Assembly: GCA_016927425.1 (NCBI GenBank)
Contig: JAFGMR010000077.1
Coordinates: 1-45,486, forward strand
Direction of reading: 5' to 3'
DNA length: 45,486 nt
Source: Methanotrichaceae archaeon
GTDB lineage: Archaea; Halobacteriota; Methanosarcinia; Methanotrichales; Methanotrichaceae
The notes under the pieces are model-generated. The model ran no database searches, was not told the origin of the DNA, and worked only from the letters and a program-made list of their open reading frames with translations. This document shows, piece by piece, positions 1 to 45,486 of this stretch. Position numbers and translations under genes: made by a program. Numbering within the stretch: position 1 is the stretch's first letter; every line of letters starts with the position of its first letter.

Positions 1-210
1 AATCTCACACGGAATACTGTTTTTCTTGCCACGATCTTTATTCTAGCACCATTTATAAGATATAAAACTTGCGTTATGGTGCACTAGGGTTATAATATAT
101 ATGGATTGGCTTTGTGCCCTATTGTGGGCATCTGACGACAATTTGCCACTCTAGTCCGTATGAGCCGCTTAGATAACGCTAATCTCCCGATCAAAACCAA
201 GAGATTTAAG
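1..210. other. AT-rich intergenic stretch, no gene seen
   Basis: I see no convincing coding region here. The stretch holds TATA-like runs near 58-64 and 91-101. Two inverted repeats are visible: a 7-bp pair at 46-52 and 76-82 (GCACCAT/ATGGTGC) that brackets a TATA-like run, and a 5-bp pair at 115-119 and 126-130 (TGCCC/GGGCA). They could be a terminator or operator for genes left of the window, but this is only suggestive. Confidence 0.4.
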
Positions 211-296
211 CGTCCCGACCGGGATTCGAACCCGGGTTGAAGGCTCTCTGCGACTAGCTCCGCAGGCCTTCGGGATGTCCACTACCCTATCGGGAC
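211..296 (-). tRNA. tRNA-Arg (anticodon GCG) with a short intron
   Basis: On the minus strand a cloverleaf is readable: acceptor GTCCCGA paired with TCGGGAC, a D arm with GGG/CCC, and a T arm CCGGG-TTCGAAT-CCCGG. The anticodon stem AAGGC/GCCTT closes a 21-nt loop instead of 7. Removing about 14 nt (roughly 246-259), after position 37 as is usual in archaea, leaves loop CTGCGGA with anticodon GCG (261-263). Inside the extended loop CTGCG pairs with CGCAG, giving a relaxed bulge-helix-bulge splice substrate. The arginine identity rests on the anticodon; the exact intron ends are inferred. The gene lies just downstream of uppS on the same strand and encodes no CCA. Confidence 0.8.
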
Positions 297-324
297 CAAA
301 CCCCTCTTGGCTCCCTCCTGGTAA

Positions 325-1119
325 TTAAGCCTGTTGATGAAGGGGCCTTCCCTGGGCAGTCCTTATCGCCCTGAGGAAGTCGATCATGCGAAACTCGGGC
401 CAGAACGGGGCACAGAAGTAGGCGGCACACTCGTTCCCGTTGGACTGCCATGGCAGGAAGTTCGACGTCCTCACATCGCCTCCGGTGCGGATGATCAGGT
501 CTACCTTGGGGACCGAGGCATCGCCATGCGGATAGAGGTGGGATGCTATCGCCTCCTCATCGACATCGCCCGATCTGATCTCGCCTGCCATCACCTTTAT
601 TGCAAGCGACCTTGCCGCATCTACGAGCTCTCCCTGGCCCCCATAGGCGAGGGCCACGTTGAGATACAATTGGCTGTAGCCCCGTGTGGCCTTGTCCACC
701 TGGTCGATCGCCTCCCTTAAGGGTGCTGGGAGGAGATCCAGGCGGCCAATGGCTCGAACACGAACCTTGTTTTGGTGGACCTTCTCCGAGACGCTCAGCT
801 CCAGGAGCTTGTTGCGGATCAGATCGAATAGATAACTTCGCTCCTTCTCAGTCCTCTTGAAGTTCTCGGTGGAGAAGGCGTAGACCGTCAGGTGCTTGAT
901 CCCAAGCTCAAGGCACCAGTCGGAGACCATCTCTGTCGTCACTGCCCCGAGGCTATGGCCCATATCGAGCGAGATGCCCTTCCTTCGTGCATAGCGACGG
1001 TTCCCATCCTGCACGATAGCCACATGGCATATGGGCGGACCATCTGCTATCTGGCGCTTCAGTATGCGCTCGTAGAGGGAGTAACAGAGAGATGAGAGAT
1101 TCACCAGGCAAGACCACAT
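325..1119 (-). CDS. uppS: Undecaprenyl/polyprenyl diphosphate synthase (cis-prenyltransferase)
   Basis: Cis-prenyltransferase that condenses isopentenyl diphosphate units into a long polyprenyl diphosphate; in archaea this supplies the dolichyl-type carrier for glycan assembly at the membrane. The protein is 264 aa from the start chosen here. It has the N-terminal family signature HVAIVQDGNRR with the catalytic Asp, the AFSTENF block, and the C-terminal RTGGDVRTSNFLPWQ and WPEF blocks in their archaeal form. A longer frame reaches 1206, but a TATA box (CTTTATATAG at 1152-1161) lies inside that extension about 37 bp before the ATG at 1119. The shorter start therefore fits an almost leaderless transcript. 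Its stop is 28 bp from the tRNA-Arg. Confidence 0.93.
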   Translation of the reverse strand: MWSCLVNLSSLCYSLYERILKRQIADGPPICHVAIVQDGNRRYARRKGISLDMGHSLGAVTTEMVSDWCLELGIKHLTVYAFSTENFKRTEKERSYLFDLIRNKLLELSVSEKVHQNKVRVRAIGRLDLLPAPLREAIDQVDKATRGYSQLYLNVALAYGGQGELVDAARSLAIKVMAGEIRSGDVDEEAIASHLYPHGDASVPKVDLIIRTGGDVRTSNFLPWQSNGNECAAYFCAPFWPEFRMIDFLRAIRTAQGRPLHQQA

Positions 1120-1151
1120 CCTCGACTTACAACAGCTAACTTCGCCAAATT

Positions 1152-1161
1152 CTATATAAAG
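1152..1161 (-). promoter_or_regulatory. TATA box of uppS
   Basis: CTTTATATAG on the minus strand lies about 33-42 bp upstream of the ATG at 1119. It supports the internal start over the longer frame that begins at 1206. Confidence 0.55.
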
Positions 1162-1234
1162 GATTCCGCCCCTTCGGGCCTCGGGATCGCCGGGGGGAAG
1201 ATACATATAAGGGGTTGCCCTTCCTAGGATGTGA

Positions 1235-1308
1235 GGGCCCGTGGTCTAGGTGGTTATGACATCGCCTTCACACGGCGGGGATCACGCGTTCGAATCGCGT
1301 CGGGCCCA
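1235..1308 (+). tRNA. tRNA-Val (anticodon CAC)
   Basis: A complete 74-nt cloverleaf is readable: acceptor GGGCCCG/CGGGCCC, D arm GTC...GAC, anticodon stem TCGCC/GGCGG around loop TTCACAC with anticodon CAC (1269-1271), T arm ACGCG-TTCGAAT-CGCGT, and discriminator A. There is no intron and no encoded CCA. It reads GUG valine codons and lies alone between uppS and the aIF1A operon. Confidence 0.95.
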
Positions 1309-1438
1309 CTAAGCTATCCTCTGCTTGCGTAGTTCGAAGGCTTTCGGGCGTTTGACTATTATATGCGGAGCTTTAATAGCACTAGGGGATTTGCTCCAGC
1401 TTTGAACGCACGCTGGCGGGAACTCCTATGAGACCCTC

Positions 1439-1777
1439 ATGGCCACTAGAGGTGGTATACTGTATAAGCATAATTCAAATAGTCAGGATACGGTCATAAC
1501 CAGGGTTCGCCTTCCACGAAGGCAGGATCGGGAGATCTTCGGATACGTGGAGAGCCTGCTAGGATCGAATCGCATAAGGGTGAGATGCCTCGATGGCCAA
1601 GTCAGGATGGCCAGGATTCCCGGGAAGATGAAGAAGCGGATTTGGATCCGGGAGGGCGACGTGGTTATAGTCGTTCCATGGTCGTTCCAAACTGAGAAGG
1701 CGGATGTGGTCTGGAGATACACCGGGCCTCAAGTTGACTGGTTGCGACGGAAGGGATTCCTCAAAGGGACTCCATGA
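1439..1777 (+). CDS. eif1A: Translation initiation factor aIF1A
   Basis: Archaeal homologue of eIF1A, which binds the small ribosomal subunit A site during initiation. The protein is 112 aa, normal for the family: a short basic N-terminus, an OB (S1/IF1) fold containing the block [19 protein letters not shown], then [18 protein letters not shown], and a WRYT...WLRRKGFL tail. It is the first gene of a three-gene operon: its stop overlaps the RIO1 start by 4 bp (ATGA), and the KH gene follows. This cluster is widespread in archaea and links initiation to small-subunit maturation. A TATA-like run lies near 1355-1362, so the mRNA would have a leader of roughly 50 nt. Confidence 0.96.
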
Positions 1778-2598
1778 CCTCCAAGGAGGAGAGGGAGTTC
1801 GACGCCCGGGTGGACCATCTCCGGGAGCGGCTGAAGGATGCAGACGACCTCAAGGTGAAAGGCGACGTCTTCGATACCCGCACACTGATGAACGTATATG
1901 CCCTGGCCAAGAGGGGATTCATCGATGCATTAGGCGGCGCGGTGAGCACGGGAAAGGAGGCAAATATCTTCAGTGCGGTGAGAGGGGATGAGCAGGTGGC
2001 TGTTAAGATCTACCGCATCTCCACGAGCGACTTTCGGGCCATGCAGGATTACATCGCTGGAGACCCGCGCTTTGGAGGCGTCAAGGGCACGAAGCGGTCT
2101 CTCGTCTCGGCCTGGACCAAGAAGGAGTATCGCAACCTCAAAAGGGCCCAGGAGGCTGGGGTGCGTGTACCCCTTGCGATGACGACGAGGGAGAATATAC
2201 TGATCATGGAGATGGTGCTTCAGGGGGACGATCCCGCCCCCATGATAAAGGATGTTAATTTGAGCCATGAGGAGGCTCTTAGGGTCTTCAACCTGCTGGC
2301 CGATTATATGGCGATTCTCTACAGGAAGGCCGAGCTGGTCCATGCCGACCTAAGCGAGTTCAATATCCTCTACAACGGAGATCCTGTGATCATCGATATG
2401 GGCCAGTCATTGACCAGGGATCACCCCTTGGCAGAGAAGTTCCTCATGCGCGATGTGGCCAATCTATCCCGCTTCTTCAGAAAGCGCTACGGCATAGGGG
2501 ACGAAGAGGTTATCTGGGAGAAGATAAGAAGCCTTCCCGGGCGGCGAGGTTGTGATGAAGGGTCGGAGTCGCCCCAATACGCCTCCGACCCGGCTTGA
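1774..2598 (+). CDS. rio1: RIO-type serine/threonine protein kinase (RIO1 family)
   Basis: Atypical kinase/ATPase needed for late maturation of the 30S/40S subunit. The 274-aa protein has the RIO nucleotide loop STGKEANIF, the lysine-containing strand AVKIYR, the catalytic loop HADLSEFN (H190, D192, N197) and the metal-binding IDMGQ (D208). The RIO1 rather than RIO2 assignment follows from the STGKEA loop and the absence of an N-terminal winged helix. The start overlaps the aIF1A stop by 4 bp, so translation is probably coupled. The last 20 or so residues are polar and poorly conserved. The KH-domain gene starts 27 bp downstream. Confidence 0.95.
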
Positions 2599-2625
2599 CG
2601 TAAGCGATGAAGGGTGGAGATACCT

Positions 2626-3168
2626 ATGCACATCAAGATCCCCAGTGATCGCATCGGAGTATTGATAGGGCCGGGCGGATCTATCAAGGCCATGCTCGAG
2701 GAGCAGACCACGGCCCAGTTGGACATAGACAGCGAGACCGGCACAGTGACCGTGGCGGCGGTTGAGGATCCCCTCAAGGCCATGCGTCTCTTGGACATCG
2801 TCCGCGCCATTGGTCGCGGCTTCTCCCCGGAGCGAGCGCTTCCCCTTCTGGAAGACGATATGCTGATGCTCGACGTCATGGACCTGAGCAAGATGGTTGG
2901 GACCAAGGGCGACATGGCTCGAATAAAGGGACGTATCATCGGAAAGGAAGGCAAGTCCAGGGAGATAATTGAGCGTCTATCCGGCTCAAAGGTCTCGATC
3001 TACGGCAAGACCGTCTCCCTGCTGGGCTATCCAGATCAGATAAGAACGGCCCGTGCCGCGATCGAGATGCTCGTCGACGGCGCTCCTCACGGCAACGTGT
3101 ATGGTTTTCTTGAAAAAAGACATCAAGAGATGGCAAAGTCGGAGATTAAGGGCCAGCTCAATCTATGA
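2626..3168 (+). CDS. KH-domain RNA-binding protein, Dim2/Pno1 (Rrp20)-like
   Basis: Homologue of the ribosome-assembly factor Dim2/Pno1, which binds the 3' end of pre-small-subunit rRNA. The 180-aa protein has two KH modules: the first with IGPGGS near its N-terminus, the second with RIIGKEGKSR near the middle. The start is ATG 2626, preceded by a good ribosome-binding site (GGGTGGAG) about 7 nt upstream; an in-frame GTG at 2614 would add four residues but lies inside that site. It is the last gene of the aIF1A-RIO1-KH operon. This context supports a role in 30S maturation with RIO1. Confidence 0.92.
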   Translation: MHIKIPSDRIGVLIGPGGSIKAMLEEQTTAQLDIDSETGTVTVAAVEDPLKAMRLLDIVRAIGRGFSPERALPLLEDDMLMLDVMDLSKMVGTKGDMARIKGRIIGKEGKSREIIERLSGSKVSIYGKTVSLLGYPDQIRTARAAIEMLVDGAPHGNVYGFLEKRHQEMAKSEIKGQLNL

Positions 3169-3216
3169 TATCGAGACCCTGTTACGACACCAGATTGCCA
3201 TGTTCAATTCCATGAC

Positions 3217-3226
3217 CTTATATATT
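3217..3226 (+). promoter_or_regulatory. TATA box of the site-2 protease gene
   Basis: CTTATATATT centred about 27 bp before the ATG at 3249, the spacing of a leaderless archaeal transcript. Confidence 0.6.
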
Positions 3227-3248
3227 GGGTCTTTGAGATAGCTATTCC

Positions 3249-4874
3249 ATGGATTGGAGCATCTCCCCTAGCCCCGGCGACTGGATGCTGATATTGGCTG
3301 CGATTGTGGCCCTCTGCTTGCTCTGTGGCAAGGCGGTGAACGGGAGCCGTTGGATGGAGGTGCACAGGGTCAGCGCCTGGGGGCCCGTGATCTTCGTAAG
3401 GACCAAGGCGGGGCTCGGCCTCCTGGATGATCTTGCCCGGCCCAAACCCCTTTGGAGGGTTCTCGCCTCCGCCGGCGTCCCTTTGGTCGTGGCGGGGATG
3501 CTCTACTTTCTGGCCATCCTCCTTCTCACAAGCTACATGGTGCTGAAGGAGCCGCCGCTTCCAAGCAACTACAATGCCCCTCGAAACATCCTCCTCATCC
3601 CTGGTGTCAACCAGTACATACCGCTCGTATGGGGCTGGATCGCGCTTCTCGTTACTATGGTGGTCCACGAGTTCGCCCACGGCATCCTCTGTCGAGTTGA
3701 AGGGGTCCGGGTCAAGTCCATGGGGCTCGCATTCCTCCTCTTCCCAATAGCAGCCTTCGTTGAGCCGGACGAGGATGAGCTCTTTGGACGAGAGGAGAAG
3801 GGGCGAAGGATGGCGGCTCAAGCCAGCCGAGGCGGCAGGATCAGGGTACTATCCGCTGGGGTGATATCGAACTTCCTGGTGGCAGGCCTTGCCATGGCCC
3901 TCTTCTTCGGCCCAGTAATCGGTGCCATATCCCCCCTTGATCGGGTCGTGGTGGCCGATGTTAAGGCAGGAAGCTTTGCGGAGACGGCAGGCCTCGTGAA
4001 GGGGATGACTGTCCAGGAGGTCGACGGCCACCAGGTGGAGGATCTCGATTCGTTCTACAAGGAGCTATCATCGCATTCTTTGCTTTCAATCGGCGATGGT
4101 GGGGGAGATGGTGAAGCTGAGATCGCCCTCGACGGAAGGTCGACGAAGGGGGTCATGGTCTCGGGGACCTTCTCCGAGGGCGCGGCCAGCCGGGCGGGGA
4201 TGCCGGAGAGCCTCCTCATAACCGATCTCGACGGACATACCGTTGCAAGCCTCGATGAGTTTCGCTCCTACATGAACGGCACACTGGCAGGGCAGGACCT
4301 CTCGATTGGGACCGATCATGGGACTTACCATGTAACGCTCGATGGAAGGGAGGACGGCAGCGGTCTGATCGGGGTCATGATATCGGGCGAGGCCGTCAAC
4401 ATGGGGGGTGCCACCTTCCAGATATTCCCGGCGAGGTCCTTTTTGGAGATCCTGAAGGCCATTCCCTCCGCCGGCATCTGGGGATTCAACATGCTGCTAG
4501 GGCTTCCCTTCAGTGGGATTCCCGGTGTGACGAGCGATGGCTTCGCCGGCTTCTCCGGCGAGATCGCCCACTTCTTCGAGCCCACTGGATGGGCTCTGCC
4601 ACTTGGAGACAAGATATTTTGGATCGCCAACCTGCTCCTCTGGGTGGGCTGGATCAACCTTTACGCTGGCCTCTTCAACTGCCTGCCGGCAGTACCTCTC
4701 GACGGCGGCCACATATTCAGAGATCTGATAGGCGGCCTGATGGAGAGGATATTTGCGAAGGAGAGAGCGGAGAGCATGACGAGCACCGTTGTGACCTTCC
4801 TTGCATGGCTGATCTTTTCATCCCTTCTCTTCGTGATACTTGCGCCTTATCTGGCCCATGGAATACCGAGCTGA
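3249..4874 (+). CDS. Site-2 protease family intramembrane metalloprotease with PDZ domains
   Basis: Membrane-embedded zinc protease of the S2P (M50) family that would cleave transmembrane helices of substrate proteins. The 541-aa protein has hydrophobic segments at both ends, the zinc motif HEFAH (140-144) in a membrane helix, and the third ligand in the C-terminal motif NCLPAVPLDGGH (D485). Two PDZ-like domains lie between them at about 235-285 and 295-350; the second shows EGAASRAGMPESLLITDLDG. This split arrangement is typical of archaeal and mitochondrial-like S2P proteins. It appears to be monocistronic with its own TATA box. No substrate such as an anti-sigma-like membrane protein is encoded nearby, so the target is unknown. 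Confidence 0.93.
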   Translation: MDWSISPSPGDWMLILAAIVALCLLCGKAVNGSRWMEVHRVSAWGPVIFVRTKAGLGLLDDLARPKPLWRVLASAGVPLVVAGMLYFLAILLLTSYMVLKEPPLPSNYNAPRNILLIPGVNQYIPLVWGWIALLVTMVVHEFAHGILCRVEGVRVKSMGLAFLLFPIAAFVEPDEDELFGREEKGRRMAAQASRGGRIRVLSAGVISNFLVAGLAMALFFGPVIGAISPLDRVVVADVKAGSFAETAGLVKGMTVQEVDGHQVEDLDSFYKELSSHSLLSIGDGGGDGEAEIALDGRSTKGVMVSGTFSEGAASRAGMPESLLITDLDGHTVASLDEFRSYMNGTLAGQDLSIGTDHGTYHVTLDGREDGSGLIGVMISGEAVNMGGATFQIFPARSFLEILKAIPSAGIWGFNMLLGLPFSGIPGVTSDGFAGFSGEIAHFFEPTGWALPLGDKIFWIANLLLWVGWINLYAGLFNCLPAVPLDGGHIFRDLIGGLMERIFAKERAESMTSTVVTFLAWLIFSSLLFVILAPYLAHGIPS

Positions 4875-4889
4875 ATGAAGGAGATCCGC

Positions 4890-5837
4890 TTAGGCCCGCT
4901 CGGCCAGCCGGGCGACGGCGTAAGCGGGAAAGACACGGGAGATTTTCTTGCCGTAGGTCTCTGAGATCAAGACGCAGTCTATACCATCGGCCGCCCTCGA
5001 TATTACATCCTCGCCGAGCCCGGCTGCAACCACCTGCCCCAGGTCGTGTTCTTCCAATAGACGGATGATCGCAGAGCGGATCATATCCTCCTGGCGATCG
5101 ATTGCCTGCCGGGCGATCGAGAGCGCTCCCTCCTCGCCGAGCTCGTCGAGGTCGGCGCAGACGGTGCGGGAAAGCCTTCGGAGCGCGCCATCCCTGTCCT
5201 TTGCGCCACTGTCAGGAGCGTCGCAGGTGTACCCCTCTGGGACGATGGCGCCGACCGCAAGATAGGCATCGGCTGCTATTGCGAATAGCTCTGAGGAGGG
5301 GGGGAATCTGCGGCCCTCCAGTTGCACCCAAGGAAGGAGCGCTGCAAGTCCGGTTCTGAGCATACCTGTGTAGATAAGCTCTCCTTTCATCAGGCGGGCA
5401 AGATCGCTCGATTGCGCAAGCGGCCGACCATTTATCGGGATCAGATCTGTGGTAGTCGACCCCATATCGACGAACAGGCAGTCTCCAATCTCCTTCGCGA
5501 TGAAGTGGGCAGATGCGGACCAGTTGGCTGCGGCAAGCTCCAGCGGGTCGCTCCAGCCAAAGCCGTTGAATCCCCAGAGGCGAAGTGAGCAGGGAAACGA
5601 TGCCTCGACGGCTTCTAGGATTCTTTTCACCCCTTCCCTCTTGCTTGGATAGCAGTCGGCAAGCTCCCCTGTGATCACCACGGCGACCTCATGTGGGCGC
5701 ATCCTCATTGCAAGATCGTCGAGCGCCTCCTTAAGTGGGGCCCCCCTCCAGAGCGGGAGATAAAGGCTCTCCGCAAAGCTGCCGTCGGCGCTTGCCGCCT
5801 TTGTGTTGGCTCCGCCAATATCCAGGCCCAGGATCAT
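4890..5837 (-). CDS. mfnF: MfnF-like methanofuran biosynthesis enzyme (COG1548, ASKHA fold)
   Basis: The protein begins MILGLDIGGANTKAAS, the phosphate-binding loop of the ASKHA/hydantoinase A fold, and has the further blocks VVITGELADC and FVDMGSTTTDLIPI. This pattern matches the family long called H4MPT-linked C1 transfer pathway protein. Its Methanocaldococcus member, MfnF, joins the aminomethylfuran diphosphate and gamma-glutamyltyramine moieties in methanofuran synthesis. It is 315 aa from the ATG at 5837, about 29 bp downstream of a TATA-like element, so I prefer this start over the frame reaching 5861. It is divergent from the FrhB-like gene and convergent with the protease gene, which ends 15 bp away. 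Confidence 0.82.
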   Translation of the reverse strand: MILGLDIGGANTKAASADGSFAESLYLPLWRGAPLKEALDDLAMRMRPHEVAVVITGELADCYPSKREGVKRILEAVEASFPCSLRLWGFNGFGWSDPLELAAANWSASAHFIAKEIGDCLFVDMGSTTTDLIPINGRPLAQSSDLARLMKGELIYTGMLRTGLAALLPWVQLEGRRFPPSSELFAIAADAYLAVGAIVPEGYTCDAPDSGAKDRDGALRRLSRTVCADLDELGEEGALSIARQAIDRQEDMIRSAIIRLLEEHDLGQVVAAGLGEDVISRAADGIDCVLISETYGKKISRVFPAYAVARLAERA

Positions 5838-5858
5838 GTTCGAGGCAGCGCGGCCCAC

Positions 5859-5871
5859 CATAAAAGCTTTA
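5859..5871. promoter_or_regulatory. Palindromic two-way promoter between mfnF and the FrhB-like gene
   Basis: The 13-bp stretch CATAAAAGCTTTA contains the palindrome AAAGCTTT. Read rightward it lies about 26 bp before the ATG at 5890; read leftward it lies about 29 bp before the ATG at 5837. One symmetric element may therefore serve as TATA box for both divergent, near-leaderless genes. Confidence 0.5.
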
Positions 5872-5889
5872 GGTCAGTAGGCCACCTCT

Positions 5890-7014
5890 ATGCCTCCATC
5901 GGAGAACCTGATCATGGCTGCCAAAGAGATGTTTCCTGAGCCCAGCTTCCTGGAATGCGGATTCGGAGAGCTGGAGCACAAGGTGATAGCCCGGGAGGTA
6001 TGCTGCCTCTGCGGAAGCTGCATCGCCTTCTGCCCCAGGATTGCCCAGAAAGAGAGCAGGCCGGCGCTGGTGGAGTACGACCCCCTCTGCGGCCTATGCT
6101 ATGCGTACTGTCCCCGGACATTCCTCGATATGTCCGCAATCGAGAAGAAAATCTACGGCCGCACGAGAAATGCCGGAGAGGCCCTCGGTATTCACAGGAA
6201 GGCCTCGGCTGCCAAAGCACTTCCCCTCGCCACTGCGGCCCAGGACGGGGGAGTTGTCACAGCACTTCTGATCCATGCGCTCGATTCGGGGACGATCGAC
6301 TGCGCCGTGGTTACCGGTCGAAATAATAAGTGGGAGCCGGTTCCAATCGTCGCCACCACGGCCGAGGAGATAGCAGCTGCCGCAGGCACTAAGTACACTA
6401 TCTCTCCGAGCGTCACCGGGGTTCAGATGGCGATGGACCAGGGCTTTTCGAAGATCGGCTTTGTCGGAACCCCTTGTCAGATCCAGGCGCTACGGAAGGT
6501 GCAGTTCCTGGAAGAGCCCTATCAATTTGGCCAGGATAAGATAGCCCTGCTAGTGGGCCTCTTCTGCATGGAGAACTTCCAGTACGACCTTCTAATGGAG
6601 GGGCTCGTCGAGAAGACCTTCGGCATGAAGCCGGAGGATGTGGTGAAGTTCCAGATCAGCAAGGGCATGTTCAAGGCCCAGGCCAAGGGCGGTGAAAAGG
6701 AGGTTCCCTTGGCGGAGACGGATCCTTTCGTCTGGAAGGGATGCGGTCCTTGCTTCGACTTCGCGTCTGAACTTGCCGATATCGCTGTCGGAAGCGTTGG
6801 AAGCCCTTCCGGCTGGTCGACAGTACTCGTTCGCACAGATATTGGCGAGGCGTTATTCGAGGGCGCGCAAGCGGCCGGAAAGATCGAGTCGAAGGCCGTC
6901 ACCGGGAAGGGAATGGCCCTCTGCTCGAAGCTTGCCGGAGAGAAAGCCGCTCGATTCCAGAAGAACGTCGAAGGGATGGCAGCATCGGGGATCACATTCG
7001 ACGTCTTGCGCTGA
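5890..7014 (+). CDS. FrhB/FpoF family coenzyme F420 oxidoreductase with ferredoxin domain
   Basis: A 374-aa member of the FrhB family, which binds FAD and oxidises or reduces coenzyme F420. The N-terminus holds a two-cluster ferredoxin domain. The first motif is complete (C38, C41, C44, C48-P). The second has Asp at position 64 where the first Cys is expected, then C67, C70, C74-P. The FrhB core follows, with VVTALLIHAL, FVGTPCQIQALR, LLVGLFCMENF and WKGCGPCFDFASELADIAVG. This layout is that of FpoF/FqoF, the input module of F420H2 dehydrogenase. No fpo genes are near, however, and the partner could be another F420-dependent enzyme. The gene ends 6 bp before the GTPase start, so the two may be co-transcribed. 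Confidence 0.85.
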   Translation: MPPSENLIMAAKEMFPEPSFLECGFGELEHKVIAREVCCLCGSCIAFCPRIAQKESRPALVEYDPLCGLCYAYCPRTFLDMSAIEKKIYGRTRNAGEALGIHRKASAAKALPLATAAQDGGVVTALLIHALDSGTIDCAVVTGRNNKWEPVPIVATTAEEIAAAAGTKYTISPSVTGVQMAMDQGFSKIGFVGTPCQIQALRKVQFLEEPYQFGQDKIALLVGLFCMENFQYDLLMEGLVEKTFGMKPEDVVKFQISKGMFKAQAKGGEKEVPLAETDPFVWKGCGPCFDFASELADIAVGSVGSPSGWSTVLVRTDIGEALFEGAQAAGKIESKAVTGKGMALCSKLAGEKAARFQKNVEGMAASGITFDVLR

Positions 7015-7020
7015 CCACAT

Positions 7021-8193
7021 ATGCTATCCATAGGTCTTGCCGGAAAGCCCAACTCGGGGAAGTCCACATTCTTCAAGGCAGCGACGCTTGCGGATGTGGA
7101 GATCGCTAACTATCCATTTACCACGATCGATGCAAACCATGGCATCTCCTACGTTAAGGTGAGATGTCCTTGCCTCGATCTCGGAGTCTCGGGGGGGTGC
7201 GGTCGCTGCACAAAGGGCATGCGCTTCGTCCCAGTGGAGCTGATCGATGTGGCAGGCCTTGTGCCCGACGCCCATCTGGGAAAAGGCCTTGGAAACGAGT
7301 TCCTGGACAGCCTCAGGGTCGCGGAGGTCGTGATCCACGTATTGGACGCGTCAGGCTCAACCGATGCCGAGGGAAATCCGGTAGGCATTGGCAACTACGA
7401 TCCCCTCTCCGATGTGAACTTCCTCAAGCACGAGATCGGCATGTGGATCTTCGGCATACTCAAGCGCAACTGGGAGAAGCTGATGAGGAGCTACAAGGCC
7501 ATGGGCGGTAAGCCCGAGGCGATCCTTGCCGACCAGCTTGGAGGAACCGGGGTCTTGGAGGTCCACATAAGGAGAGCGCTTGCGGAGATAAAGACGGATC
7601 CGGGCACCTGGAAGGATGAGGAGCTGGAGCATTTCTCCACGCTTCTTAGGGAGTACAGCAAGCCCATGATCATCGCTGCAAACAAGGTCGACATCGCTCC
7701 TACTGGGAATATCGACCGCCTGATGGCTCTTTCAGATCCGGTCGTGCCTGTTTCCGCTGCTGCAGAGAATGCGTTGCGCATGGCGGATAAGGCGGGGTTG
7801 ATCGAGTACGTCCCGGGCGATTCCGACTTTCAAATCGTCGGAGAGCCGAATAAGGCCCAGCAGGCAGCGCTGGAGAAGATGCGCGAGCTTCTACTGGGGC
7901 GCGGCACAACCGGTGTGCAGGAGTGCTTGAACCGGGCGGTCTTCGACCTCCTCGACTACATGGTGGTCTTTCCGGTGGAGGATGAGAACAAATTCACCGA
8001 CAGCAAGGGCGTCGTTCTGCCGGAGGCCTTCCTCATGAGGCGCGGATCCACTGCCAAGGACCTCGCCTACAAGGTGCATTCCGATATTGGGGATAGCTTC
8101 CTCTTTGCAATCGATGCCAGGAGCAAGATGCGCCTTGGAGAGAAGCACGAGCTGAAAGAGGGGGACGTGATAAAGATCGTCTCGACGAAGTGA
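7021..8193 (+). CDS. ychF: Obg-family GTPase, YchF-like, with TGS domain
   Basis: A 390-aa translation-associated P-loop NTPase (COG0012). Motifs in order: G1 GLAGKPNSGKST (about 5-16), a G2-region Thr in NYPFTTIDAN, G3 DVAGL followed by GKGLGNEFLDSLR, and G4 NKVD (about 222-225). The N-terminal half carries the insert CPCLDLGVSGGCGRC, a Cys-rich loop seen in archaeal members. The C-terminal TGS domain is near 310-390 (VFPVEDENKFTD... AKDLAYKVHSDIGDSF). The NKVD motif favours GTP, unlike the ATP-preferring bacterial YchF with its altered G4. The family binds ribosomes. The gene lies 6 bp downstream of the FrhB-like gene. Confidence 0.92.
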   Translation: MLSIGLAGKPNSGKSTFFKAATLADVEIANYPFTTIDANHGISYVKVRCPCLDLGVSGGCGRCTKGMRFVPVELIDVAGLVPDAHLGKGLGNEFLDSLRVAEVVIHVLDASGSTDAEGNPVGIGNYDPLSDVNFLKHEIGMWIFGILKRNWEKLMRSYKAMGGKPEAILADQLGGTGVLEVHIRRALAEIKTDPGTWKDEELEHFSTLLREYSKPMIIAANKVDIAPTGNIDRLMALSDPVVPVSAAAENALRMADKAGLIEYVPGDSDFQIVGEPNKAQQAALEKMRELLLGRGTTGVQECLNRAVFDLLDYMVVFPVEDENKFTDSKGVVLPEAFLMRRGSTAKDLAYKVHSDIGDSFLFAIDARSKMRLGEKHELKEGDVIKIVSTK

Positions 8194-8470
8194 CGTCATA
8201 GGCGTCTCGATCTGCTTTTTCACCCCATTTGCGTAGGTCTCTTGATAAGCGAATCGCATCCTACCCGTCCATCGAGTACTACAACCTGGCCGAGGTCCTC
8301 CCAACCGGCGCCGCAAGCGAGAGACATGGGATAAGATATCTGTGAATAGGTATGGATCGCTGGGGAGGCTCGGGCGATCTCTTTTCCTCCGAAGCATCCG
8401 CCGAGCTTGCCAACCTTCCGGGCCAAAACGATAGGCAGCCTTTTCTCCCATTGTGGGCCTTTCGATCTCC
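8194..8470. other. Intergenic stretch before the acidic protein gene
   Basis: No gene I can support lies here. A 41-codon open frame on the plus strand (8351-8476, beginning MDRWGGSG) has plausible codon use but no convincing ribosome-binding site, and it overlaps the next gene. A TATA-like GATAAGATATC lies near 8331-8341. Confidence 0.35.
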
Positions 8471-9457
8471 ATGTTGAAGCTGGGCGAGTACGAGGAGCCT
8501 GAGGCAAAGGATCTTGCTGGCTATCTGAGGAGCCTGAATATTCGATTCGAGATGAGGCCATCGATCAAGGCCGAGGTTATGACTTCCGATATCCTCACCG
8601 GCAGGGCAAGCGAGGTAAAGGAGATAATCGAGAACTTCGAGGAGGTCGAGCGCTACCTGGATGCCTTGAGGGCGACAGTGACCGAATGCCAGACCATGAA
8701 AGAGCTGAGGGAACGCTACCTGGGTCTGCTCTACCCCGAATTGAAGAGCGATGGAGATATCATAAGCTGCGAGAGGACTTTAATAGAAGGGGTGGACGGG
8801 GATCAAATCGGCGAAGAGCTACCAAAGGAGGAGCAAACCGATGGGAACCTCTCTGGTGAGGATCAAGCTGATGGATATCTTGAAGATGAGGAGCTATCCG
8901 GTGATGAGTTCGATGACGATGATCTCTCTGATGATGACTTAGATGAGGAAGATATCATAAGGGTGATCAGGGCATTTAAGGCCGTCGAGATTGCAGCCTC
9001 AATCATTCACTTGAACGATATCGAGATGGGCGATCGAGGGGCATTGGCGAAGCTTGAGGATCCCATAGTCAGCGTACCGATCACAGTGGAAGAGGGCGAT
9101 GAGCTTCCGCCCATGGCCAATAGGGTGATCTCGGTGGATCTCGAGAAGGTATATGACATCTATGTAGACGAGGTCTCGCTGGCCTTCTCCGGGATAAGGA
9201 GTGAACTCTATGAAGAGGTCTTCCATGATGAGCAGTTTATGATGTACTCGGTAAGCCAGATGGTTGAGAGTCTGATGGAGAATCCCTCTAAAAGAAAGAT
9301 TCGGATGGAAGAGTTCACTGACGAGTGCTGCTCCAGGACCAAACTGGATAGAGGGACGTTGGTGGTTGACGGATCCTCTGTGGCCGAGGATATCGCAAAG
9401 GTCCTTGAGAAGAACGGGATCATCAAGATGAAAGCTGGCTGGATCAAGTGGAAATGA
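8471..9457 (+). CDS. Acidic protein of unknown function
   Basis: I do not recognise this 328-aa protein. The N-terminal ~95 residues look like a compact alpha/beta domain with a conserved-looking start (LKLGEYEEPEAKDL) and a helical region VKEIIENFEEVERYLDALRA. Residues about 100-160 form a strongly acidic linker in which short Asp/Glu-rich units (SGDE, SDDDL) recur. The C-terminal ~165 residues form a second acidic domain with a final KMKAGWIKWK. There are no membrane segments or signal peptide. The start is uncertain: ATG 8471 is chosen over GTG 8453, and neither has a clear ribosome-binding site. It converges with rtcA. Confidence 0.75.
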   Translation: MLKLGEYEEPEAKDLAGYLRSLNIRFEMRPSIKAEVMTSDILTGRASEVKEIIENFEEVERYLDALRATVTECQTMKELRERYLGLLYPELKSDGDIISCERTLIEGVDGDQIGEELPKEEQTDGNLSGEDQADGYLEDEELSGDEFDDDDLSDDDLDEEDIIRVIRAFKAVEIAASIIHLNDIEMGDRGALAKLEDPIVSVPITVEEGDELPPMANRVISVDLEKVYDIYVDEVSLAFSGIRSELYEEVFHDEQFMMYSVSQMVESLMENPSKRKIRMEEFTDECCSRTKLDRGTLVVDGSSVAEDIAKVLEKNGIIKMKAGWIKWK

Positions 9458-9516
9458 TCGACGTCTCTAGCGGATCTTGAGAGGTCCGATCGAGAAGAGC
9501 CCAGCTATCCAGGGGA

Positions 9517-10506
9517 TCATCCCTCGACAAGGAAGATCCCATCGCCTTCAAAGATGCGGATCTCCCGATCGAGGAAGCGTCCTGCCGTCCAGATGTTCGT
9601 AAGCGTGTGCTTGGTGATTGCCCTCGCGGAAAAAGAGCCCCCGGCAAGGGCGAGGTAAGGGATCAGCTGGTCTGCGAGGAAGACATCCACGGCCGCGCTC
9701 GATCCCAGCTCCTCGATTAGGTTTCCGGCCGCGTTGCTGCCGACTCGCTCCGCTGGAAGGCCACGCTCGCCAAGAGAGCTTCCTCCCTTCAGGCCGGACC
9801 AGAGTGTGATCCCGCTTCCAGTGGATGGTGCCTGGAGCACCTCTATATCGATCTCCCCTTGATATCCAGATCGGGCCAAGGCCTCCTCGGCGGCAAGAGC
9901 CTGCCTCTTGGCCACGTGAGGGGGCAGGTTTGAAGAGTGGGATATGCCTCGAACGGGCGCGGGCACGATCGCAAGGTCGGCTGGCCTGAGGGCTCCGGGC
10001 ACCACATCCAGATAGACGATCCCGCCCCCGCGCGGATAGTAACCCCTTTGGACTCGGCGCAGGCTGGCCACAACACCAAAGCTCGATATGGCGGGAAGGG
10101 CGACTCTCTCCAGGTAGTCGATCGTAGGGCTCCAGCGCACATCCGTTCCCCCATTGACCTGGAGGGATACGGGGCCTTCCCCTCTCGTGAGAGCGGGGAG
10201 CAGGCATTCAATGAGGAGAGTGACGCTTCCAGCTGTGCCGATATCGATCCTAACGCTTCCCCCCATGACCTTCCCCGGGCGAAAGACGACCTCCATTGAT
10301 CCGACTGCAACTCCCACAGTCTGCGCTCCGGAGATCATGGCCATGGCCTCGATCGCCTTCACGTGCTGGGCGGCAAGGCCTGGCCTGGGCCTTCCTTTGC
10401 GTATTTTAAAGACTCGCACAGGCTCGCCGCACACCGCGGAGAGGGCAACGGACGTGCGCACGATCTGGCCTCCGCCCTCCCCATGGGAGCCGTCTATCTC
10501 TATCAT
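9517..10506 (-). CDS. rtcA: RNA 3'-terminal phosphate cyclase
   Basis: Converts an RNA 3'-phosphate to a 2',3'-cyclic phosphate using ATP through a histidine-AMP intermediate. The 329-aa protein has the N-terminal signature [19 protein letters not shown], the [13 protein letters not shown] block, GTAGSVTLL and the catalytic His in [10 protein letters not shown] (H300). Length and motif order match archaeal RtcA. Its start codon overlaps the rpoL stop by 4 bp (ATGA). It is thus the last gene of a minus-strand operon: methyltransferase, csl4, rpoL, rtcA. The grouping with exosome and RNA polymerase genes suggests a role in RNA-end metabolism. Confidence 0.96.
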
Positions 10507-10778
10507 CCCAAGGCGGCGTTATAGCACTGCAAGAACTCGTCGCATTGTGCCGTTATCCTTGAGGCTGCCTGCTTCATGATCTCCAGGGGATCCTCCCCTC
10601 GAGTCCTGAGCTTGAAAATGGGATTGTCCATTATTGTGAACTTGGTGTCGTATGTGGCATACATGACACGCTCATCCTTGAGCAGCTCCGTCCTCAGAAG
10701 GTTGAGAAGCGTATGGCTTTCCCCCTCGAACTCCATATGCAGCTCCTCCTCGTCCTTCTTTATGATCTTGAGATCCAT
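10503..10778 (-). CDS. rpoL: DNA-directed RNA polymerase subunit L
   Basis: A small alpha-like assembly subunit of archaeal RNA polymerase, homologous to eukaryotic Rpb11/AC19, that pairs with subunit D. The 91-aa protein has the typical blocks [26 protein letters not shown] and a [16 protein letters not shown] segment. A longer frame continues upstream, but the ATG at 10778 gives the family's normal N-terminus (MDLKIIKK). That ATG overlaps the csl4 stop as TAATG, so translation is probably coupled. The rtcA start in turn overlaps the rpoL stop. Confidence 0.95.
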
Positions 10779-11353
10779 TAGATCACACCCGTACCGTAGC
10801 TGGTGCTGACCTTTCGGGACTCTGTGTGCCCGCATGCCGAACACTGCAGCGCATTCTCCTTCTTGACCAGGGTTCCCAGGCATCGGCTACAATAGGCTTT
10901 GATGACTCCGAGGTCGTCCTCGCCGGTGAAGAGGCGCAGCTGCTTCTCATCCAGTATCTTTGCCTTGACTATATCCCTTATCCCGAACATGCTGCGCAGA
11001 TCCTTGACGTAGGAGTTCTTGACGTTGGATATGTGAATCGTGCCCTCCTCGTCCGATAGGGGTCGATGCTCATAGCCCTTCTTGAAGGCCAGGCTGAGGA
11101 TAATCAGGCTCTCCTTCATATCGATCACCTCGCCTACCACGATATCCCCCTTCTGCAGCTTGGCAGGTGCATTTGCCTTGGGCACGACGCTCGCGTATCG
11201 ATGTTCTTGATCTATCTCCACCACGCCGGTGGTCGAAGCATAAATATATCCGCCCTTGACGTATGTGTCATGGCCGGGCATGAACTCCTCTGCTGACCCC
11301 ACCTTGTCGCCGGGGAGGACGAAACAGCTTTCCATCTTGGGTTCCTCACTCAT
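10778..11353 (-). CDS. csl4: Exosome complex RNA-binding protein Csl4
   Basis: Cap subunit of the archaeal RNA exosome. From the start chosen the protein is 191 aa, with three parts: an N-terminal domain (FVLPGDKVGSAEEFMPG), a central S1 RNA-binding domain (GDIVVGEVIDMKESLIILSL ... IHISNVKNSYVKDLRSMFGIRD), and a C-terminal zinc ribbon with CSRC and CSAC pairs. Two starts are possible. ATG 11377 adds eight residues; ATG 11353 has GAGG about 11 nt upstream and lies about 33 bp from a TATA-like ACTTTAATAC, so I prefer it. It lies between the METTL5-like gene and rpoL. Confidence 0.93.
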   Translation of the reverse strand: MSEEPKMESCFVLPGDKVGSAEEFMPGHDTYVKGGYIYASTTGVVEIDQEHRYASVVPKANAPAKLQKGDIVVGEVIDMKESLIILSLAFKKGYEHRPLSDEEGTIHISNVKNSYVKDLRSMFGIRDIVKAKILDEKQLRLFTGEDDLGVIKAYCSRCLGTLVKKENALQCSACGHTESRKVSTSYGTGVI

Positions 11354-11389
11354 TTCAAACGCAACCTCTATCCTCATGGGTATTAAAGT

Positions 11390-11992
11390 CTATTCCGGTA
11401 CATCCGGACATACTATCCTGAAGAGCTCCACCTGGATCTGCTTGACCTTGCAACTATGGAAATCAAAGCATCGCTTGAGGGGAAACTCAACCTCATAAAC
11501 CTCTTCTACTCTGCAGGGTTCCACGAACTTTCTAATGAACCCAACGCTTCCTGCATTATGAAGCGAGTAGATCACAGGGGCAAGCTCCATGGCCTTTATG
11601 AGAAATTGTCTATCTCCGCCGCTCGACCATTGAGCACCGAATGGTGGATTCATCACGACTGTGTCAATGCTTGCCATAACCAGGGTTCGGACGTCTGCTA
11701 GGATGAAATCCACATGAACTCCGGCCTTTCGAGCGTTGGATCTCGCAACCTGCAGCGCGCTTGGATCGATATCAACTCCAATTGCCCGGGCCCCCAGGAG
11801 GGCAGCTCCGATGGCGAGAATGCCTGTCCCGCATCCCAGATCCAACACCTCGCCAAGGTCGCCGCGAAGGCTGGCCAGATAGAGCATATCGGCGGCTACC
11901 CTGGCCGGGGTCGCGTACTGCTCCCACTCCAAAGAGGGGCTGGAGAACCCCTCCAACCCCTCCAATGCGATCTCCAGCCGCCTCTTCTTCAT
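11390..11992 (-). CDS. METTL5-like RNA/DNA N6-adenine methyltransferase (COG2263)
   Basis: A class I SAM-dependent methyltransferase of 200 aa. It shows the SAM loop [18 protein letters not shown] (about 50-67), the acidic strand [10 protein letters not shown], and the catalytic NPPFG motif (about 114-118) that marks adenine-N6 methylases. The N-terminal [17 protein letters not shown] block is typical of the METTL5/COG2263 group, whose eukaryotic member modifies small-subunit rRNA. An rRNA target is likely here but inferred. A TATA box inside the end of the upstream TPR gene lies 23-33 bp before the ATG, giving a leaderless start. csl4 follows. Confidence 0.88.
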
Positions 11993-12014
11993 CGACGCGA
12001 GATCTGTTTCTGGA

Positions 12015-12025
12015 CCTATATCAAG
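12015..12025 (-). promoter_or_regulatory. TATA box of the METTL5-like gene
   Basis: CTTGATATAGG on the minus strand, 23-33 bp before the ATG at 11992, overlapping the last codons of the upstream TPR gene. Confidence 0.5.
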
Positions 12026-14265
12026 TAGAGGATGAGGTCTATTGCAAGAAGCAGCAGCACAACTGCGGCCAGCACCTTGGCTGCCTTCACCGCCACTGAG
12101 GTGAAGGAAGCTCTCTCAAACCAGCCCGACGCCACGATCCCCTGGCCTTTCTCTTCGCGCATCGAAGGCTCGGCCTCGATCACGAGGGGCTTTTCATCCA
12201 TCCTTTCCCGCTCCTTGCGGATGAACCCTGGACGCGAGCCGAAGATCTCAGGCTCCTGACCCCATGTCCGATCCCTCGCTACGGCGCGGTCCCATGGCCT
12301 TGCTCTATCCATCGACCATGGATGTATGGTCTGTTGGGAGATTGCGGCCGTTGAGGCAAGAGATGCTCCAGCGCAGACTGGAACCAGCGCGCCCCCTCCA
12401 TCGAGTGGCGTGTCCGCCAAAGGACTGGGTGGTAGGTTGCGAGCTACTCTCTCCTCCTCTTCCGGCTCGGGTATGATCTCTGAGAGCTCCTCTACGCGGG
12501 AGGATCGTTTGCTCTTCTTTCGAGATCCAGGCTCTGTTGCCGGGCCTTGCTCCAGAAGGTTCATGGCGTCGTCCCAGAGATATATCCAATCGGTGTGGTC
12601 CACACGGGTAAGGATGTCTCTCTCAAGAACGCGGCCGATTATACGGAGCACCTGTTTATGAAGGCCGATAGGATCGCTTCCGCTCAAATCGCCGCAGTTC
12701 GCCGATAAGCCCTCCAGCTTCGAAGCCGCCTGGCTTAATGGGGCAGACCACGCCTTGCCATTGGCCTCCATCTGGTACCTCTTCTCGGCTCTTCGGAGAA
12801 AGGAGGCAGCTGCAGCCATCTGCTCCCTTCCGCTGCCCCTCTGACGAACGCTCTCTACCATGCCTGCGATTGCCTTCAACGCGTCGAAGAGGCACATGCG
12901 GGCCTCCTCGGATCCGACTCCGTCGAGCCTTGCCCCGCCCATGAGATACTCAACAACCTCGCTGATAATCACGGACTGCTTCCATGGTTCAGCCCTCATC
13001 AGGTCCATGGACCAGATGCCTTTCATCCCCTTGAGAGTCCTCTGAAGGGCCTCCAAGCTGGACTTGGTGGATCCCTCGGCCTTGGCGACTGCTCCATCCA
13101 GGGCGGAGATCGCCCTCTCTGCCAGGGCTACCGCTTCGGCATCCCTGGGATCTGCTTCGAGCCTTACGATGTAGGATAACGATCTGGAAAGGCCTGCTGC
13201 CACCTTGAGCTGGGGCATGTATACCCCTGGAAAGGTTGAGAGCTCGGTCAGCCGGTCGGATGCCATGGCATAGTGCTGGGAGGCGAGCCTGGAGCCCTCC
13301 GCATTCCTATCTCGATACTTGCGAGCGAGGACTGCGTATGTGGCGGCGAGAGAGGAGACTGCGTTTGGGTAGACTGGGACCATCTCCCTGCGGATCGTCT
13401 TCATTGCGCCTTCCAGGGCGTCCCTTGCGGAATCGACCTCGCCTCGATCGAGATACATGCGGGCCATATTCGAAAGGACGATTCCCACGTTGTGTGGCTG
13501 ATCCATCTCCTGGAAGATGGCCAAGCTGCGGTTGAAGTGGTCCAAGGAGGTGGACCAGTGTCCCATCTCCGCCTCAACCCGGCCCAAGCGGTTTAAAAGC
13601 CAGGCGGAGTTCCTCCGGTCGCCCAGGCGCTCGAACTCCTTGAGGCTTCGCTGGAAGTAGAGGCTGGAGAGGTCCAGCTGCCCCATCTCCGAGTAGATCC
13701 TGCCGAGGCTTCCGGTCATCTGGGCGACCCCTAGCTCGTCCTCGATCTTCTCGAAGCCCTTCAGGCTCTTGAAGCAGTTCTCCAGAGAGCGATCCCAATC
13801 GTATCCCCGACGATATGCCGATCCCAGATTGCCGAGGACATGAGCAGCGCCGCTTGCATCCCCCGCGGCCTCGAATCCCTCTGCCGCCTTTTTGTAGTAG
13901 AGCACCGCCCGGGAGAGGTCGCCCTTCCGGGCGAAGACCTGCCCCTGGTTGTTCATCAAGACCGATCTCACCTGAGGGTCGCTGCTTTGGGCGAGAGCCT
14001 TGTTATAGCATTTGAGGGAGACGTCGTAGAGGGCAGCGCGCCGGCATATATCCCCCAGCCGCTTCAGCTCATAGAGGTCGGTCAAACAGTCCGCAAGCTT
14101 GATGCACAGCTCCCCGTCGATCTCCCCCCTTTTCACGCTCTCGAGAAGCCGGCCCACCTGAAAGGCACAGCTCCCGGTAATAGACCTGGAGTCGATCGAT
14201 CCAAGGGGCCCGCCCCCCTTGGAGAATGACTCGAAGATCTCCTGGAGAACGACTAATTGGTCCAT
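12016..14265 (-). CDS. Large TPR protein with a C-terminal membrane anchor
   Basis: A 749-aa protein with no signal peptide. Residues about 60-290 contain five or six TPR repeats of the longer ~40-residue type (for example [20 protein letters not shown] and [20 protein letters not shown]). An alpha-helical middle follows at about 290-560, then a low-complexity charged stretch with KKSKRSSR and PEEEER. The chain ends in one hydrophobic helix ([19 protein letters not shown]), so it is a tail-anchored protein with its TPR scaffold in the cytoplasm. The partner is unknown. A TATA box lies 24-32 bp before the ATG. It is upstream of the METTL5-like gene with a 23-bp gap. Confidence 0.85.
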
Positions 14266-14288
14266 CAGAATATGAAGTAACTTATATC

Positions 14289-14297
14289 TTTAAATAG
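14289..14297 (-). promoter_or_regulatory. TATA box of the membrane-anchored TPR gene
   Basis: CTATTTAAA on the minus strand, 24-32 bp before the ATG at 14265; an AT-rich AGATATAAG run follows it. Confidence 0.5.
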
Positions 14298-14577
14298 TTT
14301 TTGAATGGAATAGATCTGTGAGGATATATGAAATGGGAGTTTGAGGCGAAGATAATGCTATCAGCATCTCCTGGAAGCTATATGGAGAAAATTTAGATAT
14401 ATTCATAACATATGTTGTATAAATATTATACCTGATGCTTCGCGCATCAATTATGCCTGCGTTATATGCACCTTTTAGGGATACCATCGGATATGCGTTG
14501 TCCTGAAAGTTTAGCGATCGGACAGATGGGGATATAGGAGCAAGGCTAGCGATATCGAGCTAAAGCCGAAGATCCGA
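14298..14577. other. AT-rich intergenic region
   Basis: I find no supportable gene. Small hairpins are visible at 14433-14449 (TGATGC / GCATCA around a 5-nt loop) and near 14357 (ATGCTATCAGCAT). The AT-rich composition differs from the flanking genes, as expected for a site where genes have been gained and lost. Confidence 0.4.
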
Positions 14578-14834
14578 TCAGGCAGAGCCGATGTATATCA
14601 TCCTCAGTCCGTCGATCCAGTCGCTCATCGCATTCCTTGCCGTCTCCATGTCTTCAAGCTCCTTCTCCTGGTGGGCTATGTACTCGTTTCTGAACGAGTA
14701 TATCCTCGCTACCTTCTCCAGAAGCTCGGTCTTTGCTGCATCAACAAATCCGGCCTTGACTGCGGAAAAGATGCCTCCCGGAGATACTTTAGGGCGGGGT
14801 GGCCGCGCTCAAAACAATCATCGATGCTCTTCAA
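14578..14834 (-). pseudogene. Joined remnants: HEPN-toxin start and C-terminal tail of a helicase-like protein
   Basis: Two reading frames meet here. From 14834 (TTG) the frame reads LKSIDDCFERGHPALKYLRE, which resembles the first ~11 residues of HEPN proteins that partner MNT nucleotidyltransferases. It then becomes meaningless and stops at 14709. In another frame, from about 14795 to 14578, a continuous sequence with no start reads KVSPGGIFSAVKAGFVDAAK ... FRNEYIAHQEKELEDMETAR. I recall this pattern from the C-terminal ends of restriction- or helicase-type proteins. The simplest reading is a deletion junction that fused two broken genes next to an intact antitoxin-like gene. The family calls are from memory of the pattern only. 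Confidence 0.5.
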
Positions 14835-15144
14835 GCGGCTCACCTTTGAGTGTTACAAAGTCCTTAACCAGGGAGTTGTAGAAGGGAGGATCCTCGATCT
14901 TGAGCCGCTCCAGCCGCTCAGGCGTCAGCATCAGCAGATTGGCCTCAGATCCTGTTTGCAGGCTCAAATCCCTCTGCAGTCTTGCCAGCATGCTCTGCTC
15001 GAGCAAGCTATCTGCTTTTATCCAAACATCCAGGTCGCTCTCCTGGTCATTCGTGCCCCTGGCCCAACTCCCGTAAAGGCCAAGACCCCTTGCAGAACCA
15101 AGGGAAAGAGCCGATAGATCTATTCTCTCAATATTAAGCAGCAA
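14818..15144 (-). CDS. MNT-type nucleotidyltransferase (MntA-like antitoxin)
   Basis: A 108-aa minimal nucleotidyltransferase. It carries the family signature GSWARGTNDQESDLDVWI (GS motif followed by DxD), which in MntA antitoxins transfers AMP to a tyrosine of the HEPN toxin. The start is a TTG at 15144, and no upstream ATG is in frame before a stop. The expected HEPN toxin gene directly downstream is missing except for its first codons, so this looks like an orphan antitoxin. It lies 127 bp downstream of mtnA on the same strand. Expression and activity are unknown. Confidence 0.78.
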   Translation of the reverse strand: MLLNIERIDLSALSLGSARGLGLYGSWARGTNDQESDLDVWIKADSLLEQSMLARLQRDLSLQTGSEANLLMLTPERLERLKIEDPPFYNSLVKDFVTLKGEPLEEHR

Positions 15145-15271
15145 TCTGATGGCACGAGAGCAAGCGCCATCTTGAGTATTCTCTTGCTATTTCCGAAAGC
15201 ACAAATCGTATCCAGCATGCGATATCGCCTCTTTGGCAGACCCGATCCCATCGCCAGGATGAAAAACCCTC

Positions 15272-16288
15272 TCAGATGGGCGGCATCAATGGCGGGCGAA
15301 ATACGCCCTTCTCCGTGATGAGGGCATCGACTAACTCCATCGGAGTGGCGTCGAACGCGGGATTCCATACGGGGACATCCGTAGGGGCCAAGATGGCATC
15401 GCCCAGGCGCCGGATCTCATCGGCGCTTCTCTCCTCGACGATGATCTCGTCCTCGGAATGCTGCGCATCGAACGTCGACAATGGCGCTGCAACGAAAAAC
15501 GGTATTCCATGGGCTTTCGCCGATAGGGCATGGGAATAGGTGCCAACCTTGTTGAAGACTGCATCTTTCGTGATCCTGTCTGCGCCAACGATCACGGCAT
15601 CGATCTTTCTTTTCCGCATCAGGTAGGCGGCTGCGCCATCGCATATCAGCGTGACGGGGATTTTGTCCCGAGAAAGCTCCCAGGATGTAAGTCGCGATCC
15701 CTGGTTAAGAGGTCTCGTCTCGCATGCGTAAACCTCGATCCGCTTACCTGCCTCGACCGCGGATCTGATCACCCCTAGCGCCGTTCCCCAGCCCACGCAG
15801 GCCAGTCGACCAGCGTTGCAGTGGGTGAGAACGCTTGCCCCATCATCGAGCAGTCGAGCTCCGTTTCGGCCAAGGGCCCGGTTGACCAATAGATCCTCTT
15901 CTGCAATTGCCTCTGCCTCGGCAAGCGCTGCGATTCGCATATCCTCGGCCGATTCCTTTGCAGCTGCCGCGCGAAGGACACGATCGACGCCCCAGGAGAG
16001 GTTGATTGCGGTAGGCCGCGATCCCTTAATCATTGCTCCTGCCGCTTCCATCTCCATTAGAAGCTCGAGCGCGGTGTTGAATCTGGATCTTCTGGCGGCA
16101 AGGGCGATGCCATAGCCGCCGGCCGCGCCAAGCGCAGGAGCGCCCCGGATGCGTAGCGACGTTATGGCCTCCACGAGATCCCTCACGTCTTCTATTCGGA
16201 TCTCCACGAACTCTCCGGGAAGCCTCGTCTGGTCTATAGTGCATATCCCGTCGTCCCAGAAAATCGTGCGCCCTTCTTGCATCGCCAT
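15272..16288 (-). CDS. mtnA: S-methyl-5-thioribose-1-phosphate isomerase (aIF2B-like family)
   Basis: A 338-aa member of the aldose-ketose isomerase branch of the eIF2B alpha/beta/delta family. It has the MtnA features LRIRGAPALGAAGGYGIALA, THCNAGRLA with the catalytic Cys (C157) and VGADRI with the catalytic Asp (D237). In methanogens without a full methionine salvage path, this enzyme acts on sugar phosphates from methylthioadenosine or 5'-deoxyadenosine. GTG 16297 and ATG 16282 are also possible starts; ATG 16288 lies about 30 bp from a TATA box. rpiA upstream is separated by a repeat-rich gap. The related ribose-1,5-bisphosphate isomerase is a less likely alternative. Confidence 0.9.
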   Translation of the reverse strand: MAMQEGRTIFWDDGICTIDQTRLPGEFVEIRIEDVRDLVEAITSLRIRGAPALGAAGGYGIALAARRSRFNTALELLMEMEAAGAMIKGSRPTAINLSWGVDRVLRAAAAKESAEDMRIAALAEAEAIAEEDLLVNRALGRNGARLLDDGASVLTHCNAGRLACVGWGTALGVIRSAVEAGKRIEVYACETRPLNQGSRLTSWELSRDKIPVTLICDGAAAYLMRKRKIDAVIVGADRITKDAVFNKVGTYSHALSAKAHGIPFFVAAPLSTFDAQHSEDEIIVEERSADEIRRLGDAILAPTDVPVWNPAFDATPMELVDALITEKGVFRPPLMPPI

Positions 16289-16300
16289 CACCGCCACAAA

Positions 16301-16440
16301 CTACCTTTCAACTTCTTAAATATCCTTTCAACGCTTATATGGCATCCAATTCCTTCGTCTGATATCCAATCGCCCTAATGGGGCTCCAATAGCCTCAAAT
16401 GGCATTTCGCAACCTTAAATCACATCTCATCGTTCCAAAC
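16301..16440. repeat. Degenerate 20-bp (10-bp phased) tandem repeat upstream of mtnA
   Basis: Cut into 20-bp units from 16301, about seven consecutive units share a pattern close to GGCATCCAATCGCCTTAAAT. TCCAAT recurs at exactly 20-bp steps (ending 16350, 16370, 16390), and CTTAAA or similar recurs in the second half of units at 16315, 16395 and 16414. Halves of the unit resemble each other, so the underlying period is about 10 bp, one helical turn. The mtnA TATA box (minus strand, 16315-16325) lies inside the first two units. The stretch separates rpiA from mtnA and is not coding in any frame I can support. Confidence 0.55.
16315..16325 (-). promoter_or_regulatory. TATA box of mtnA
   Basis: GGATATTTAAG on the minus strand, 27-37 bp before the ATG at 16288; it lies within the phased repeat. 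Confidence 0.5.
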
Positions 16441-16458
16441 GGGCTCTCCGTAAGGGCC

Positions 16459-17151
16459 CTATTTCGGGCGGTCGATTACCTCCACCTCCCCGGAACGAGC
16501 GATATAGAGCCGATCCAGGTTCTCGAATATGCCGTGCTCTACAAGGCCTGGTATGGCCGAGAGCCTATTGGCGAGGAGAGATGGATCTAAGATCTCCCCA
16601 AAGTCGGCATCGACGATGAAGTTTCCGTTGTCGGTTATCACCGGTCCGTCCTTCATCTTGGCCTGCCTCAAGGTTGCCCTTCCCCCGAGTTCTTCCACCT
16701 TCCGGGAGACGATCCCTGCGGCAAATGGAAGGACCTCCAGGGGGACTGGATGGTCGAGCCTGGGGACGTACTTGGATGCATCGGCGACGATTGCAAAGCG
16801 CCTTGCGCTATAGGCTACGACCTTCTCCCTGGCGTGAGCAGCTCCGCCGCCCTTGATAACGAAAAATCCCTCGTCCACCTGGTCTGCCCCGTCGATTGCG
16901 AGGTCCAGGGATGGATGCTGGGAAAGCGTCGTAAGTGTGATACCGCACTCGATCGCGAGGGACTCGGCCTGGTATGAGGTAGGAACGCCTAAGATCTCCA
17001 GGCCGTCCCCCACCATTGAGCCCAGGCGGCGTATGGTCCAGGCAACCGTGGATCCCGTGCCCAGTCCCACAACCATCCCATCCTCGACGAGGGCGGCCAC
17101 AGCCTCTCCTGCGGCCCTCTTATCCTCTGCATTGGCAAGAGCGTCTTTCAA
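16459..17151 (-). CDS. rpiA: Ribose-5-phosphate isomerase A
   Basis: Interconverts ribose 5-phosphate and ribulose 5-phosphate. The 230-aa protein has the RpiA motifs [24 protein letters not shown] and [11 protein letters not shown], the last with the active-site residues, in the normal order and length. The start is TTG at 17151, supported by a strong GAGGGGGG ribosome-binding site about 8 nt upstream and no alternative ATG nearby. It is the last gene of the operon running prf1, exosome-associated protein, TIM barrel, translin, sepS, rpiA; the gap to sepS is 13 bp. In archaea RpiA supplies ribose phosphate for nucleotides. Confidence 0.96.
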
Positions 17152-17164
17152 CGGAAAACCCCCC

Positions 17165-18775
17165 TCAATCTACAACGCTCCTCACCGTGGTGAAGACAGG
17201 GCCTCTGATGTCAATCCTTTTCTTGTAGCTCGTGATCCACCTCTCAAGGGCAGGGTCGATGCGTATGTTGATGTCGCCTGGGCCGCGGACGATCCTGACC
17301 CTCGTCTCGCTCTTCGTGTCGGCCAGGGTTGCAACCTCGATCTCGTGAGCCGAGAGATCGGCCAATGCGTCGATGAAGCGAATCCCCGTTGGGACGCCCT
17401 CCTGGAATGCCTCCTCCCACTTCTGATTGCGGGGAATGCCAAGGACGCCGTCCTTGTAGATCACGACCTCGTTATTGGCAGCAGGGCCGCATAGCAACGT
17501 ATTCTCTTCAGGCTCGACCACGCTCACTCGAATCTTGCGGCCGTATAGCTCGCCTTCCCAGGCCTGGAACTCGCAGGGGGATGGTGCATCTCCGTGCTCC
17601 AGGCAGGCCTGTACAATGGATCTCGCAATCGTCCGGCCGACTGCAGTTGCAGGCTCCAGATCCACCGTTATCATCCCAGCCATCTCCCTTGGGGAGAGAC
17701 GCCAGTCCGCCTGGAACTGGGGATAGGAGAGGGCTCTAAGGTCCTTTGAGTTGTGCAAGATCATTGCGAGCCGCTCTACGCCGAGCCCCAGGTTCATCAC
17801 AGGATAGGGGATGTCGTACTCGGCAAGGGCTGTTGGGGAGTAGATGCCGAACGTCGCAACCTCTACCCATCCTGACTCGTACTTGGTGCTCGAGCCCACG
17901 AGTGCCGGATGGAAGGCGTAGACCTCTATCTGGGTACCTGGGACGTAGTACTTGGATCGCTTCTCGTCGGGCAAAAAGCGGAACTTCTCGAAGCCGAACT
18001 GGCTGAGTATGCCGTCAGCAACAGCTTTTCCCAAATCCACCGATATATCCTCGTCCATTACCACACAGCTTGCGGAGTGATACGTCATCAGCCTTGCCGC
18101 GTCCTCCTTCTGCTCTCGGCGAAAACAACGGTCCACGGAGAATAGCCGCAGCGGAAGCTTGCTCCTGTGATGGAGGTGGGACAGGCTGAGGAACCAGCCG
18201 GAGGTCATGTGGCTTCGAAGCGTCTTCGTCGTTGCCTCGGGCCGAAGGTCGCGAAACTCGGGAAAGACCTCCTCGATCATCGTGGATACGAGGGCGTCGT
18301 GGGCGCCTATGGCCTGGGCGATCTCAGGCACAAGGTCGTCTCCCTCGACCTTGCCCTTCTTGTAGAGATGGAGTATCTGGCGCACCGCCTCTACCTCGTT
18401 GGACTCGAGGTCCCTTCCGAGCATATGGCCAATGTGAGAGGCCCGCTCATCCGAGATGCCGACATCAGGTCGGGGAAGGCCTGCTAAGTAGAAGCAACGG
18501 TCGAGGACTGCCAAGGCCTCGCTTCCGAACTGCCGATAGACATCGGACGCCTCAACGATTACCGGATTCATGGCCTCGTCGAACCCTAGGCGGAGGTAAG
18601 CCTCTCTAAGGCGCTGGATCGTATCGAAGATGGGGTGAGGGGATCCGTAAAGGCACGCCCGACGAGGGTAACTCCGATTGGGGGATGGAATCTCTATATA
18701 TCTTTCTCCCTCTTGCCAGGCGCAATCGAAATCGCTGGATGCAGCCTCTTTAATCTGGGCCGGATCGAATCGCAT
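17165..18775 (-). CDS. sepS: O-phosphoseryl-tRNA(Cys) synthetase
   Basis: Class II aminoacyl-tRNA synthetase that charges tRNA-Cys with O-phosphoserine, the first step of the tRNA-dependent cysteine route of methanogens. From the ATG at 18775 it is 536 aa, normal for SepRS. Motifs include a motif 2 region [20 protein letters not shown] (about 220-240), [11 protein letters not shown], and motif 3 [14 protein letters not shown]. The C-terminal anticodon-binding part follows. A longer frame reaches 18886 but would overlap the translin gene. The ATG lies 4 bp after the translin stop, so translation is probably coupled. The partner SepCysS is not in this window. Confidence 0.96.
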
Positions 18776-18779
18776 GGCC

Positions 18780-19424
18780 TTAGAGTGGATGGTCTGCGGC
18801 TTTAAGCTTATCCTCGAGCTCTTCCAGCCGCATCTCCAGCCGCCGCCTACCGATCGCGTTTGCGAGGTCTCCTCTCGTCCTCTCAAGCATCGAACGAGCT
18901 AGGTCTGACTTGCGGCGCAGGCCCCTGGTGATGGCATCCGGATAGTCGAAGAGCATCAGCAGGTGATATATCTCCTCCATTGCCTGGAGGAAGAATTCGC
19001 CTTCCTCTGGCTTCCCCTGCCTGATCAGGTCCAGGATATGCCTTCTAAGCTCCCCTGTGACATCCCCAAGGCCGGAGAGATAGCCGAGAAGCCCTGCGCC
19101 CACCTCCTCAGGGGACGAGATCTCCCTTCTGAATATGAGCGAATGGACGATTCTGGCTTCCGCGTACTCCTGGAGCGCGTCGTCTACGAATCCTGCATAC
19201 CTGACGTCCGGATGATCCCTCAAGAGCTCTTCCACCTCGCGGAGGGCGAGCCCTGCCTCCTCGATATGCTCCTTGGCCGATTCTTCCTCCTGGCGGTGAA
19301 CCGCTCGAATGGCAGCTGAAGACTCCCTGATAGATCGACGAGATAGGTGAAGGGAACGCTCACGTGCCCTATCCTTGGCCTCGAAGAGGTCCAACATCTT
19401 CTGGGAGAGATCCTCAAGGGTCAT
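18780..19424 (-). CDS. Translin family RNA-binding protein (COG2178)
   Basis: A 214-aa all-helical protein of the translin/TRAX group. The recognisable blocks are RRSIRESSAAIRAVHRQEEE, the central GYLSGLGDVTGELRRHILD, EIYHLLMLFDYPDAITRGLRRK, and ERTRGDLANAI near the end. Eukaryotic translin and TRAX form an RNase that processes tRNA fragments and small RNAs. Whether this archaeal member keeps the TRAX acidic active site cannot be settled by eye. It overlaps the upstream TIM-barrel gene by 4 bp (ATGA) and precedes sepS by 4 bp, which suggests a link with tRNA or RNA processing. Confidence 0.88.
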   Translation of the reverse strand: MTLEDLSQKMLDLFEAKDRARERSLHLSRRSIRESSAAIRAVHRQEEESAKEHIEEAGLALREVEELLRDHPDVRYAGFVDDALQEYAEARIVHSLIFRREISSPEEVGAGLLGYLSGLGDVTGELRRHILDLIRQGKPEEGEFFLQAMEEIYHLLMLFDYPDAITRGLRRKSDLARSMLERTRGDLANAIGRRRLEMRLEELEDKLKAADHPL

Positions 19425-20203
19425 GGGCTCACGTGGCCGTTCAAGATCGTCTTCAACCGATCCAGGCTGCGTTTGCCCTCCGTCAGCGATCGAGACTCAG
19501 TGACGAGCCGGCCTCTGTAGCCGTCCAGGGCTCTGGAAACTGCCTTCCAGTCGACGGTCCCGAAGCCCACCGGAAGGTGCTCGTCCCTAATTCCGTGGTT
19601 GTCGTGGATATGGGCGTGCACCATCCTCTCCCTCAGCTGCTCCAGGAAGCACGAGAGGTTTCCATTGGTGTTGGCATGGCCGACGTCGAGGACGAAGCCG
19701 AGGTTATCCCTATCCACCGTGTCCATCATCCCCATTATCTCCGATGGCTCCCGTCCTAGGAGCGCTGGGATGTTCACCATGTTCTCAACCGCTATGGTGA
19801 ATCCGAGATCATTCGCGTGATCGCATATCTCCCTTATTCCCAGGATGTTCTGCTCCCAGGCACGATCCCTCATCTGCATTCCGAGTGGAGACAGATGGCC
19901 TGGGTGGACCACAGCCAATTGGGAGAACTCGGCCGCCAGGCTGAGACAGGCCTTCATCTGGCGAACGGTCTCCTCCCAGATCGGCTGGTTCATGCTTGCC
20001 AGGTTGAGGTCAGAGTAGGGCAGATGAATGGTTATCACGAGTCCCGTCGTCTCGGCTATCTTCTTAGCATTGCCGACGTTCTCTTGTGTGAGCCTCTGCC
20101 TGCCCTCGTTCACTATCTCCCAACCGCTATATCCCAGATCCTCTAGCTCATAGGCCCAATCGAATGGCCTGTCGACGAGGGCGCTAGATGAGAAACTGAT
20201 CAT
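19421..20203 (-). CDS. Sugar phosphate isomerase/epimerase-like TIM barrel protein
   Basis: A 260-aa xylose isomerase-like TIM barrel (AP endonuclease family 2 fold). Metal-site features are visible: HLPYSDLNLAS, VVHPGH, VENMVN, FVLDVGHANTNG, HIHDNHG and a late TESRS. Such folds serve as sugar isomerases, epimerases or metal-dependent nucleases. The exact substrate cannot be told, and the setting among tRNA and RNA genes leaves a nuclease role open. ATG 20203 is preferred to 20221 because it gives the usual short first strand (MISFSSSALVD). It overlaps the upstream gene by 20 bp and the translin gene by 4 bp. Confidence 0.85.
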   Translation of the reverse strand: MISFSSSALVDRPFDWAYELEDLGYSGWEIVNEGRQRLTQENVGNAKKIAETTGLVITIHLPYSDLNLASMNQPIWEETVRQMKACLSLAAEFSQLAVVHPGHLSPLGMQMRDRAWEQNILGIREICDHANDLGFTIAVENMVNIPALLGREPSEIMGMMDTVDRDNLGFVLDVGHANTNGNLSCFLEQLRERMVHAHIHDNHGIRDEHLPVGFGTVDWKAVSRALDGYRGRLVTESRSLTEGKRSLDRLKTILNGHVSP

Positions 20204-20624
20204 GATCCTCCATTCGCTCATTCTTCAATAGCTCGATCTCCGCAACTGGCTTTCCCATCTCCGTGCGAGGTGCGAGCCAATCGACCAATTGATCCCCTCC
20301 CGATATTCGAACATGAATCGATCCAAGGGGCTCTTCTTGGGGGGGAAAGCTCACTTTGCCCACGAACGCGGCCTGTTTGCCCAAGATAAACTCCACAAAA
20401 TCGCCACGGCGGCCTTGTATCATCACCGATCTGGCCGCGTCCAGTATGAGTTGCTCGCGAAGCAGTTGATGAAAGCACAACAGAGCCTCAAGGCCCCCGT
20501 AGCCCTCGATACGGTCCTCCCTGATGTCCAGGGTAAGGCCGGGAAATATCCTTTCGACCGCCATCGTCGCTCGGTTCACCTTCTCGGTGGGAAACACTGT
20601 GGTGGAGACGTTGACCTCGATCAT
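20184..20624 (-). CDS. Predicted exosome-associated RNA-binding protein (COG1325)
   Basis: A 146-aa protein of the archaeal COG1325 group, annotated by its family as a predicted exosome subunit. The readable blocks are EVNVSTTVFPTEKVNRA near the start, the central ALLCFHQLLREQLILDAAR, and IHVRISGGDQLVDWLAPRT towards the end. The pattern of an RNA-binding domain fits, but no direct function is known to me. The start is taken at ATG 20624, 17 bp after the aRF1 stop; ATG 20645 would overlap that stop. It overlaps the TIM-barrel gene downstream, so the operon is tightly packed. Confidence 0.82.
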   Translation of the reverse strand: MIEVNVSTTVFPTEKVNRATMAVERIFPGLTLDIREDRIEGYGGLEALLCFHQLLREQLILDAARSVMIQGRRGDFVEFILGKQAAFVGKVSFPPQEEPLGSIHVRISGGDQLVDWLAPRTEMGKPVAEIELLKNERMEDHDQFLI

Positions 20625-20641
20625 TTTTGGCCTCGTGCAGA

Positions 20642-21883
20642 TCATATGTGAGAGGTCTTGTAGCGAAGGATGGCCGCGATGCCACCGAAGGCCTGGAGCA
20701 GCTGGGCACCCTCCTCAAAGTCTGTGGAGATGATCTTCACAACGCTCCCGCTCTCTTGGGAGAGTGTGGAGAGGTCTGACACAAGATCGACCTCATGCAC
20801 AATCGCCAGCTGACCGCCGCATTTGGGGCATGGGCCAAGGGGCGGGCTCGTGGGGGTGCGGGTGACCACCTCCTCGTAAGCGCAGTTCTGGCTGGCGCAT
20901 CTGACGGTCGATCGTGTCTTTCGAAGCCCTTCGGATATCAGTAGCGTATCGACTGCCCCGAGTGACATGTTATGGCGGACCTCCCTCTCGCCATAGGAGG
21001 CAAGGCCTTTATCGTTAACGAGCTCCTTCATGAACCGCCTCATAACCTGTTTCTCCTGGGTCAGCTCCAGGTCCTGCAGCCTATCTTGAGCTGCCTCCAC
21101 GAGCTCGTAGAGGCCGGCCTCGTCGGTATAGGAGACGTCCAGGGCGTCCAGTATCTTCCTCTGAAGCTCGTGGTGGAGGAAGGACCCATCCACGAACTCC
21201 TCCTTTGTTGGGGAGGGTCCGCCGATAAGTATCCCCTCCAGGTCCTTCGCATCTACCGCCAAGAAGGCATTGTCTGCGCTTTCGCCGATTCGTTTGTAGA
21301 AGTCATGGATGGCGATCAGGCGAAGCTGCTGGAATCGATGGCTCGACTGGCCGCCCTTCCTCTGCTTTCCCGGAACCGAGGAGGTGAGGTGCTTGAAGGG
21401 CTCTATGCGCTTGCCACGCAAGAGGCCGATCGTTGCCTCTCGTCGATCTAGGACGATCAGCCCGAAGGTCTTCTTCTCGGCCAGCATATCCTCGAGGGGT
21501 GTGAGTAAGAAAGATGAGTCGCAGTGATATCGATAGGTGACAATGGGGTCGGGCGGCTCTAAAGCGCTCGTGTACATATCGGTCTTGTTTCCGCCCACGT
21601 CCACCGCCCCTATGAATAGGACTACGCCGTTCTCCGGTGCCTTGGGTATGAGGCGCAGCCTCGCCATTGCCGACTCGAGGGCGCTCTGGACGTTCGTGCG
21701 CGTGACCTTGGACTTGATGTTCGCAGCCTGGCCGTGTTCTTCCCTAAGCTGGGACGTCACGTCCGAGATCTGCTTGTCGTGGGGAATGTAGAGAGAGATC
21801 AACTCGGTTCCCCGGCCGGTCTTGGACCTCAGATCCTCTAGCAGCCTCTTGAACTCGTACTTTTCTTGTGCAGTGAATTCCAT
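20642..21883 (-). CDS. prf1: Peptide chain release factor aRF1
   Basis: Archaeal class I release factor, which reads all three stop codons and triggers peptide release. The 413-aa protein has the stop-decoding NIKS motif (55-58), the YxCxxxF motif (YRYHCDSSF), and the GGQ motif that reaches the peptidyl transferase centre (177-179). A zinc-finger-like minidomain (CASQNC ... CPKCGG) lies near 325-365. A longer frame reaches 21988, but ATG 21883 gives the family N-terminus and has GGAG about 10 nt upstream. A TATA box at 21924-21934 implies a leader of roughly 17 nt. It heads the six-gene minus-strand operon ending in rpiA. Confidence 0.96.
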   Translation of the reverse strand: MEFTAQEKYEFKRLLEDLRSKTGRGTELISLYIPHDKQISDVTSQLREEHGQAANIKSKVTRTNVQSALESAMARLRLIPKAPENGVVLFIGAVDVGGNKTDMYTSALEPPDPIVTYRYHCDSSFLLTPLEDMLAEKKTFGLIVLDRREATIGLLRGKRIEPFKHLTSSVPGKQRKGGQSSHRFQQLRLIAIHDFYKRIGESADNAFLAVDAKDLEGILIGGPSPTKEEFVDGSFLHHELQRKILDALDVSYTDEAGLYELVEAAQDRLQDLELTQEKQVMRRFMKELVNDKGLASYGEREVRHNMSLGAVDTLLISEGLRKTRSTVRCASQNCAYEEVVTRTPTSPPLGPCPKCGGQLAIVHEVDLVSDLSTLSQESGSVVKIISTDFEEGAQLLQAFGGIAAILRYKTSHI

Positions 21884-21923
21884 CCCGGGATCTCCTATGG
21901 ATCTTGGTCTCGGTCGTGGCCAA

Positions 21924-21934
21924 GATATAAAAGG
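21924..21934 (-). promoter_or_regulatory. TATA box of prf1 and its operon
   Basis: CCTTTTATATC on the minus strand, 41-51 bp before the prf1 ATG. The transcript would start near 21900 and carry a short leader that includes a GGAG ribosome-binding site, unlike the leaderless genes around it. Confidence 0.6.
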
Positions 21935-22143
21935 TTTCTTCAAAGCATAAGCATTGGCCTCTCCATCCATGCCACCGATGGATATCATAGCCGGTAGTCA
22001 CATCACACCGATTCCGAGGTGCGGGTAAGTAAGGACGCAATGATTGCAGCGTGGAATGCTTCCACAAGCGACATTGGCGAATAGCTGCCCGGGGTAGCGC
22101 GAGAGTTCCGGGACCAAGACGCTTTTCGCTACATATCATCATT

Positions 22144-23005
22144 ATGCTTTGCATGGGTGGGAGTCTGTCGGGAGCGTTTCCCAGTCTGTTGCTGGCAATG
22201 ATCTTGGTCTCGCCGACATATGCCTTCCCCGCAGAGGTTAGCGGGATTGTGACCAACGTCGAAGATGGAAATACCTTCGACCTCTTGATAGTCGAAGGCG
22301 ACCCCAGGATAATGACAAGCCTGATCCGCGTCATGTTGGCAGATCTGGTCTGCCCCGACATCGCCACGGCAGAGGGGCGGTCCTCCAGATACTACGCCCA
22401 ATCGATTCTTCAGGACCGCCTGGTCTACCTCGATATAGATGATCAGTCCGGAGAGGATTCATATGGCAGCTGGGTGGCCGTGGCATACCTATCGGACTTC
22501 GGCGGCTTCATAAATCGAAGCCTGAACTTCAACCGCATTTTGGTCGACTCCGGCTATGCCTGCATATCGGACCACCGCGAACAACGAGTTCGATTTTGCT
22601 AGCTGGTGGGGTGGATACATCACCATCTCGGCATGTATCGATTCGAGCCTTCAAAGTCCGATCTTCTCCAGCGATGATGCATGGGCCTATCGGGGCTCCG
22701 GTGAGAAAGGTCGGCCAGATCCATACAATCCCGCAAAGAGAACCTCTGGAAGCTACATCGGAGACCGCGTCAGCGGAGCTTATCATTACGCAACCTGCTA
22801 TTGGGCCTCGCAGATCAGTTCCGAGAACCGCATGTGGTTCAACTCACCCGAGGAGGCGATATCCTATGGCTATTGGCCTTGCCTGATCTGTAATCTGCCC
22901 ACGTGCGCCTACTTCATATCCGATCCAGTGCTTGGCTCCGTCCCTTCGTATCCTTCGTGGGGCGCTGTGACTGGGGAGAGGTATCGCGGAGGGGATTGGC
23001 TCTAG
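22144..23005 (+). pseudogene. Exported nuclease-like (SNase fold) protein with Ada-like metal-binding tail, frameshifted
   Basis: The first frame (22144-22602) encodes a signal peptide ending near TYA and an SNase-like domain: VSGIVTNVEDGNTFDLL, RVMLADLVCPD, and LDIDDQSGEDSYGSWVAVAYL. It runs out at a TAG after losing sense near 22575. A second frame (about 22578-23005) continues with NNEFDFASWWGGY and the Ada-like Zn module: YHYATCYWA, FNSPEEAISYGYWPC, and LIC. Together they form one ~285-aa protein broken by a single frameshift. The SNase part lacks the Arg of the usual YGR motif (YGS here) and has Asp for the catalytic Glu, so it may not be an active nuclease even if intact. A sequencing error cannot be excluded. 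Confidence 0.72.
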
Positions 23006-23420
23006 CCCGCGCCTTCAGAGGGTGCTTGGCAGGATCTCCCCTATTGAAATGCCGTAATTCGATGCAACTTGGCTGCTAAGCCGCTCTTTTAATCCGAGTT
23101 TCCCATTTATTAGGCACAATATGGGCAAATAGGGCGATTGATGCTGGTTATCGCCAATATCTCATGTACCTAATTAGACACAACATATCGCTATGCTCCG
23201 GCCCCATGTGCCTAAATAAGTGGGAGGTCAGGTTTAATGGAGGCTTGGCAACAGCATTGATTGCCACGGCATCTCGATGGAGCTAACATACAAATGGTTG
23301 CTTCAACCGGTGCAAAGGCTTATATACATAAATTATATCAAATTACAGTTTAGAACGGTTGGGGCTTGGATGGCATTGCCCCAAATATGAGGTAGGATTT
23401 ATTGATGTAGGTGGTATAAA
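23006..23420. promoter_or_regulatory. Intergenic region with repeated TTATTAGGCACA-type motifs
   Basis: No gene is visible. Three copies of a related motif occur: 23102-23125 (plus), a weaker copy at 23170-23187 (plus), and 23202-23224 (minus). The outer two match CCCAYTTATTAGGCACA closely and face each other. A hairpin GGCGAT/ATCGCC lies between them at 23133-23155. TATA-like runs (CTTATATACATAAATTATATC) lie near 23318-23338, about 85-100 bp before the next ATG. The layout suggests a regulated promoter for the exported protein downstream. Confidence 0.45.
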
Positions 23421-24413
23421 ATGAAACTAACCTCGATCGTCCCCGTTTTCATGGCACTTGCCCTATGGCTGGGCTTTGCCTCGGCTGATGAGTACTTCAT
23501 CGTTGGATCCGAAGGCTTCGTTCCGGGCAGCAATGTGGACTATTTCAATACCTATGGATGTGGTGGAGCATATATTGCCTCTGGCTCCGGCGCTCTGGTA
23601 GCTCCAGTCCATCTGCCCCAGGGAGCGACGGTAACCGAGTTCAAAGTCTTCTTCTATGATAATTCCCAATTCGATATGACCGTCTATCTCGATTCCCAGA
23701 AAATGGCCTTATGCGGCTACAGTAGTATGGCAATGGTCAATTCGGCGGGAATTAGCGGATACGGATCTGCAATTGATAATACGATCTCCTCTCCGATAAT
23801 CGACAATACGCAAAAGAGCTACCACATTTATGCTTTCACCAACTCTTCGAGCTCCGATCTCAAGATAAAGGGTGCCCTGATCAAATATACGATGCCTCCT
23901 ACCTTGTCGACTCCCGATCCCTGGATCGCGATAGACGGCATGGGACGGATGCACTTCTTCGTGATAGGCCAGGATCATGCCCTCTGGGACAACATGGGCG
24001 GCAACTGGTATCCTCTTGGTGGGTATATCCTCTCGAATCCCTGTGCTGTGCAAAGGCCGGATGATCCGAACCACATTGTGATCGCTGTAAAGGCAGGAGA
24101 TGGATCGCTCTACATCAACGACCTGAACACGCTCTCGATGACCGGCGTATGGGTTGGGCTTGGCGGCTCGATCTCCTCTGCGCCCTTCGCAATGGACGCC
24201 GTCTCTTACCTGAGCACATCGGTGCGGGGTGCCGATGGCGCCCTTTGGGAGAACGGCATACCCCTTTGGGATCCAGGCGCTGCATCGTGGACCGGGCACG
24301 GAGGCCTGATCAGCGGAGCGCCTTCAGCTGCCTTTGCAGATGAAATGGCAGAGTACGATAACTCATCGCTTGTCGAGGAGGAGGGACGGATGGTCTTTAA
24401 TGAACCTGCTTGA
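23421..24413 (+). CDS. Exported protein with PLL-like beta-propeller repeats
   Basis: A 330-aa protein with a clear signal peptide (cleavage near ASA-DEY, about residue 22). Residues ~23-155 form a beta-rich N-terminal domain with two or three cysteines. From ~165 there are three repeats with blades like DHALWDNMGGNWYPLGG, DGSLYINDLNT...WVGLGG and DGALWENGIPL...WTGHGG. These resemble the blades of PLL/tectonin-type sugar-binding propellers, though three repeats are fewer than a closed propeller. A GGTGG ribosome-binding site lies about 7 nt upstream. Carbohydrate binding at the cell surface is an inference. Confidence 0.78.
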   Translation: MKLTSIVPVFMALALWLGFASADEYFIVGSEGFVPGSNVDYFNTYGCGGAYIASGSGALVAPVHLPQGATVTEFKVFFYDNSQFDMTVYLDSQKMALCGYSSMAMVNSAGISGYGSAIDNTISSPIIDNTQKSYHIYAFTNSSSSDLKIKGALIKYTMPPTLSTPDPWIAIDGMGRMHFFVIGQDHALWDNMGGNWYPLGGYILSNPCAVQRPDDPNHIVIAVKAGDGSLYINDLNTLSMTGVWVGLGGSISSAPFAMDAVSYLSTSVRGADGALWENGIPLWDPGAASWTGHGGLISGAPSAAFADEMAEYDNSSLVEEEGRMVFNEPA

Positions 24414-24425
24414 GGTATGTGAGGA

Positions 24426-24447
24426 GCCGGCATAAGGAGATGCCGGC
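24426..24447. terminator. Hairpin between converging genes
   Basis: A perfect 8-bp inverted repeat (GCCGGCAT / ATGCCGGC) with a 6-nt loop lies between the propeller-like gene, ending 24413, and the converging TPR gene, ending 24493. It could act as a two-way terminator; there is no strong U tract. Confidence 0.45.
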
Positions 24448-24492
24448 GGAGGAATAAACGAAAGAATAAAGGCAAAAAGGGCTGGGCTTGGT

Positions 24493-25896
24493 TTAGCCGA
24501 TATACCCGAGTTCCCCAGCCCTCCTGTAGGCCTCCTTTGACTGGGCCTCCAATCCCAGCTTTTCCAGAACCGCTCCGCGGTTATGCCAGAACTCCCCGTT
24601 AAGGGGATACGCCTGCCTCCCTTCGTCCGGATGCTCTATCGCGAGATCCAAGGCTGCAAGGGAATTTCGATAGGCAACGAGTGCCTCATCATCCCGGCCG
24701 AGGGCCTTCAGGGAGTCGCCCTTGCCCTTCCATGCATGGCCGCTCTCCGCATAGACCCCCTCTGGATAGAGCTCGATCGCCTTCTCGTAGGCCTCCAAGG
24801 CCGCCTCATATGATCCCATCCCCATGTATGCGTCTCCAATCCCCCTCCAGGCATCGTCTGCAAGCCGGGGATCTGCCTCCATGGATCGGTTGCAGGCCTC
24901 TATCGATAGGTCGTACTCGCCAAGCTTCGCAAGCAGCTTGGCCTTCCCGAGCAATGCCTGGGCCAGGTGGTATCGGTCCATAGGATCATCTGTGTAGTTC
25001 AGGTCTATCGCCTCTTGATAGAGGGCGCTTGCCTCTTCATACCGGCCGATGTTCATCAGTGCCCCGGCCTTGTTTATCAGGACATAGGCCAAGAAGGGGG
25101 TGCTCGTCGGAGCTATGTTGGATATCAGGCTGTCGTAGGCCTCGATCGCCCGGTCGTGCTCTCCTCTCGCCTGAAGAGCCTCCCCGAGAAGCATCCATGA
25201 GTCGTAGCTCATAGGATCGATCAGAGAGGCATTCTCGAAGGCCTCCAGGGCATCATCGTCACGGCCCATCTGGCGAAGGACAAATCCCCTCGATATCCAG
25301 GATCGGCCGAGGGATTCGAGATCGCCTTCGTCGCAGGTCCTTATGGCCTCCATCGATGCCTCAAGCGACTCGTTAAGACGGCCAATATTGACAAGGGCCG
25401 AGCTCTTCACCTCCCAGGCTCTGGTGTAGTTGCCATCGATATCGGTGGCGGAAGCCAAAGCCTCAAGGGACTGGTTGTAGTCCTGCATGAAATAGTAGTT
25501 CAATCCAATCCAGAACCATGCCTCAGGATCGTCTGAGCTGATCCTCGTCGCGTTCTGGTAGGCCTCGATAGACCGGTTGTATTCTCCAAGCAAGTTCAGC
25601 ACTTTTCCCTTGCCCATCCAGGCCCGGGCATCGCCTGGGGACAGGAGCAGAGCTTGATCATATGCATCCAGGGCCTCATCGTAGGAGCGGTTCTGATAAA
25701 GCGAAAGCCCAAGATCGATCAGGTCATCGGATGTCTTTCCTTCGGAGGTAGCCTGGCCGCCTTCTTCGGCAATCGCATGGCCTCCCAATACCAGCAGGCA
25801 GAGGAAGGCGGCAGCGGCCCCCCTTATGCCAGACCTTCGCCAGCCCTGACTCTCATAATCGATGAATGAATCTCTCATGATGGGTTGATTTATCAT
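24493..25896 (-). CDS. Exported TPR protein 1
   Basis: A 467-aa exported protein made almost entirely of TPR repeats. Residues ~20-43 form a signal peptide (GAAAAFLCLLVLGGHAIA-EE), followed by a short linker. About eleven TPR units then run from ~57 to the C-terminus, with typical hits such as YDEALDAYDQALLLSPGDA and YEAALEAYEKAIELYPEG. The frame continues upstream to 25983 but would overlap the next TPR gene. ATG 25896 lies 17-28 bp after a TATA box (25913-25924), so it is preferred; ATG 25878 is an alternative. There is no membrane anchor. It is the last of five exported TPR genes in tandem. Confidence 0.85.
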   Translation of the reverse strand: MINQPIMRDSFIDYESQGWRRSGIRGAAAAFLCLLVLGGHAIAEEGGQATSEGKTSDDLIDLGLSLYQNRSYDEALDAYDQALLLSPGDARAWMGKGKVLNLLGEYNRSIEAYQNATRISSDDPEAWFWIGLNYYFMQDYNQSLEALASATDIDGNYTRAWEVKSSALVNIGRLNESLEASMEAIRTCDEGDLESLGRSWISRGFVLRQMGRDDDALEAFENASLIDPMSYDSWMLLGEALQARGEHDRAIEAYDSLISNIAPTSTPFLAYVLINKAGALMNIGRYEEASALYQEAIDLNYTDDPMDRYHLAQALLGKAKLLAKLGEYDLSIEACNRSMEADPRLADDAWRGIGDAYMGMGSYEAALEAYEKAIELYPEGVYAESGHAWKGKGDSLKALGRDDEALVAYRNSLAALDLAIEHPDEGRQAYPLNGEFWHNRGAVLEKLGLEAQSKEAYRRAGELGYIG

Positions 25897-25912
25897 TCTC
25901 TTACCTATATCT

Positions 25913-25924
25913 CTAGATATATTT
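25913..25924 (-). promoter_or_regulatory. TATA box of exported TPR gene 1
   Basis: AAATATATCTAG on the minus strand, 17-28 bp before the ATG at 25896, in the 37-bp gap between the first two TPR genes. Confidence 0.45.
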
Positions 25925-25933
25925 TTCAAGTTC

Positions 25934-26656
25934 TCATAATACTTCTCCACTGGCCCTGGCGAAGGCTTCATCGGCCTCGGCATGACGCCCTAGCTTCTCG
26001 AGAAGATAGCCCTTGGTCATCCAGGCCGATGCGCTACTCGGGCAGAGATCGATTGCCATCTCAGATGCAGAAAGTGCCTCGTCGTATCTCTGCAGCTCCG
26101 CCAGAAGGATCGCCTTCATGAGCCAGGCAGCCTTGATCCTTTGCGTATAATTTAGCTCGATTACCTCCTCGTAAGCCGCAAGTGCAGCCTCCGCATTATG
26201 CATGTTGACGTAGTTCTCTCCTTTCAGGAACCATGCCTCACCGTCGGACGGATTCTTCTCAAGGGTCCGATTGAGAACATCAATCGCACTTGCGTAAGCC
26301 TGGTCGTCCTCACCCTGCCTGTTTAGGCCGCTCAAAGCCACCCCCTTGCCCTGCCAAGCTAAAGCGTCGTCTGAATCATCTTCGAGGATCTCGTTTGTGA
26401 TCTCCAGAGCTCTGTTGTATGAGTTCAAGGCCCAGTACTGCAATGCATGGCCTTTGTTGATCAATGCGTTGTAGTTATCCGGATCGATATCGAGTACCTT
26501 GTCGTAAGCCAAAACGGCATCCTCATAAGATCCATTCGCTGTTAGACCATAGGCTATATCCATCCAGTAGTCTGCGGTGTCCTCCTCTGCCACTGCAAAG
26601 TTGCCTAGCAGAACGAGCGTCAGAAAGCCAAGGGCGATCCCAGTCCTTGACCTCAA
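25934..26656 (-). CDS. Exported TPR protein 2
   Basis: A 240-aa exported TPR protein, the shortest of the five. A signal peptide (GIALGFLTLVLLGNFAVA-EED) covers residues ~6-23. It is followed by DYWMDIAYGLTANGSYEDAV, the same opening as paralogue 4, and about five TPR units. The start is a TTG at 26656. There is no in-frame ATG before an upstream stop, and GAGGG lies about 4 nt before the TTG. It ends DEAFARASGEVL without an anchor. The leader and first repeat suggest it arose by duplication within this cluster. Confidence 0.83.
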   Translation of the reverse strand: MRSRTGIALGFLTLVLLGNFAVAEEDTADYWMDIAYGLTANGSYEDAVLAYDKVLDIDPDNYNALINKGHALQYWALNSYNRALEITNEILEDDSDDALAWQGKGVALSGLNRQGEDDQAYASAIDVLNRTLEKNPSDGEAWFLKGENYVNMHNAEAALAAYEEVIELNYTQRIKAAWLMKAILLAELQRYDEALSASEMAIDLCPSSASAWMTKGYLLEKLGRHAEADEAFARASGEVL

Positions 26657-26736
26657 ATATCCCTCTCTTCTGCCAAATATTTTTTGTTTTCTCGTTCAAA
26701 TCACCTGTTTCAAGATCTCTCTAAAAATATGCTAGG

Positions 26737-27810
26737 CTAGCCTTTGTATCCGATCTCCTTCGCCCTGTCAAATGCCGCCTCTGCATCGTCCTGGCGGCCC
26801 AGCGCCTCCAGCGCCTCGCCCATCCATCGATACCTCCAGACGTTCGACGATTCAGAGTGCGCTTCTATCTCCTCCTCGAAGGCATCGACCGCCCGCTCGT
26901 ATGATAAGGCCGCCTCGTCATGCCTGCCCATTCCCTCAAGGGCGTCGGCTTTGAACTTCCAGAACTTCGCGACCTCCGGAAGCCAGGTGGTGTCGATCTC
27001 GTAGCGCTCTTCCGCCCGACCGTAGGCATCGAGGGCCTCATCGTGCCTCCCTAGGGCATCGAGGGCCTCACCCTTCCAGAGCCAGGTTCCCCCGGTCTGG
27101 GTTGGGCTCATGAGGTCGAAAGAGCGGACGAAAGAATCGTTGAAGATCTCAAGGGCTGTATCGCAGGCATCGATCGCCTCCTCGTACCTTCCAAGCTCAT
27201 AGAGGACGCATCCTTTGTTGGACCAGGCCGCAACCAGGCTCAAAGGATCGCGATCGGTAGATCCGAGCTCGATCGCCCTATCGTAGGCGCTGAGGGACTC
27301 GTTCCATTGGCCTTGCTCGAAGAATATAGCTCCCCTGCCCCGCCAGGCTCTGCTCTGCAAGATCCTTTCGTCTGGATCCTCGGAGACCTCGGCTGTTGCC
27401 TCATCGAAGATCGAGAGCGCCTCGGCCCGCCTTCCCATGACTGTGAGAAGCTCGGCCTTCTCGAGCTTCGCCCTCGTGTTCAGCGGATCGAGATCTATCG
27501 CCTCATCGAATGCCTCGATCGCCCGATCGTACTCGCCCAGATCCCGAAGCGCGATGGCCTTGTACCGCCAGGCCTCGACGTTTTCGGGATCGATGTCGAT
27601 CGTTTTATTAAAGGCCTCTACCGCTTCTTCCATAGAGCAGTTGAAGAGAAGCTCTTCGCCTCTTTCTAGCCAGTATCCCGTCTCGTTCTCCTGCGCCAAG
27701 GCAGAGCTGCAGAGCGTCGCCAAAGCGACGAGGGCAAGGGCGGATCTTGCCCATCCTACCGGCTTTGGCAGCCCGATGCGGGCCATCAACGATGCGGATT
27801 TTTCTTTCAC
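26737..27810 (-). CDS. Exported TPR protein 3
   Basis: A 357-aa exported TPR protein. The signal peptide is ARSALALVALATLCSSALA-QEN (about 21-39). It is followed by GYWLERGEELLFNCSMEEAV and about eight TPR units, several with insertions that lengthen the helices, ending AFDRAKEIGYKG. The start is GTG at 27810 with GGAG about 10 nt upstream; an in-frame ATG nine codons later is the alternative. The C-terminal form resembles paralogues 1 and 5 (ELGYIG, QLGYEG). Soluble extracellular scaffolding is the likely role, but no partner is identified. Confidence 0.84.
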   Translation of the reverse strand: MKEKSASLMARIGLPKPVGWARSALALVALATLCSSALAQENETGYWLERGEELLFNCSMEEAVEAFNKTIDIDPENVEAWRYKAIALRDLGEYDRAIEAFDEAIDLDPLNTRAKLEKAELLTVMGRRAEALSIFDEATAEVSEDPDERILQSRAWRGRGAIFFEQGQWNESLSAYDRAIELGSTDRDPLSLVAAWSNKGCVLYELGRYEEAIDACDTALEIFNDSFVRSFDLMSPTQTGGTWLWKGEALDALGRHDEALDAYGRAEERYEIDTTWLPEVAKFWKFKADALEGMGRHDEAALSYERAVDAFEEEIEAHSESSNVWRYRWMGEALEALGRQDDAEAAFDRAKEIGYKG

Positions 27811-27910
27811 TTATTCCCACTCCTGCTTCTTCCATCCATTCTTGGCCACAATGATTTTTGGGCTAGGGGCGGAAATCGAGCCCCGGCCTGCCTTTATCAT
27901 TCGGGTGAGG

Positions 27911-29701
27911 TTACGAAGGTTGATCCTCAAACTCTCCGGTTCCCCTCATCATCACTACGCCATCCGGCATGTTTTCAAATCCCAGAAACGAGACGTCCCT
28001 TCCCGACTCATCTCTCAAGGTGACGTTTGTGGCGGTATCGTTGAGGGCGATCTCGCTATTCATGAATAGGTTGGTCTCGGTCTCCTCGCCCGCTTGGAAG
28101 TGGACCCTAACCTTTCCCGCAGGCTCCAGGGTATATTCGGGAAGGACCACAGATCTCGTCTCATCATCGTCGACAACCAGTGTCCATCCTCCGAGGCTTC
28201 TTGCCTCATCGAGGTGGTTCTCGATCTCGACAAACTCGTCCCCACCTTCGGCGCTGATGTTGGTGAGGGCGATCATGCCTGCAAGGGGTGATGTGAATCC
28301 AAGCTCTTTAGCCCTGGCAAAGGCCACCTCGGCCTCATTTTCGCGGCCGAGATACTTCAGTGAATTGCCTTTCAAGTACCAAGTGTATCCATGCTGTGGA
28401 CCAAGCTCGATTGCCTCCTCGAAGGCTGCCAGGGCCTCCTCGTCCCTTCCAAGGTTCATGAGGATTAGGCCCTTCAATTGCCAGTATTCAGGATTCTCTG
28501 GATTTATATCGAGAGCCCTTTCACAGGCTTCCAGTGACTGGTTATACCTACCAAGGTTGGGACCGAGAATCCGAGCCTTGGCAAGCCAGGCGATCGAATT
28601 CTGAGGATTGATATCGGTGGCGTTATTCAATGCATGGAGGGCATCTTCATAAGATTCGGCTACCTGTAGCTCTCGTCCCTTCTCGATCCAGTAGCCTGAG
28701 GTCTCCTCCGGCGTCCAATAGGCTGCGAACTTATCCAGCGTTCCAGTAGAGTTCCTCAAGGTCAGATTTCCGGCAACGTCATCGAGGGCGAGATCTCCCA
28801 TAAGATAGACGTCTGTCTCGTTGCTCTCGCCTTCGCCGAGATGGAACCTGATCCGTTCACCGGGACCGAGGGCGAAGTCGGGAAGGACGACCGACTCCTT
28901 ACCGTCGATGGTCAGGATCAAGCCTTCGAAGGTCTGGGCCTCGTTTCCGCTGTTGGCCATCTCGATTAACTCGTCCTCGCCCAGGGATACGACGTTGGTG
29001 ATGGCCAGAGACAAGGCGGACGTCGTCTCATACTCAAGCTCCCTAGCTCTGGCATACGCCGTCTCCGCCTCGGCCCGGCGGCCAGCCTCCTTTAGAGCAT
29101 CTCCCTTGAGGCTCCAAGCCTGGGCATCTTCCGGATTTGCCTGGAGGGCACCGTCAAATGCCAAGACAGCTTCGTCGTATCTGTGTAACTCGCTTGCGAG
29201 GATGACTCCTTTCATCATCCAGGCCATCTCGTATTCGGGATCGATATCGGTAGCATTGTCAAATGCTCTAACTGCCTCTTCGAAATTGCCTACATTGTGA
29301 AGGAGCAATCCCTTCTCAGACCAGGCGATGCAATTCTGGGGATCGGTTTTCAGCGTATTGTTGGTGATATCCAGGGCCTTTTGGTACGCTTCGATAGCCT
29401 CATCTGTTCTGTTTAACCGCCCAAGTGAATTGGCTTTGTTGATCCAGAAGATGCCGTTCTCTGGATCAATCAAAATGGCCTTATCGTAAGCCTCTATCGC
29501 CTCCTCGTAAGATCCATTGGCGCTCAGGCCATATGCGATATTAAGCCAGTATTCCGATGAATTCTCAACTGAATTCTCTTCCTCTGCCTGGGCAGGGATG
29601 CAAAGCGACGCCAAGGCCAGAAGGACGATGGCAAACCTGGCCCCATCTCCCCATCTCAACAGCCCAGCAAGGGCTGCAGTCGATCTTCCCATTTTGAACA
29701 T
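27911..29701 (-). CDS. Exported TPR protein 4 with two lamin-tail-like domains
   Basis: A 596-aa exported protein with an internal duplication: signal peptide (ARFAIVLLALASLCIPAQA), TPR block A (~50-230), beta domain A (~235-330), TPR block B (~340-485) and beta domain B (~488-585). The beta domains share the order LAITNVVSLGEDELIEMAN / IALTNISAEGGDEFVEIEN, then LxLxxDxxxSVVLPxxxLxPxxxxRxHFxxGE, then a DLALDD or EIALND strand. This matches the lamin-tail (LTD) fold found in exported prokaryotic proteins. GTGAGG lies about 8 nt before the ATG. The alternation suggests a spacer-and-binding architecture for surface attachment; the ligand is unknown. Confidence 0.84.
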   Translation of the reverse strand: MFKMGRSTAALAGLLRWGDGARFAIVLLALASLCIPAQAEEENSVENSSEYWLNIAYGLSANGSYEEAIEAYDKAILIDPENGIFWINKANSLGRLNRTDEAIEAYQKALDITNNTLKTDPQNCIAWSEKGLLLHNVGNFEEAVRAFDNATDIDPEYEMAWMMKGVILASELHRYDEAVLAFDGALQANPEDAQAWSLKGDALKEAGRRAEAETAYARARELEYETTSALSLAITNVVSLGEDELIEMANSGNEAQTFEGLILTIDGKESVVLPDFALGPGERIRFHLGEGESNETDVYLMGDLALDDVAGNLTLRNSTGTLDKFAAYWTPEETSGYWIEKGRELQVAESYEDALHALNNATDINPQNSIAWLAKARILGPNLGRYNQSLEACERALDINPENPEYWQLKGLILMNLGRDEEALAAFEEAIELGPQHGYTWYLKGNSLKYLGRENEAEVAFARAKELGFTSPLAGMIALTNISAEGGDEFVEIENHLDEARSLGGWTLVVDDDETRSVVLPEYTLEPAGKVRVHFQAGEETETNLFMNSEIALNDTATNVTLRDESGRDVSFLGFENMPDGVVMMRGTGEFEDQPS

Positions 29702-29761
29702 CTTTTATCCCTCACTCTCACTTCATCGTCTGAAGATTTCGGCAAAAAAAATGGACAAGGT

Positions 29762-31231
29762 TCAGCCCTCGTACCCCAGCTGTTGAGCAACGTATAGCGA
29801 CATGGAGGCGTTGTAGACCTGGCCGAGCGCCCTCTGGGCCTCCCCCTTTCCATACCAGGCATTGCTCCAATGAGGACCAAGCTCGATTGCCATATTGTAG
29901 GCATCCAGAGCCTCCCGATCTCTGCCCAAAGCCCTAAGGGCATCGCCCCTGCCAATCCATGCGGTGGTATCGACTGTATGGGGCTCGATGCCGGAAGATA
30001 CAGCGAGGGTTTGGTCGTAGGCCTCCAATGACTCGTCGTACCTGCCAAGCTCGTAGAGGGCTCTCCCCCTCATCTGCAGCAGGCTGACGTCACCGGGATC
30101 TTCCAAAATGGCCTTTTCATAAAGCTCCAGCGCTCTCTGGAAGGCATCTATTGCCTCATCTCGCTTGCCGGTCTTGTTAAGGGCAGATCCCTTGGAAAGC
30201 CAGGTCTGCGCAAGCTCCTCTGTCTCATCTTTGGAGGTCAGCTCGATTGCCTCGTCATAGGCCTCCAGGGATTCGTCATACCTCTTCATCTCGACGAGGA
30301 GGCTTGCTTTCCACTGCCAGCTGCCGACGTCATCGGGATTCTGCTCAATCGCCTCGTCAAATGCTGCCAGAGCCTCATCGTCTCTGTCGAGTTCGGTCAA
30401 GACAAAGGCCTTGAAATGCCACCATACGCTGCTCTTGGGATTCAGCTCCAGCGATCTATTGATTGCTTCCAGGGCGTCTTCCATTCTCCCCGCAGCTGCC
30501 AGATCCTCGCTCTTGGCGGCATAGCCTAGCGCCAGCTCCGCGGTGTCGCTTGCGGGTATCAGCTCGATGGCCTTGTCGTAGGCCTCAACGGACTCGTTGA
30601 TGTCTCCTATAGCGCTTATGACCTCGGCCTTTCTCCACCAGACGTTGTAGTCCAGCGGTTTGAGCCTCGTTACCTCGTTGTAGGCCTCATGGGCCTCATC
30701 CCACCGGCCGAGGCTCAAGAGGATGTTGGCCTTTCCCATCCAGGCGTCGGCGTCCTCTGGATCCTCATCGATCCTCTGGTCGAAGGCAGCCAGGGAAGCT
30801 TCATACGCCTGGGTGGCCTCTTCTTGTCTGTTCAGGCGTCTCAGAATTTGGGCCTTGTTCTGCCAGGCCTCGGCATCGGCTGGATTTGCATCGAGATCTT
30901 CATCCAGAAGGGCGAGCGCCCTTTCGCATGTCTCTATGGATTCGTTCACCTTTCCCACGACAAGGAGGTCGAGAGCCTTTCGGATGAGGATCGTCTCATT
31001 CTCAGGATCGATATTTAGGGCTTCATCGTAAGCGGAGATCGCCTCCTCGATGGAGCCGTTGTGGTACAACTCCTGGGCCTTGTTCATCCAGTAGTCGGTG
31101 GTCTCCTCCTGTGCCATGGCGGAGATGCACAGCACCGCCAGGGCCGCGAAGGCTAAAGCGAATCTCGCGGCTCCCGTCCCAAACTTCAATAGCTCAATGT
31201 TGATTGCAGTCGATCTGCCTTTCTCGTTCAT
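29762..31231 (-). CDS. Exported TPR protein 5
   Basis: A 489-aa exported TPR protein. It begins NEKGRSTAINIELLKFGTGA, shares the GRSTA leader with paralogue 4, and has the signal peptide ARFALAFAALAVLCISAMA-QEE (~22-41). About twelve TPR units follow, from DYWMNKAQELYHNGSIEEAI to the C-terminus. Repeats such as YDESLEAYDEAIELTSKDE are highly regular. A GGGGTGAG ribosome-binding site lies about 7 nt before the ATG. An upstream four-codon ORF that starts with the same ATGAACGAG lies at 31240-31254. This is the first gene of the TPR tandem in transcription order. Confidence 0.85.
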   Translation of the reverse strand: MNEKGRSTAINIELLKFGTGAARFALAFAALAVLCISAMAQEETTDYWMNKAQELYHNGSIEEAISAYDEALNIDPENETILIRKALDLLVVGKVNESIETCERALALLDEDLDANPADAEAWQNKAQILRRLNRQEEATQAYEASLAAFDQRIDEDPEDADAWMGKANILLSLGRWDEAHEAYNEVTRLKPLDYNVWWRKAEVISAIGDINESVEAYDKAIELIPASDTAELALGYAAKSEDLAAAGRMEDALEAINRSLELNPKSSVWWHFKAFVLTELDRDDEALAAFDEAIEQNPDDVGSWQWKASLLVEMKRYDESLEAYDEAIELTSKDETEELAQTWLSKGSALNKTGKRDEAIDAFQRALELYEKAILEDPGDVSLLQMRGRALYELGRYDESLEAYDQTLAVSSGIEPHTVDTTAWIGRGDALRALGRDREALDAYNMAIELGPHWSNAWYGKGEAQRALGQVYNASMSLYVAQQLGYEG

Positions 31232-31280
31232 CTCTCATCTCACCCCTCGTTCATCAACGAAATGCGAACCGTTTAGGCTA

Positions 31281-31288
31281 GCTATAAT
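31281..31288 (-). promoter_or_regulatory. TATA box of exported TPR gene 5
   Basis: ATTATAGC on the minus strand. The transcript would begin near 31258, only a few bases before the four-codon upstream ORF at 31254 and about 27 nt before the gene's own ATG. Confidence 0.4.
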
Positions 31289-31303
31289 GTCAGACATCCG
31301 GGC

Positions 31304-32179
31304 TCACTCTTCCCATCCGCTCAAGCTCGCTTGCATCATGACGAATCGTTCGTTTGCGCTTCCCGGAAGATCCAAGGCAAAGAGGAAGCCGTTCCAGAAA
31401 AGGCCGTCATCGTCCTCAAAGGTCCAAGTGCTCCAGGCGGAAGGACCGCTCTCCCCACTATCCTGAAGGGTCCAGTCGGCGGCCTTGAGCAGATCGCCAT
31501 AGTGGATCGAGAGGGCGGAGCCATTCATCTCGGTCTCCAGGGTCGCGGATATCCCGACGCTTGATCCGCCGCTTGATGTAAAGCTCTCTCGAATGTGTTT
31601 GGCTCCGGCCGGGCTCGTAAGCTTGGGGATTGGCTCTAGCCAGTCCTCCAACTCCGTCGCTTGTCTACAGGGCGAGTATTGGGGATCGGAGTTTACATTC
31701 AGGCGGAGATCCGTTCCCCCCTCAACCGGATGGGCGATAATAGTCAGAGATGGGTTCTTCCTGCCCTGGCAGAAGGTCGCAGTAGCTGCGCTAGGCGCAA
31801 ATCCTCGGGACGTTCCCGGGATCTCCGTCTCGGTCCAGTTCGCCGAGGTCATGCGCTCTCGATAGAATTCTATCGCCTCGGATGGGGCCATCCTCGTGTC
31901 AAGAACGATCTCAATTGTCTCCCCATCCCTGACTGCGCTTCCAACGATCCTCGCCCCCACTGGAATGGGGGGATCGAGGGGCAGATCCGCTGGAAGCCCT
32001 TCCAGAATGATCTCTACATCCACGAGCTCTGAGCTTCCTGAGTAGGAAGGCTCCAAAAGCCTCGTTGCCAGCTCCTCGAAGGAAGGCTGGCTGGAGATCG
32101 CCGGTCCAGCTTGCTCGGAGGAGGATCCGAGCCCTATGAGGGCAGAGAGCACTATAATTGTCCAAAAAGTCCCTCTCAC
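31304..32179 (-). CDS. Exported protein with two related alpha/beta modules
   Basis: A 291-aa exported protein with a signal peptide (about 1-19). Two modules of similar plan follow. Module 1 (~70-165) has PPIPVGARIVGSAVRDG, then a T-M-A-P-S-E-A-I-E-F-Y-R-E-R-M segment and SANWTETE. Module 2 (~190-285) has GAKHIRESFTSSG, then SALSIHYGDLLKAADWTLQD. The pattern, a strand with a PxGA motif, a helix ending near FYRERM and a GW-like segment, recurs in many exported proteins of unknown role. The start is GTG 32179, with GGAGGT about 10 nt upstream lying inside the end of a small upstream ORF. Function unknown. Confidence 0.78.
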   Translation of the reverse strand: MRGTFWTIIVLSALIGLGSSSEQAGPAISSQPSFEELATRLLEPSYSGSSELVDVEIILEGLPADLPLDPPIPVGARIVGSAVRDGETIEIVLDTRMAPSEAIEFYRERMTSANWTETEIPGTSRGFAPSAATATFCQGRKNPSLTIIAHPVEGGTDLRLNVNSDPQYSPCRQATELEDWLEPIPKLTSPAGAKHIRESFTSSGGSSVGISATLETEMNGSALSIHYGDLLKAADWTLQDSGESGPSAWSTWTFEDDDGLFWNGFLFALDLPGSANERFVMMQASLSGWEE

Positions 32180-32182
32180 GCC

Positions 32183-32305
32183 TCACATACCTCCGATTTT
32201 AATCCAAATCGCAAAAAGTATGGCCAAAAAAATCGCTTTGCTTGTCGATTTCAGCCACTCGGGCAGCCTGGCCCAGGCTAGGCTAAGTACGGTTTCTTCG
32301 TTCAT
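32183..32305 (-). CDS. Small membrane protein, 40 residues, coupled to the downstream exported protein
   Basis: A 40-codon ORF starts at ATG 32305, with GAGG about 10 nt upstream, and stops at TGA 32183-32185. It begins MNEETVLSLAWARLPEWLK and ends with one hydrophobic helix (KAIFLAILFAIWIKIGG). Its last codons include GGAGGT, which serves as ribosome-binding site for the GTG start at 32179 only 3 bp further on. This arrangement looks like translational coupling and supports a real gene. The length, helix and coupling suggest a small membrane partner or leader peptide. Homologues are needed to confirm it. Confidence 0.5.
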   Translation of the reverse strand: MNEETVLSLAWARLPEWLKSTSKAIFLAILFAIWIKIGGM

Positions 32306-32938
32306 TGCAGCACTTCCTCGGGGGCGGATCACTTTGATATCCGCCCGCGGGCCGGTCTGAGGCGGGTGGGTATGGGGCCACCCATGTCCATCAGGCCGAT
32401 CTGCCGTATAATTTCACGGCATTCAACGATATCGACATTCAACGAATTTAAGTATTACGAGCCGCGGCTGGAAAGCTATTTGTAGAACTGATAACTACCT
32501 GCTGGAAGAGATAGCTCAATTACTTGAGGGCTATATATTATTTAATTGAATTTATAATCAACTTTGAACGCCCAAACTCCATAAAACCCGCAAATAGATG
32601 CAGAATGAGGCCACATATAAACATGAAATAAATGGTAGCTTCGTGTTCATATACAGTTAATTATACAAAACCACTAATGCACACTAGTGAACGCGAATCC
32701 GATAAATAATTCGTGTTCATTCGCGTTCATTCGTGGTTAAGATTAGGTGGGACGCCACTCGCTTGCTGTCATGATAATGCTTGAGGAGGTGGTTGAATCT
32801 CCCCTGAAGATCGGCTAAAAGGGATTTGGTGGCTGCATTGGAGGGCTCACTTCAACCGTGTGACAGAAGGACCGATGACGTCGCTGCCGGCCCCAACACT
32901 GAAAGGTTACAAGTGTTGGATATTGAATCCCGCCACCA
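32306..32938. repeat. Intergenic region with TTCGYGTTCA repeats
   Basis: No gene I can support. The repeat TTCGYGTTCA occurs singly at 32640-32649, inverted at 32688-32697 (TGAACGCGAA), and as three tandem degenerate copies at 32710-32739. The inverted copy and the tandem block form a potential stem with a 12-bp gap. The surrounding 32440-32640 stretch is very AT-rich. It may be a repeat seen in many places in the genome or a binding site. Confidence 0.45.
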
Positions 32939-33595
32939 TCAGAGGCAGGGTAGCCAGTCGACGCTTATTGAGCCGCAGGTGCTGTTGCCCCAGAGCTGGA
33001 TGAACTTCTCGACGGAGAATACGCCTGTCAGGTCCTCGATCGATCGGCCCCACTCGCTATGCCTGCCCTTGGAGCTTACCATAGGATCCCTTGAGAGCCA
33101 CCCGATGTGGGCGACGCCTATCACCTGGCTGTTGAAGCTCGCCTCGAGGATGCCTGTGCAGCAGTAATCGAACTTGCCGGAGTCGTAGAGGCCGGTCCTG
33201 ATCTCAGTGCTCTTTTGCAGGTACTCTGCGTGGGTGTAGGACTCCGTTACCACTGCACCTATATCGTAGTTTGCTGCGCAGACTTTGTCCGTCCATTTCC
33301 GGTCGTAGGTCCCTGTCTGGTAGCTTACAGGGAAGTACTCTAGCTCAGTCTCCTGGGTGAAGTTGATGTGATCATTGTCCACCTCGAGCTCATAGCTATC
33401 GTAGAAGCGACCGCTGCCGGAAACTCCCTCGACGAACTTCTGGCCGGCATATCCTGAAGCTGTCTCGCCCATCAGCTCATGGCTGCGGTAGCCAACCCCC
33501 TTGACGACCGATCTCTCGTAGATGTAGCTCGTCGCAGCGTCCGAGCCGATCAGCAGAAGTGCAAGGAGCAGAGCTGCCCCAAGTCGCAACCTCAA
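32939..33595 (-). CDS. Exported protein of unknown function
   Basis: A 218-aa exported protein with a clean signal peptide (LRLGAALLLALLLIGSDA, cleavage near 20). The mature part is beta-rich with aromatic residues and several cysteines (KVCAAN, YCCTG, STCGS, a final PCL), which may form disulfides outside the cell. No domain is recognised. The start is TTG at 33595, with GAGGA about 8 nt upstream and a stop immediately before it in frame; TTG 33589 is possible. It stands alone between two long gene-free regions. Confidence 0.75.
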   Translation of the reverse strand: MRLRLGAALLLALLLIGSDAATSYIYERSVVKGVGYRSHELMGETASGYAGQKFVEGVSGSGRFYDSYELEVDNDHINFTQETELEYFPVSYQTGTYDRKWTDKVCAANYDIGAVVTESYTHAEYLQKSTEIRTGLYDSGKFDYCCTGILEASFNSQVIGVAHIGWLSRDPMVSSKGRHSEWGRSIEDLTGVFSVEKFIQLWGNSTCGSISVDWLPCL

Positions 33596-33779
33596 TCAAA
33601 AGTCCTCGATCCATGCCATCTTCGCCTTGGCTGATAAAGCTGTCGACACTTGATTCGCCCTTTGGGCGATTAGAGGTGCGGTGCACGAGCCTCATCAAGG
33701 GGCGGATTCTCGCGTCTGGACGATCTAAAAAATGGGGATATGATCCCTCATAAGGCAGTCCTTGGTATCTCATCTCCAT
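33596..33779. other. Gap with no gene seen
   Basis: An open frame overlaps this stretch on the minus strand (33477-33836), but it runs through the start of the exported-protein gene and the Cache remnant, and its sequence has no domain features. Confidence 0.3.
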
Positions 33780-34080
33780 AATGCCGATAACTTCACGAAC
33801 AAGGGAAGTATTGCCTTGAGCATAGCCACCAGTCATCGTCCACCTTCAAAACGTTAGGCGATCTTGACCTAATCCCTCTTCTCAGGGGCGGGGTTAGGGG
33901 GTGTAGTAGTTGAATCCCTTGCCCTCCTTGGTCACGCAGACCAGGTTCTTGATAATGGGGGACTCCATAGGGATCGGTCACATTGAGCTTATCTTGGTCG
34001 ATTCGATCTGGCTTGAACGGATGGGCGATGTTGAAACCATTTATATCTCCCCGCAGTTCCAGCGTCCGAGATGCATGCAT
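33780..34080 (-). pseudogene. Broken Cache-type sensor domain fragment
   Basis: The minus strand reads, in shifting frames, pieces of an extracellular Cache sensor domain: INGFNIAHPFKPDRID and KLNVTDPYG, then (frame change near 33970) PIIKNLVCVTKEGKGFNYY, then (another change) VLKVDDDWWLCSRQY. Their order matches the HPF...tDpnG...G.G...Y...VddtWW run of sCache domains of archaeal sensors. At least two frameshifts and the absence of the rest of any kinase or receptor mark it as a remnant. The family call is from pattern recognition. Confidence 0.55.
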
Positions 34081-34118
34081 AATGGATAATGTATGGGCCC
34101 TTCAAGCCTTCATGGAAA

Positions 34119-34129
34119 GAAATATAAAG
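34119..34129 (+). promoter_or_regulatory. TATA box of the transglutaminase-like gene
   Basis: GAAATATAAAG about 24-34 bp before the ATG at 34153, the spacing of a leaderless transcript; it supports this start over the frame beginning at 34093. Confidence 0.55.
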
Positions 34130-34152
34130 ATCACGAGCAATATAGATCGCCC

Positions 34153-35487
34153 ATGCGCTGCATCCCGATCGTCCCTCTCATCATCTCGCTTTTGTTCATG
34201 AACCTCGCAGGCGCCGACGAGATTCCATTCGTCTTCGGCAATGAATCCCTCGACGTCGCCAGCCTCGATCCCTCAGAGATCGAGGAGCTCATGTCCTCCT
34301 CCGAGCTGCTCGCAGGAGTTCCCCCCATCGTCGCCCTCGATGAGAATGCAACGATCGAGGTTGCAGCTCCGGCAGGGCCTGGCGCCCGTGGGGCGACGAG
34401 GACGATTCTTCTGAGGGATATCAAGGCCGAGATCAACAGCAAGATCGACGTCGACAATCCAATAACCAGGAAGAAGGCCGTGATCATCGCGGCAGACTAC
34501 CCGGGAGACCATACGATCGATCAGATATGCTCGATATACGAGTACTTGAAGGGCGGATGGCACTACGTCCCGGACCCGAGGGGGATAGATTACTTCTTCC
34601 CTGCTAGCGAGTCGCTAGATATCGGGGAGCAGGCCAACTGCGCCGGAGCCGGCGACTGCGATGACTTCGCTATATTGATGGCAACGCTGATAGAGTCGAT
34701 CGGGGGAACGACGCGGATAGTGCTTGCGGACAACGTAAGCGGCGCCCATGCCTATGCTGAGGTATATCTGGGGACGCTCGATGCAGCAGATCACACCGTA
34801 AAGGAGGTCGTGGACTGGCTGAGGGAGCACTATGCAACGGAGAATATCTTCGTTCATATCAACTCCGATAACAAGGATGTCTGGCTAAACCTCGACTGGT
34901 CGGCGGACAATCCCGGTGGCCCGTTCTATCGCGCAGAGGGCCACGTCATATTGAGCATAAGAGACCAGTACGGAAAGACGCCTTTGCAGCTTCCGGCTGA
35001 GCCCAGGCCTGCTGCGAAAAGGGTGACAAACACCGCGGAGAACAGCCCGCCGCAGATAATATCGCTATTGCCCGACCTCCCAAGCCCCCAGGAGGAGGGG
35101 ACGCCTGTTACCTGGCGGGTCTCGGCAGTCGATGAGGAAGGCGATTCTCTGCAGTTCAGGTTCCTGCATAGCGGTCCTGGGGCGGACTGGGTGGACAAGA
35201 CCGGCTGGACAGATTCCGACTCCTGGGTCTGGACGAGCACTGAGAACGATGTGGGGATAAACGAGGTCAAGGTCTTCGTAAGGGATGGACCAGACCCAAT
35301 TCACGGGGACTATGACGACTCGAAGAAGGCCATGTTCATAATAACATATCCGATGAACCCAGGTGGCAGCAGCAGCTCCTCAAGCAGCAGCCGTTCCATG
35401 AGCAGCGGCTCTACTCGAATAAGCGGAGGAAGCTTCAGCAGCAGCTCGATGAGCTCAGGCTCGATGAGCATATCGACCGGCTTCTGA
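34153..35487 (+). CDS. Exported transglutaminase-like protein with Ig-like domain and Ser-rich tail
   Basis: A 444-aa exported protein with a signal peptide (about 1-19). A transglutaminase/protease-like core at ~100-265 has CAGAGDCDDFAIL with the nucleophile C169, a His in SGAHAYAEVYL (H199) and an Asp in VWLNLDW (D248). From ~300 an Ig/PKD-like module starts with NSPPQIISLLPD and contains VSAVDEEGDSLQF. The last ~40 residues are mostly Ser, Gly and Met (for example SSSSSSSSRSMSSGST). The fold occurs in proteases, amidases and true cross-linkers, so activity is not certain. It may trim or cross-link surface proteins encoded nearby. Confidence 0.83.
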   Translation: MRCIPIVPLIISLLFMNLAGADEIPFVFGNESLDVASLDPSEIEELMSSSELLAGVPPIVALDENATIEVAAPAGPGARGATRTILLRDIKAEINSKIDVDNPITRKKAVIIAADYPGDHTIDQICSIYEYLKGGWHYVPDPRGIDYFFPASESLDIGEQANCAGAGDCDDFAILMATLIESIGGTTRIVLADNVSGAHAYAEVYLGTLDAADHTVKEVVDWLREHYATENIFVHINSDNKDVWLNLDWSADNPGGPFYRAEGHVILSIRDQYGKTPLQLPAEPRPAAKRVTNTAENSPPQIISLLPDLPSPQEEGTPVTWRVSAVDEEGDSLQFRFLHSGPGADWVDKTGWTDSDSWVWTSTENDVGINEVKVFVRDGPDPIHGDYDDSKKAMFIITYPMNPGGSSSSSSSSRSMSSGSTRISGGSFSSSSMSSGSMSISTGF

Positions 35488-35519
35488 GATCGTCCATTGG
35501 TCTATCTCATAGCACCAAT

Positions 35520-35690
35520 CGAGGCTGGGCCGCCCATTTCGCATGAAAAACTCGCGAAGCATGCTGGTTTTTCATTCTTTGTGCATGAGCCCGCCGGGAT
35601 CATGAACGTGTGGTAAAGATCACGGCCCAGCCCGCCTCAGCCGCACGGCGCAGGAGACCGGAACGGCTCTTGCGAGCCGTTACCATGGTA
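35520..35690. terminator. Inverted-repeat-rich region between converging genes
   Basis: Several perfect inverted repeats are packed here. ATGAAAAAC/GTTTTTCAT (35543-35551 and 35567-35575) is followed by T-rich sequence and is likely the terminator of the plus-strand gene. AACGGCTC/GAGCCGTT with a 4-nt loop (35662-35681) may be the terminator of the minus-strand gene. GGCTGGGCCG/CGGCCCAGCC (35523-35532 and 35623-35632) encloses the first hairpin. The outer pair makes a larger fold possible, so a structured RNA cannot be ruled out. Confidence 0.5.
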
Positions 35691-35694
35691 GCGG

Positions 35695-36360
35695 CTAGAG
35701 GAAGCCACCCGATCCATCGTACCCGCAGACCCCAGTCCTCGGTGAGTTGACCACAGGCAACAGACATTCATCGCCGCACTCGTGCGAGCTTGCGCACTTC
35801 TCGCAGAGCCATGCACCCTCATCGCAGGCGGCGCAGATGTACTCCGCTGGCTCGCCGCAGCTGCACCTGATGTCTGGCGGGAGGTTACTGGCCAGTACTC
35901 GAACGGGCTTCTTCCTCGGAATTATGTCTCTGGATGACAGAACCTTTATCGTAAGCTCGGTGCTTGACCCGAAGTCGTAGATGTAATCTGCCTTCATTCC
36001 AACCGAGAGGAGGTCTCTCAGAGGATATTTCATCCCCTTGTCCCCTGGTTCGATCTTCTCCGAGAGGTAGTTCTCACCTTTGATCGAAAATTCGCTCAAA
36101 TGACCGCAGCACTCAAGCCAGGTATCCCTCAGGAACTCGTCGAGCCTATGAAGGGTGAGGCTTGCTGGAACCTCCAGGTTCATCCAATAATTGGGAATAT
36201 ACTTGGCCTCCACCCTAAGATGAAGATGTGGAGCCGATCGCTCATCGGCTTTCCCCACGTCTTCCTTTGCCATACAAGTTGCCAGATGTCTGTTAATCGC
36301 CCTCTTGGAATATTCGCCATCGCAGATGTTGCATCGACCTGAATAGGCCTTGGAACTCAT
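35695..36360 (-). CDS. Plasmid pRiA4b ORF-3-like family protein with zinc-binding clusters
   Basis: A 221-aa protein. It opens with a Cys-His finger-like motif (CNICDGEYSKRAINRHLATC). The central part matches the pRiA4b ORF-3/IS1096 TnpR-like family: LHRLDEFLRDTWLECCGHLSEF, KYPLRDLLSVGMKADYIYDFGSSTEL. Two more Cys pairs (CSCGEPAEYICAAC and CEKCASSHECGDEC) lie near the C-terminus and likely bind zinc. The family's role is unknown although it often travels with mobile elements. GGAGGG lies 11 nt upstream. It lies 27 bp downstream of the giant surface gene on the same strand. Confidence 0.85.
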   Translation of the reverse strand: MSSKAYSGRCNICDGEYSKRAINRHLATCMAKEDVGKADERSAPHLHLRVEAKYIPNYWMNLEVPASLTLHRLDEFLRDTWLECCGHLSEFSIKGENYLSEKIEPGDKGMKYPLRDLLSVGMKADYIYDFGSSTELTIKVLSSRDIIPRKKPVRVLASNLPPDIRCSCGEPAEYICAACDEGAWLCEKCASSHECGDECLLPVVNSPRTGVCGYDGSGGFL

Positions 36361-36387
36361 GTCTGCAGTATCCCTCCTTCATGTAAT

Positions 36388-39300
36388 CTATAGCCATCCA
36401 GCCATCGATTCTGACCACATCGAATCCGACCAGAAACCGGGATTGTCGATGACGAAGGGATCCATGGCAATTGGGATTCCGTCCATATATACCTCTACCA
36501 GCCATACGCCCGGCATATACTCCGGTGGATGGCCCTTGATGCCGAGCCCCGAGTAAGCGACCTGCCCGTCTGTGGAGCCAGCCTGGGGTTCGATCAACGA
36601 CGACTGGGACTGGTATAGCATCCCATCGGGGGAGATCCAGTTCCACTCCACCAGGCGAGGGGAGGAGACCTGCCCGAGGTTGAGCCAGGAGATGACATAT
36701 GGGTCCTCGGACGAGAACTCATATGTCTCCTCGATGGGTTGATCGTTCTGGACCCCGGTGCATAGGGTGTGATATATCTCTTGGATCATGCCGTCGACCA
36801 GAGGTCCGCCATCCTCCGCCACAACGGTGATCATCGTACCGGTCGACGGTCCTTGTCCGTCGAATTGGCCATCGTTCGATCCATCATCTGCCGGGGTCCA
36901 GCGTGAGGTTTGACCCTGCTGCGTCCCTGATTCCCCACGAGCAAGGTCTCCTCCTTCAGCCGTGATCAAGGGACCTTTCCAGGTGGCGAGGGGGAAGTTG
37001 TCCACACCGAGTCCACCTGGGATCTCGAAGGGCCGGTCGCATATGCCGTCTCCGTTGGCATCTCTGCATTGCCCGTAGTAGTTGCCCAGGGTTCCGTTGT
37101 CCCAGCGATTTATGCTCAAGAGATCGGTGTCGAAGTCGTAGGCGTTATGGGCGCGGTTATCCACCAGCCGGTTCATGTAGATGAGGTTATCGTAGCATGT
37201 GAGATCCAGGAAGATCCCGTAGTCGTTCATCGTTGCGCTGTTGTTGATTATCCTGTTGTTTAGAGAGAGGTCGCTCAAGCATATCCCAAAGCCGTTCTCG
37301 TTTGCGTTGCTATCCCTGACCGTGTTGTTGCTCGCCTGATAGAGGTATATGCCATGCTCCAGGTTGTTATCCACAACGTTATCGACGATGACGTTGTCGT
37401 TGGAGGCTACCTTGATCCCCGACTCCATGGCGTTCGTGGCTGCGAATCCCTCGACGGTGATGCCATCGGCCGCTAAGGTGATTGCGCTTCCTCTGAAGGA
37501 GGCGTCCACGACGGGCCGGCCCTCGCCAGTGTCGACGCCTATGAGGGTTAGGCCCTTTCCGATCACGACGTTCTCGGAATAGGTCCCGCTCGACACCCGT
37601 ATTGTATCGCCAGCCGTTGCAGCGTCCACCGCCTCCTGAATGCTTCTGTAGGCGCAATCGCCCTCGGGGCAGACATCGACCACCGCCTCAACCGTCTCTC
37701 CTGGCCCACCTTCTGCAGCCTCAGCACTTATCTGGAAGGACCATGTGCTGGAGTTCCGGTTGCCGGAATTGTCCTCGAGGGCGACCTCCAGGTCGTGGTT
37801 GCCATTCGCCAATGGCTCGGTGGGCGTATACCAGACCTTCGTTGAGAGGACAGTTGAGTTCCCGGTTACATCGACTCCATCTAGCATCAGACGCACTGAA
37901 TCCGGATCGACCCCAGATCCAGCATCCGCTAAAGATGCGCTGACAAGCGGCCTTTCATAGACAAGCGTTGAGCCATCCGGCGGCTGAAGGTCCTCGATCG
38001 ACGGGGGAGTGAGGTCGCCCGAGATCTGGAAGGTCCATCTGGAGGTGTTCTCGTTCCCCTGTCTATCCGATGCCCTCACTTCTACGAGATGCTCGCCTGG
38101 TGCGAGGTCGTCCGCCGGCGTGTACCATACCCGAGCGGGCACGATTCGGGCCTCGGTTGTTACATCAGTTCCATCGACTGATACCGAGACCGACTTTGTG
38201 TCTATCCCGGAGCCTGTATCATTGAGATCGGCACTTATGAGGGGTCGCCGATATGACAATGTCGATCCGGTAGGCGGCTGAAGCCGGCTTATAGACGGCG
38301 GATCGCTATCGCTGTCATCGGATGCGACGATTAGCGTTTTTGATGCCTCGTTGTTAGAGGGGTTTGAGTCGTCAGCTCTTGAACTCACGACGACCTTGAT
38401 CTCATGGCTGCCAACACCGGCTGTCCACTCGGTATCCACGGCTACGCTCGAGAACTCCGGTATGTAAGGGATGGTGACGTCGTCTATCAGATCGACCCCA
38501 TCCAGGAACCGAACCTGGACATCGCCCAGGCCGACGCTTCCCTGGTTGTGGACCTGGGCCTCTATTGTCACGTTCTCGCCGATTCTCGGCTGCAGGTTCG
38601 AGATCCTAAGCTCCTCAGGGGATACCAGCAGATCTGACTCGTGCTCGACCGTCCCGCTCAGGTTGGCAACGATCCTATCAGCCTCCTCCTGGTCGTGGGC
38701 GACGACCGCCATATCCTTCTTCTTGACCATGAAGTCGATCGAGTAGCCCTCGAGGGGGACGTAGTATCCCCTGTTCATGCCGACGACATCGAGGACGAGG
38801 GAGTTTTCGGCAGTGCCAACCTCTGCATAGTTGACGAACGTTGGATCGACCTCGAATGTGTAGCGGCCCTGGGGAACGGTTCCATTGATGCTGCCGATAA
38901 GGTGTCCGTTCAGCATGACTTTGGTGTCGAAGGGTTGATAGTAATCAGGCGCCTCACGAGCGAACCGGAGCGTCACGAAGACCTTCTCGACGTTTCTCAC
39001 AGGCGAGCAGAGGAAGTCCAGGTCGGATGTGAAGGTGTTCTTCAGAGGGGCATGGTTTATGCAGCTCTTGACCGTTATCGTCTGAGTCTCCTTGAGACCT
39101 GCCTTGGATCCCTTCTCCGCCTTCGCCTGCTCCTCGGAGACGCGCGTCCAGTCGGCGTAGTTGCTGTAGACGTTTGATGCCCAGCCGAGCACTGTGAGGC
39201 TTCCTGCGAGCTTTCCCTCCTTGAACGTCTTTAGGTAATGCCCCTTCAGCGTCGTGAACTGCCCTCCAAACGACTTTGCAGTCTTCGTTGCCGGGCCGAT

Positions 39301-42300
39301 GATCGTTTTACCGGTATTCGGATCGATCATCACGAACTCGGGCACCATCATCTCGCCCTTGAGGTTCTTCACGGCCTTGATGAAGTTCCACTCCTTCATG
39401 CCATGTCTGAGATCGTTGCCCTTCGAGTAGTCGAGAATCGGATCGAGGGACAGCTCGCCCGCTCCTCTCACGCCGGTTGTGTAATCCCCTCTGCAGAGGT
39501 TGTTTACGGTATCGACCATCCCCATAGCGGTGTTGAACCCAGGCACGAATCCGGCGTAGCACTTGATGACCACGCCTACCTTGTTGTGCGGAGTGAGCAT
39601 CCCCTCATTCCAGAAGATCTTCCAAGTCTCACCATCGACGAAGGCCCCGGGATCGCATATCAGCTCATAGACGTCGGAGAAGAAGAGGACGTAGTCGTCC
39701 ATCTCGACCTTGATCTTGAAGCCTTCGATTCGCTCGCCGTCCGAGTCGTATACGGGAACGGGAACATCCACATACAAAGGAACGTACTCCTCGAAACGGA
39801 CCTCTTCGACCTTATGGTACAGCGACGTTCCCGATCCGTCTCGCACGTCCACCCTGAGGGTGTCAGTCAAATTCCTGTCTGATATAATGGCATATGTGAA
39901 TATGTACTGGGAGAGGTTCTCGTCCGGCATGACGTAGAGGAGGCGCATGGCCTTATGCGGCTCGCCCTCTTCGAGGCTGTTTGAGACGGTGACCTTCGCC
40001 ATCTGCCCTCCATCGACGGGGAAGGGAAGCTCGTATGTGTAGTCATTGAGCTGGCTTATGTCCGCCTCTCGCCAATCGAAGCGGATCTCCCTCTCTCTAG
40101 ATGTTGCGATTCCCTGTGACGACTGGGTGGCAATCGTTGCCGTATAGTTGCCAGGATCTGCATAGCCGAGGTCGAAGGTGATTTCATCTCCCTCACAAGA
40201 TCCGATCACCTCCTGATAGCTGTAGTTCCCCCAGTGTCTAAGGTACAGAATTGGGATGGCATCATCGGCGAGGCCATCGATCCTCGCCGTGATCTTGAAC
40301 GGAGGAGACTCGAGCGTCACCGGATCATCGCCTGCAAGGTCGAATGTCTCGTTGGCGTCAGAAGCGCTCTGCCACTCGATCGCCTCGTGGTCGATCGTCC
40401 TCGATGGGGTAGGATCGACCGAGAACCTTCGCTCCTCGGTCGAGGACTCGAAGCCCTCGACGGTTGCGCGATATGTGTAATCGCCGAGAGGTCCGGATAT
40501 GACGAAGCCAGTCTGCCCGAAGATATCGGTCTCAGCACGGATTGTCTCGTTTGATCCAGCACCCACAAGGTCAAGGAGAACGGATGCCTTAGAGGCGGGC
40601 TTTCCATCCTGCTCGACTTTTACCTTTACCTGGGCTAGAAAGGCGGTTGTGCTCGAGTCCCCGGAGCGGATTGTGTAGGATACAACCTCTCCTCCCGAGG
40701 GATTGGTGTTTGCGATTCCGTCGAAGTCGTACTCGGGATCGAACTCAATCGTCATTCGCGGGATCTCTCCAACGAACACCCGCATCCCATCGGGGACGTT
40801 GAACTCAAGGGGAAGCTCTCTCTCCTCTCCAGCAACATAAGCGGTAATCGTGCCTCTTGCCCCTGTGAAGCCCTCGGTCAGAATTGGAACTGCCAGGAAC
40901 TCCAGGCTCTCTCCCGATCCGAGATAGGCGTGGTCCAGCGTCGGCTGGAAGAGGAGGAGATCCTTGAGCTCAGAGCTTGCGGCAACCCTGAGATCGGTTA
41001 TGGGGTCGCCATCGTTCGTCAGTTTAATCGTCTTTGCCAGCGTATGGGGATCCTCGCTCACTTCTTCCAACTCGAAGTCGATCACCGGTACGTGGACGTC
41101 GAGATGTATGTAAGCGAGGTCGGTTATGGGCTCCGCGTCCAGGTTGGTCAGGCCAAGGAGTATCGTGTAGTTCGTAGATTGTGCATCTTGGGCGTGGAAG
41201 ACCAGGCGCACCTCTTTTCTCTCGCCAGGGAAGAGGGCTATCCTCTGGTCCATCGAGCCCTCTCCGACGAAGTTTATGGCAAGGTCGCTTGGAACGTTCG
41301 ATACGTTCAAAAGAAGCTCATGTGGCTCGTCGTCGGTGTTCTCGACGGTGATCGAACGCTCCTGGTTGTAGTCCCTCTCTATGGTGAACTCGTAGCTCCT
41401 CTGTGGGAAGCTTATGCCGTTATCCACGAGGATCTGTCTTGTGTCGCTCGTCGTTTCGTTTCCATTCGCATCCGACCTCACATAGTACTCGTAGAGGGTG
41501 TTTCTGTCAAGGTCACCGACAACGATCTTGTGCTCCCGTACGACAGGACCTGTGATCTGCCGAAACTCCTCCTCTCCTTCCGCTCTTATGAAGAGATCCC
41601 CGCTGCTCTCAACAGGCGTCCTCCAGCTTACAAGCAACTCGTTCGAGCCTGTCCTGGTGCTATCCAGGGGAAACAGGTCGATTAGGAGAGGGGCTGATGC
41701 GAGATCGAGCTTTGCCTCTGCATCGCGGTATGTTCCGAGGTTGGTCGAGTTTACTTGGATCGCGAAGGTGTAGTTGCCTGGACGTGCATCCTCGGGGATT
41801 GTAACCGTGAGGGGGACCTCCGCCTCCTGGCCAGATGAGAGGTTGATGGACTTGTCCATGGATACCCATTCGCTTCCAGGGCCGCTTGCCGAGATCGTAA
41901 AAGCATCGCCCATCCCCTGTCCGTTTGTGATCCTGAGGCGATACTCATCGATTGCACCCAGGCTGGTCTCTATGCGATCTGGGGAGAGCGAAATCCTCCA
42001 TCTCTCATCCTGGCCCGAGAGGGTGACGACATCGATCCTCACAGTGGCTGTTGCGTTTCTCCCCTCGTCGTCGGAAACCCTGAGGCCCACAAGGCGCTCG
42101 CCCTGCGTCCTCCATCCTTCGTAGGTATAAGTCGGATCTGTGACGCTTCTGTCGTATACGCCATCTCCATCCAGGTCCCACTCATAGGAGATGATGTTCC
42201 CTACAGACGACGATCGAGAGGCATCAAGCAGAACAATTGTTCCGGCGAGTACGATCTGGTCGAGGCCTGCATGGGCAATGATCCCCGCAGTTCCCCCGAA

Positions 42301-43011
42301 GTTGAATGTAAGCGTGATATCCCAGGAGCCGCCCGGTGGGATGTCGCCCGCGTTCCACTGCATGCCCACTGCGACATCGCCCGTCCCATCCACGGGGAAC
42401 TTGTCGTTTCCGTTGAGCTCCCCGTCGTCCCAATCGCTGTAGATCTCCTCAGACCAATACTCAAGCCCGTGATTAAACGACTGCTTGCTGCCGCTAAAGC
42501 CGTTTCTGAAGTACTGGTCGTTGTTCTGCCAAACGGAGTCGTCGCTCTCGCTGTACCACCCATAGGAGTCGCCCGAGGTCACTATATCGTAGTCGACTGT
42601 CTCGAAGAACCTGACGTCCCGAAGCGCGGTAGTGGCATTGGTGTTCGAAAGAACGTACGTTATCTGGAAGTACTTGGCATCCCCTGGAGGGAGGTATACC
42701 TGCCTAGTAAGCGAGAGGTCCTCATAGTGAAGGGTTGCGGTCCTGCCGTCATTGCTATCTGCAAAGTACTGGTCGACTGAGAAATCGCTATCCGATTCCT
42801 TAGCATATTCCCAGTTTTCGGCGTAGACTGCGAAGTGCTCCTTGTAGAGGGAGTCGCCCCAGGTATCTGGAGCGTACATGAACCGCCACTCGGAGCTGTA
42901 GGTCTCCCCCCAGTCGAGATCTAGATAGGTATTGTTGAGGGAGTATGCTTGGCTCAAGGGCACGAGCAGAAGGATGGTAGCAAGGGCTAGAAGATGCTTA
43001 GATGTCTCCAT
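36388..43011 (-). CDS. Giant multidomain surface protein (PKD, Fn3-like, CARDB, Ig-like, NosD beta-helix)
   Basis: A 2,207-aa exported protein. Approximate layout: signal peptide (1-25, ending PLSQA), a beta-rich N-terminal domain to ~240, a PKD domain (~242-330, with ISYEWDLDGDGVYDRS), a Fn3-like domain (~438-530), repeated beta-sandwich domains to ~860, and a long unassigned middle to ~1455. After these come a CARDB domain (~1460-1565), two tandem Ig-like repeats with SGIDTKSVSVSVDG and SGVDPDSVRLMLDG (~1570-1765), a NosD-like parallel beta-helix (~1780-2010) and a C-terminal domain. No membrane anchor is seen at the end. ATG 43011, with GGTGAT upstream, is preferred to 43026. Adhesion or envelope role inferred. 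Confidence 0.88.
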   Translation of the reverse strand: METSKHLLALATILLLVPLSQAYSLNNTYLDLDWGETYSSEWRFMYAPDTWGDSLYKEHFAVYAENWEYAKESDSDFSVDQYFADSNDGRTATLHYEDLSLTRQVYLPPGDAKYFQITYVLSNTNATTALRDVRFFETVDYDIVTSGDSYGWYSESDDSVWQNNDQYFRNGFSGSKQSFNHGLEYWSEEIYSDWDDGELNGNDKFPVDGTGDVAVGMQWNAGDIPPGGSWDITLTFNFGGTAGIIAHAGLDQIVLAGTIVLLDASRSSSVGNIISYEWDLDGDGVYDRSVTDPTYTYEGWRTQGERLVGLRVSDDEGRNATATVRIDVVTLSGQDERWRISLSPDRIETSLGAIDEYRLRITNGQGMGDAFTISASGPGSEWVSMDKSINLSSGQEAEVPLTVTIPEDARPGNYTFAIQVNSTNLGTYRDAEAKLDLASAPLLIDLFPLDSTRTGSNELLVSWRTPVESSGDLFIRAEGEEEFRQITGPVVREHKIVVGDLDRNTLYEYYVRSDANGNETTSDTRQILVDNGISFPQRSYEFTIERDYNQERSITVENTDDEPHELLLNVSNVPSDLAINFVGEGSMDQRIALFPGERKEVRLVFHAQDAQSTNYTILLGLTNLDAEPITDLAYIHLDVHVPVIDFELEEVSEDPHTLAKTIKLTNDGDPITDLRVAASSELKDLLLFQPTLDHAYLGSGESLEFLAVPILTEGFTGARGTITAYVAGEERELPLEFNVPDGMRVFVGEIPRMTIEFDPEYDFDGIANTNPSGGEVVSYTIRSGDSSTTAFLAQVKVKVEQDGKPASKASVLLDLVGAGSNETIRAETDIFGQTGFVISGPLGDYTYRATVEGFESSTEERRFSVDPTPSRTIDHEAIEWQSASDANETFDLAGDDPVTLESPPFKITARIDGLADDAIPILYLRHWGNYSYQEVIGSCEGDEITFDLGYADPGNYTATIATQSSQGIATSREREIRFDWREADISQLNDYTYELPFPVDGGQMAKVTVSNSLEEGEPHKAMRLLYVMPDENLSQYIFTYAIISDRNLTDTLRVDVRDGSGTSLYHKVEEVRFEEYVPLYVDVPVPVYDSDGERIEGFKIKVEMDDYVLFFSDVYELICDPGAFVDGETWKIFWNEGMLTPHNKVGVVIKCYAGFVPGFNTAMGMVDTVNNLCRGDYTTGVRGAGELSLDPILDYSKGNDLRHGMKEWNFIKAVKNLKGEMMVPEFVMIDPNTGKTIIGPATKTAKSFGGQFTTLKGHYLKTFKEGKLAGSLTVLGWASNVYSNYADWTRVSEEQAKAEKGSKAGLKETQTITVKSCINHAPLKNTFTSDLDFLCSPVRNVEKVFVTLRFAREAPDYYQPFDTKVMLNGHLIGSINGTVPQGRYTFEVDPTFVNYAEVGTAENSLVLDVVGMNRGYYVPLEGYSIDFMVKKKDMAVVAHDQEEADRIVANLSGTVEHESDLLVSPEELRISNLQPRIGENVTIEAQVHNQGSVGLGDVQVRFLDGVDLIDDVTIPYIPEFSSVAVDTEWTAGVGSHEIKVVVSSRADDSNPSNNEASKTLIVASDDSDSDPPSISRLQPPTGSTLSYRRPLISADLNDTGSGIDTKSVSVSVDGTDVTTEARIVPARVWYTPADDLAPGEHLVEVRASDRQGNENTSRWTFQISGDLTPPSIEDLQPPDGSTLVYERPLVSASLADAGSGVDPDSVRLMLDGVDVTGNSTVLSTKVWYTPTEPLANGNHDLEVALEDNSGNRNSSTWSFQISAEAAEGGPGETVEAVVDVCPEGDCAYRSIQEAVDAATAGDTIRVSSGTYSENVVIGKGLTLIGVDTGEGRPVVDASFRGSAITLAADGITVEGFAATNAMESGIKVASNDNVIVDNVVDNNLEHGIYLYQASNNTVRDSNANENGFGICLSDLSLNNRIINNSATMNDYGIFLDLTCYDNLIYMNRLVDNRAHNAYDFDTDLLSINRWDNGTLGNYYGQCRDANGDGICDRPFEIPGGLGVDNFPLATWKGPLITAEGGDLARGESGTQQGQTSRWTPADDGSNDGQFDGQGPSTGTMITVVAEDGGPLVDGMIQEIYHTLCTGVQNDQPIEETYEFSSEDPYVISWLNLGQVSSPRLVEWNWISPDGMLYQSQSSLIEPQAGSTDGQVAYSGLGIKGHPPEYMPGVWLVEVYMDGIPIAMDPFVIDNPGFWSDSMWSESMAGWL

Positions 43012-43044
43012 GGGCAAGATCACCATATATCATTCATTATCCAT

Positions 43045-43055
43045 GAGTATATAGA
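43045..43055 (-). promoter_or_regulatory. Probable TATA box of the giant surface gene
   Basis: TCTATATACTC on the minus strand, 34-44 bp before the ATG at 43011, leaving a leader of about 12 nt that contains GGTGATC. A second TATA-like run near 43024-43031 overlaps the alternative start. Confidence 0.4.
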
Positions 43056-43176
43056 TATCTCTCCGGCAGGCGGCATGCCACTTGCATATCCTCTTCCAAA
43101 CGATTGCTACCCCCCCATCGGGGCTCCTTTCTCCCGAGGGGGAACGGTTATCCCCTTACAGGATCACCTCGTACAC

Positions 43177-44811
43177 ATGGATCTGATCGACTCCCTTTCC
43201 CACGCCTTATCGATCCACGGTGTCGAAGCGGTCTTTCACCTGCCGGGCTCTGCTACCGTTCCCCTCTATGCCTCCCTCGACGAGGTGCGCCCCGTCCTCA
43301 TGAGACATCCGGCATCGGTTGGATTTGCTGCCGAGGCTTATGCGAGGTTGAGGGGGCTCGGAGTGGCAATCGTTGCCCAGGGGCCAGGGATTGCTGGCAT
43401 AATCCCAGCGTTGATCCACTCGTGGAAGGATCATGTGGCCGTCGTTGCCATCACCGCAAGGCCTTCCTATATGGTGGGTGATCCGGGCGCCTGGCAGGCC
43501 TTTCCGCTTCGGGAAGTCCTAGGGCCGGTCGTAAAGGGCTACTATGAGGTGGGAAAGGACAAGCCCGAGGCGCTCCTGGAGGCCTTTTCCCTCGCAGCAG
43601 TCCCGCCATCCGGCCCTGTGGTCGTGAACATCATCGAGGACGGGATGGGGACGGGGCCTGTGGTGGGAACGCGGCCAGCGTCACAGGCGGGTCTCTCCTC
43701 CGTCTCCCCCGCATTCGCAGAGAGGTTGGTCGAGGCGCTTGAGGATGCCTCCTATCCTCTCATACTTGCCGGAGCTGGGGCGCTTAAGGATGGAAGGGAC
43801 CTCGCAGAAGCGGTGCAGCGCCTGCAGATCCCCATCGTCACAACCGCCCCTGCCCGGGGCGCAGTCGACGAGATGGATCCATTATGCTTAGGACCAGTTG
43901 GAACAATCGGCTTTGAGAGCGCAAACTCCGCCCTATCGAAGGCCGACCTGATACTCGCGCTTGGCTCAAGGCTTTCGCACAACACGATCAAGCCCCTAGT
44001 CGATGCCAATGCCGATCCCGCCATATTCCAGGTGAACGGAGACCCGATGGATCGTTCGCATATCGTTTCCCTGGACCGATATCAGACAGCGACCGTATCT
44101 TCAGCCCTTCAGGCCCTGCAAGCGATTCCCGGGGCAAGCGCCATCGATTCAAGGCCGCGCTGGTGGAAGCCTTCGACGGCAAGAGGACCTCCCCCATCCC
44201 CTTCCTTGAGGGCCGCCCTTGAGGCAGTCGACCTTGACTCCGTGCTAGTGATGGATGCCGGAACTGCCGGGCTAGCGGTCTACCGGAGCTTTTGCTGTCG
44301 AAAGCCCTACCATATGCTCTACCCATGGGGGATTGCGACGATGGGATCGTCTCTTGCCCAAGCAGTCGGCGCCTGTCATGCCAGCGCAAGGCGGGCCGTT
44401 GCCGTTTGCGGGGACGGTGGTCTCTTGGCAAGCCTTCCGGAGCTCTCAACGATAGCCGAGGGTTGCTTGCCTGTAAAGGTTGTGGTCTTCAACAACGGCG
44501 GCCTCCAGTTCATAAGGGAGATCTCGCGACGCGTCCTTGGAAAGGAGGTCGACATGTCATTCGGGCCGGAGGATCTAGCATCCATCGCCCAGGCCCTTGG
44601 GACCAGGTCGGAGCGAGTCGATGGGAGCGCAGCTTTATCCGCATATGCGAACGCCTGCCTTCGTGACTCCGAGCCCTTCTTGCTCGAGGTGGTGGAGGAA
44701 GGCCGCCCCCTCGACCTCAGGGGAACTCAGTGGGGGGCCAAAGCCTCTCGAGAAAACGGTAATATATGCCTTCCAGATCAAGTTGACATCTCAGTGGGTG
44801 TTAGTACATGA
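43177..44811 (+). CDS. Thiamine diphosphate-dependent enzyme, acetolactate synthase-like
   Basis: A 544-aa ThDP enzyme with the full three-domain layout of acetolactate synthase, pyruvate oxidase and related decarboxylases. The N-terminal domain has the catalytic Glu in GFAAEAYARLRG (E53) and AQGPGIAGIIPAL. The central domain (~190-320) has LILAGAGALKDG and SKADLILALGSRLS. The C-terminal ThDP/Mg motif is CGDGGLLASLPELST (G412-D413-G414) ending in NNGG. The substrate cannot be decided; acetolactate synthase, benzoylformate- and sulfopyruvate-type decarboxylases are all possible. No regulatory subunit or ilvC is adjacent. ATG 43177 gives the usual N-terminus (MDLIDSLSHALSIHGVEAVF). Its stop overlaps the next start (ATGA). 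Confidence 0.85.
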   Translation: MDLIDSLSHALSIHGVEAVFHLPGSATVPLYASLDEVRPVLMRHPASVGFAAEAYARLRGLGVAIVAQGPGIAGIIPALIHSWKDHVAVVAITARPSYMVGDPGAWQAFPLREVLGPVVKGYYEVGKDKPEALLEAFSLAAVPPSGPVVVNIIEDGMGTGPVVGTRPASQAGLSSVSPAFAERLVEALEDASYPLILAGAGALKDGRDLAEAVQRLQIPIVTTAPARGAVDEMDPLCLGPVGTIGFESANSALSKADLILALGSRLSHNTIKPLVDANADPAIFQVNGDPMDRSHIVSLDRYQTATVSSALQALQAIPGASAIDSRPRWWKPSTARGPPPSPSLRAALEAVDLDSVLVMDAGTAGLAVYRSFCCRKPYHMLYPWGIATMGSSLAQAVGACHASARRAVAVCGDGGLLASLPELSTIAEGCLPVKVVVFNNGGLQFIREISRRVLGKEVDMSFGPEDLASIAQALGTRSERVDGSAALSAYANACLRDSEPFLLEVVEEGRPLDLRGTQWGAKASRENGNICLPDQVDISVGVST

Positions 44812-45368
44812 AATCGGTAATCATCGCTTTATCGGCCCTTCTACTGCTCCCCTTCTTGGGCCTCGGATCGGAGGGCGAGCCGGTCGATCCCCTGGAGGTT
44901 GGAGATCTCTTAAGCCCGCCAGATCCCTATCATACAAGGGAGTATATCGAGCGGCTGACCGGCGGCGGGGATGATATCAAGGAGGCCTGGCGCCGAAATG
45001 CCCAGGACCAAGTTGAGACATCGACCTGGCCTATGACCATACTGGCAGGCGGATGGAGCCTGGAATTGAGGGACCGCGGCCTAAAGAGGGCTAACCTGAC
45101 TCTCGTCCAGAATGGTGGGGCGGTCTTTGGCAGGGGATTTTTGACCGGTTCGGATCGGTCCCAGCTCGCCTCGGCCACAGGAACCGTTTCTGCCTCGGGC
45201 GTCATAACGCTTGACATCATGGGCTTCGACGACCTCGTTCTTCATCGTTGCACTCTGTATGGGGGGCGGGACCGGCTCTCCGGAAGCTACAGCGCATTTG
45301 CCCCTGACGGCAATACTTGGTGGGGATCTGTCAGCGGGAGCCGCTTGGCCCAACAGTTCTGGGCCTGA
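44808..45368 (+). CDS. Small exported protein of unknown function
   Basis: A 186-aa exported protein with a signal peptide (KSVIIALSALLLLPFLGLGS, cleavage near 20). A short helical region (TREYIERLTGGGDDIKEAWR) is followed by a beta-rich domain from ~75 (AGGWSLELRDRGLKRANLTL, GRGFLTGSDRSQ, GTVSASGVITLDIMGFDDL, LSGSYSAFAPDG). The strand pattern looks like a small beta-barrel or sandwich, but I recognise no family. Its ATG overlaps the stop of the ThDP enzyme by 4 bp. The two are thus expressed together, although one is cytoplasmic and the other exported. A TATA-like run at 44758-44766 might give it a promoter of its own. Confidence 0.75.
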   Translation: MKSVIIALSALLLLPFLGLGSEGEPVDPLEVGDLLSPPDPYHTREYIERLTGGGDDIKEAWRRNAQDQVETSTWPMTILAGGWSLELRDRGLKRANLTLVQNGGAVFGRGFLTGSDRSQLASATGTVSASGVITLDIMGFDDLVLHRCTLYGGRDRLSGSYSAFAPDGNTWWGSVSGSRLAQQFWA

Positions 45369-45457
45369 GAGGCCGAGATGCTGTGGAATAGGAAGAGCCT
45401 TATCTTGACATTGTCATATATTACTATTATCGTTACTATTACTAGCATAGATCGCAT

Positions 45458-45486
45458 TTAGGCAGCTATTTCTTCGATGATGCGAC
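45458..45486 (-). other. Possible 3' end of a gene running in from the right
   Basis: The last bases read leftward as RIIEEIAA followed by a TAA stop at 45458-45460, which would fit the end of a minus-strand gene cut by the window edge. Nine codons are too few to be sure. The gap 45369-45457 is AT-rich and holds short TACTATTA-type repeats. Confidence 0.2.

Follow-up and report, generated by a model that had tools for sequence, protein, structure and literature searches.

The stretch of DNA analysed here (45,486 nucleotides, hereafter the window) corresponds to contig 16 in a 2.3 Mb, 99%-complete assembly from an archaeon of the Methanothrix family, which is the sole member of its own genus within the genome set compared. 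Between positions 24493 and 31231 its minus strand carries five genes, named A, B, C, D and E in the order of transcription, and the product of each has TPR repeats behind a Sec-type signal peptide. The intergenic gaps are operon-like (37-100 nt; 60, 100, 80 and 37 nt from A to E), and 72 nt upstream of gene A lies a further minus-strand gene (31304-32179) for an exported protein of 291 amino acids without TPR repeats. Given the short gaps and the proximity of this upstream gene, A to E and the gene for the 291-residue protein likely form a single transcription unit, in which the latter is probably the first. The 291-residue protein has no Pfam or NCBIfam match, and a search for its relatives in the other arrays described below found none. 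Elsewhere in the window, positions 36388-43026 encode an exported giant of 2212 amino acids with PKD, Ig-like, CARDB and NosD beta-helix domains, which is probably a surface adhesin, and two overlapping plus-strand open reading frames at 22051-23005, the first of which has no Pfam match, look like an exported nuclease-like protein that a frameshift has broken in two.

Gene A (29762-31231, on the minus strand like all features of the array) encodes a protein of 489 amino acids (449 mature) with nine TPR units by a local HMM and seven N-x-S/T sequons. It begins with a 40-residue signal peptide (31112-31231; ...CISAMA-QEETT, the hyphen marking the cleavage site, which here and below was placed by a heuristic). 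Gene B (27911-29701; 596 amino acids, 557 mature, 13 sequons) combines a 39-residue leader (29585-29701; ...CIPAQA-EEENS) with a TPR-LTD-TPR-LTD architecture, whose two lamin-tail domains (LTD) had been overlooked in an earlier note on this DNA. The C-terminal LTD2 (27980-28255; PF00932) gives the protein 50.8 bits against a Pfam cut-off of 34.3, and LTD1 (28715-29023), a lamin-tail-like beta domain with 70-80% identity in the closest relatives, was recognised by homology to LTD2 and to the orthologs. Gene C (26737-27810; 357 amino acids, GTG start, five sequons) has a 39-residue leader (27694-27810; ...CSSALA-QENET), and gene D (25934-26656; 240 amino acids, TTG start, three sequons), which has its first repeat in common with B, a 23-residue leader (26588-26656; ...NFAVA-EEDTA). 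Gene E is listed with 496 amino acids (24493-25983; nine sequons) and probably starts about 29 codons into this reading frame, near position 25896, with the leader at 25768-25896 (...GGHAIA-EEGGQ).

All five proteins match TPR above the Pfam cut-off (E values from 1e-20 to 1e-61) with multiple 34-residue units. The AlphaFold model of gene B consists of two TPR solenoids, mostly with pLDDT above 80, and of beta-rich LTD segments of low confidence, and the best PDB match of this gene is 8chy, a designed consensus TPR superhelix (E = 2.5e-16). With the NCBIfam models for NlpI, PilW/PilF, BamD, PrsT and MamA all five proteins remain below the cut-off. Gene A does exceed the cut-off of the model for the type III secretion chaperone SctY (NF052415; 83.8 against 70), a match that we dismiss as a repeat artefact because the score sums four repeat stretches of a 489-residue exported protein, while the model describes a small single-domain chaperone of 106 positions.

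Our export calls are based on a custom signal-peptide heuristic together with sequon statistics. The heuristic scores all five leaders highly, recognising an n-region, a hydrophobic core and an A-x-A cleavage site followed by QE or EE, and nearly all array genes of other genomes likewise receive high scores. No lipobox with its Cys at +1 was found in the N-terminal regions of the five proteins, and none of them has a hydrophobic C-terminal anchor or a membrane segment; the earlier description of the locus as five same-strand genes for exported TPR proteins without an anchor thus holds. The mature proteins are acidic (pI 4.2-4.4). TPR arrays are commonly cytoplasmic. In the host genome about 12 of some 30 TPR loci appear to be exported, and since five of these are the consecutive genes A to E, their clustering is not due to chance.

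The second line of evidence for export comes from the sequons, of which the five mature proteins contain 37 as opposed to 8.8 expected from shuffles (4-fold, z = 10); the reversed motif occurs six times. The scattered exported TPR proteins of the host genome are likewise enriched (z = 8.6), as are the arrays in each of seven related genomes (z between 5 and 18), whereas the 14 non-exported TPR proteins of the host contain 21 sequons where 20 are expected (z = 0.2). Across the arrays the sequon Asn concentrates at TPR position 21, where helix B begins. Ser or Thr occupies position 23 in 70 of the 79 units with Asn21 as compared to 29 of the 312 units without it (Fisher 2e-43 across all arrays, p = 0.006 for the window only), p-values that are optimistic because repeats and orthologs share ancestry and are not independent. 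When orthologs are compared, 85-100% of the sequons of A, D and E turn out to be conserved, as opposed to 55-63% for other Asn residues, and only 40-46% of those of B and C. The host genome contains two genes for oligosaccharyltransferases of the STT3/AglB type. As judged from the sequences, this pattern is one of selection for glycosylation sites, at which glycans would presumably be attached, and selection for glycosylation sites is at the same time selection for export (INDEPENDENTLY). Signal peptides and a sequon selection that is absent from the cytoplasmic TPR proteins of the same genome hence both argue for export, as the earlier note had assumed. Moreover, the sequon pattern offers a simple way of telling from sequence if a TPR protein functions outside the archaeal cell.

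The five genes had been thought to derive from local duplication, on the grounds of shared leaders. The mature proteins are only 27-37% identical to each other, whereas each of them has reciprocal orthologs in related genomes with 60-79% identity over most of the length, which rules out recent tandem duplication. For gene A, for example, the orthologs share 76-79% identity in genomes G012, G007 and G008 and 68-70% in G026 and G015, another genus included. By these identities A to E are paralogs that diverged long ago and not the products of recent duplication. Nor have the leaders been homogenised within genomes, as leader identity is nearly equal for orthologs (0.41), paralogs of the same genome (0.39) and unrelated pairs (0.37); the shared leader is therefore a trait of the family. 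Of the two leader motifs proposed, GRSTA is indeed common to the leaders of A and B, but the second (xYWxxIAYGLxANGS) is the first repeat of B and D. This first repeat of B in the window is closer to that of D in G012 (74%) than to that of B in G012 (57%); the trace of segmental exchange that B and D show is a small one.

The cluster is conserved in that related genomes contain similar arrays, albeit reshuffled, with gene order and number differing between them. Longer arrays of the same genes are found in a Methanosarcinales MAG and in Methanothrix harundinacea UBA1, the nearest named relatives of gene B. In total, about 20 genomes from at least six genera have exported, sequon-rich TPR genes in arrays or pairs, with 2-14 genes each (13 or 14 in G012, about 12 in G015, seven in G007, six in G029 and five in G026). 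In G035, at least eight such genes are distributed over three contigs. A query with the leader only gave matches in 24 of the 50 genomes of the family, the strong ones of which fall in the arrays. Among the further members of other arrays are a NosD/right-handed beta-helix protein, whose leader is the same, a protein built of Dictyostelium-type matrix repeats, and exported proteins that end in a winged helix. Together with the LTDs this amounts to matrix-like company, in line with the notion that the TPR genes have exported neighbours. One of the largest arrays (G015, contig L099, 5328-11038) alternates TPR genes with genes for three exported proteins that end in a DUF7343/winged-helix domain. 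Viral contigs searched for TPR-LTD proteins contained none.

Outside the Methanotrichaceae the picture is different. Among 41 genomes of the one neighbouring family sampled in the class, the best TPR homologs of A share about 33-44% identity over parts of the query, and those with readable N-termini are mostly cytoplasmic or else single lipoproteins with an AGC lipobox. A search of 171 genomes of the class with the B-type LTD gave matches in the Methanotrichaceae and only two, weak ones elsewhere. Since the readable homologs of the neighbouring family are cytoplasmic or single lipoproteins and the LTD is nearly confined in this way, exported TPR arrays look, from their distribution in these genomes, like a feature of the Methanotrichaceae that is routine within this family. 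Their presumed rarity thus applies outside the family but not inside it, where arrays are common. In the literature searched, no paper on exported TPR proteins of Methanothrix describes such arrays, which hence seem to be undescribed.

Gene Y (32939-33595, minus strand), separated from the upstream end of the array transcription unit by 759 nt, encodes an exported, predicted beta-rich protein of 218 amino acids. The Y family is present in 50 of 50 genomes of the Methanotrichaceae, with 2-33 matches each, and in 13 viral contigs, and those of the latter that were checked carry head-tail genes. Sheath (SH) proteins are described as signal peptide-bearing, multicopy proteins of 150-350 amino acids that occur in all Methanotrichales and are carried by their head-tail viruses (PMC11576556). 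The traits of Y match this description, including the capture by viruses of sheathed archaea (PMC11576556), and we therefore read Y, with good confidence, as an SH-type protein. The predicted model of Y is beta-rich, but its confidence (mean pLDDT 31) is too low for a comparison with the hallmark of SH proteins, two six-stranded amyloid-like beta-sheets. A PDB sequence search with Y gave no match, and a profile comparison of Y with two neighbouring exported families (271 and 379 amino acids) was not significant. The SH-like gene of the viral contigs L164, L169 and L176 has a reverse-transcriptase-like gene 1-2 kb upstream of it (in L169 tested by a PHROG match), which points to a diversity-generating retroelement in its vicinity.

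Is the array linked to the sheath? In the window an SH-like gene is found next to the array, in G012 and G007 within it, and in G049 next to a TPR-LTD gene, and the best relatives of the window's Y outside its own genome are the copies of G007 and G012. About 16 other arrays have no adjoining SH-like gene. The expectation that the cluster always has the same surface genes as neighbours is thus not borne out, as the SH-like neighbour is present at only four of about 20 loci. On the strength of these four loci we regard a link between array and sheath as plausible. The genus of G041-G046, which includes a complete genome of 1,879,471 bp, gave no match to the leader query, and in six of its six genomes one divergent Y copy adjoins a TPR gene of about 370 codons that has no leader and whose product is thus cytoplasmic. 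We take this genus to be M. thermoacetophila-like, and M. thermoacetophila has a sheath. The arrays are therefore unlikely to be essential for the sheath as such, and an obligatory sheath machinery is an improbable role for them.

Taken together, it appears rather probable that A to E are secreted, unanchored and N-glycosylated TPR scaffolds of the envelope or matrix which form a Methanotrichaceae-specific set, whereby we infer the glycosylation, the location and the scaffolding. The proteins would be exported by the Sec pathway, as their leaders indicate, lose their signal peptides by cleavage and fold as TPR superhelices outside the membrane, where AglB-type enzymes may N-glycosylate the repeat surfaces, often at the site that recurs where TPR helix B begins. 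With TPR grooves and LTD domains as contact surfaces, A to E could then act as protein scaffolds in the space between the membrane, the S-layer and the sheath or within the matrix of filaments or granules, with other exported repeat proteins acting alongside. Since the paralogs have each kept an identity of their own, the set probably offers a range of binding surfaces and not an extra dose of the same one. It is an attractive idea that the sheath retains these anchorless proteins, whereas exported TPR proteins of the neighbouring family carry lipoboxes instead. A more specific version, in which a network of secreted, repeat-glycosylated TPR/LTD solenoids forms or assembles a sheath-associated layer of Methanotrichales filaments (a plug, a sheath lining or an inter-cell matrix), is tentative and on balance doubtful. 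If true, such a network would be an archaeal extracellular matrix made from a fold that is usually used inside cells.

But could the TPR proteins not instead act as extracytoplasmic chaperones or escorts, which help SH amyloid-type or other exported proteins to cross the S-layer and assemble, and which are retained in the sheath lumen? Bacterial periplasmic TPR proteins aid outer-membrane or pilus subunits. The SH-like genes at four TPR loci (those of the window, G012, G007 and G049), the kinship of the Y copies at the first three of these loci, and the presence of lipoboxes on exported TPR proteins of the neighbouring family but not on A to E would all fit such a role. Furthermore, sheath assembly factors are not known, and a 2024 survey was unable to tie additional proteins to the plugs or to the assembly of the sheath (PMC11576556). 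Yet most arrays do without an adjoining SH gene, and in the M. thermoacetophila-like genus, which lacks leader matches, the SH-like gene is found next to a cytoplasmic TPR gene, so that we consider a chaperone role unlikely.

A role of the arrays as varied surface recognition proteins, be it for the binding of partners or kin in filaments, granules and syntrophic aggregates or as a result of virus-driven selection, would account for the strong variation in copy number and architecture between species, for the segmental exchange between genes, and for LTD and beta-helix domains, which are typical of surface proteins. However, the high identity of orthologs over most of their length and the largely kept sequons of A, D and E form a purifying rather than a diversifying pattern, and no hypervariable region was seen; we thus think recognition quite unlikely as the main function. 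Finally, the leaders might be non-functional and A to E ordinary cytoplasmic TPR adaptors, as is usual for TPR arrays and as most of the closest homologs in the neighbouring family are. This is highly improbable, since only TPR proteins with a leader show the sequon enrichment, which is missing from the leaderless ones of the same genome. Secreted scaffolds of the envelope or matrix hence remain our preferred explanation.

Archaea of the Methanothrix family are major methane producers that live as sheathed filaments and in granules, and with the arrays there are now concrete secreted proteins as candidates for components of their envelope or matrix that are not yet known. With NlpI, PilW/PilF, BamD, the PrsT of PEP-CTERM systems and MamA, several of which work outside the cytoplasm, A to E would share the use of a TPR solenoid as a binding scaffold. 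Different from these bacterial proteins, they are archaeal, lack a lipobox, carry N-glycosylation sequons and are encoded in tandem arrays of paralogs. Exported archaeal TPR proteins are also found in the neighbouring methanogen family (that of G111), but its five exported examples bear an AGC lipobox, whereas A to E are unanchored, tandem and sequon-rich. Gene B resembles prokaryotic lamin-tail-domain proteins such as surface nucleases and hydrolases (PMC5118699, PMC12021427) in that its LTD is part of an exported protein, yet it differs from these enzymes in that it fuses the LTD to TPR arrays and has no enzyme domain. The archaeal SH proteins (PMC11576556, PMC10593813), finally, are secreted envelope proteins of the same order, whose description the Y family fits. 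A to E, in contrast, are alpha-helical TPR proteins and not SH proteins, and membership in the SH family concerns only their neighbour Y.

Follow-up and report, generated by a model that had tools for sequence, protein, structure and literature searches.

Lamin-type immunoglobulin-like (Ig) domains are mostly discussed for the nuclear lamina and for some exported enzymes. The ORF at 27911-29701 of the window (the whole stretch of 45,486 nucleotides analysed here, contig JAFGMR010000077.1 of a Methanotrichaceae archaeon, genome G000) raises the question of how two lamin tail domains (LTD) came to be joined with tetratricopeptide repeats (TPR) in one archaeal protein, and what role such a protein could play. 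A first-pass annotation had described it as an exported protein in which TPR and LTD-like domains alternate twice, and as a modular surface adaptor made by internal duplication. The features of the locus are listed in Table 1.

Table 1. Domains of the TPR-LTD-TPR-LTD protein and the TPR gene array that contains its gene (window coordinates).
Feature	Position	Strand	Remarks
TPR-LTD-TPR-LTD exported protein, whole ORF	27911..29701	-	596 aa, ATG start
N-terminal export signal, residues 1-40, putative cleavage site	29582..29701	-	hydrophobic 14-mer mean 2.62, then small-x-small
TPR block 1 (TPR1), five repeats, residues 45-226	29024..29569	-	Pfam, repeat periodicity, AlphaFold model
LTD1, residues 229-331	28709..29017	-	below Pfam cut-off alone; 39% identical to LTD2
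TPR block 2 (TPR2), four repeats, residues 334-472	28286..28702	-	Pfam, repeat periodicity, AlphaFold model
LTD2, residues 475-580	27962..28279	-	over Pfam cut-off; lamin Ig fold in model
Row of five exported-looking TPR genes	24493..31231	-	hydrophobic N-termini in all; Pfam TPR
Array gene 1 from low end, TPR	24493-25983	-	
Array gene 2 from low end, TPR	25934-26656	-	
Array gene 3 from low end, TPR	26737-27810	-	
Array gene 4 from low end, the TPR-LTD-TPR-LTD gene	27911-29701	-	
Array gene 5 from low end, TPR	29762-31231	-	

TPR-type matches are numerous among the best 25 of the 41 Pfam families matched by this ORF (TPR_2, E 3.7e-45). Nine tandem 34-residue helix-turn-helix repeats are found, with units starting at residues ~50, 84, 125, 159 and 194 in the first block and ~336, 370, 405 and 439 in the second. 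The full-length AlphaFold model (built from three sequences only; mean pLDDT 71.1, pTM 0.38) folds each TPR block into paired helices (pLDDT by tens mostly 72-96) and forms strands in each LTD, and the top fold matches of the whole chain are TPR proteins. The twofold alternation of TPR and LTD within one protein is thus borne out by the Pfam matches and the model. An assembly artefact is rejected: the same order is present in G012, a separate assembly (68% identity), and G007 and G013 also contain two LTDs with TPRs in between. The coiled-coil rod and CaaX end of nuclear lamins and intermediate filaments are missing from the ORF, in which the signal, TPRs and LTDs take up the chain and the C-terminus reads EDQPS. 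A promoter and terminator scan, covering sigma-70 types only, gave no excess over shuffled sequences.

The Pfam model of the Lamin Tail Domain (PF00932) matches the whole protein in two stretches (E 2.5e-13, 50.8 bits vs the cut-off of 34.3). Scored as its own place, LTD2 exceeds this cut-off (37.3-37.6 bits), and LTD1 falls under it (20.2 bits, E 0.0012). At E<=1, PF00932 is matched by 7/7 LTDs of one alignment containing the window and two relatives (best 9.3e-12). LTD1 and LTD2 are identical in 35/89 aligned columns (39%), and their alignment score of 178 is far above that of 1000 shuffles of LTD2 (mean 29.8, sd 5.2, maximum 60), so that the similarity of the two beta domains proposed in the first-pass annotation is confirmed. 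A PDB sequence search with the profile of the seven LTDs returned nine matches at E<=10, all weak (E 0.53-1.2) and all nine lamins. The AlphaFold model of LTD2 reached a pLDDT of 68.5 (51-57 in the other four models). In Foldseek, lamin Ig domains fill ranks 1-14 for this model (E 2.6e-4 to 4.1e-2); in VIA, rows 1-12 are all lamins (Z 6.0-9.2, rmsd 2.2-4.0, 83-93 aligned residues), the next row having a Z of 4.7. The comparison of the predicted structure with lamin Ig domains in both programs upholds the proposed LTD fold for LTD2. A lamin-type Ig fold is therefore supported for the LTD2 model, and LTD1 is assigned to it through its similarity to LTD2.

LTD2 resembles PF00932 proteins both in its profile and in its fold match to the Ig domains of lamins A/C, B1 and B2. 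The archaeal protein differs from these lamins in that it is apparently exported, acidic and devoid of the lamin rod, carries the LTD twice and is fused to TPRs. The two LTDs are highly acidic, with a computed pI of 4.05 and charges at pH 7 of -13 and -19. Another frame of the same genome (345 residues, C48:40435-41205; L003, L004) contains two LTD matches in tandem.

Export was assessed by a crude, home-made test, which requires an N-terminal hydrophobic 14-mer with a mean hydropathy >=1.8 followed by small-x-small. In the ORF a hydrophobic stretch starts at residue 23 and is followed by AQAEE. The test was passed by all 20 TPR-LTD frames possessing an N-terminus (lowest value 1.80, G013); 4 of 24 frames were dropped from this count, their N-terminus being removed by a contig end. 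As a control, 13/34 hand-picked genes of the window passed, including 2/21 of those below 23 kb. The claim of export is supported by this hydropathy test. The mature chain contains 13 N-glycosylation sequons vs 3.95 expected, a number reached in 0/2000 shuffles. In the hand-picked set of 34, sequon density is 1.25-2.18 per 100 aa for the five array genes and <=0.73 for the 21 genes below 23 kb. From these sequence features we infer that the protein is exported, glycosylated and located at the cell surface. Against this reading, a C-terminal membrane segment was not found, the best 18-mer near the C-terminus having a mean hydropathy of 0.51.

The TPR array is flanked on both sides by other exported-looking genes (23421-24413, 31304-32179, 32939-33595, 34093-35487 and 36388-43026). 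The product of 34093-35487 has a transglutaminase-like core according to Pfam, and that of 36388-43026 (2212 residues) has PKD, CARDB, Ig-like and NosD beta-helix matches. The gene at 32939-33595, ~3.2 kb upstream of the TPR-LTD gene, encodes a protein of ~218 residues without a Pfam match, counterparts of which are located directly 3' of the TPR-LTD gene in two relatives (L007:7726-8493, L008:7938-8603).

The closest named relatives are a Methanosarcinales MAG, Methan_01 (68%, best segment), and Methanothrix harundinacea UBA1 (60%). PF00932 is matched at E<=1 in 49/50 genomes of the window's family and in 7/14 control genomes. The family's own LTD profile at <=1e-8 matches 47/237 genomes of the class, 46 of them among the 50 of the window's family, many of the frames being short. 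For the fusion itself, 392 genomes of the phylum, taken from a larger set, were searched with a profile of the TPR+LTD junction of the protein's own family (E<=1e-12, <=10 candidates scored per genome), and 19 of them gave matches. Only in G000, G008, G026 and G015, all of the window's family, do matches start inside the TPR repeat (profile position <=12), while in 5 genomes outside this family the LTD matches start at position >=36. Among these 392 genomes of the phylum, to which the search was confined, the TPR+LTD junction was seen in the window's family only; since the profile is family-own, the threshold strict and the number of candidates limited, other fusions could be missed.

The loci examined contain 24 frames with both TPR and LTD, from 21 genomes. 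Two LTDs are present in 5 of the 24 (G000, G007, G012, G006 and G013; in G006 unknown bases just before LTD1 make the front part uncertain). The other layouts are TPR-LTD, LTD-TPR (G010), TPR-LTD-TPR (e.g., G026, G036, G030) and beta-helix-TPR-LTD (G011). These shuffled architectures strongly support the description of the protein as modular. One exported-looking frame (L086:4506-6893) combines a NosD-type beta-helix, TPRs and an LTD2-type domain. A third LTD type forms one clade of 9 rows (L008:11013-12299 and frames in L130, L132, L133, L134, L135, L136, L137 and L140), whose members have a common motif (RHG...SSLNW-like) within ~50 residues upstream; in the one protein searched, the stretch from TPR to LTD is without a Pfam match. 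The plasmid search returned 44 records, all below 60% identity and none covering 80% of the query; among the 5 rows listed, 3 are annotated as TPR, 1 as CHAT and 1 is unannotated.

In the open-licence PMC literature, neither a TPR-LTD fusion nor a shuffled TPR/LTD family appears in the titles or abstract starts among the matches listed, and nothing was found that joins lamin tail domain, archaea and tetratricopeptide, or Methanothrix, sheath and tetratricopeptide. LTD and TPR are known domains; their alternating exported fusion and its shuffled family were not met in these listings.

How the two TPR-LTD units arose could be approached through the histories of the separate segments. An ancient internal duplication of a TPR-LTD unit in one gene, with later divergence and with single-LTD relatives arising by loss, is possible, if somewhat doubtful. 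The LTD1-LTD2 identity given above, far beyond that of shuffles, favours it, as does the TPR2 block, whose score with TPR1 (260) exceeds its scores with the four remaining array proteins (168-219). Over 29 columns, the last TPR and linker before the LTDs share 59% identity. For the final repeats of the two blocks (194 and 439) identity is 50%; for repeats 159 and 370 it is 41% in register, whereas either one stands out of register with the other repeats (8-17%). Against this account stand the LTD trees. Two LTDs below 60 bits were left out of the first tree (34 rows reduced to 32) and three long-branch rows out of the second (29 rows). In the 29-row tree LTD1-type and LTD2-type domains form separate clades (support 100/97 and 99/99), both of which include single-LTD proteins, and LTD1 joins single-LTD proteins from another genus (89/89) rather than LTD2. 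The support of the LTD2 clade is 93/81 when the three long rows are kept (32-row tree). A single clade of LTD1 and LTD2 lowers the log-likelihood by 10.5 units and is mildly rejected (AU p 0.027; the group was defined once the tree had been seen).

The history of TPR1, unlike that of the rest of the protein, also speaks against a simple duplication. TPR1 is 54-64% identical to TPR blocks of 8 genomes of genus g8. In 6/8 of these (G026, G027, G029, G031, G034, G035) the ORF ends with the TPR1-like block, in G032 more TPRs follow, and in G036 a different LTD follows. Identity to the G012 counterpart is 62%. TPR1 reaches at best 32-37% in G006, G007, G008, G011, G013 and G049, compared with 60-81% for the LTD or TPR2 segments in common; in G010 the values are 43% for TPR1, 70% for LTD1 and 50% for TPR2. 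Without gap columns, the low TPR1 identities in these seven genomes amount to 33-48%. An exchange of the head, giving TPR1 a history different from that of the rest of the protein, is therefore favoured from the aligned sequences.

Silent sites of the window were compared with those of four relatives. The fraction of fourfold sites that differ is 0.32-0.39 for the two LTDs (25/78, 29/81, 30/84, 31/79), 0.53-0.63 for TPR2 and 0.62-0.66 for two or three housekeeping genes. The LTDs are below housekeeping genes at p 1e-6 to 2e-5, whereas for TPR2 vs housekeeping genes p is 0.25-0.71; LTD vs TPR2 gives p 0.0087, 0.017, 0.063 and 0.025 in the four relatives, which are not independent, the window sequence being common to all. 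G008 was omitted for LTD1, having none of that type, and the GTPase has no match in G006 and G013.

Also against the duplication, LTD1 lacks an excess distance between genera. Its fourfold difference is 0.27-0.40 between genera and 0.25-0.40 within genus g7, and its amino-acid identity is 73-81% and 72-85%, respectively; these between- and within-genus tests were picked after looking, with small numbers and with the window gene common to the comparisons. aRF1 and SepRS differ at 0.60-0.67 between genera and 0.18-0.50 within. The four other array genes (0.41-0.57 between, 0.11-0.38 within) show a higher value between genera in all four, LTD2 is intermediate (0.29-0.44 and 0.23-0.38), and TPR2 follows the species pattern (0.53-0.63 vs 0.12-0.49). 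A recent exchange of LTD1 DNA between genera is favoured by this pattern. Constraint on silent sites of LTD1 is disfavoured, its divergence within g7 being like that of housekeeping genes. GC3 is likewise disfavoured as the cause of the low LTD divergence (0.69-0.76 for the LTDs in three genomes; two housekeeping genes of the window have 0.71-0.72). Nor are the LTDs alone in their low silent divergence. Compared with G012, array genes 29762 (75/170 fourfold sites differ vs 299/484 in housekeeping genes, p 7e-5) and 24493 (71/138, p 0.03) are also below housekeeping genes, 29762 not being significantly different from the LTDs (p 0.09), and 25934 (44/77) is not below them (p 0.45). Consequently, part of the effect may be due to array-wide codon use.

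The claim of internal duplication is thus poorly supported in its simple form, recent duplication in place being rejected as too simple in view of the separate LTD clades, the TPR1 history and the between-genus pattern of LTD1; an old duplication followed by swapping would be compatible with the data and may be the origin of both TPR-LTD units. In the preferred mechanism, exported TPR and LTD modules would have been fused and swapped, and this, more than simple local duplication, would have produced the architecture, LTD1 DNA having apparently passed between genera. LTD1-TPR2-LTD2 would represent a conserved stem and TPR1 an exchangeable head.

As to function, the protein could be an exported, probably N-glycosylated surface adaptor of a Methanothrix-like methanogen, built by domain shuffling; this reading has about an even chance of being right. 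The acidic Ig-like LTDs would serve as docking modules to the sheath, the S-layer or some other surface protein, and partner proteins would be bound by the TPRs. LTDs of prokaryotic exported proteins have been proposed as membrane tethers, but in a deletion test the LTD of Vibrio cholerae Xds was dispensable for membrane association and nuclease activity (PMC6746945), which weakens the role of the LTD as an anchor. LTDs occur in extracellular proteins or proteins acting on extracellular DNA (Xds, the ComA-like Hlac_1867, Hvo_1477), as in the putatively exported protein described here, and ExeM is likewise an LTD-bearing exported prokaryotic protein. Since LTDs are present in exported nucleases and ComA-like proteins, the ORF could encode a protein that binds or processes DNA outside the cell. 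LTDs are described in proteins of DNA metabolism from archaea and bacteria (PMC5118699, PMC4486849), the latter source proposing DNA binding by LTDs. However, Xds, Hlac_1867 and Hvo_1477 bear nuclease or metallo-beta-lactamase domains, whereas the ORF has only TPRs and LTDs. No nuclease domain is present among the best 25 of the 41 Pfam families (E<=1), the TPRs and LTDs leave no room for one, and the acidity of both LTDs makes DNA binding unlikely. This alternative is very improbable.

A secretion or assembly chaperone, whose TPRs would bind exported surface proteins while the LTD positions it at the cell surface, is unlikely. NCBIfam matches of the ORF include the TPR assembly factors PrsT, MamA, PilW and LcrH, the neighbour 29762 exceeds the cut-off of the secretion-chaperone model SctY (83.8 bits vs 70), and the genes adjoin other exported-looking genes. 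However, the matches of the PrsT/MamA/PilW/LcrH type are under their curated cut-offs, only a generic TPR end-of-group model being passed, and lineage-specific expansion with changing heads is unlike a conserved chaperone.

Besides lamins, the surface adaptor could be compared with exported proteins of its own lineage. The exported TPR array proteins resemble it in signal type, TPR blocks and tandem arrangement, most of them being without LTDs in the loci examined. The Methanothrix sheath is built of multi-copy proteins, some with Ig-like caps (PMC11576556), and a TPR scaffold with Ig-like modules for docking would suit such a sheath. The sheath (SH) proteins described there are also multi-copy, domain-varied and exported, and belong to the same archaeal order; they differ in having an amyloid-like core of two six-stranded beta sheets, for which the domains of the ORF leave little room. 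The words 'lamin' and 'TPR' are absent from the main text of this survey.

Extended to the whole group, this reading would mean that the tandem TPR arrays of Methanothrix-like archaea store a combinatorial repertoire for the cell surface, where LTDs are DNA cassettes exchanged between genera by intragenic recombination and joined to changing TPR heads, altering the recognition of partners, syntrophs or viruses by the filament. Such a repertoire is speculative and rather improbable, and it is weakened because silent divergence is low in adjacent TPR genes too.

In this lineage, lamin-type Ig domains recur as a structural element in a family of archaeal surface proteins. The host group consists of methanogens akin to the filament-forming, sheathed Methanothrix, important for methane production and syntrophy. 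Through the histories of the individual segments, domain shuffling between genera of archaea becomes open to testing, and the family supplies specific candidate proteins for docking at the cell surface and for the binding of partners.
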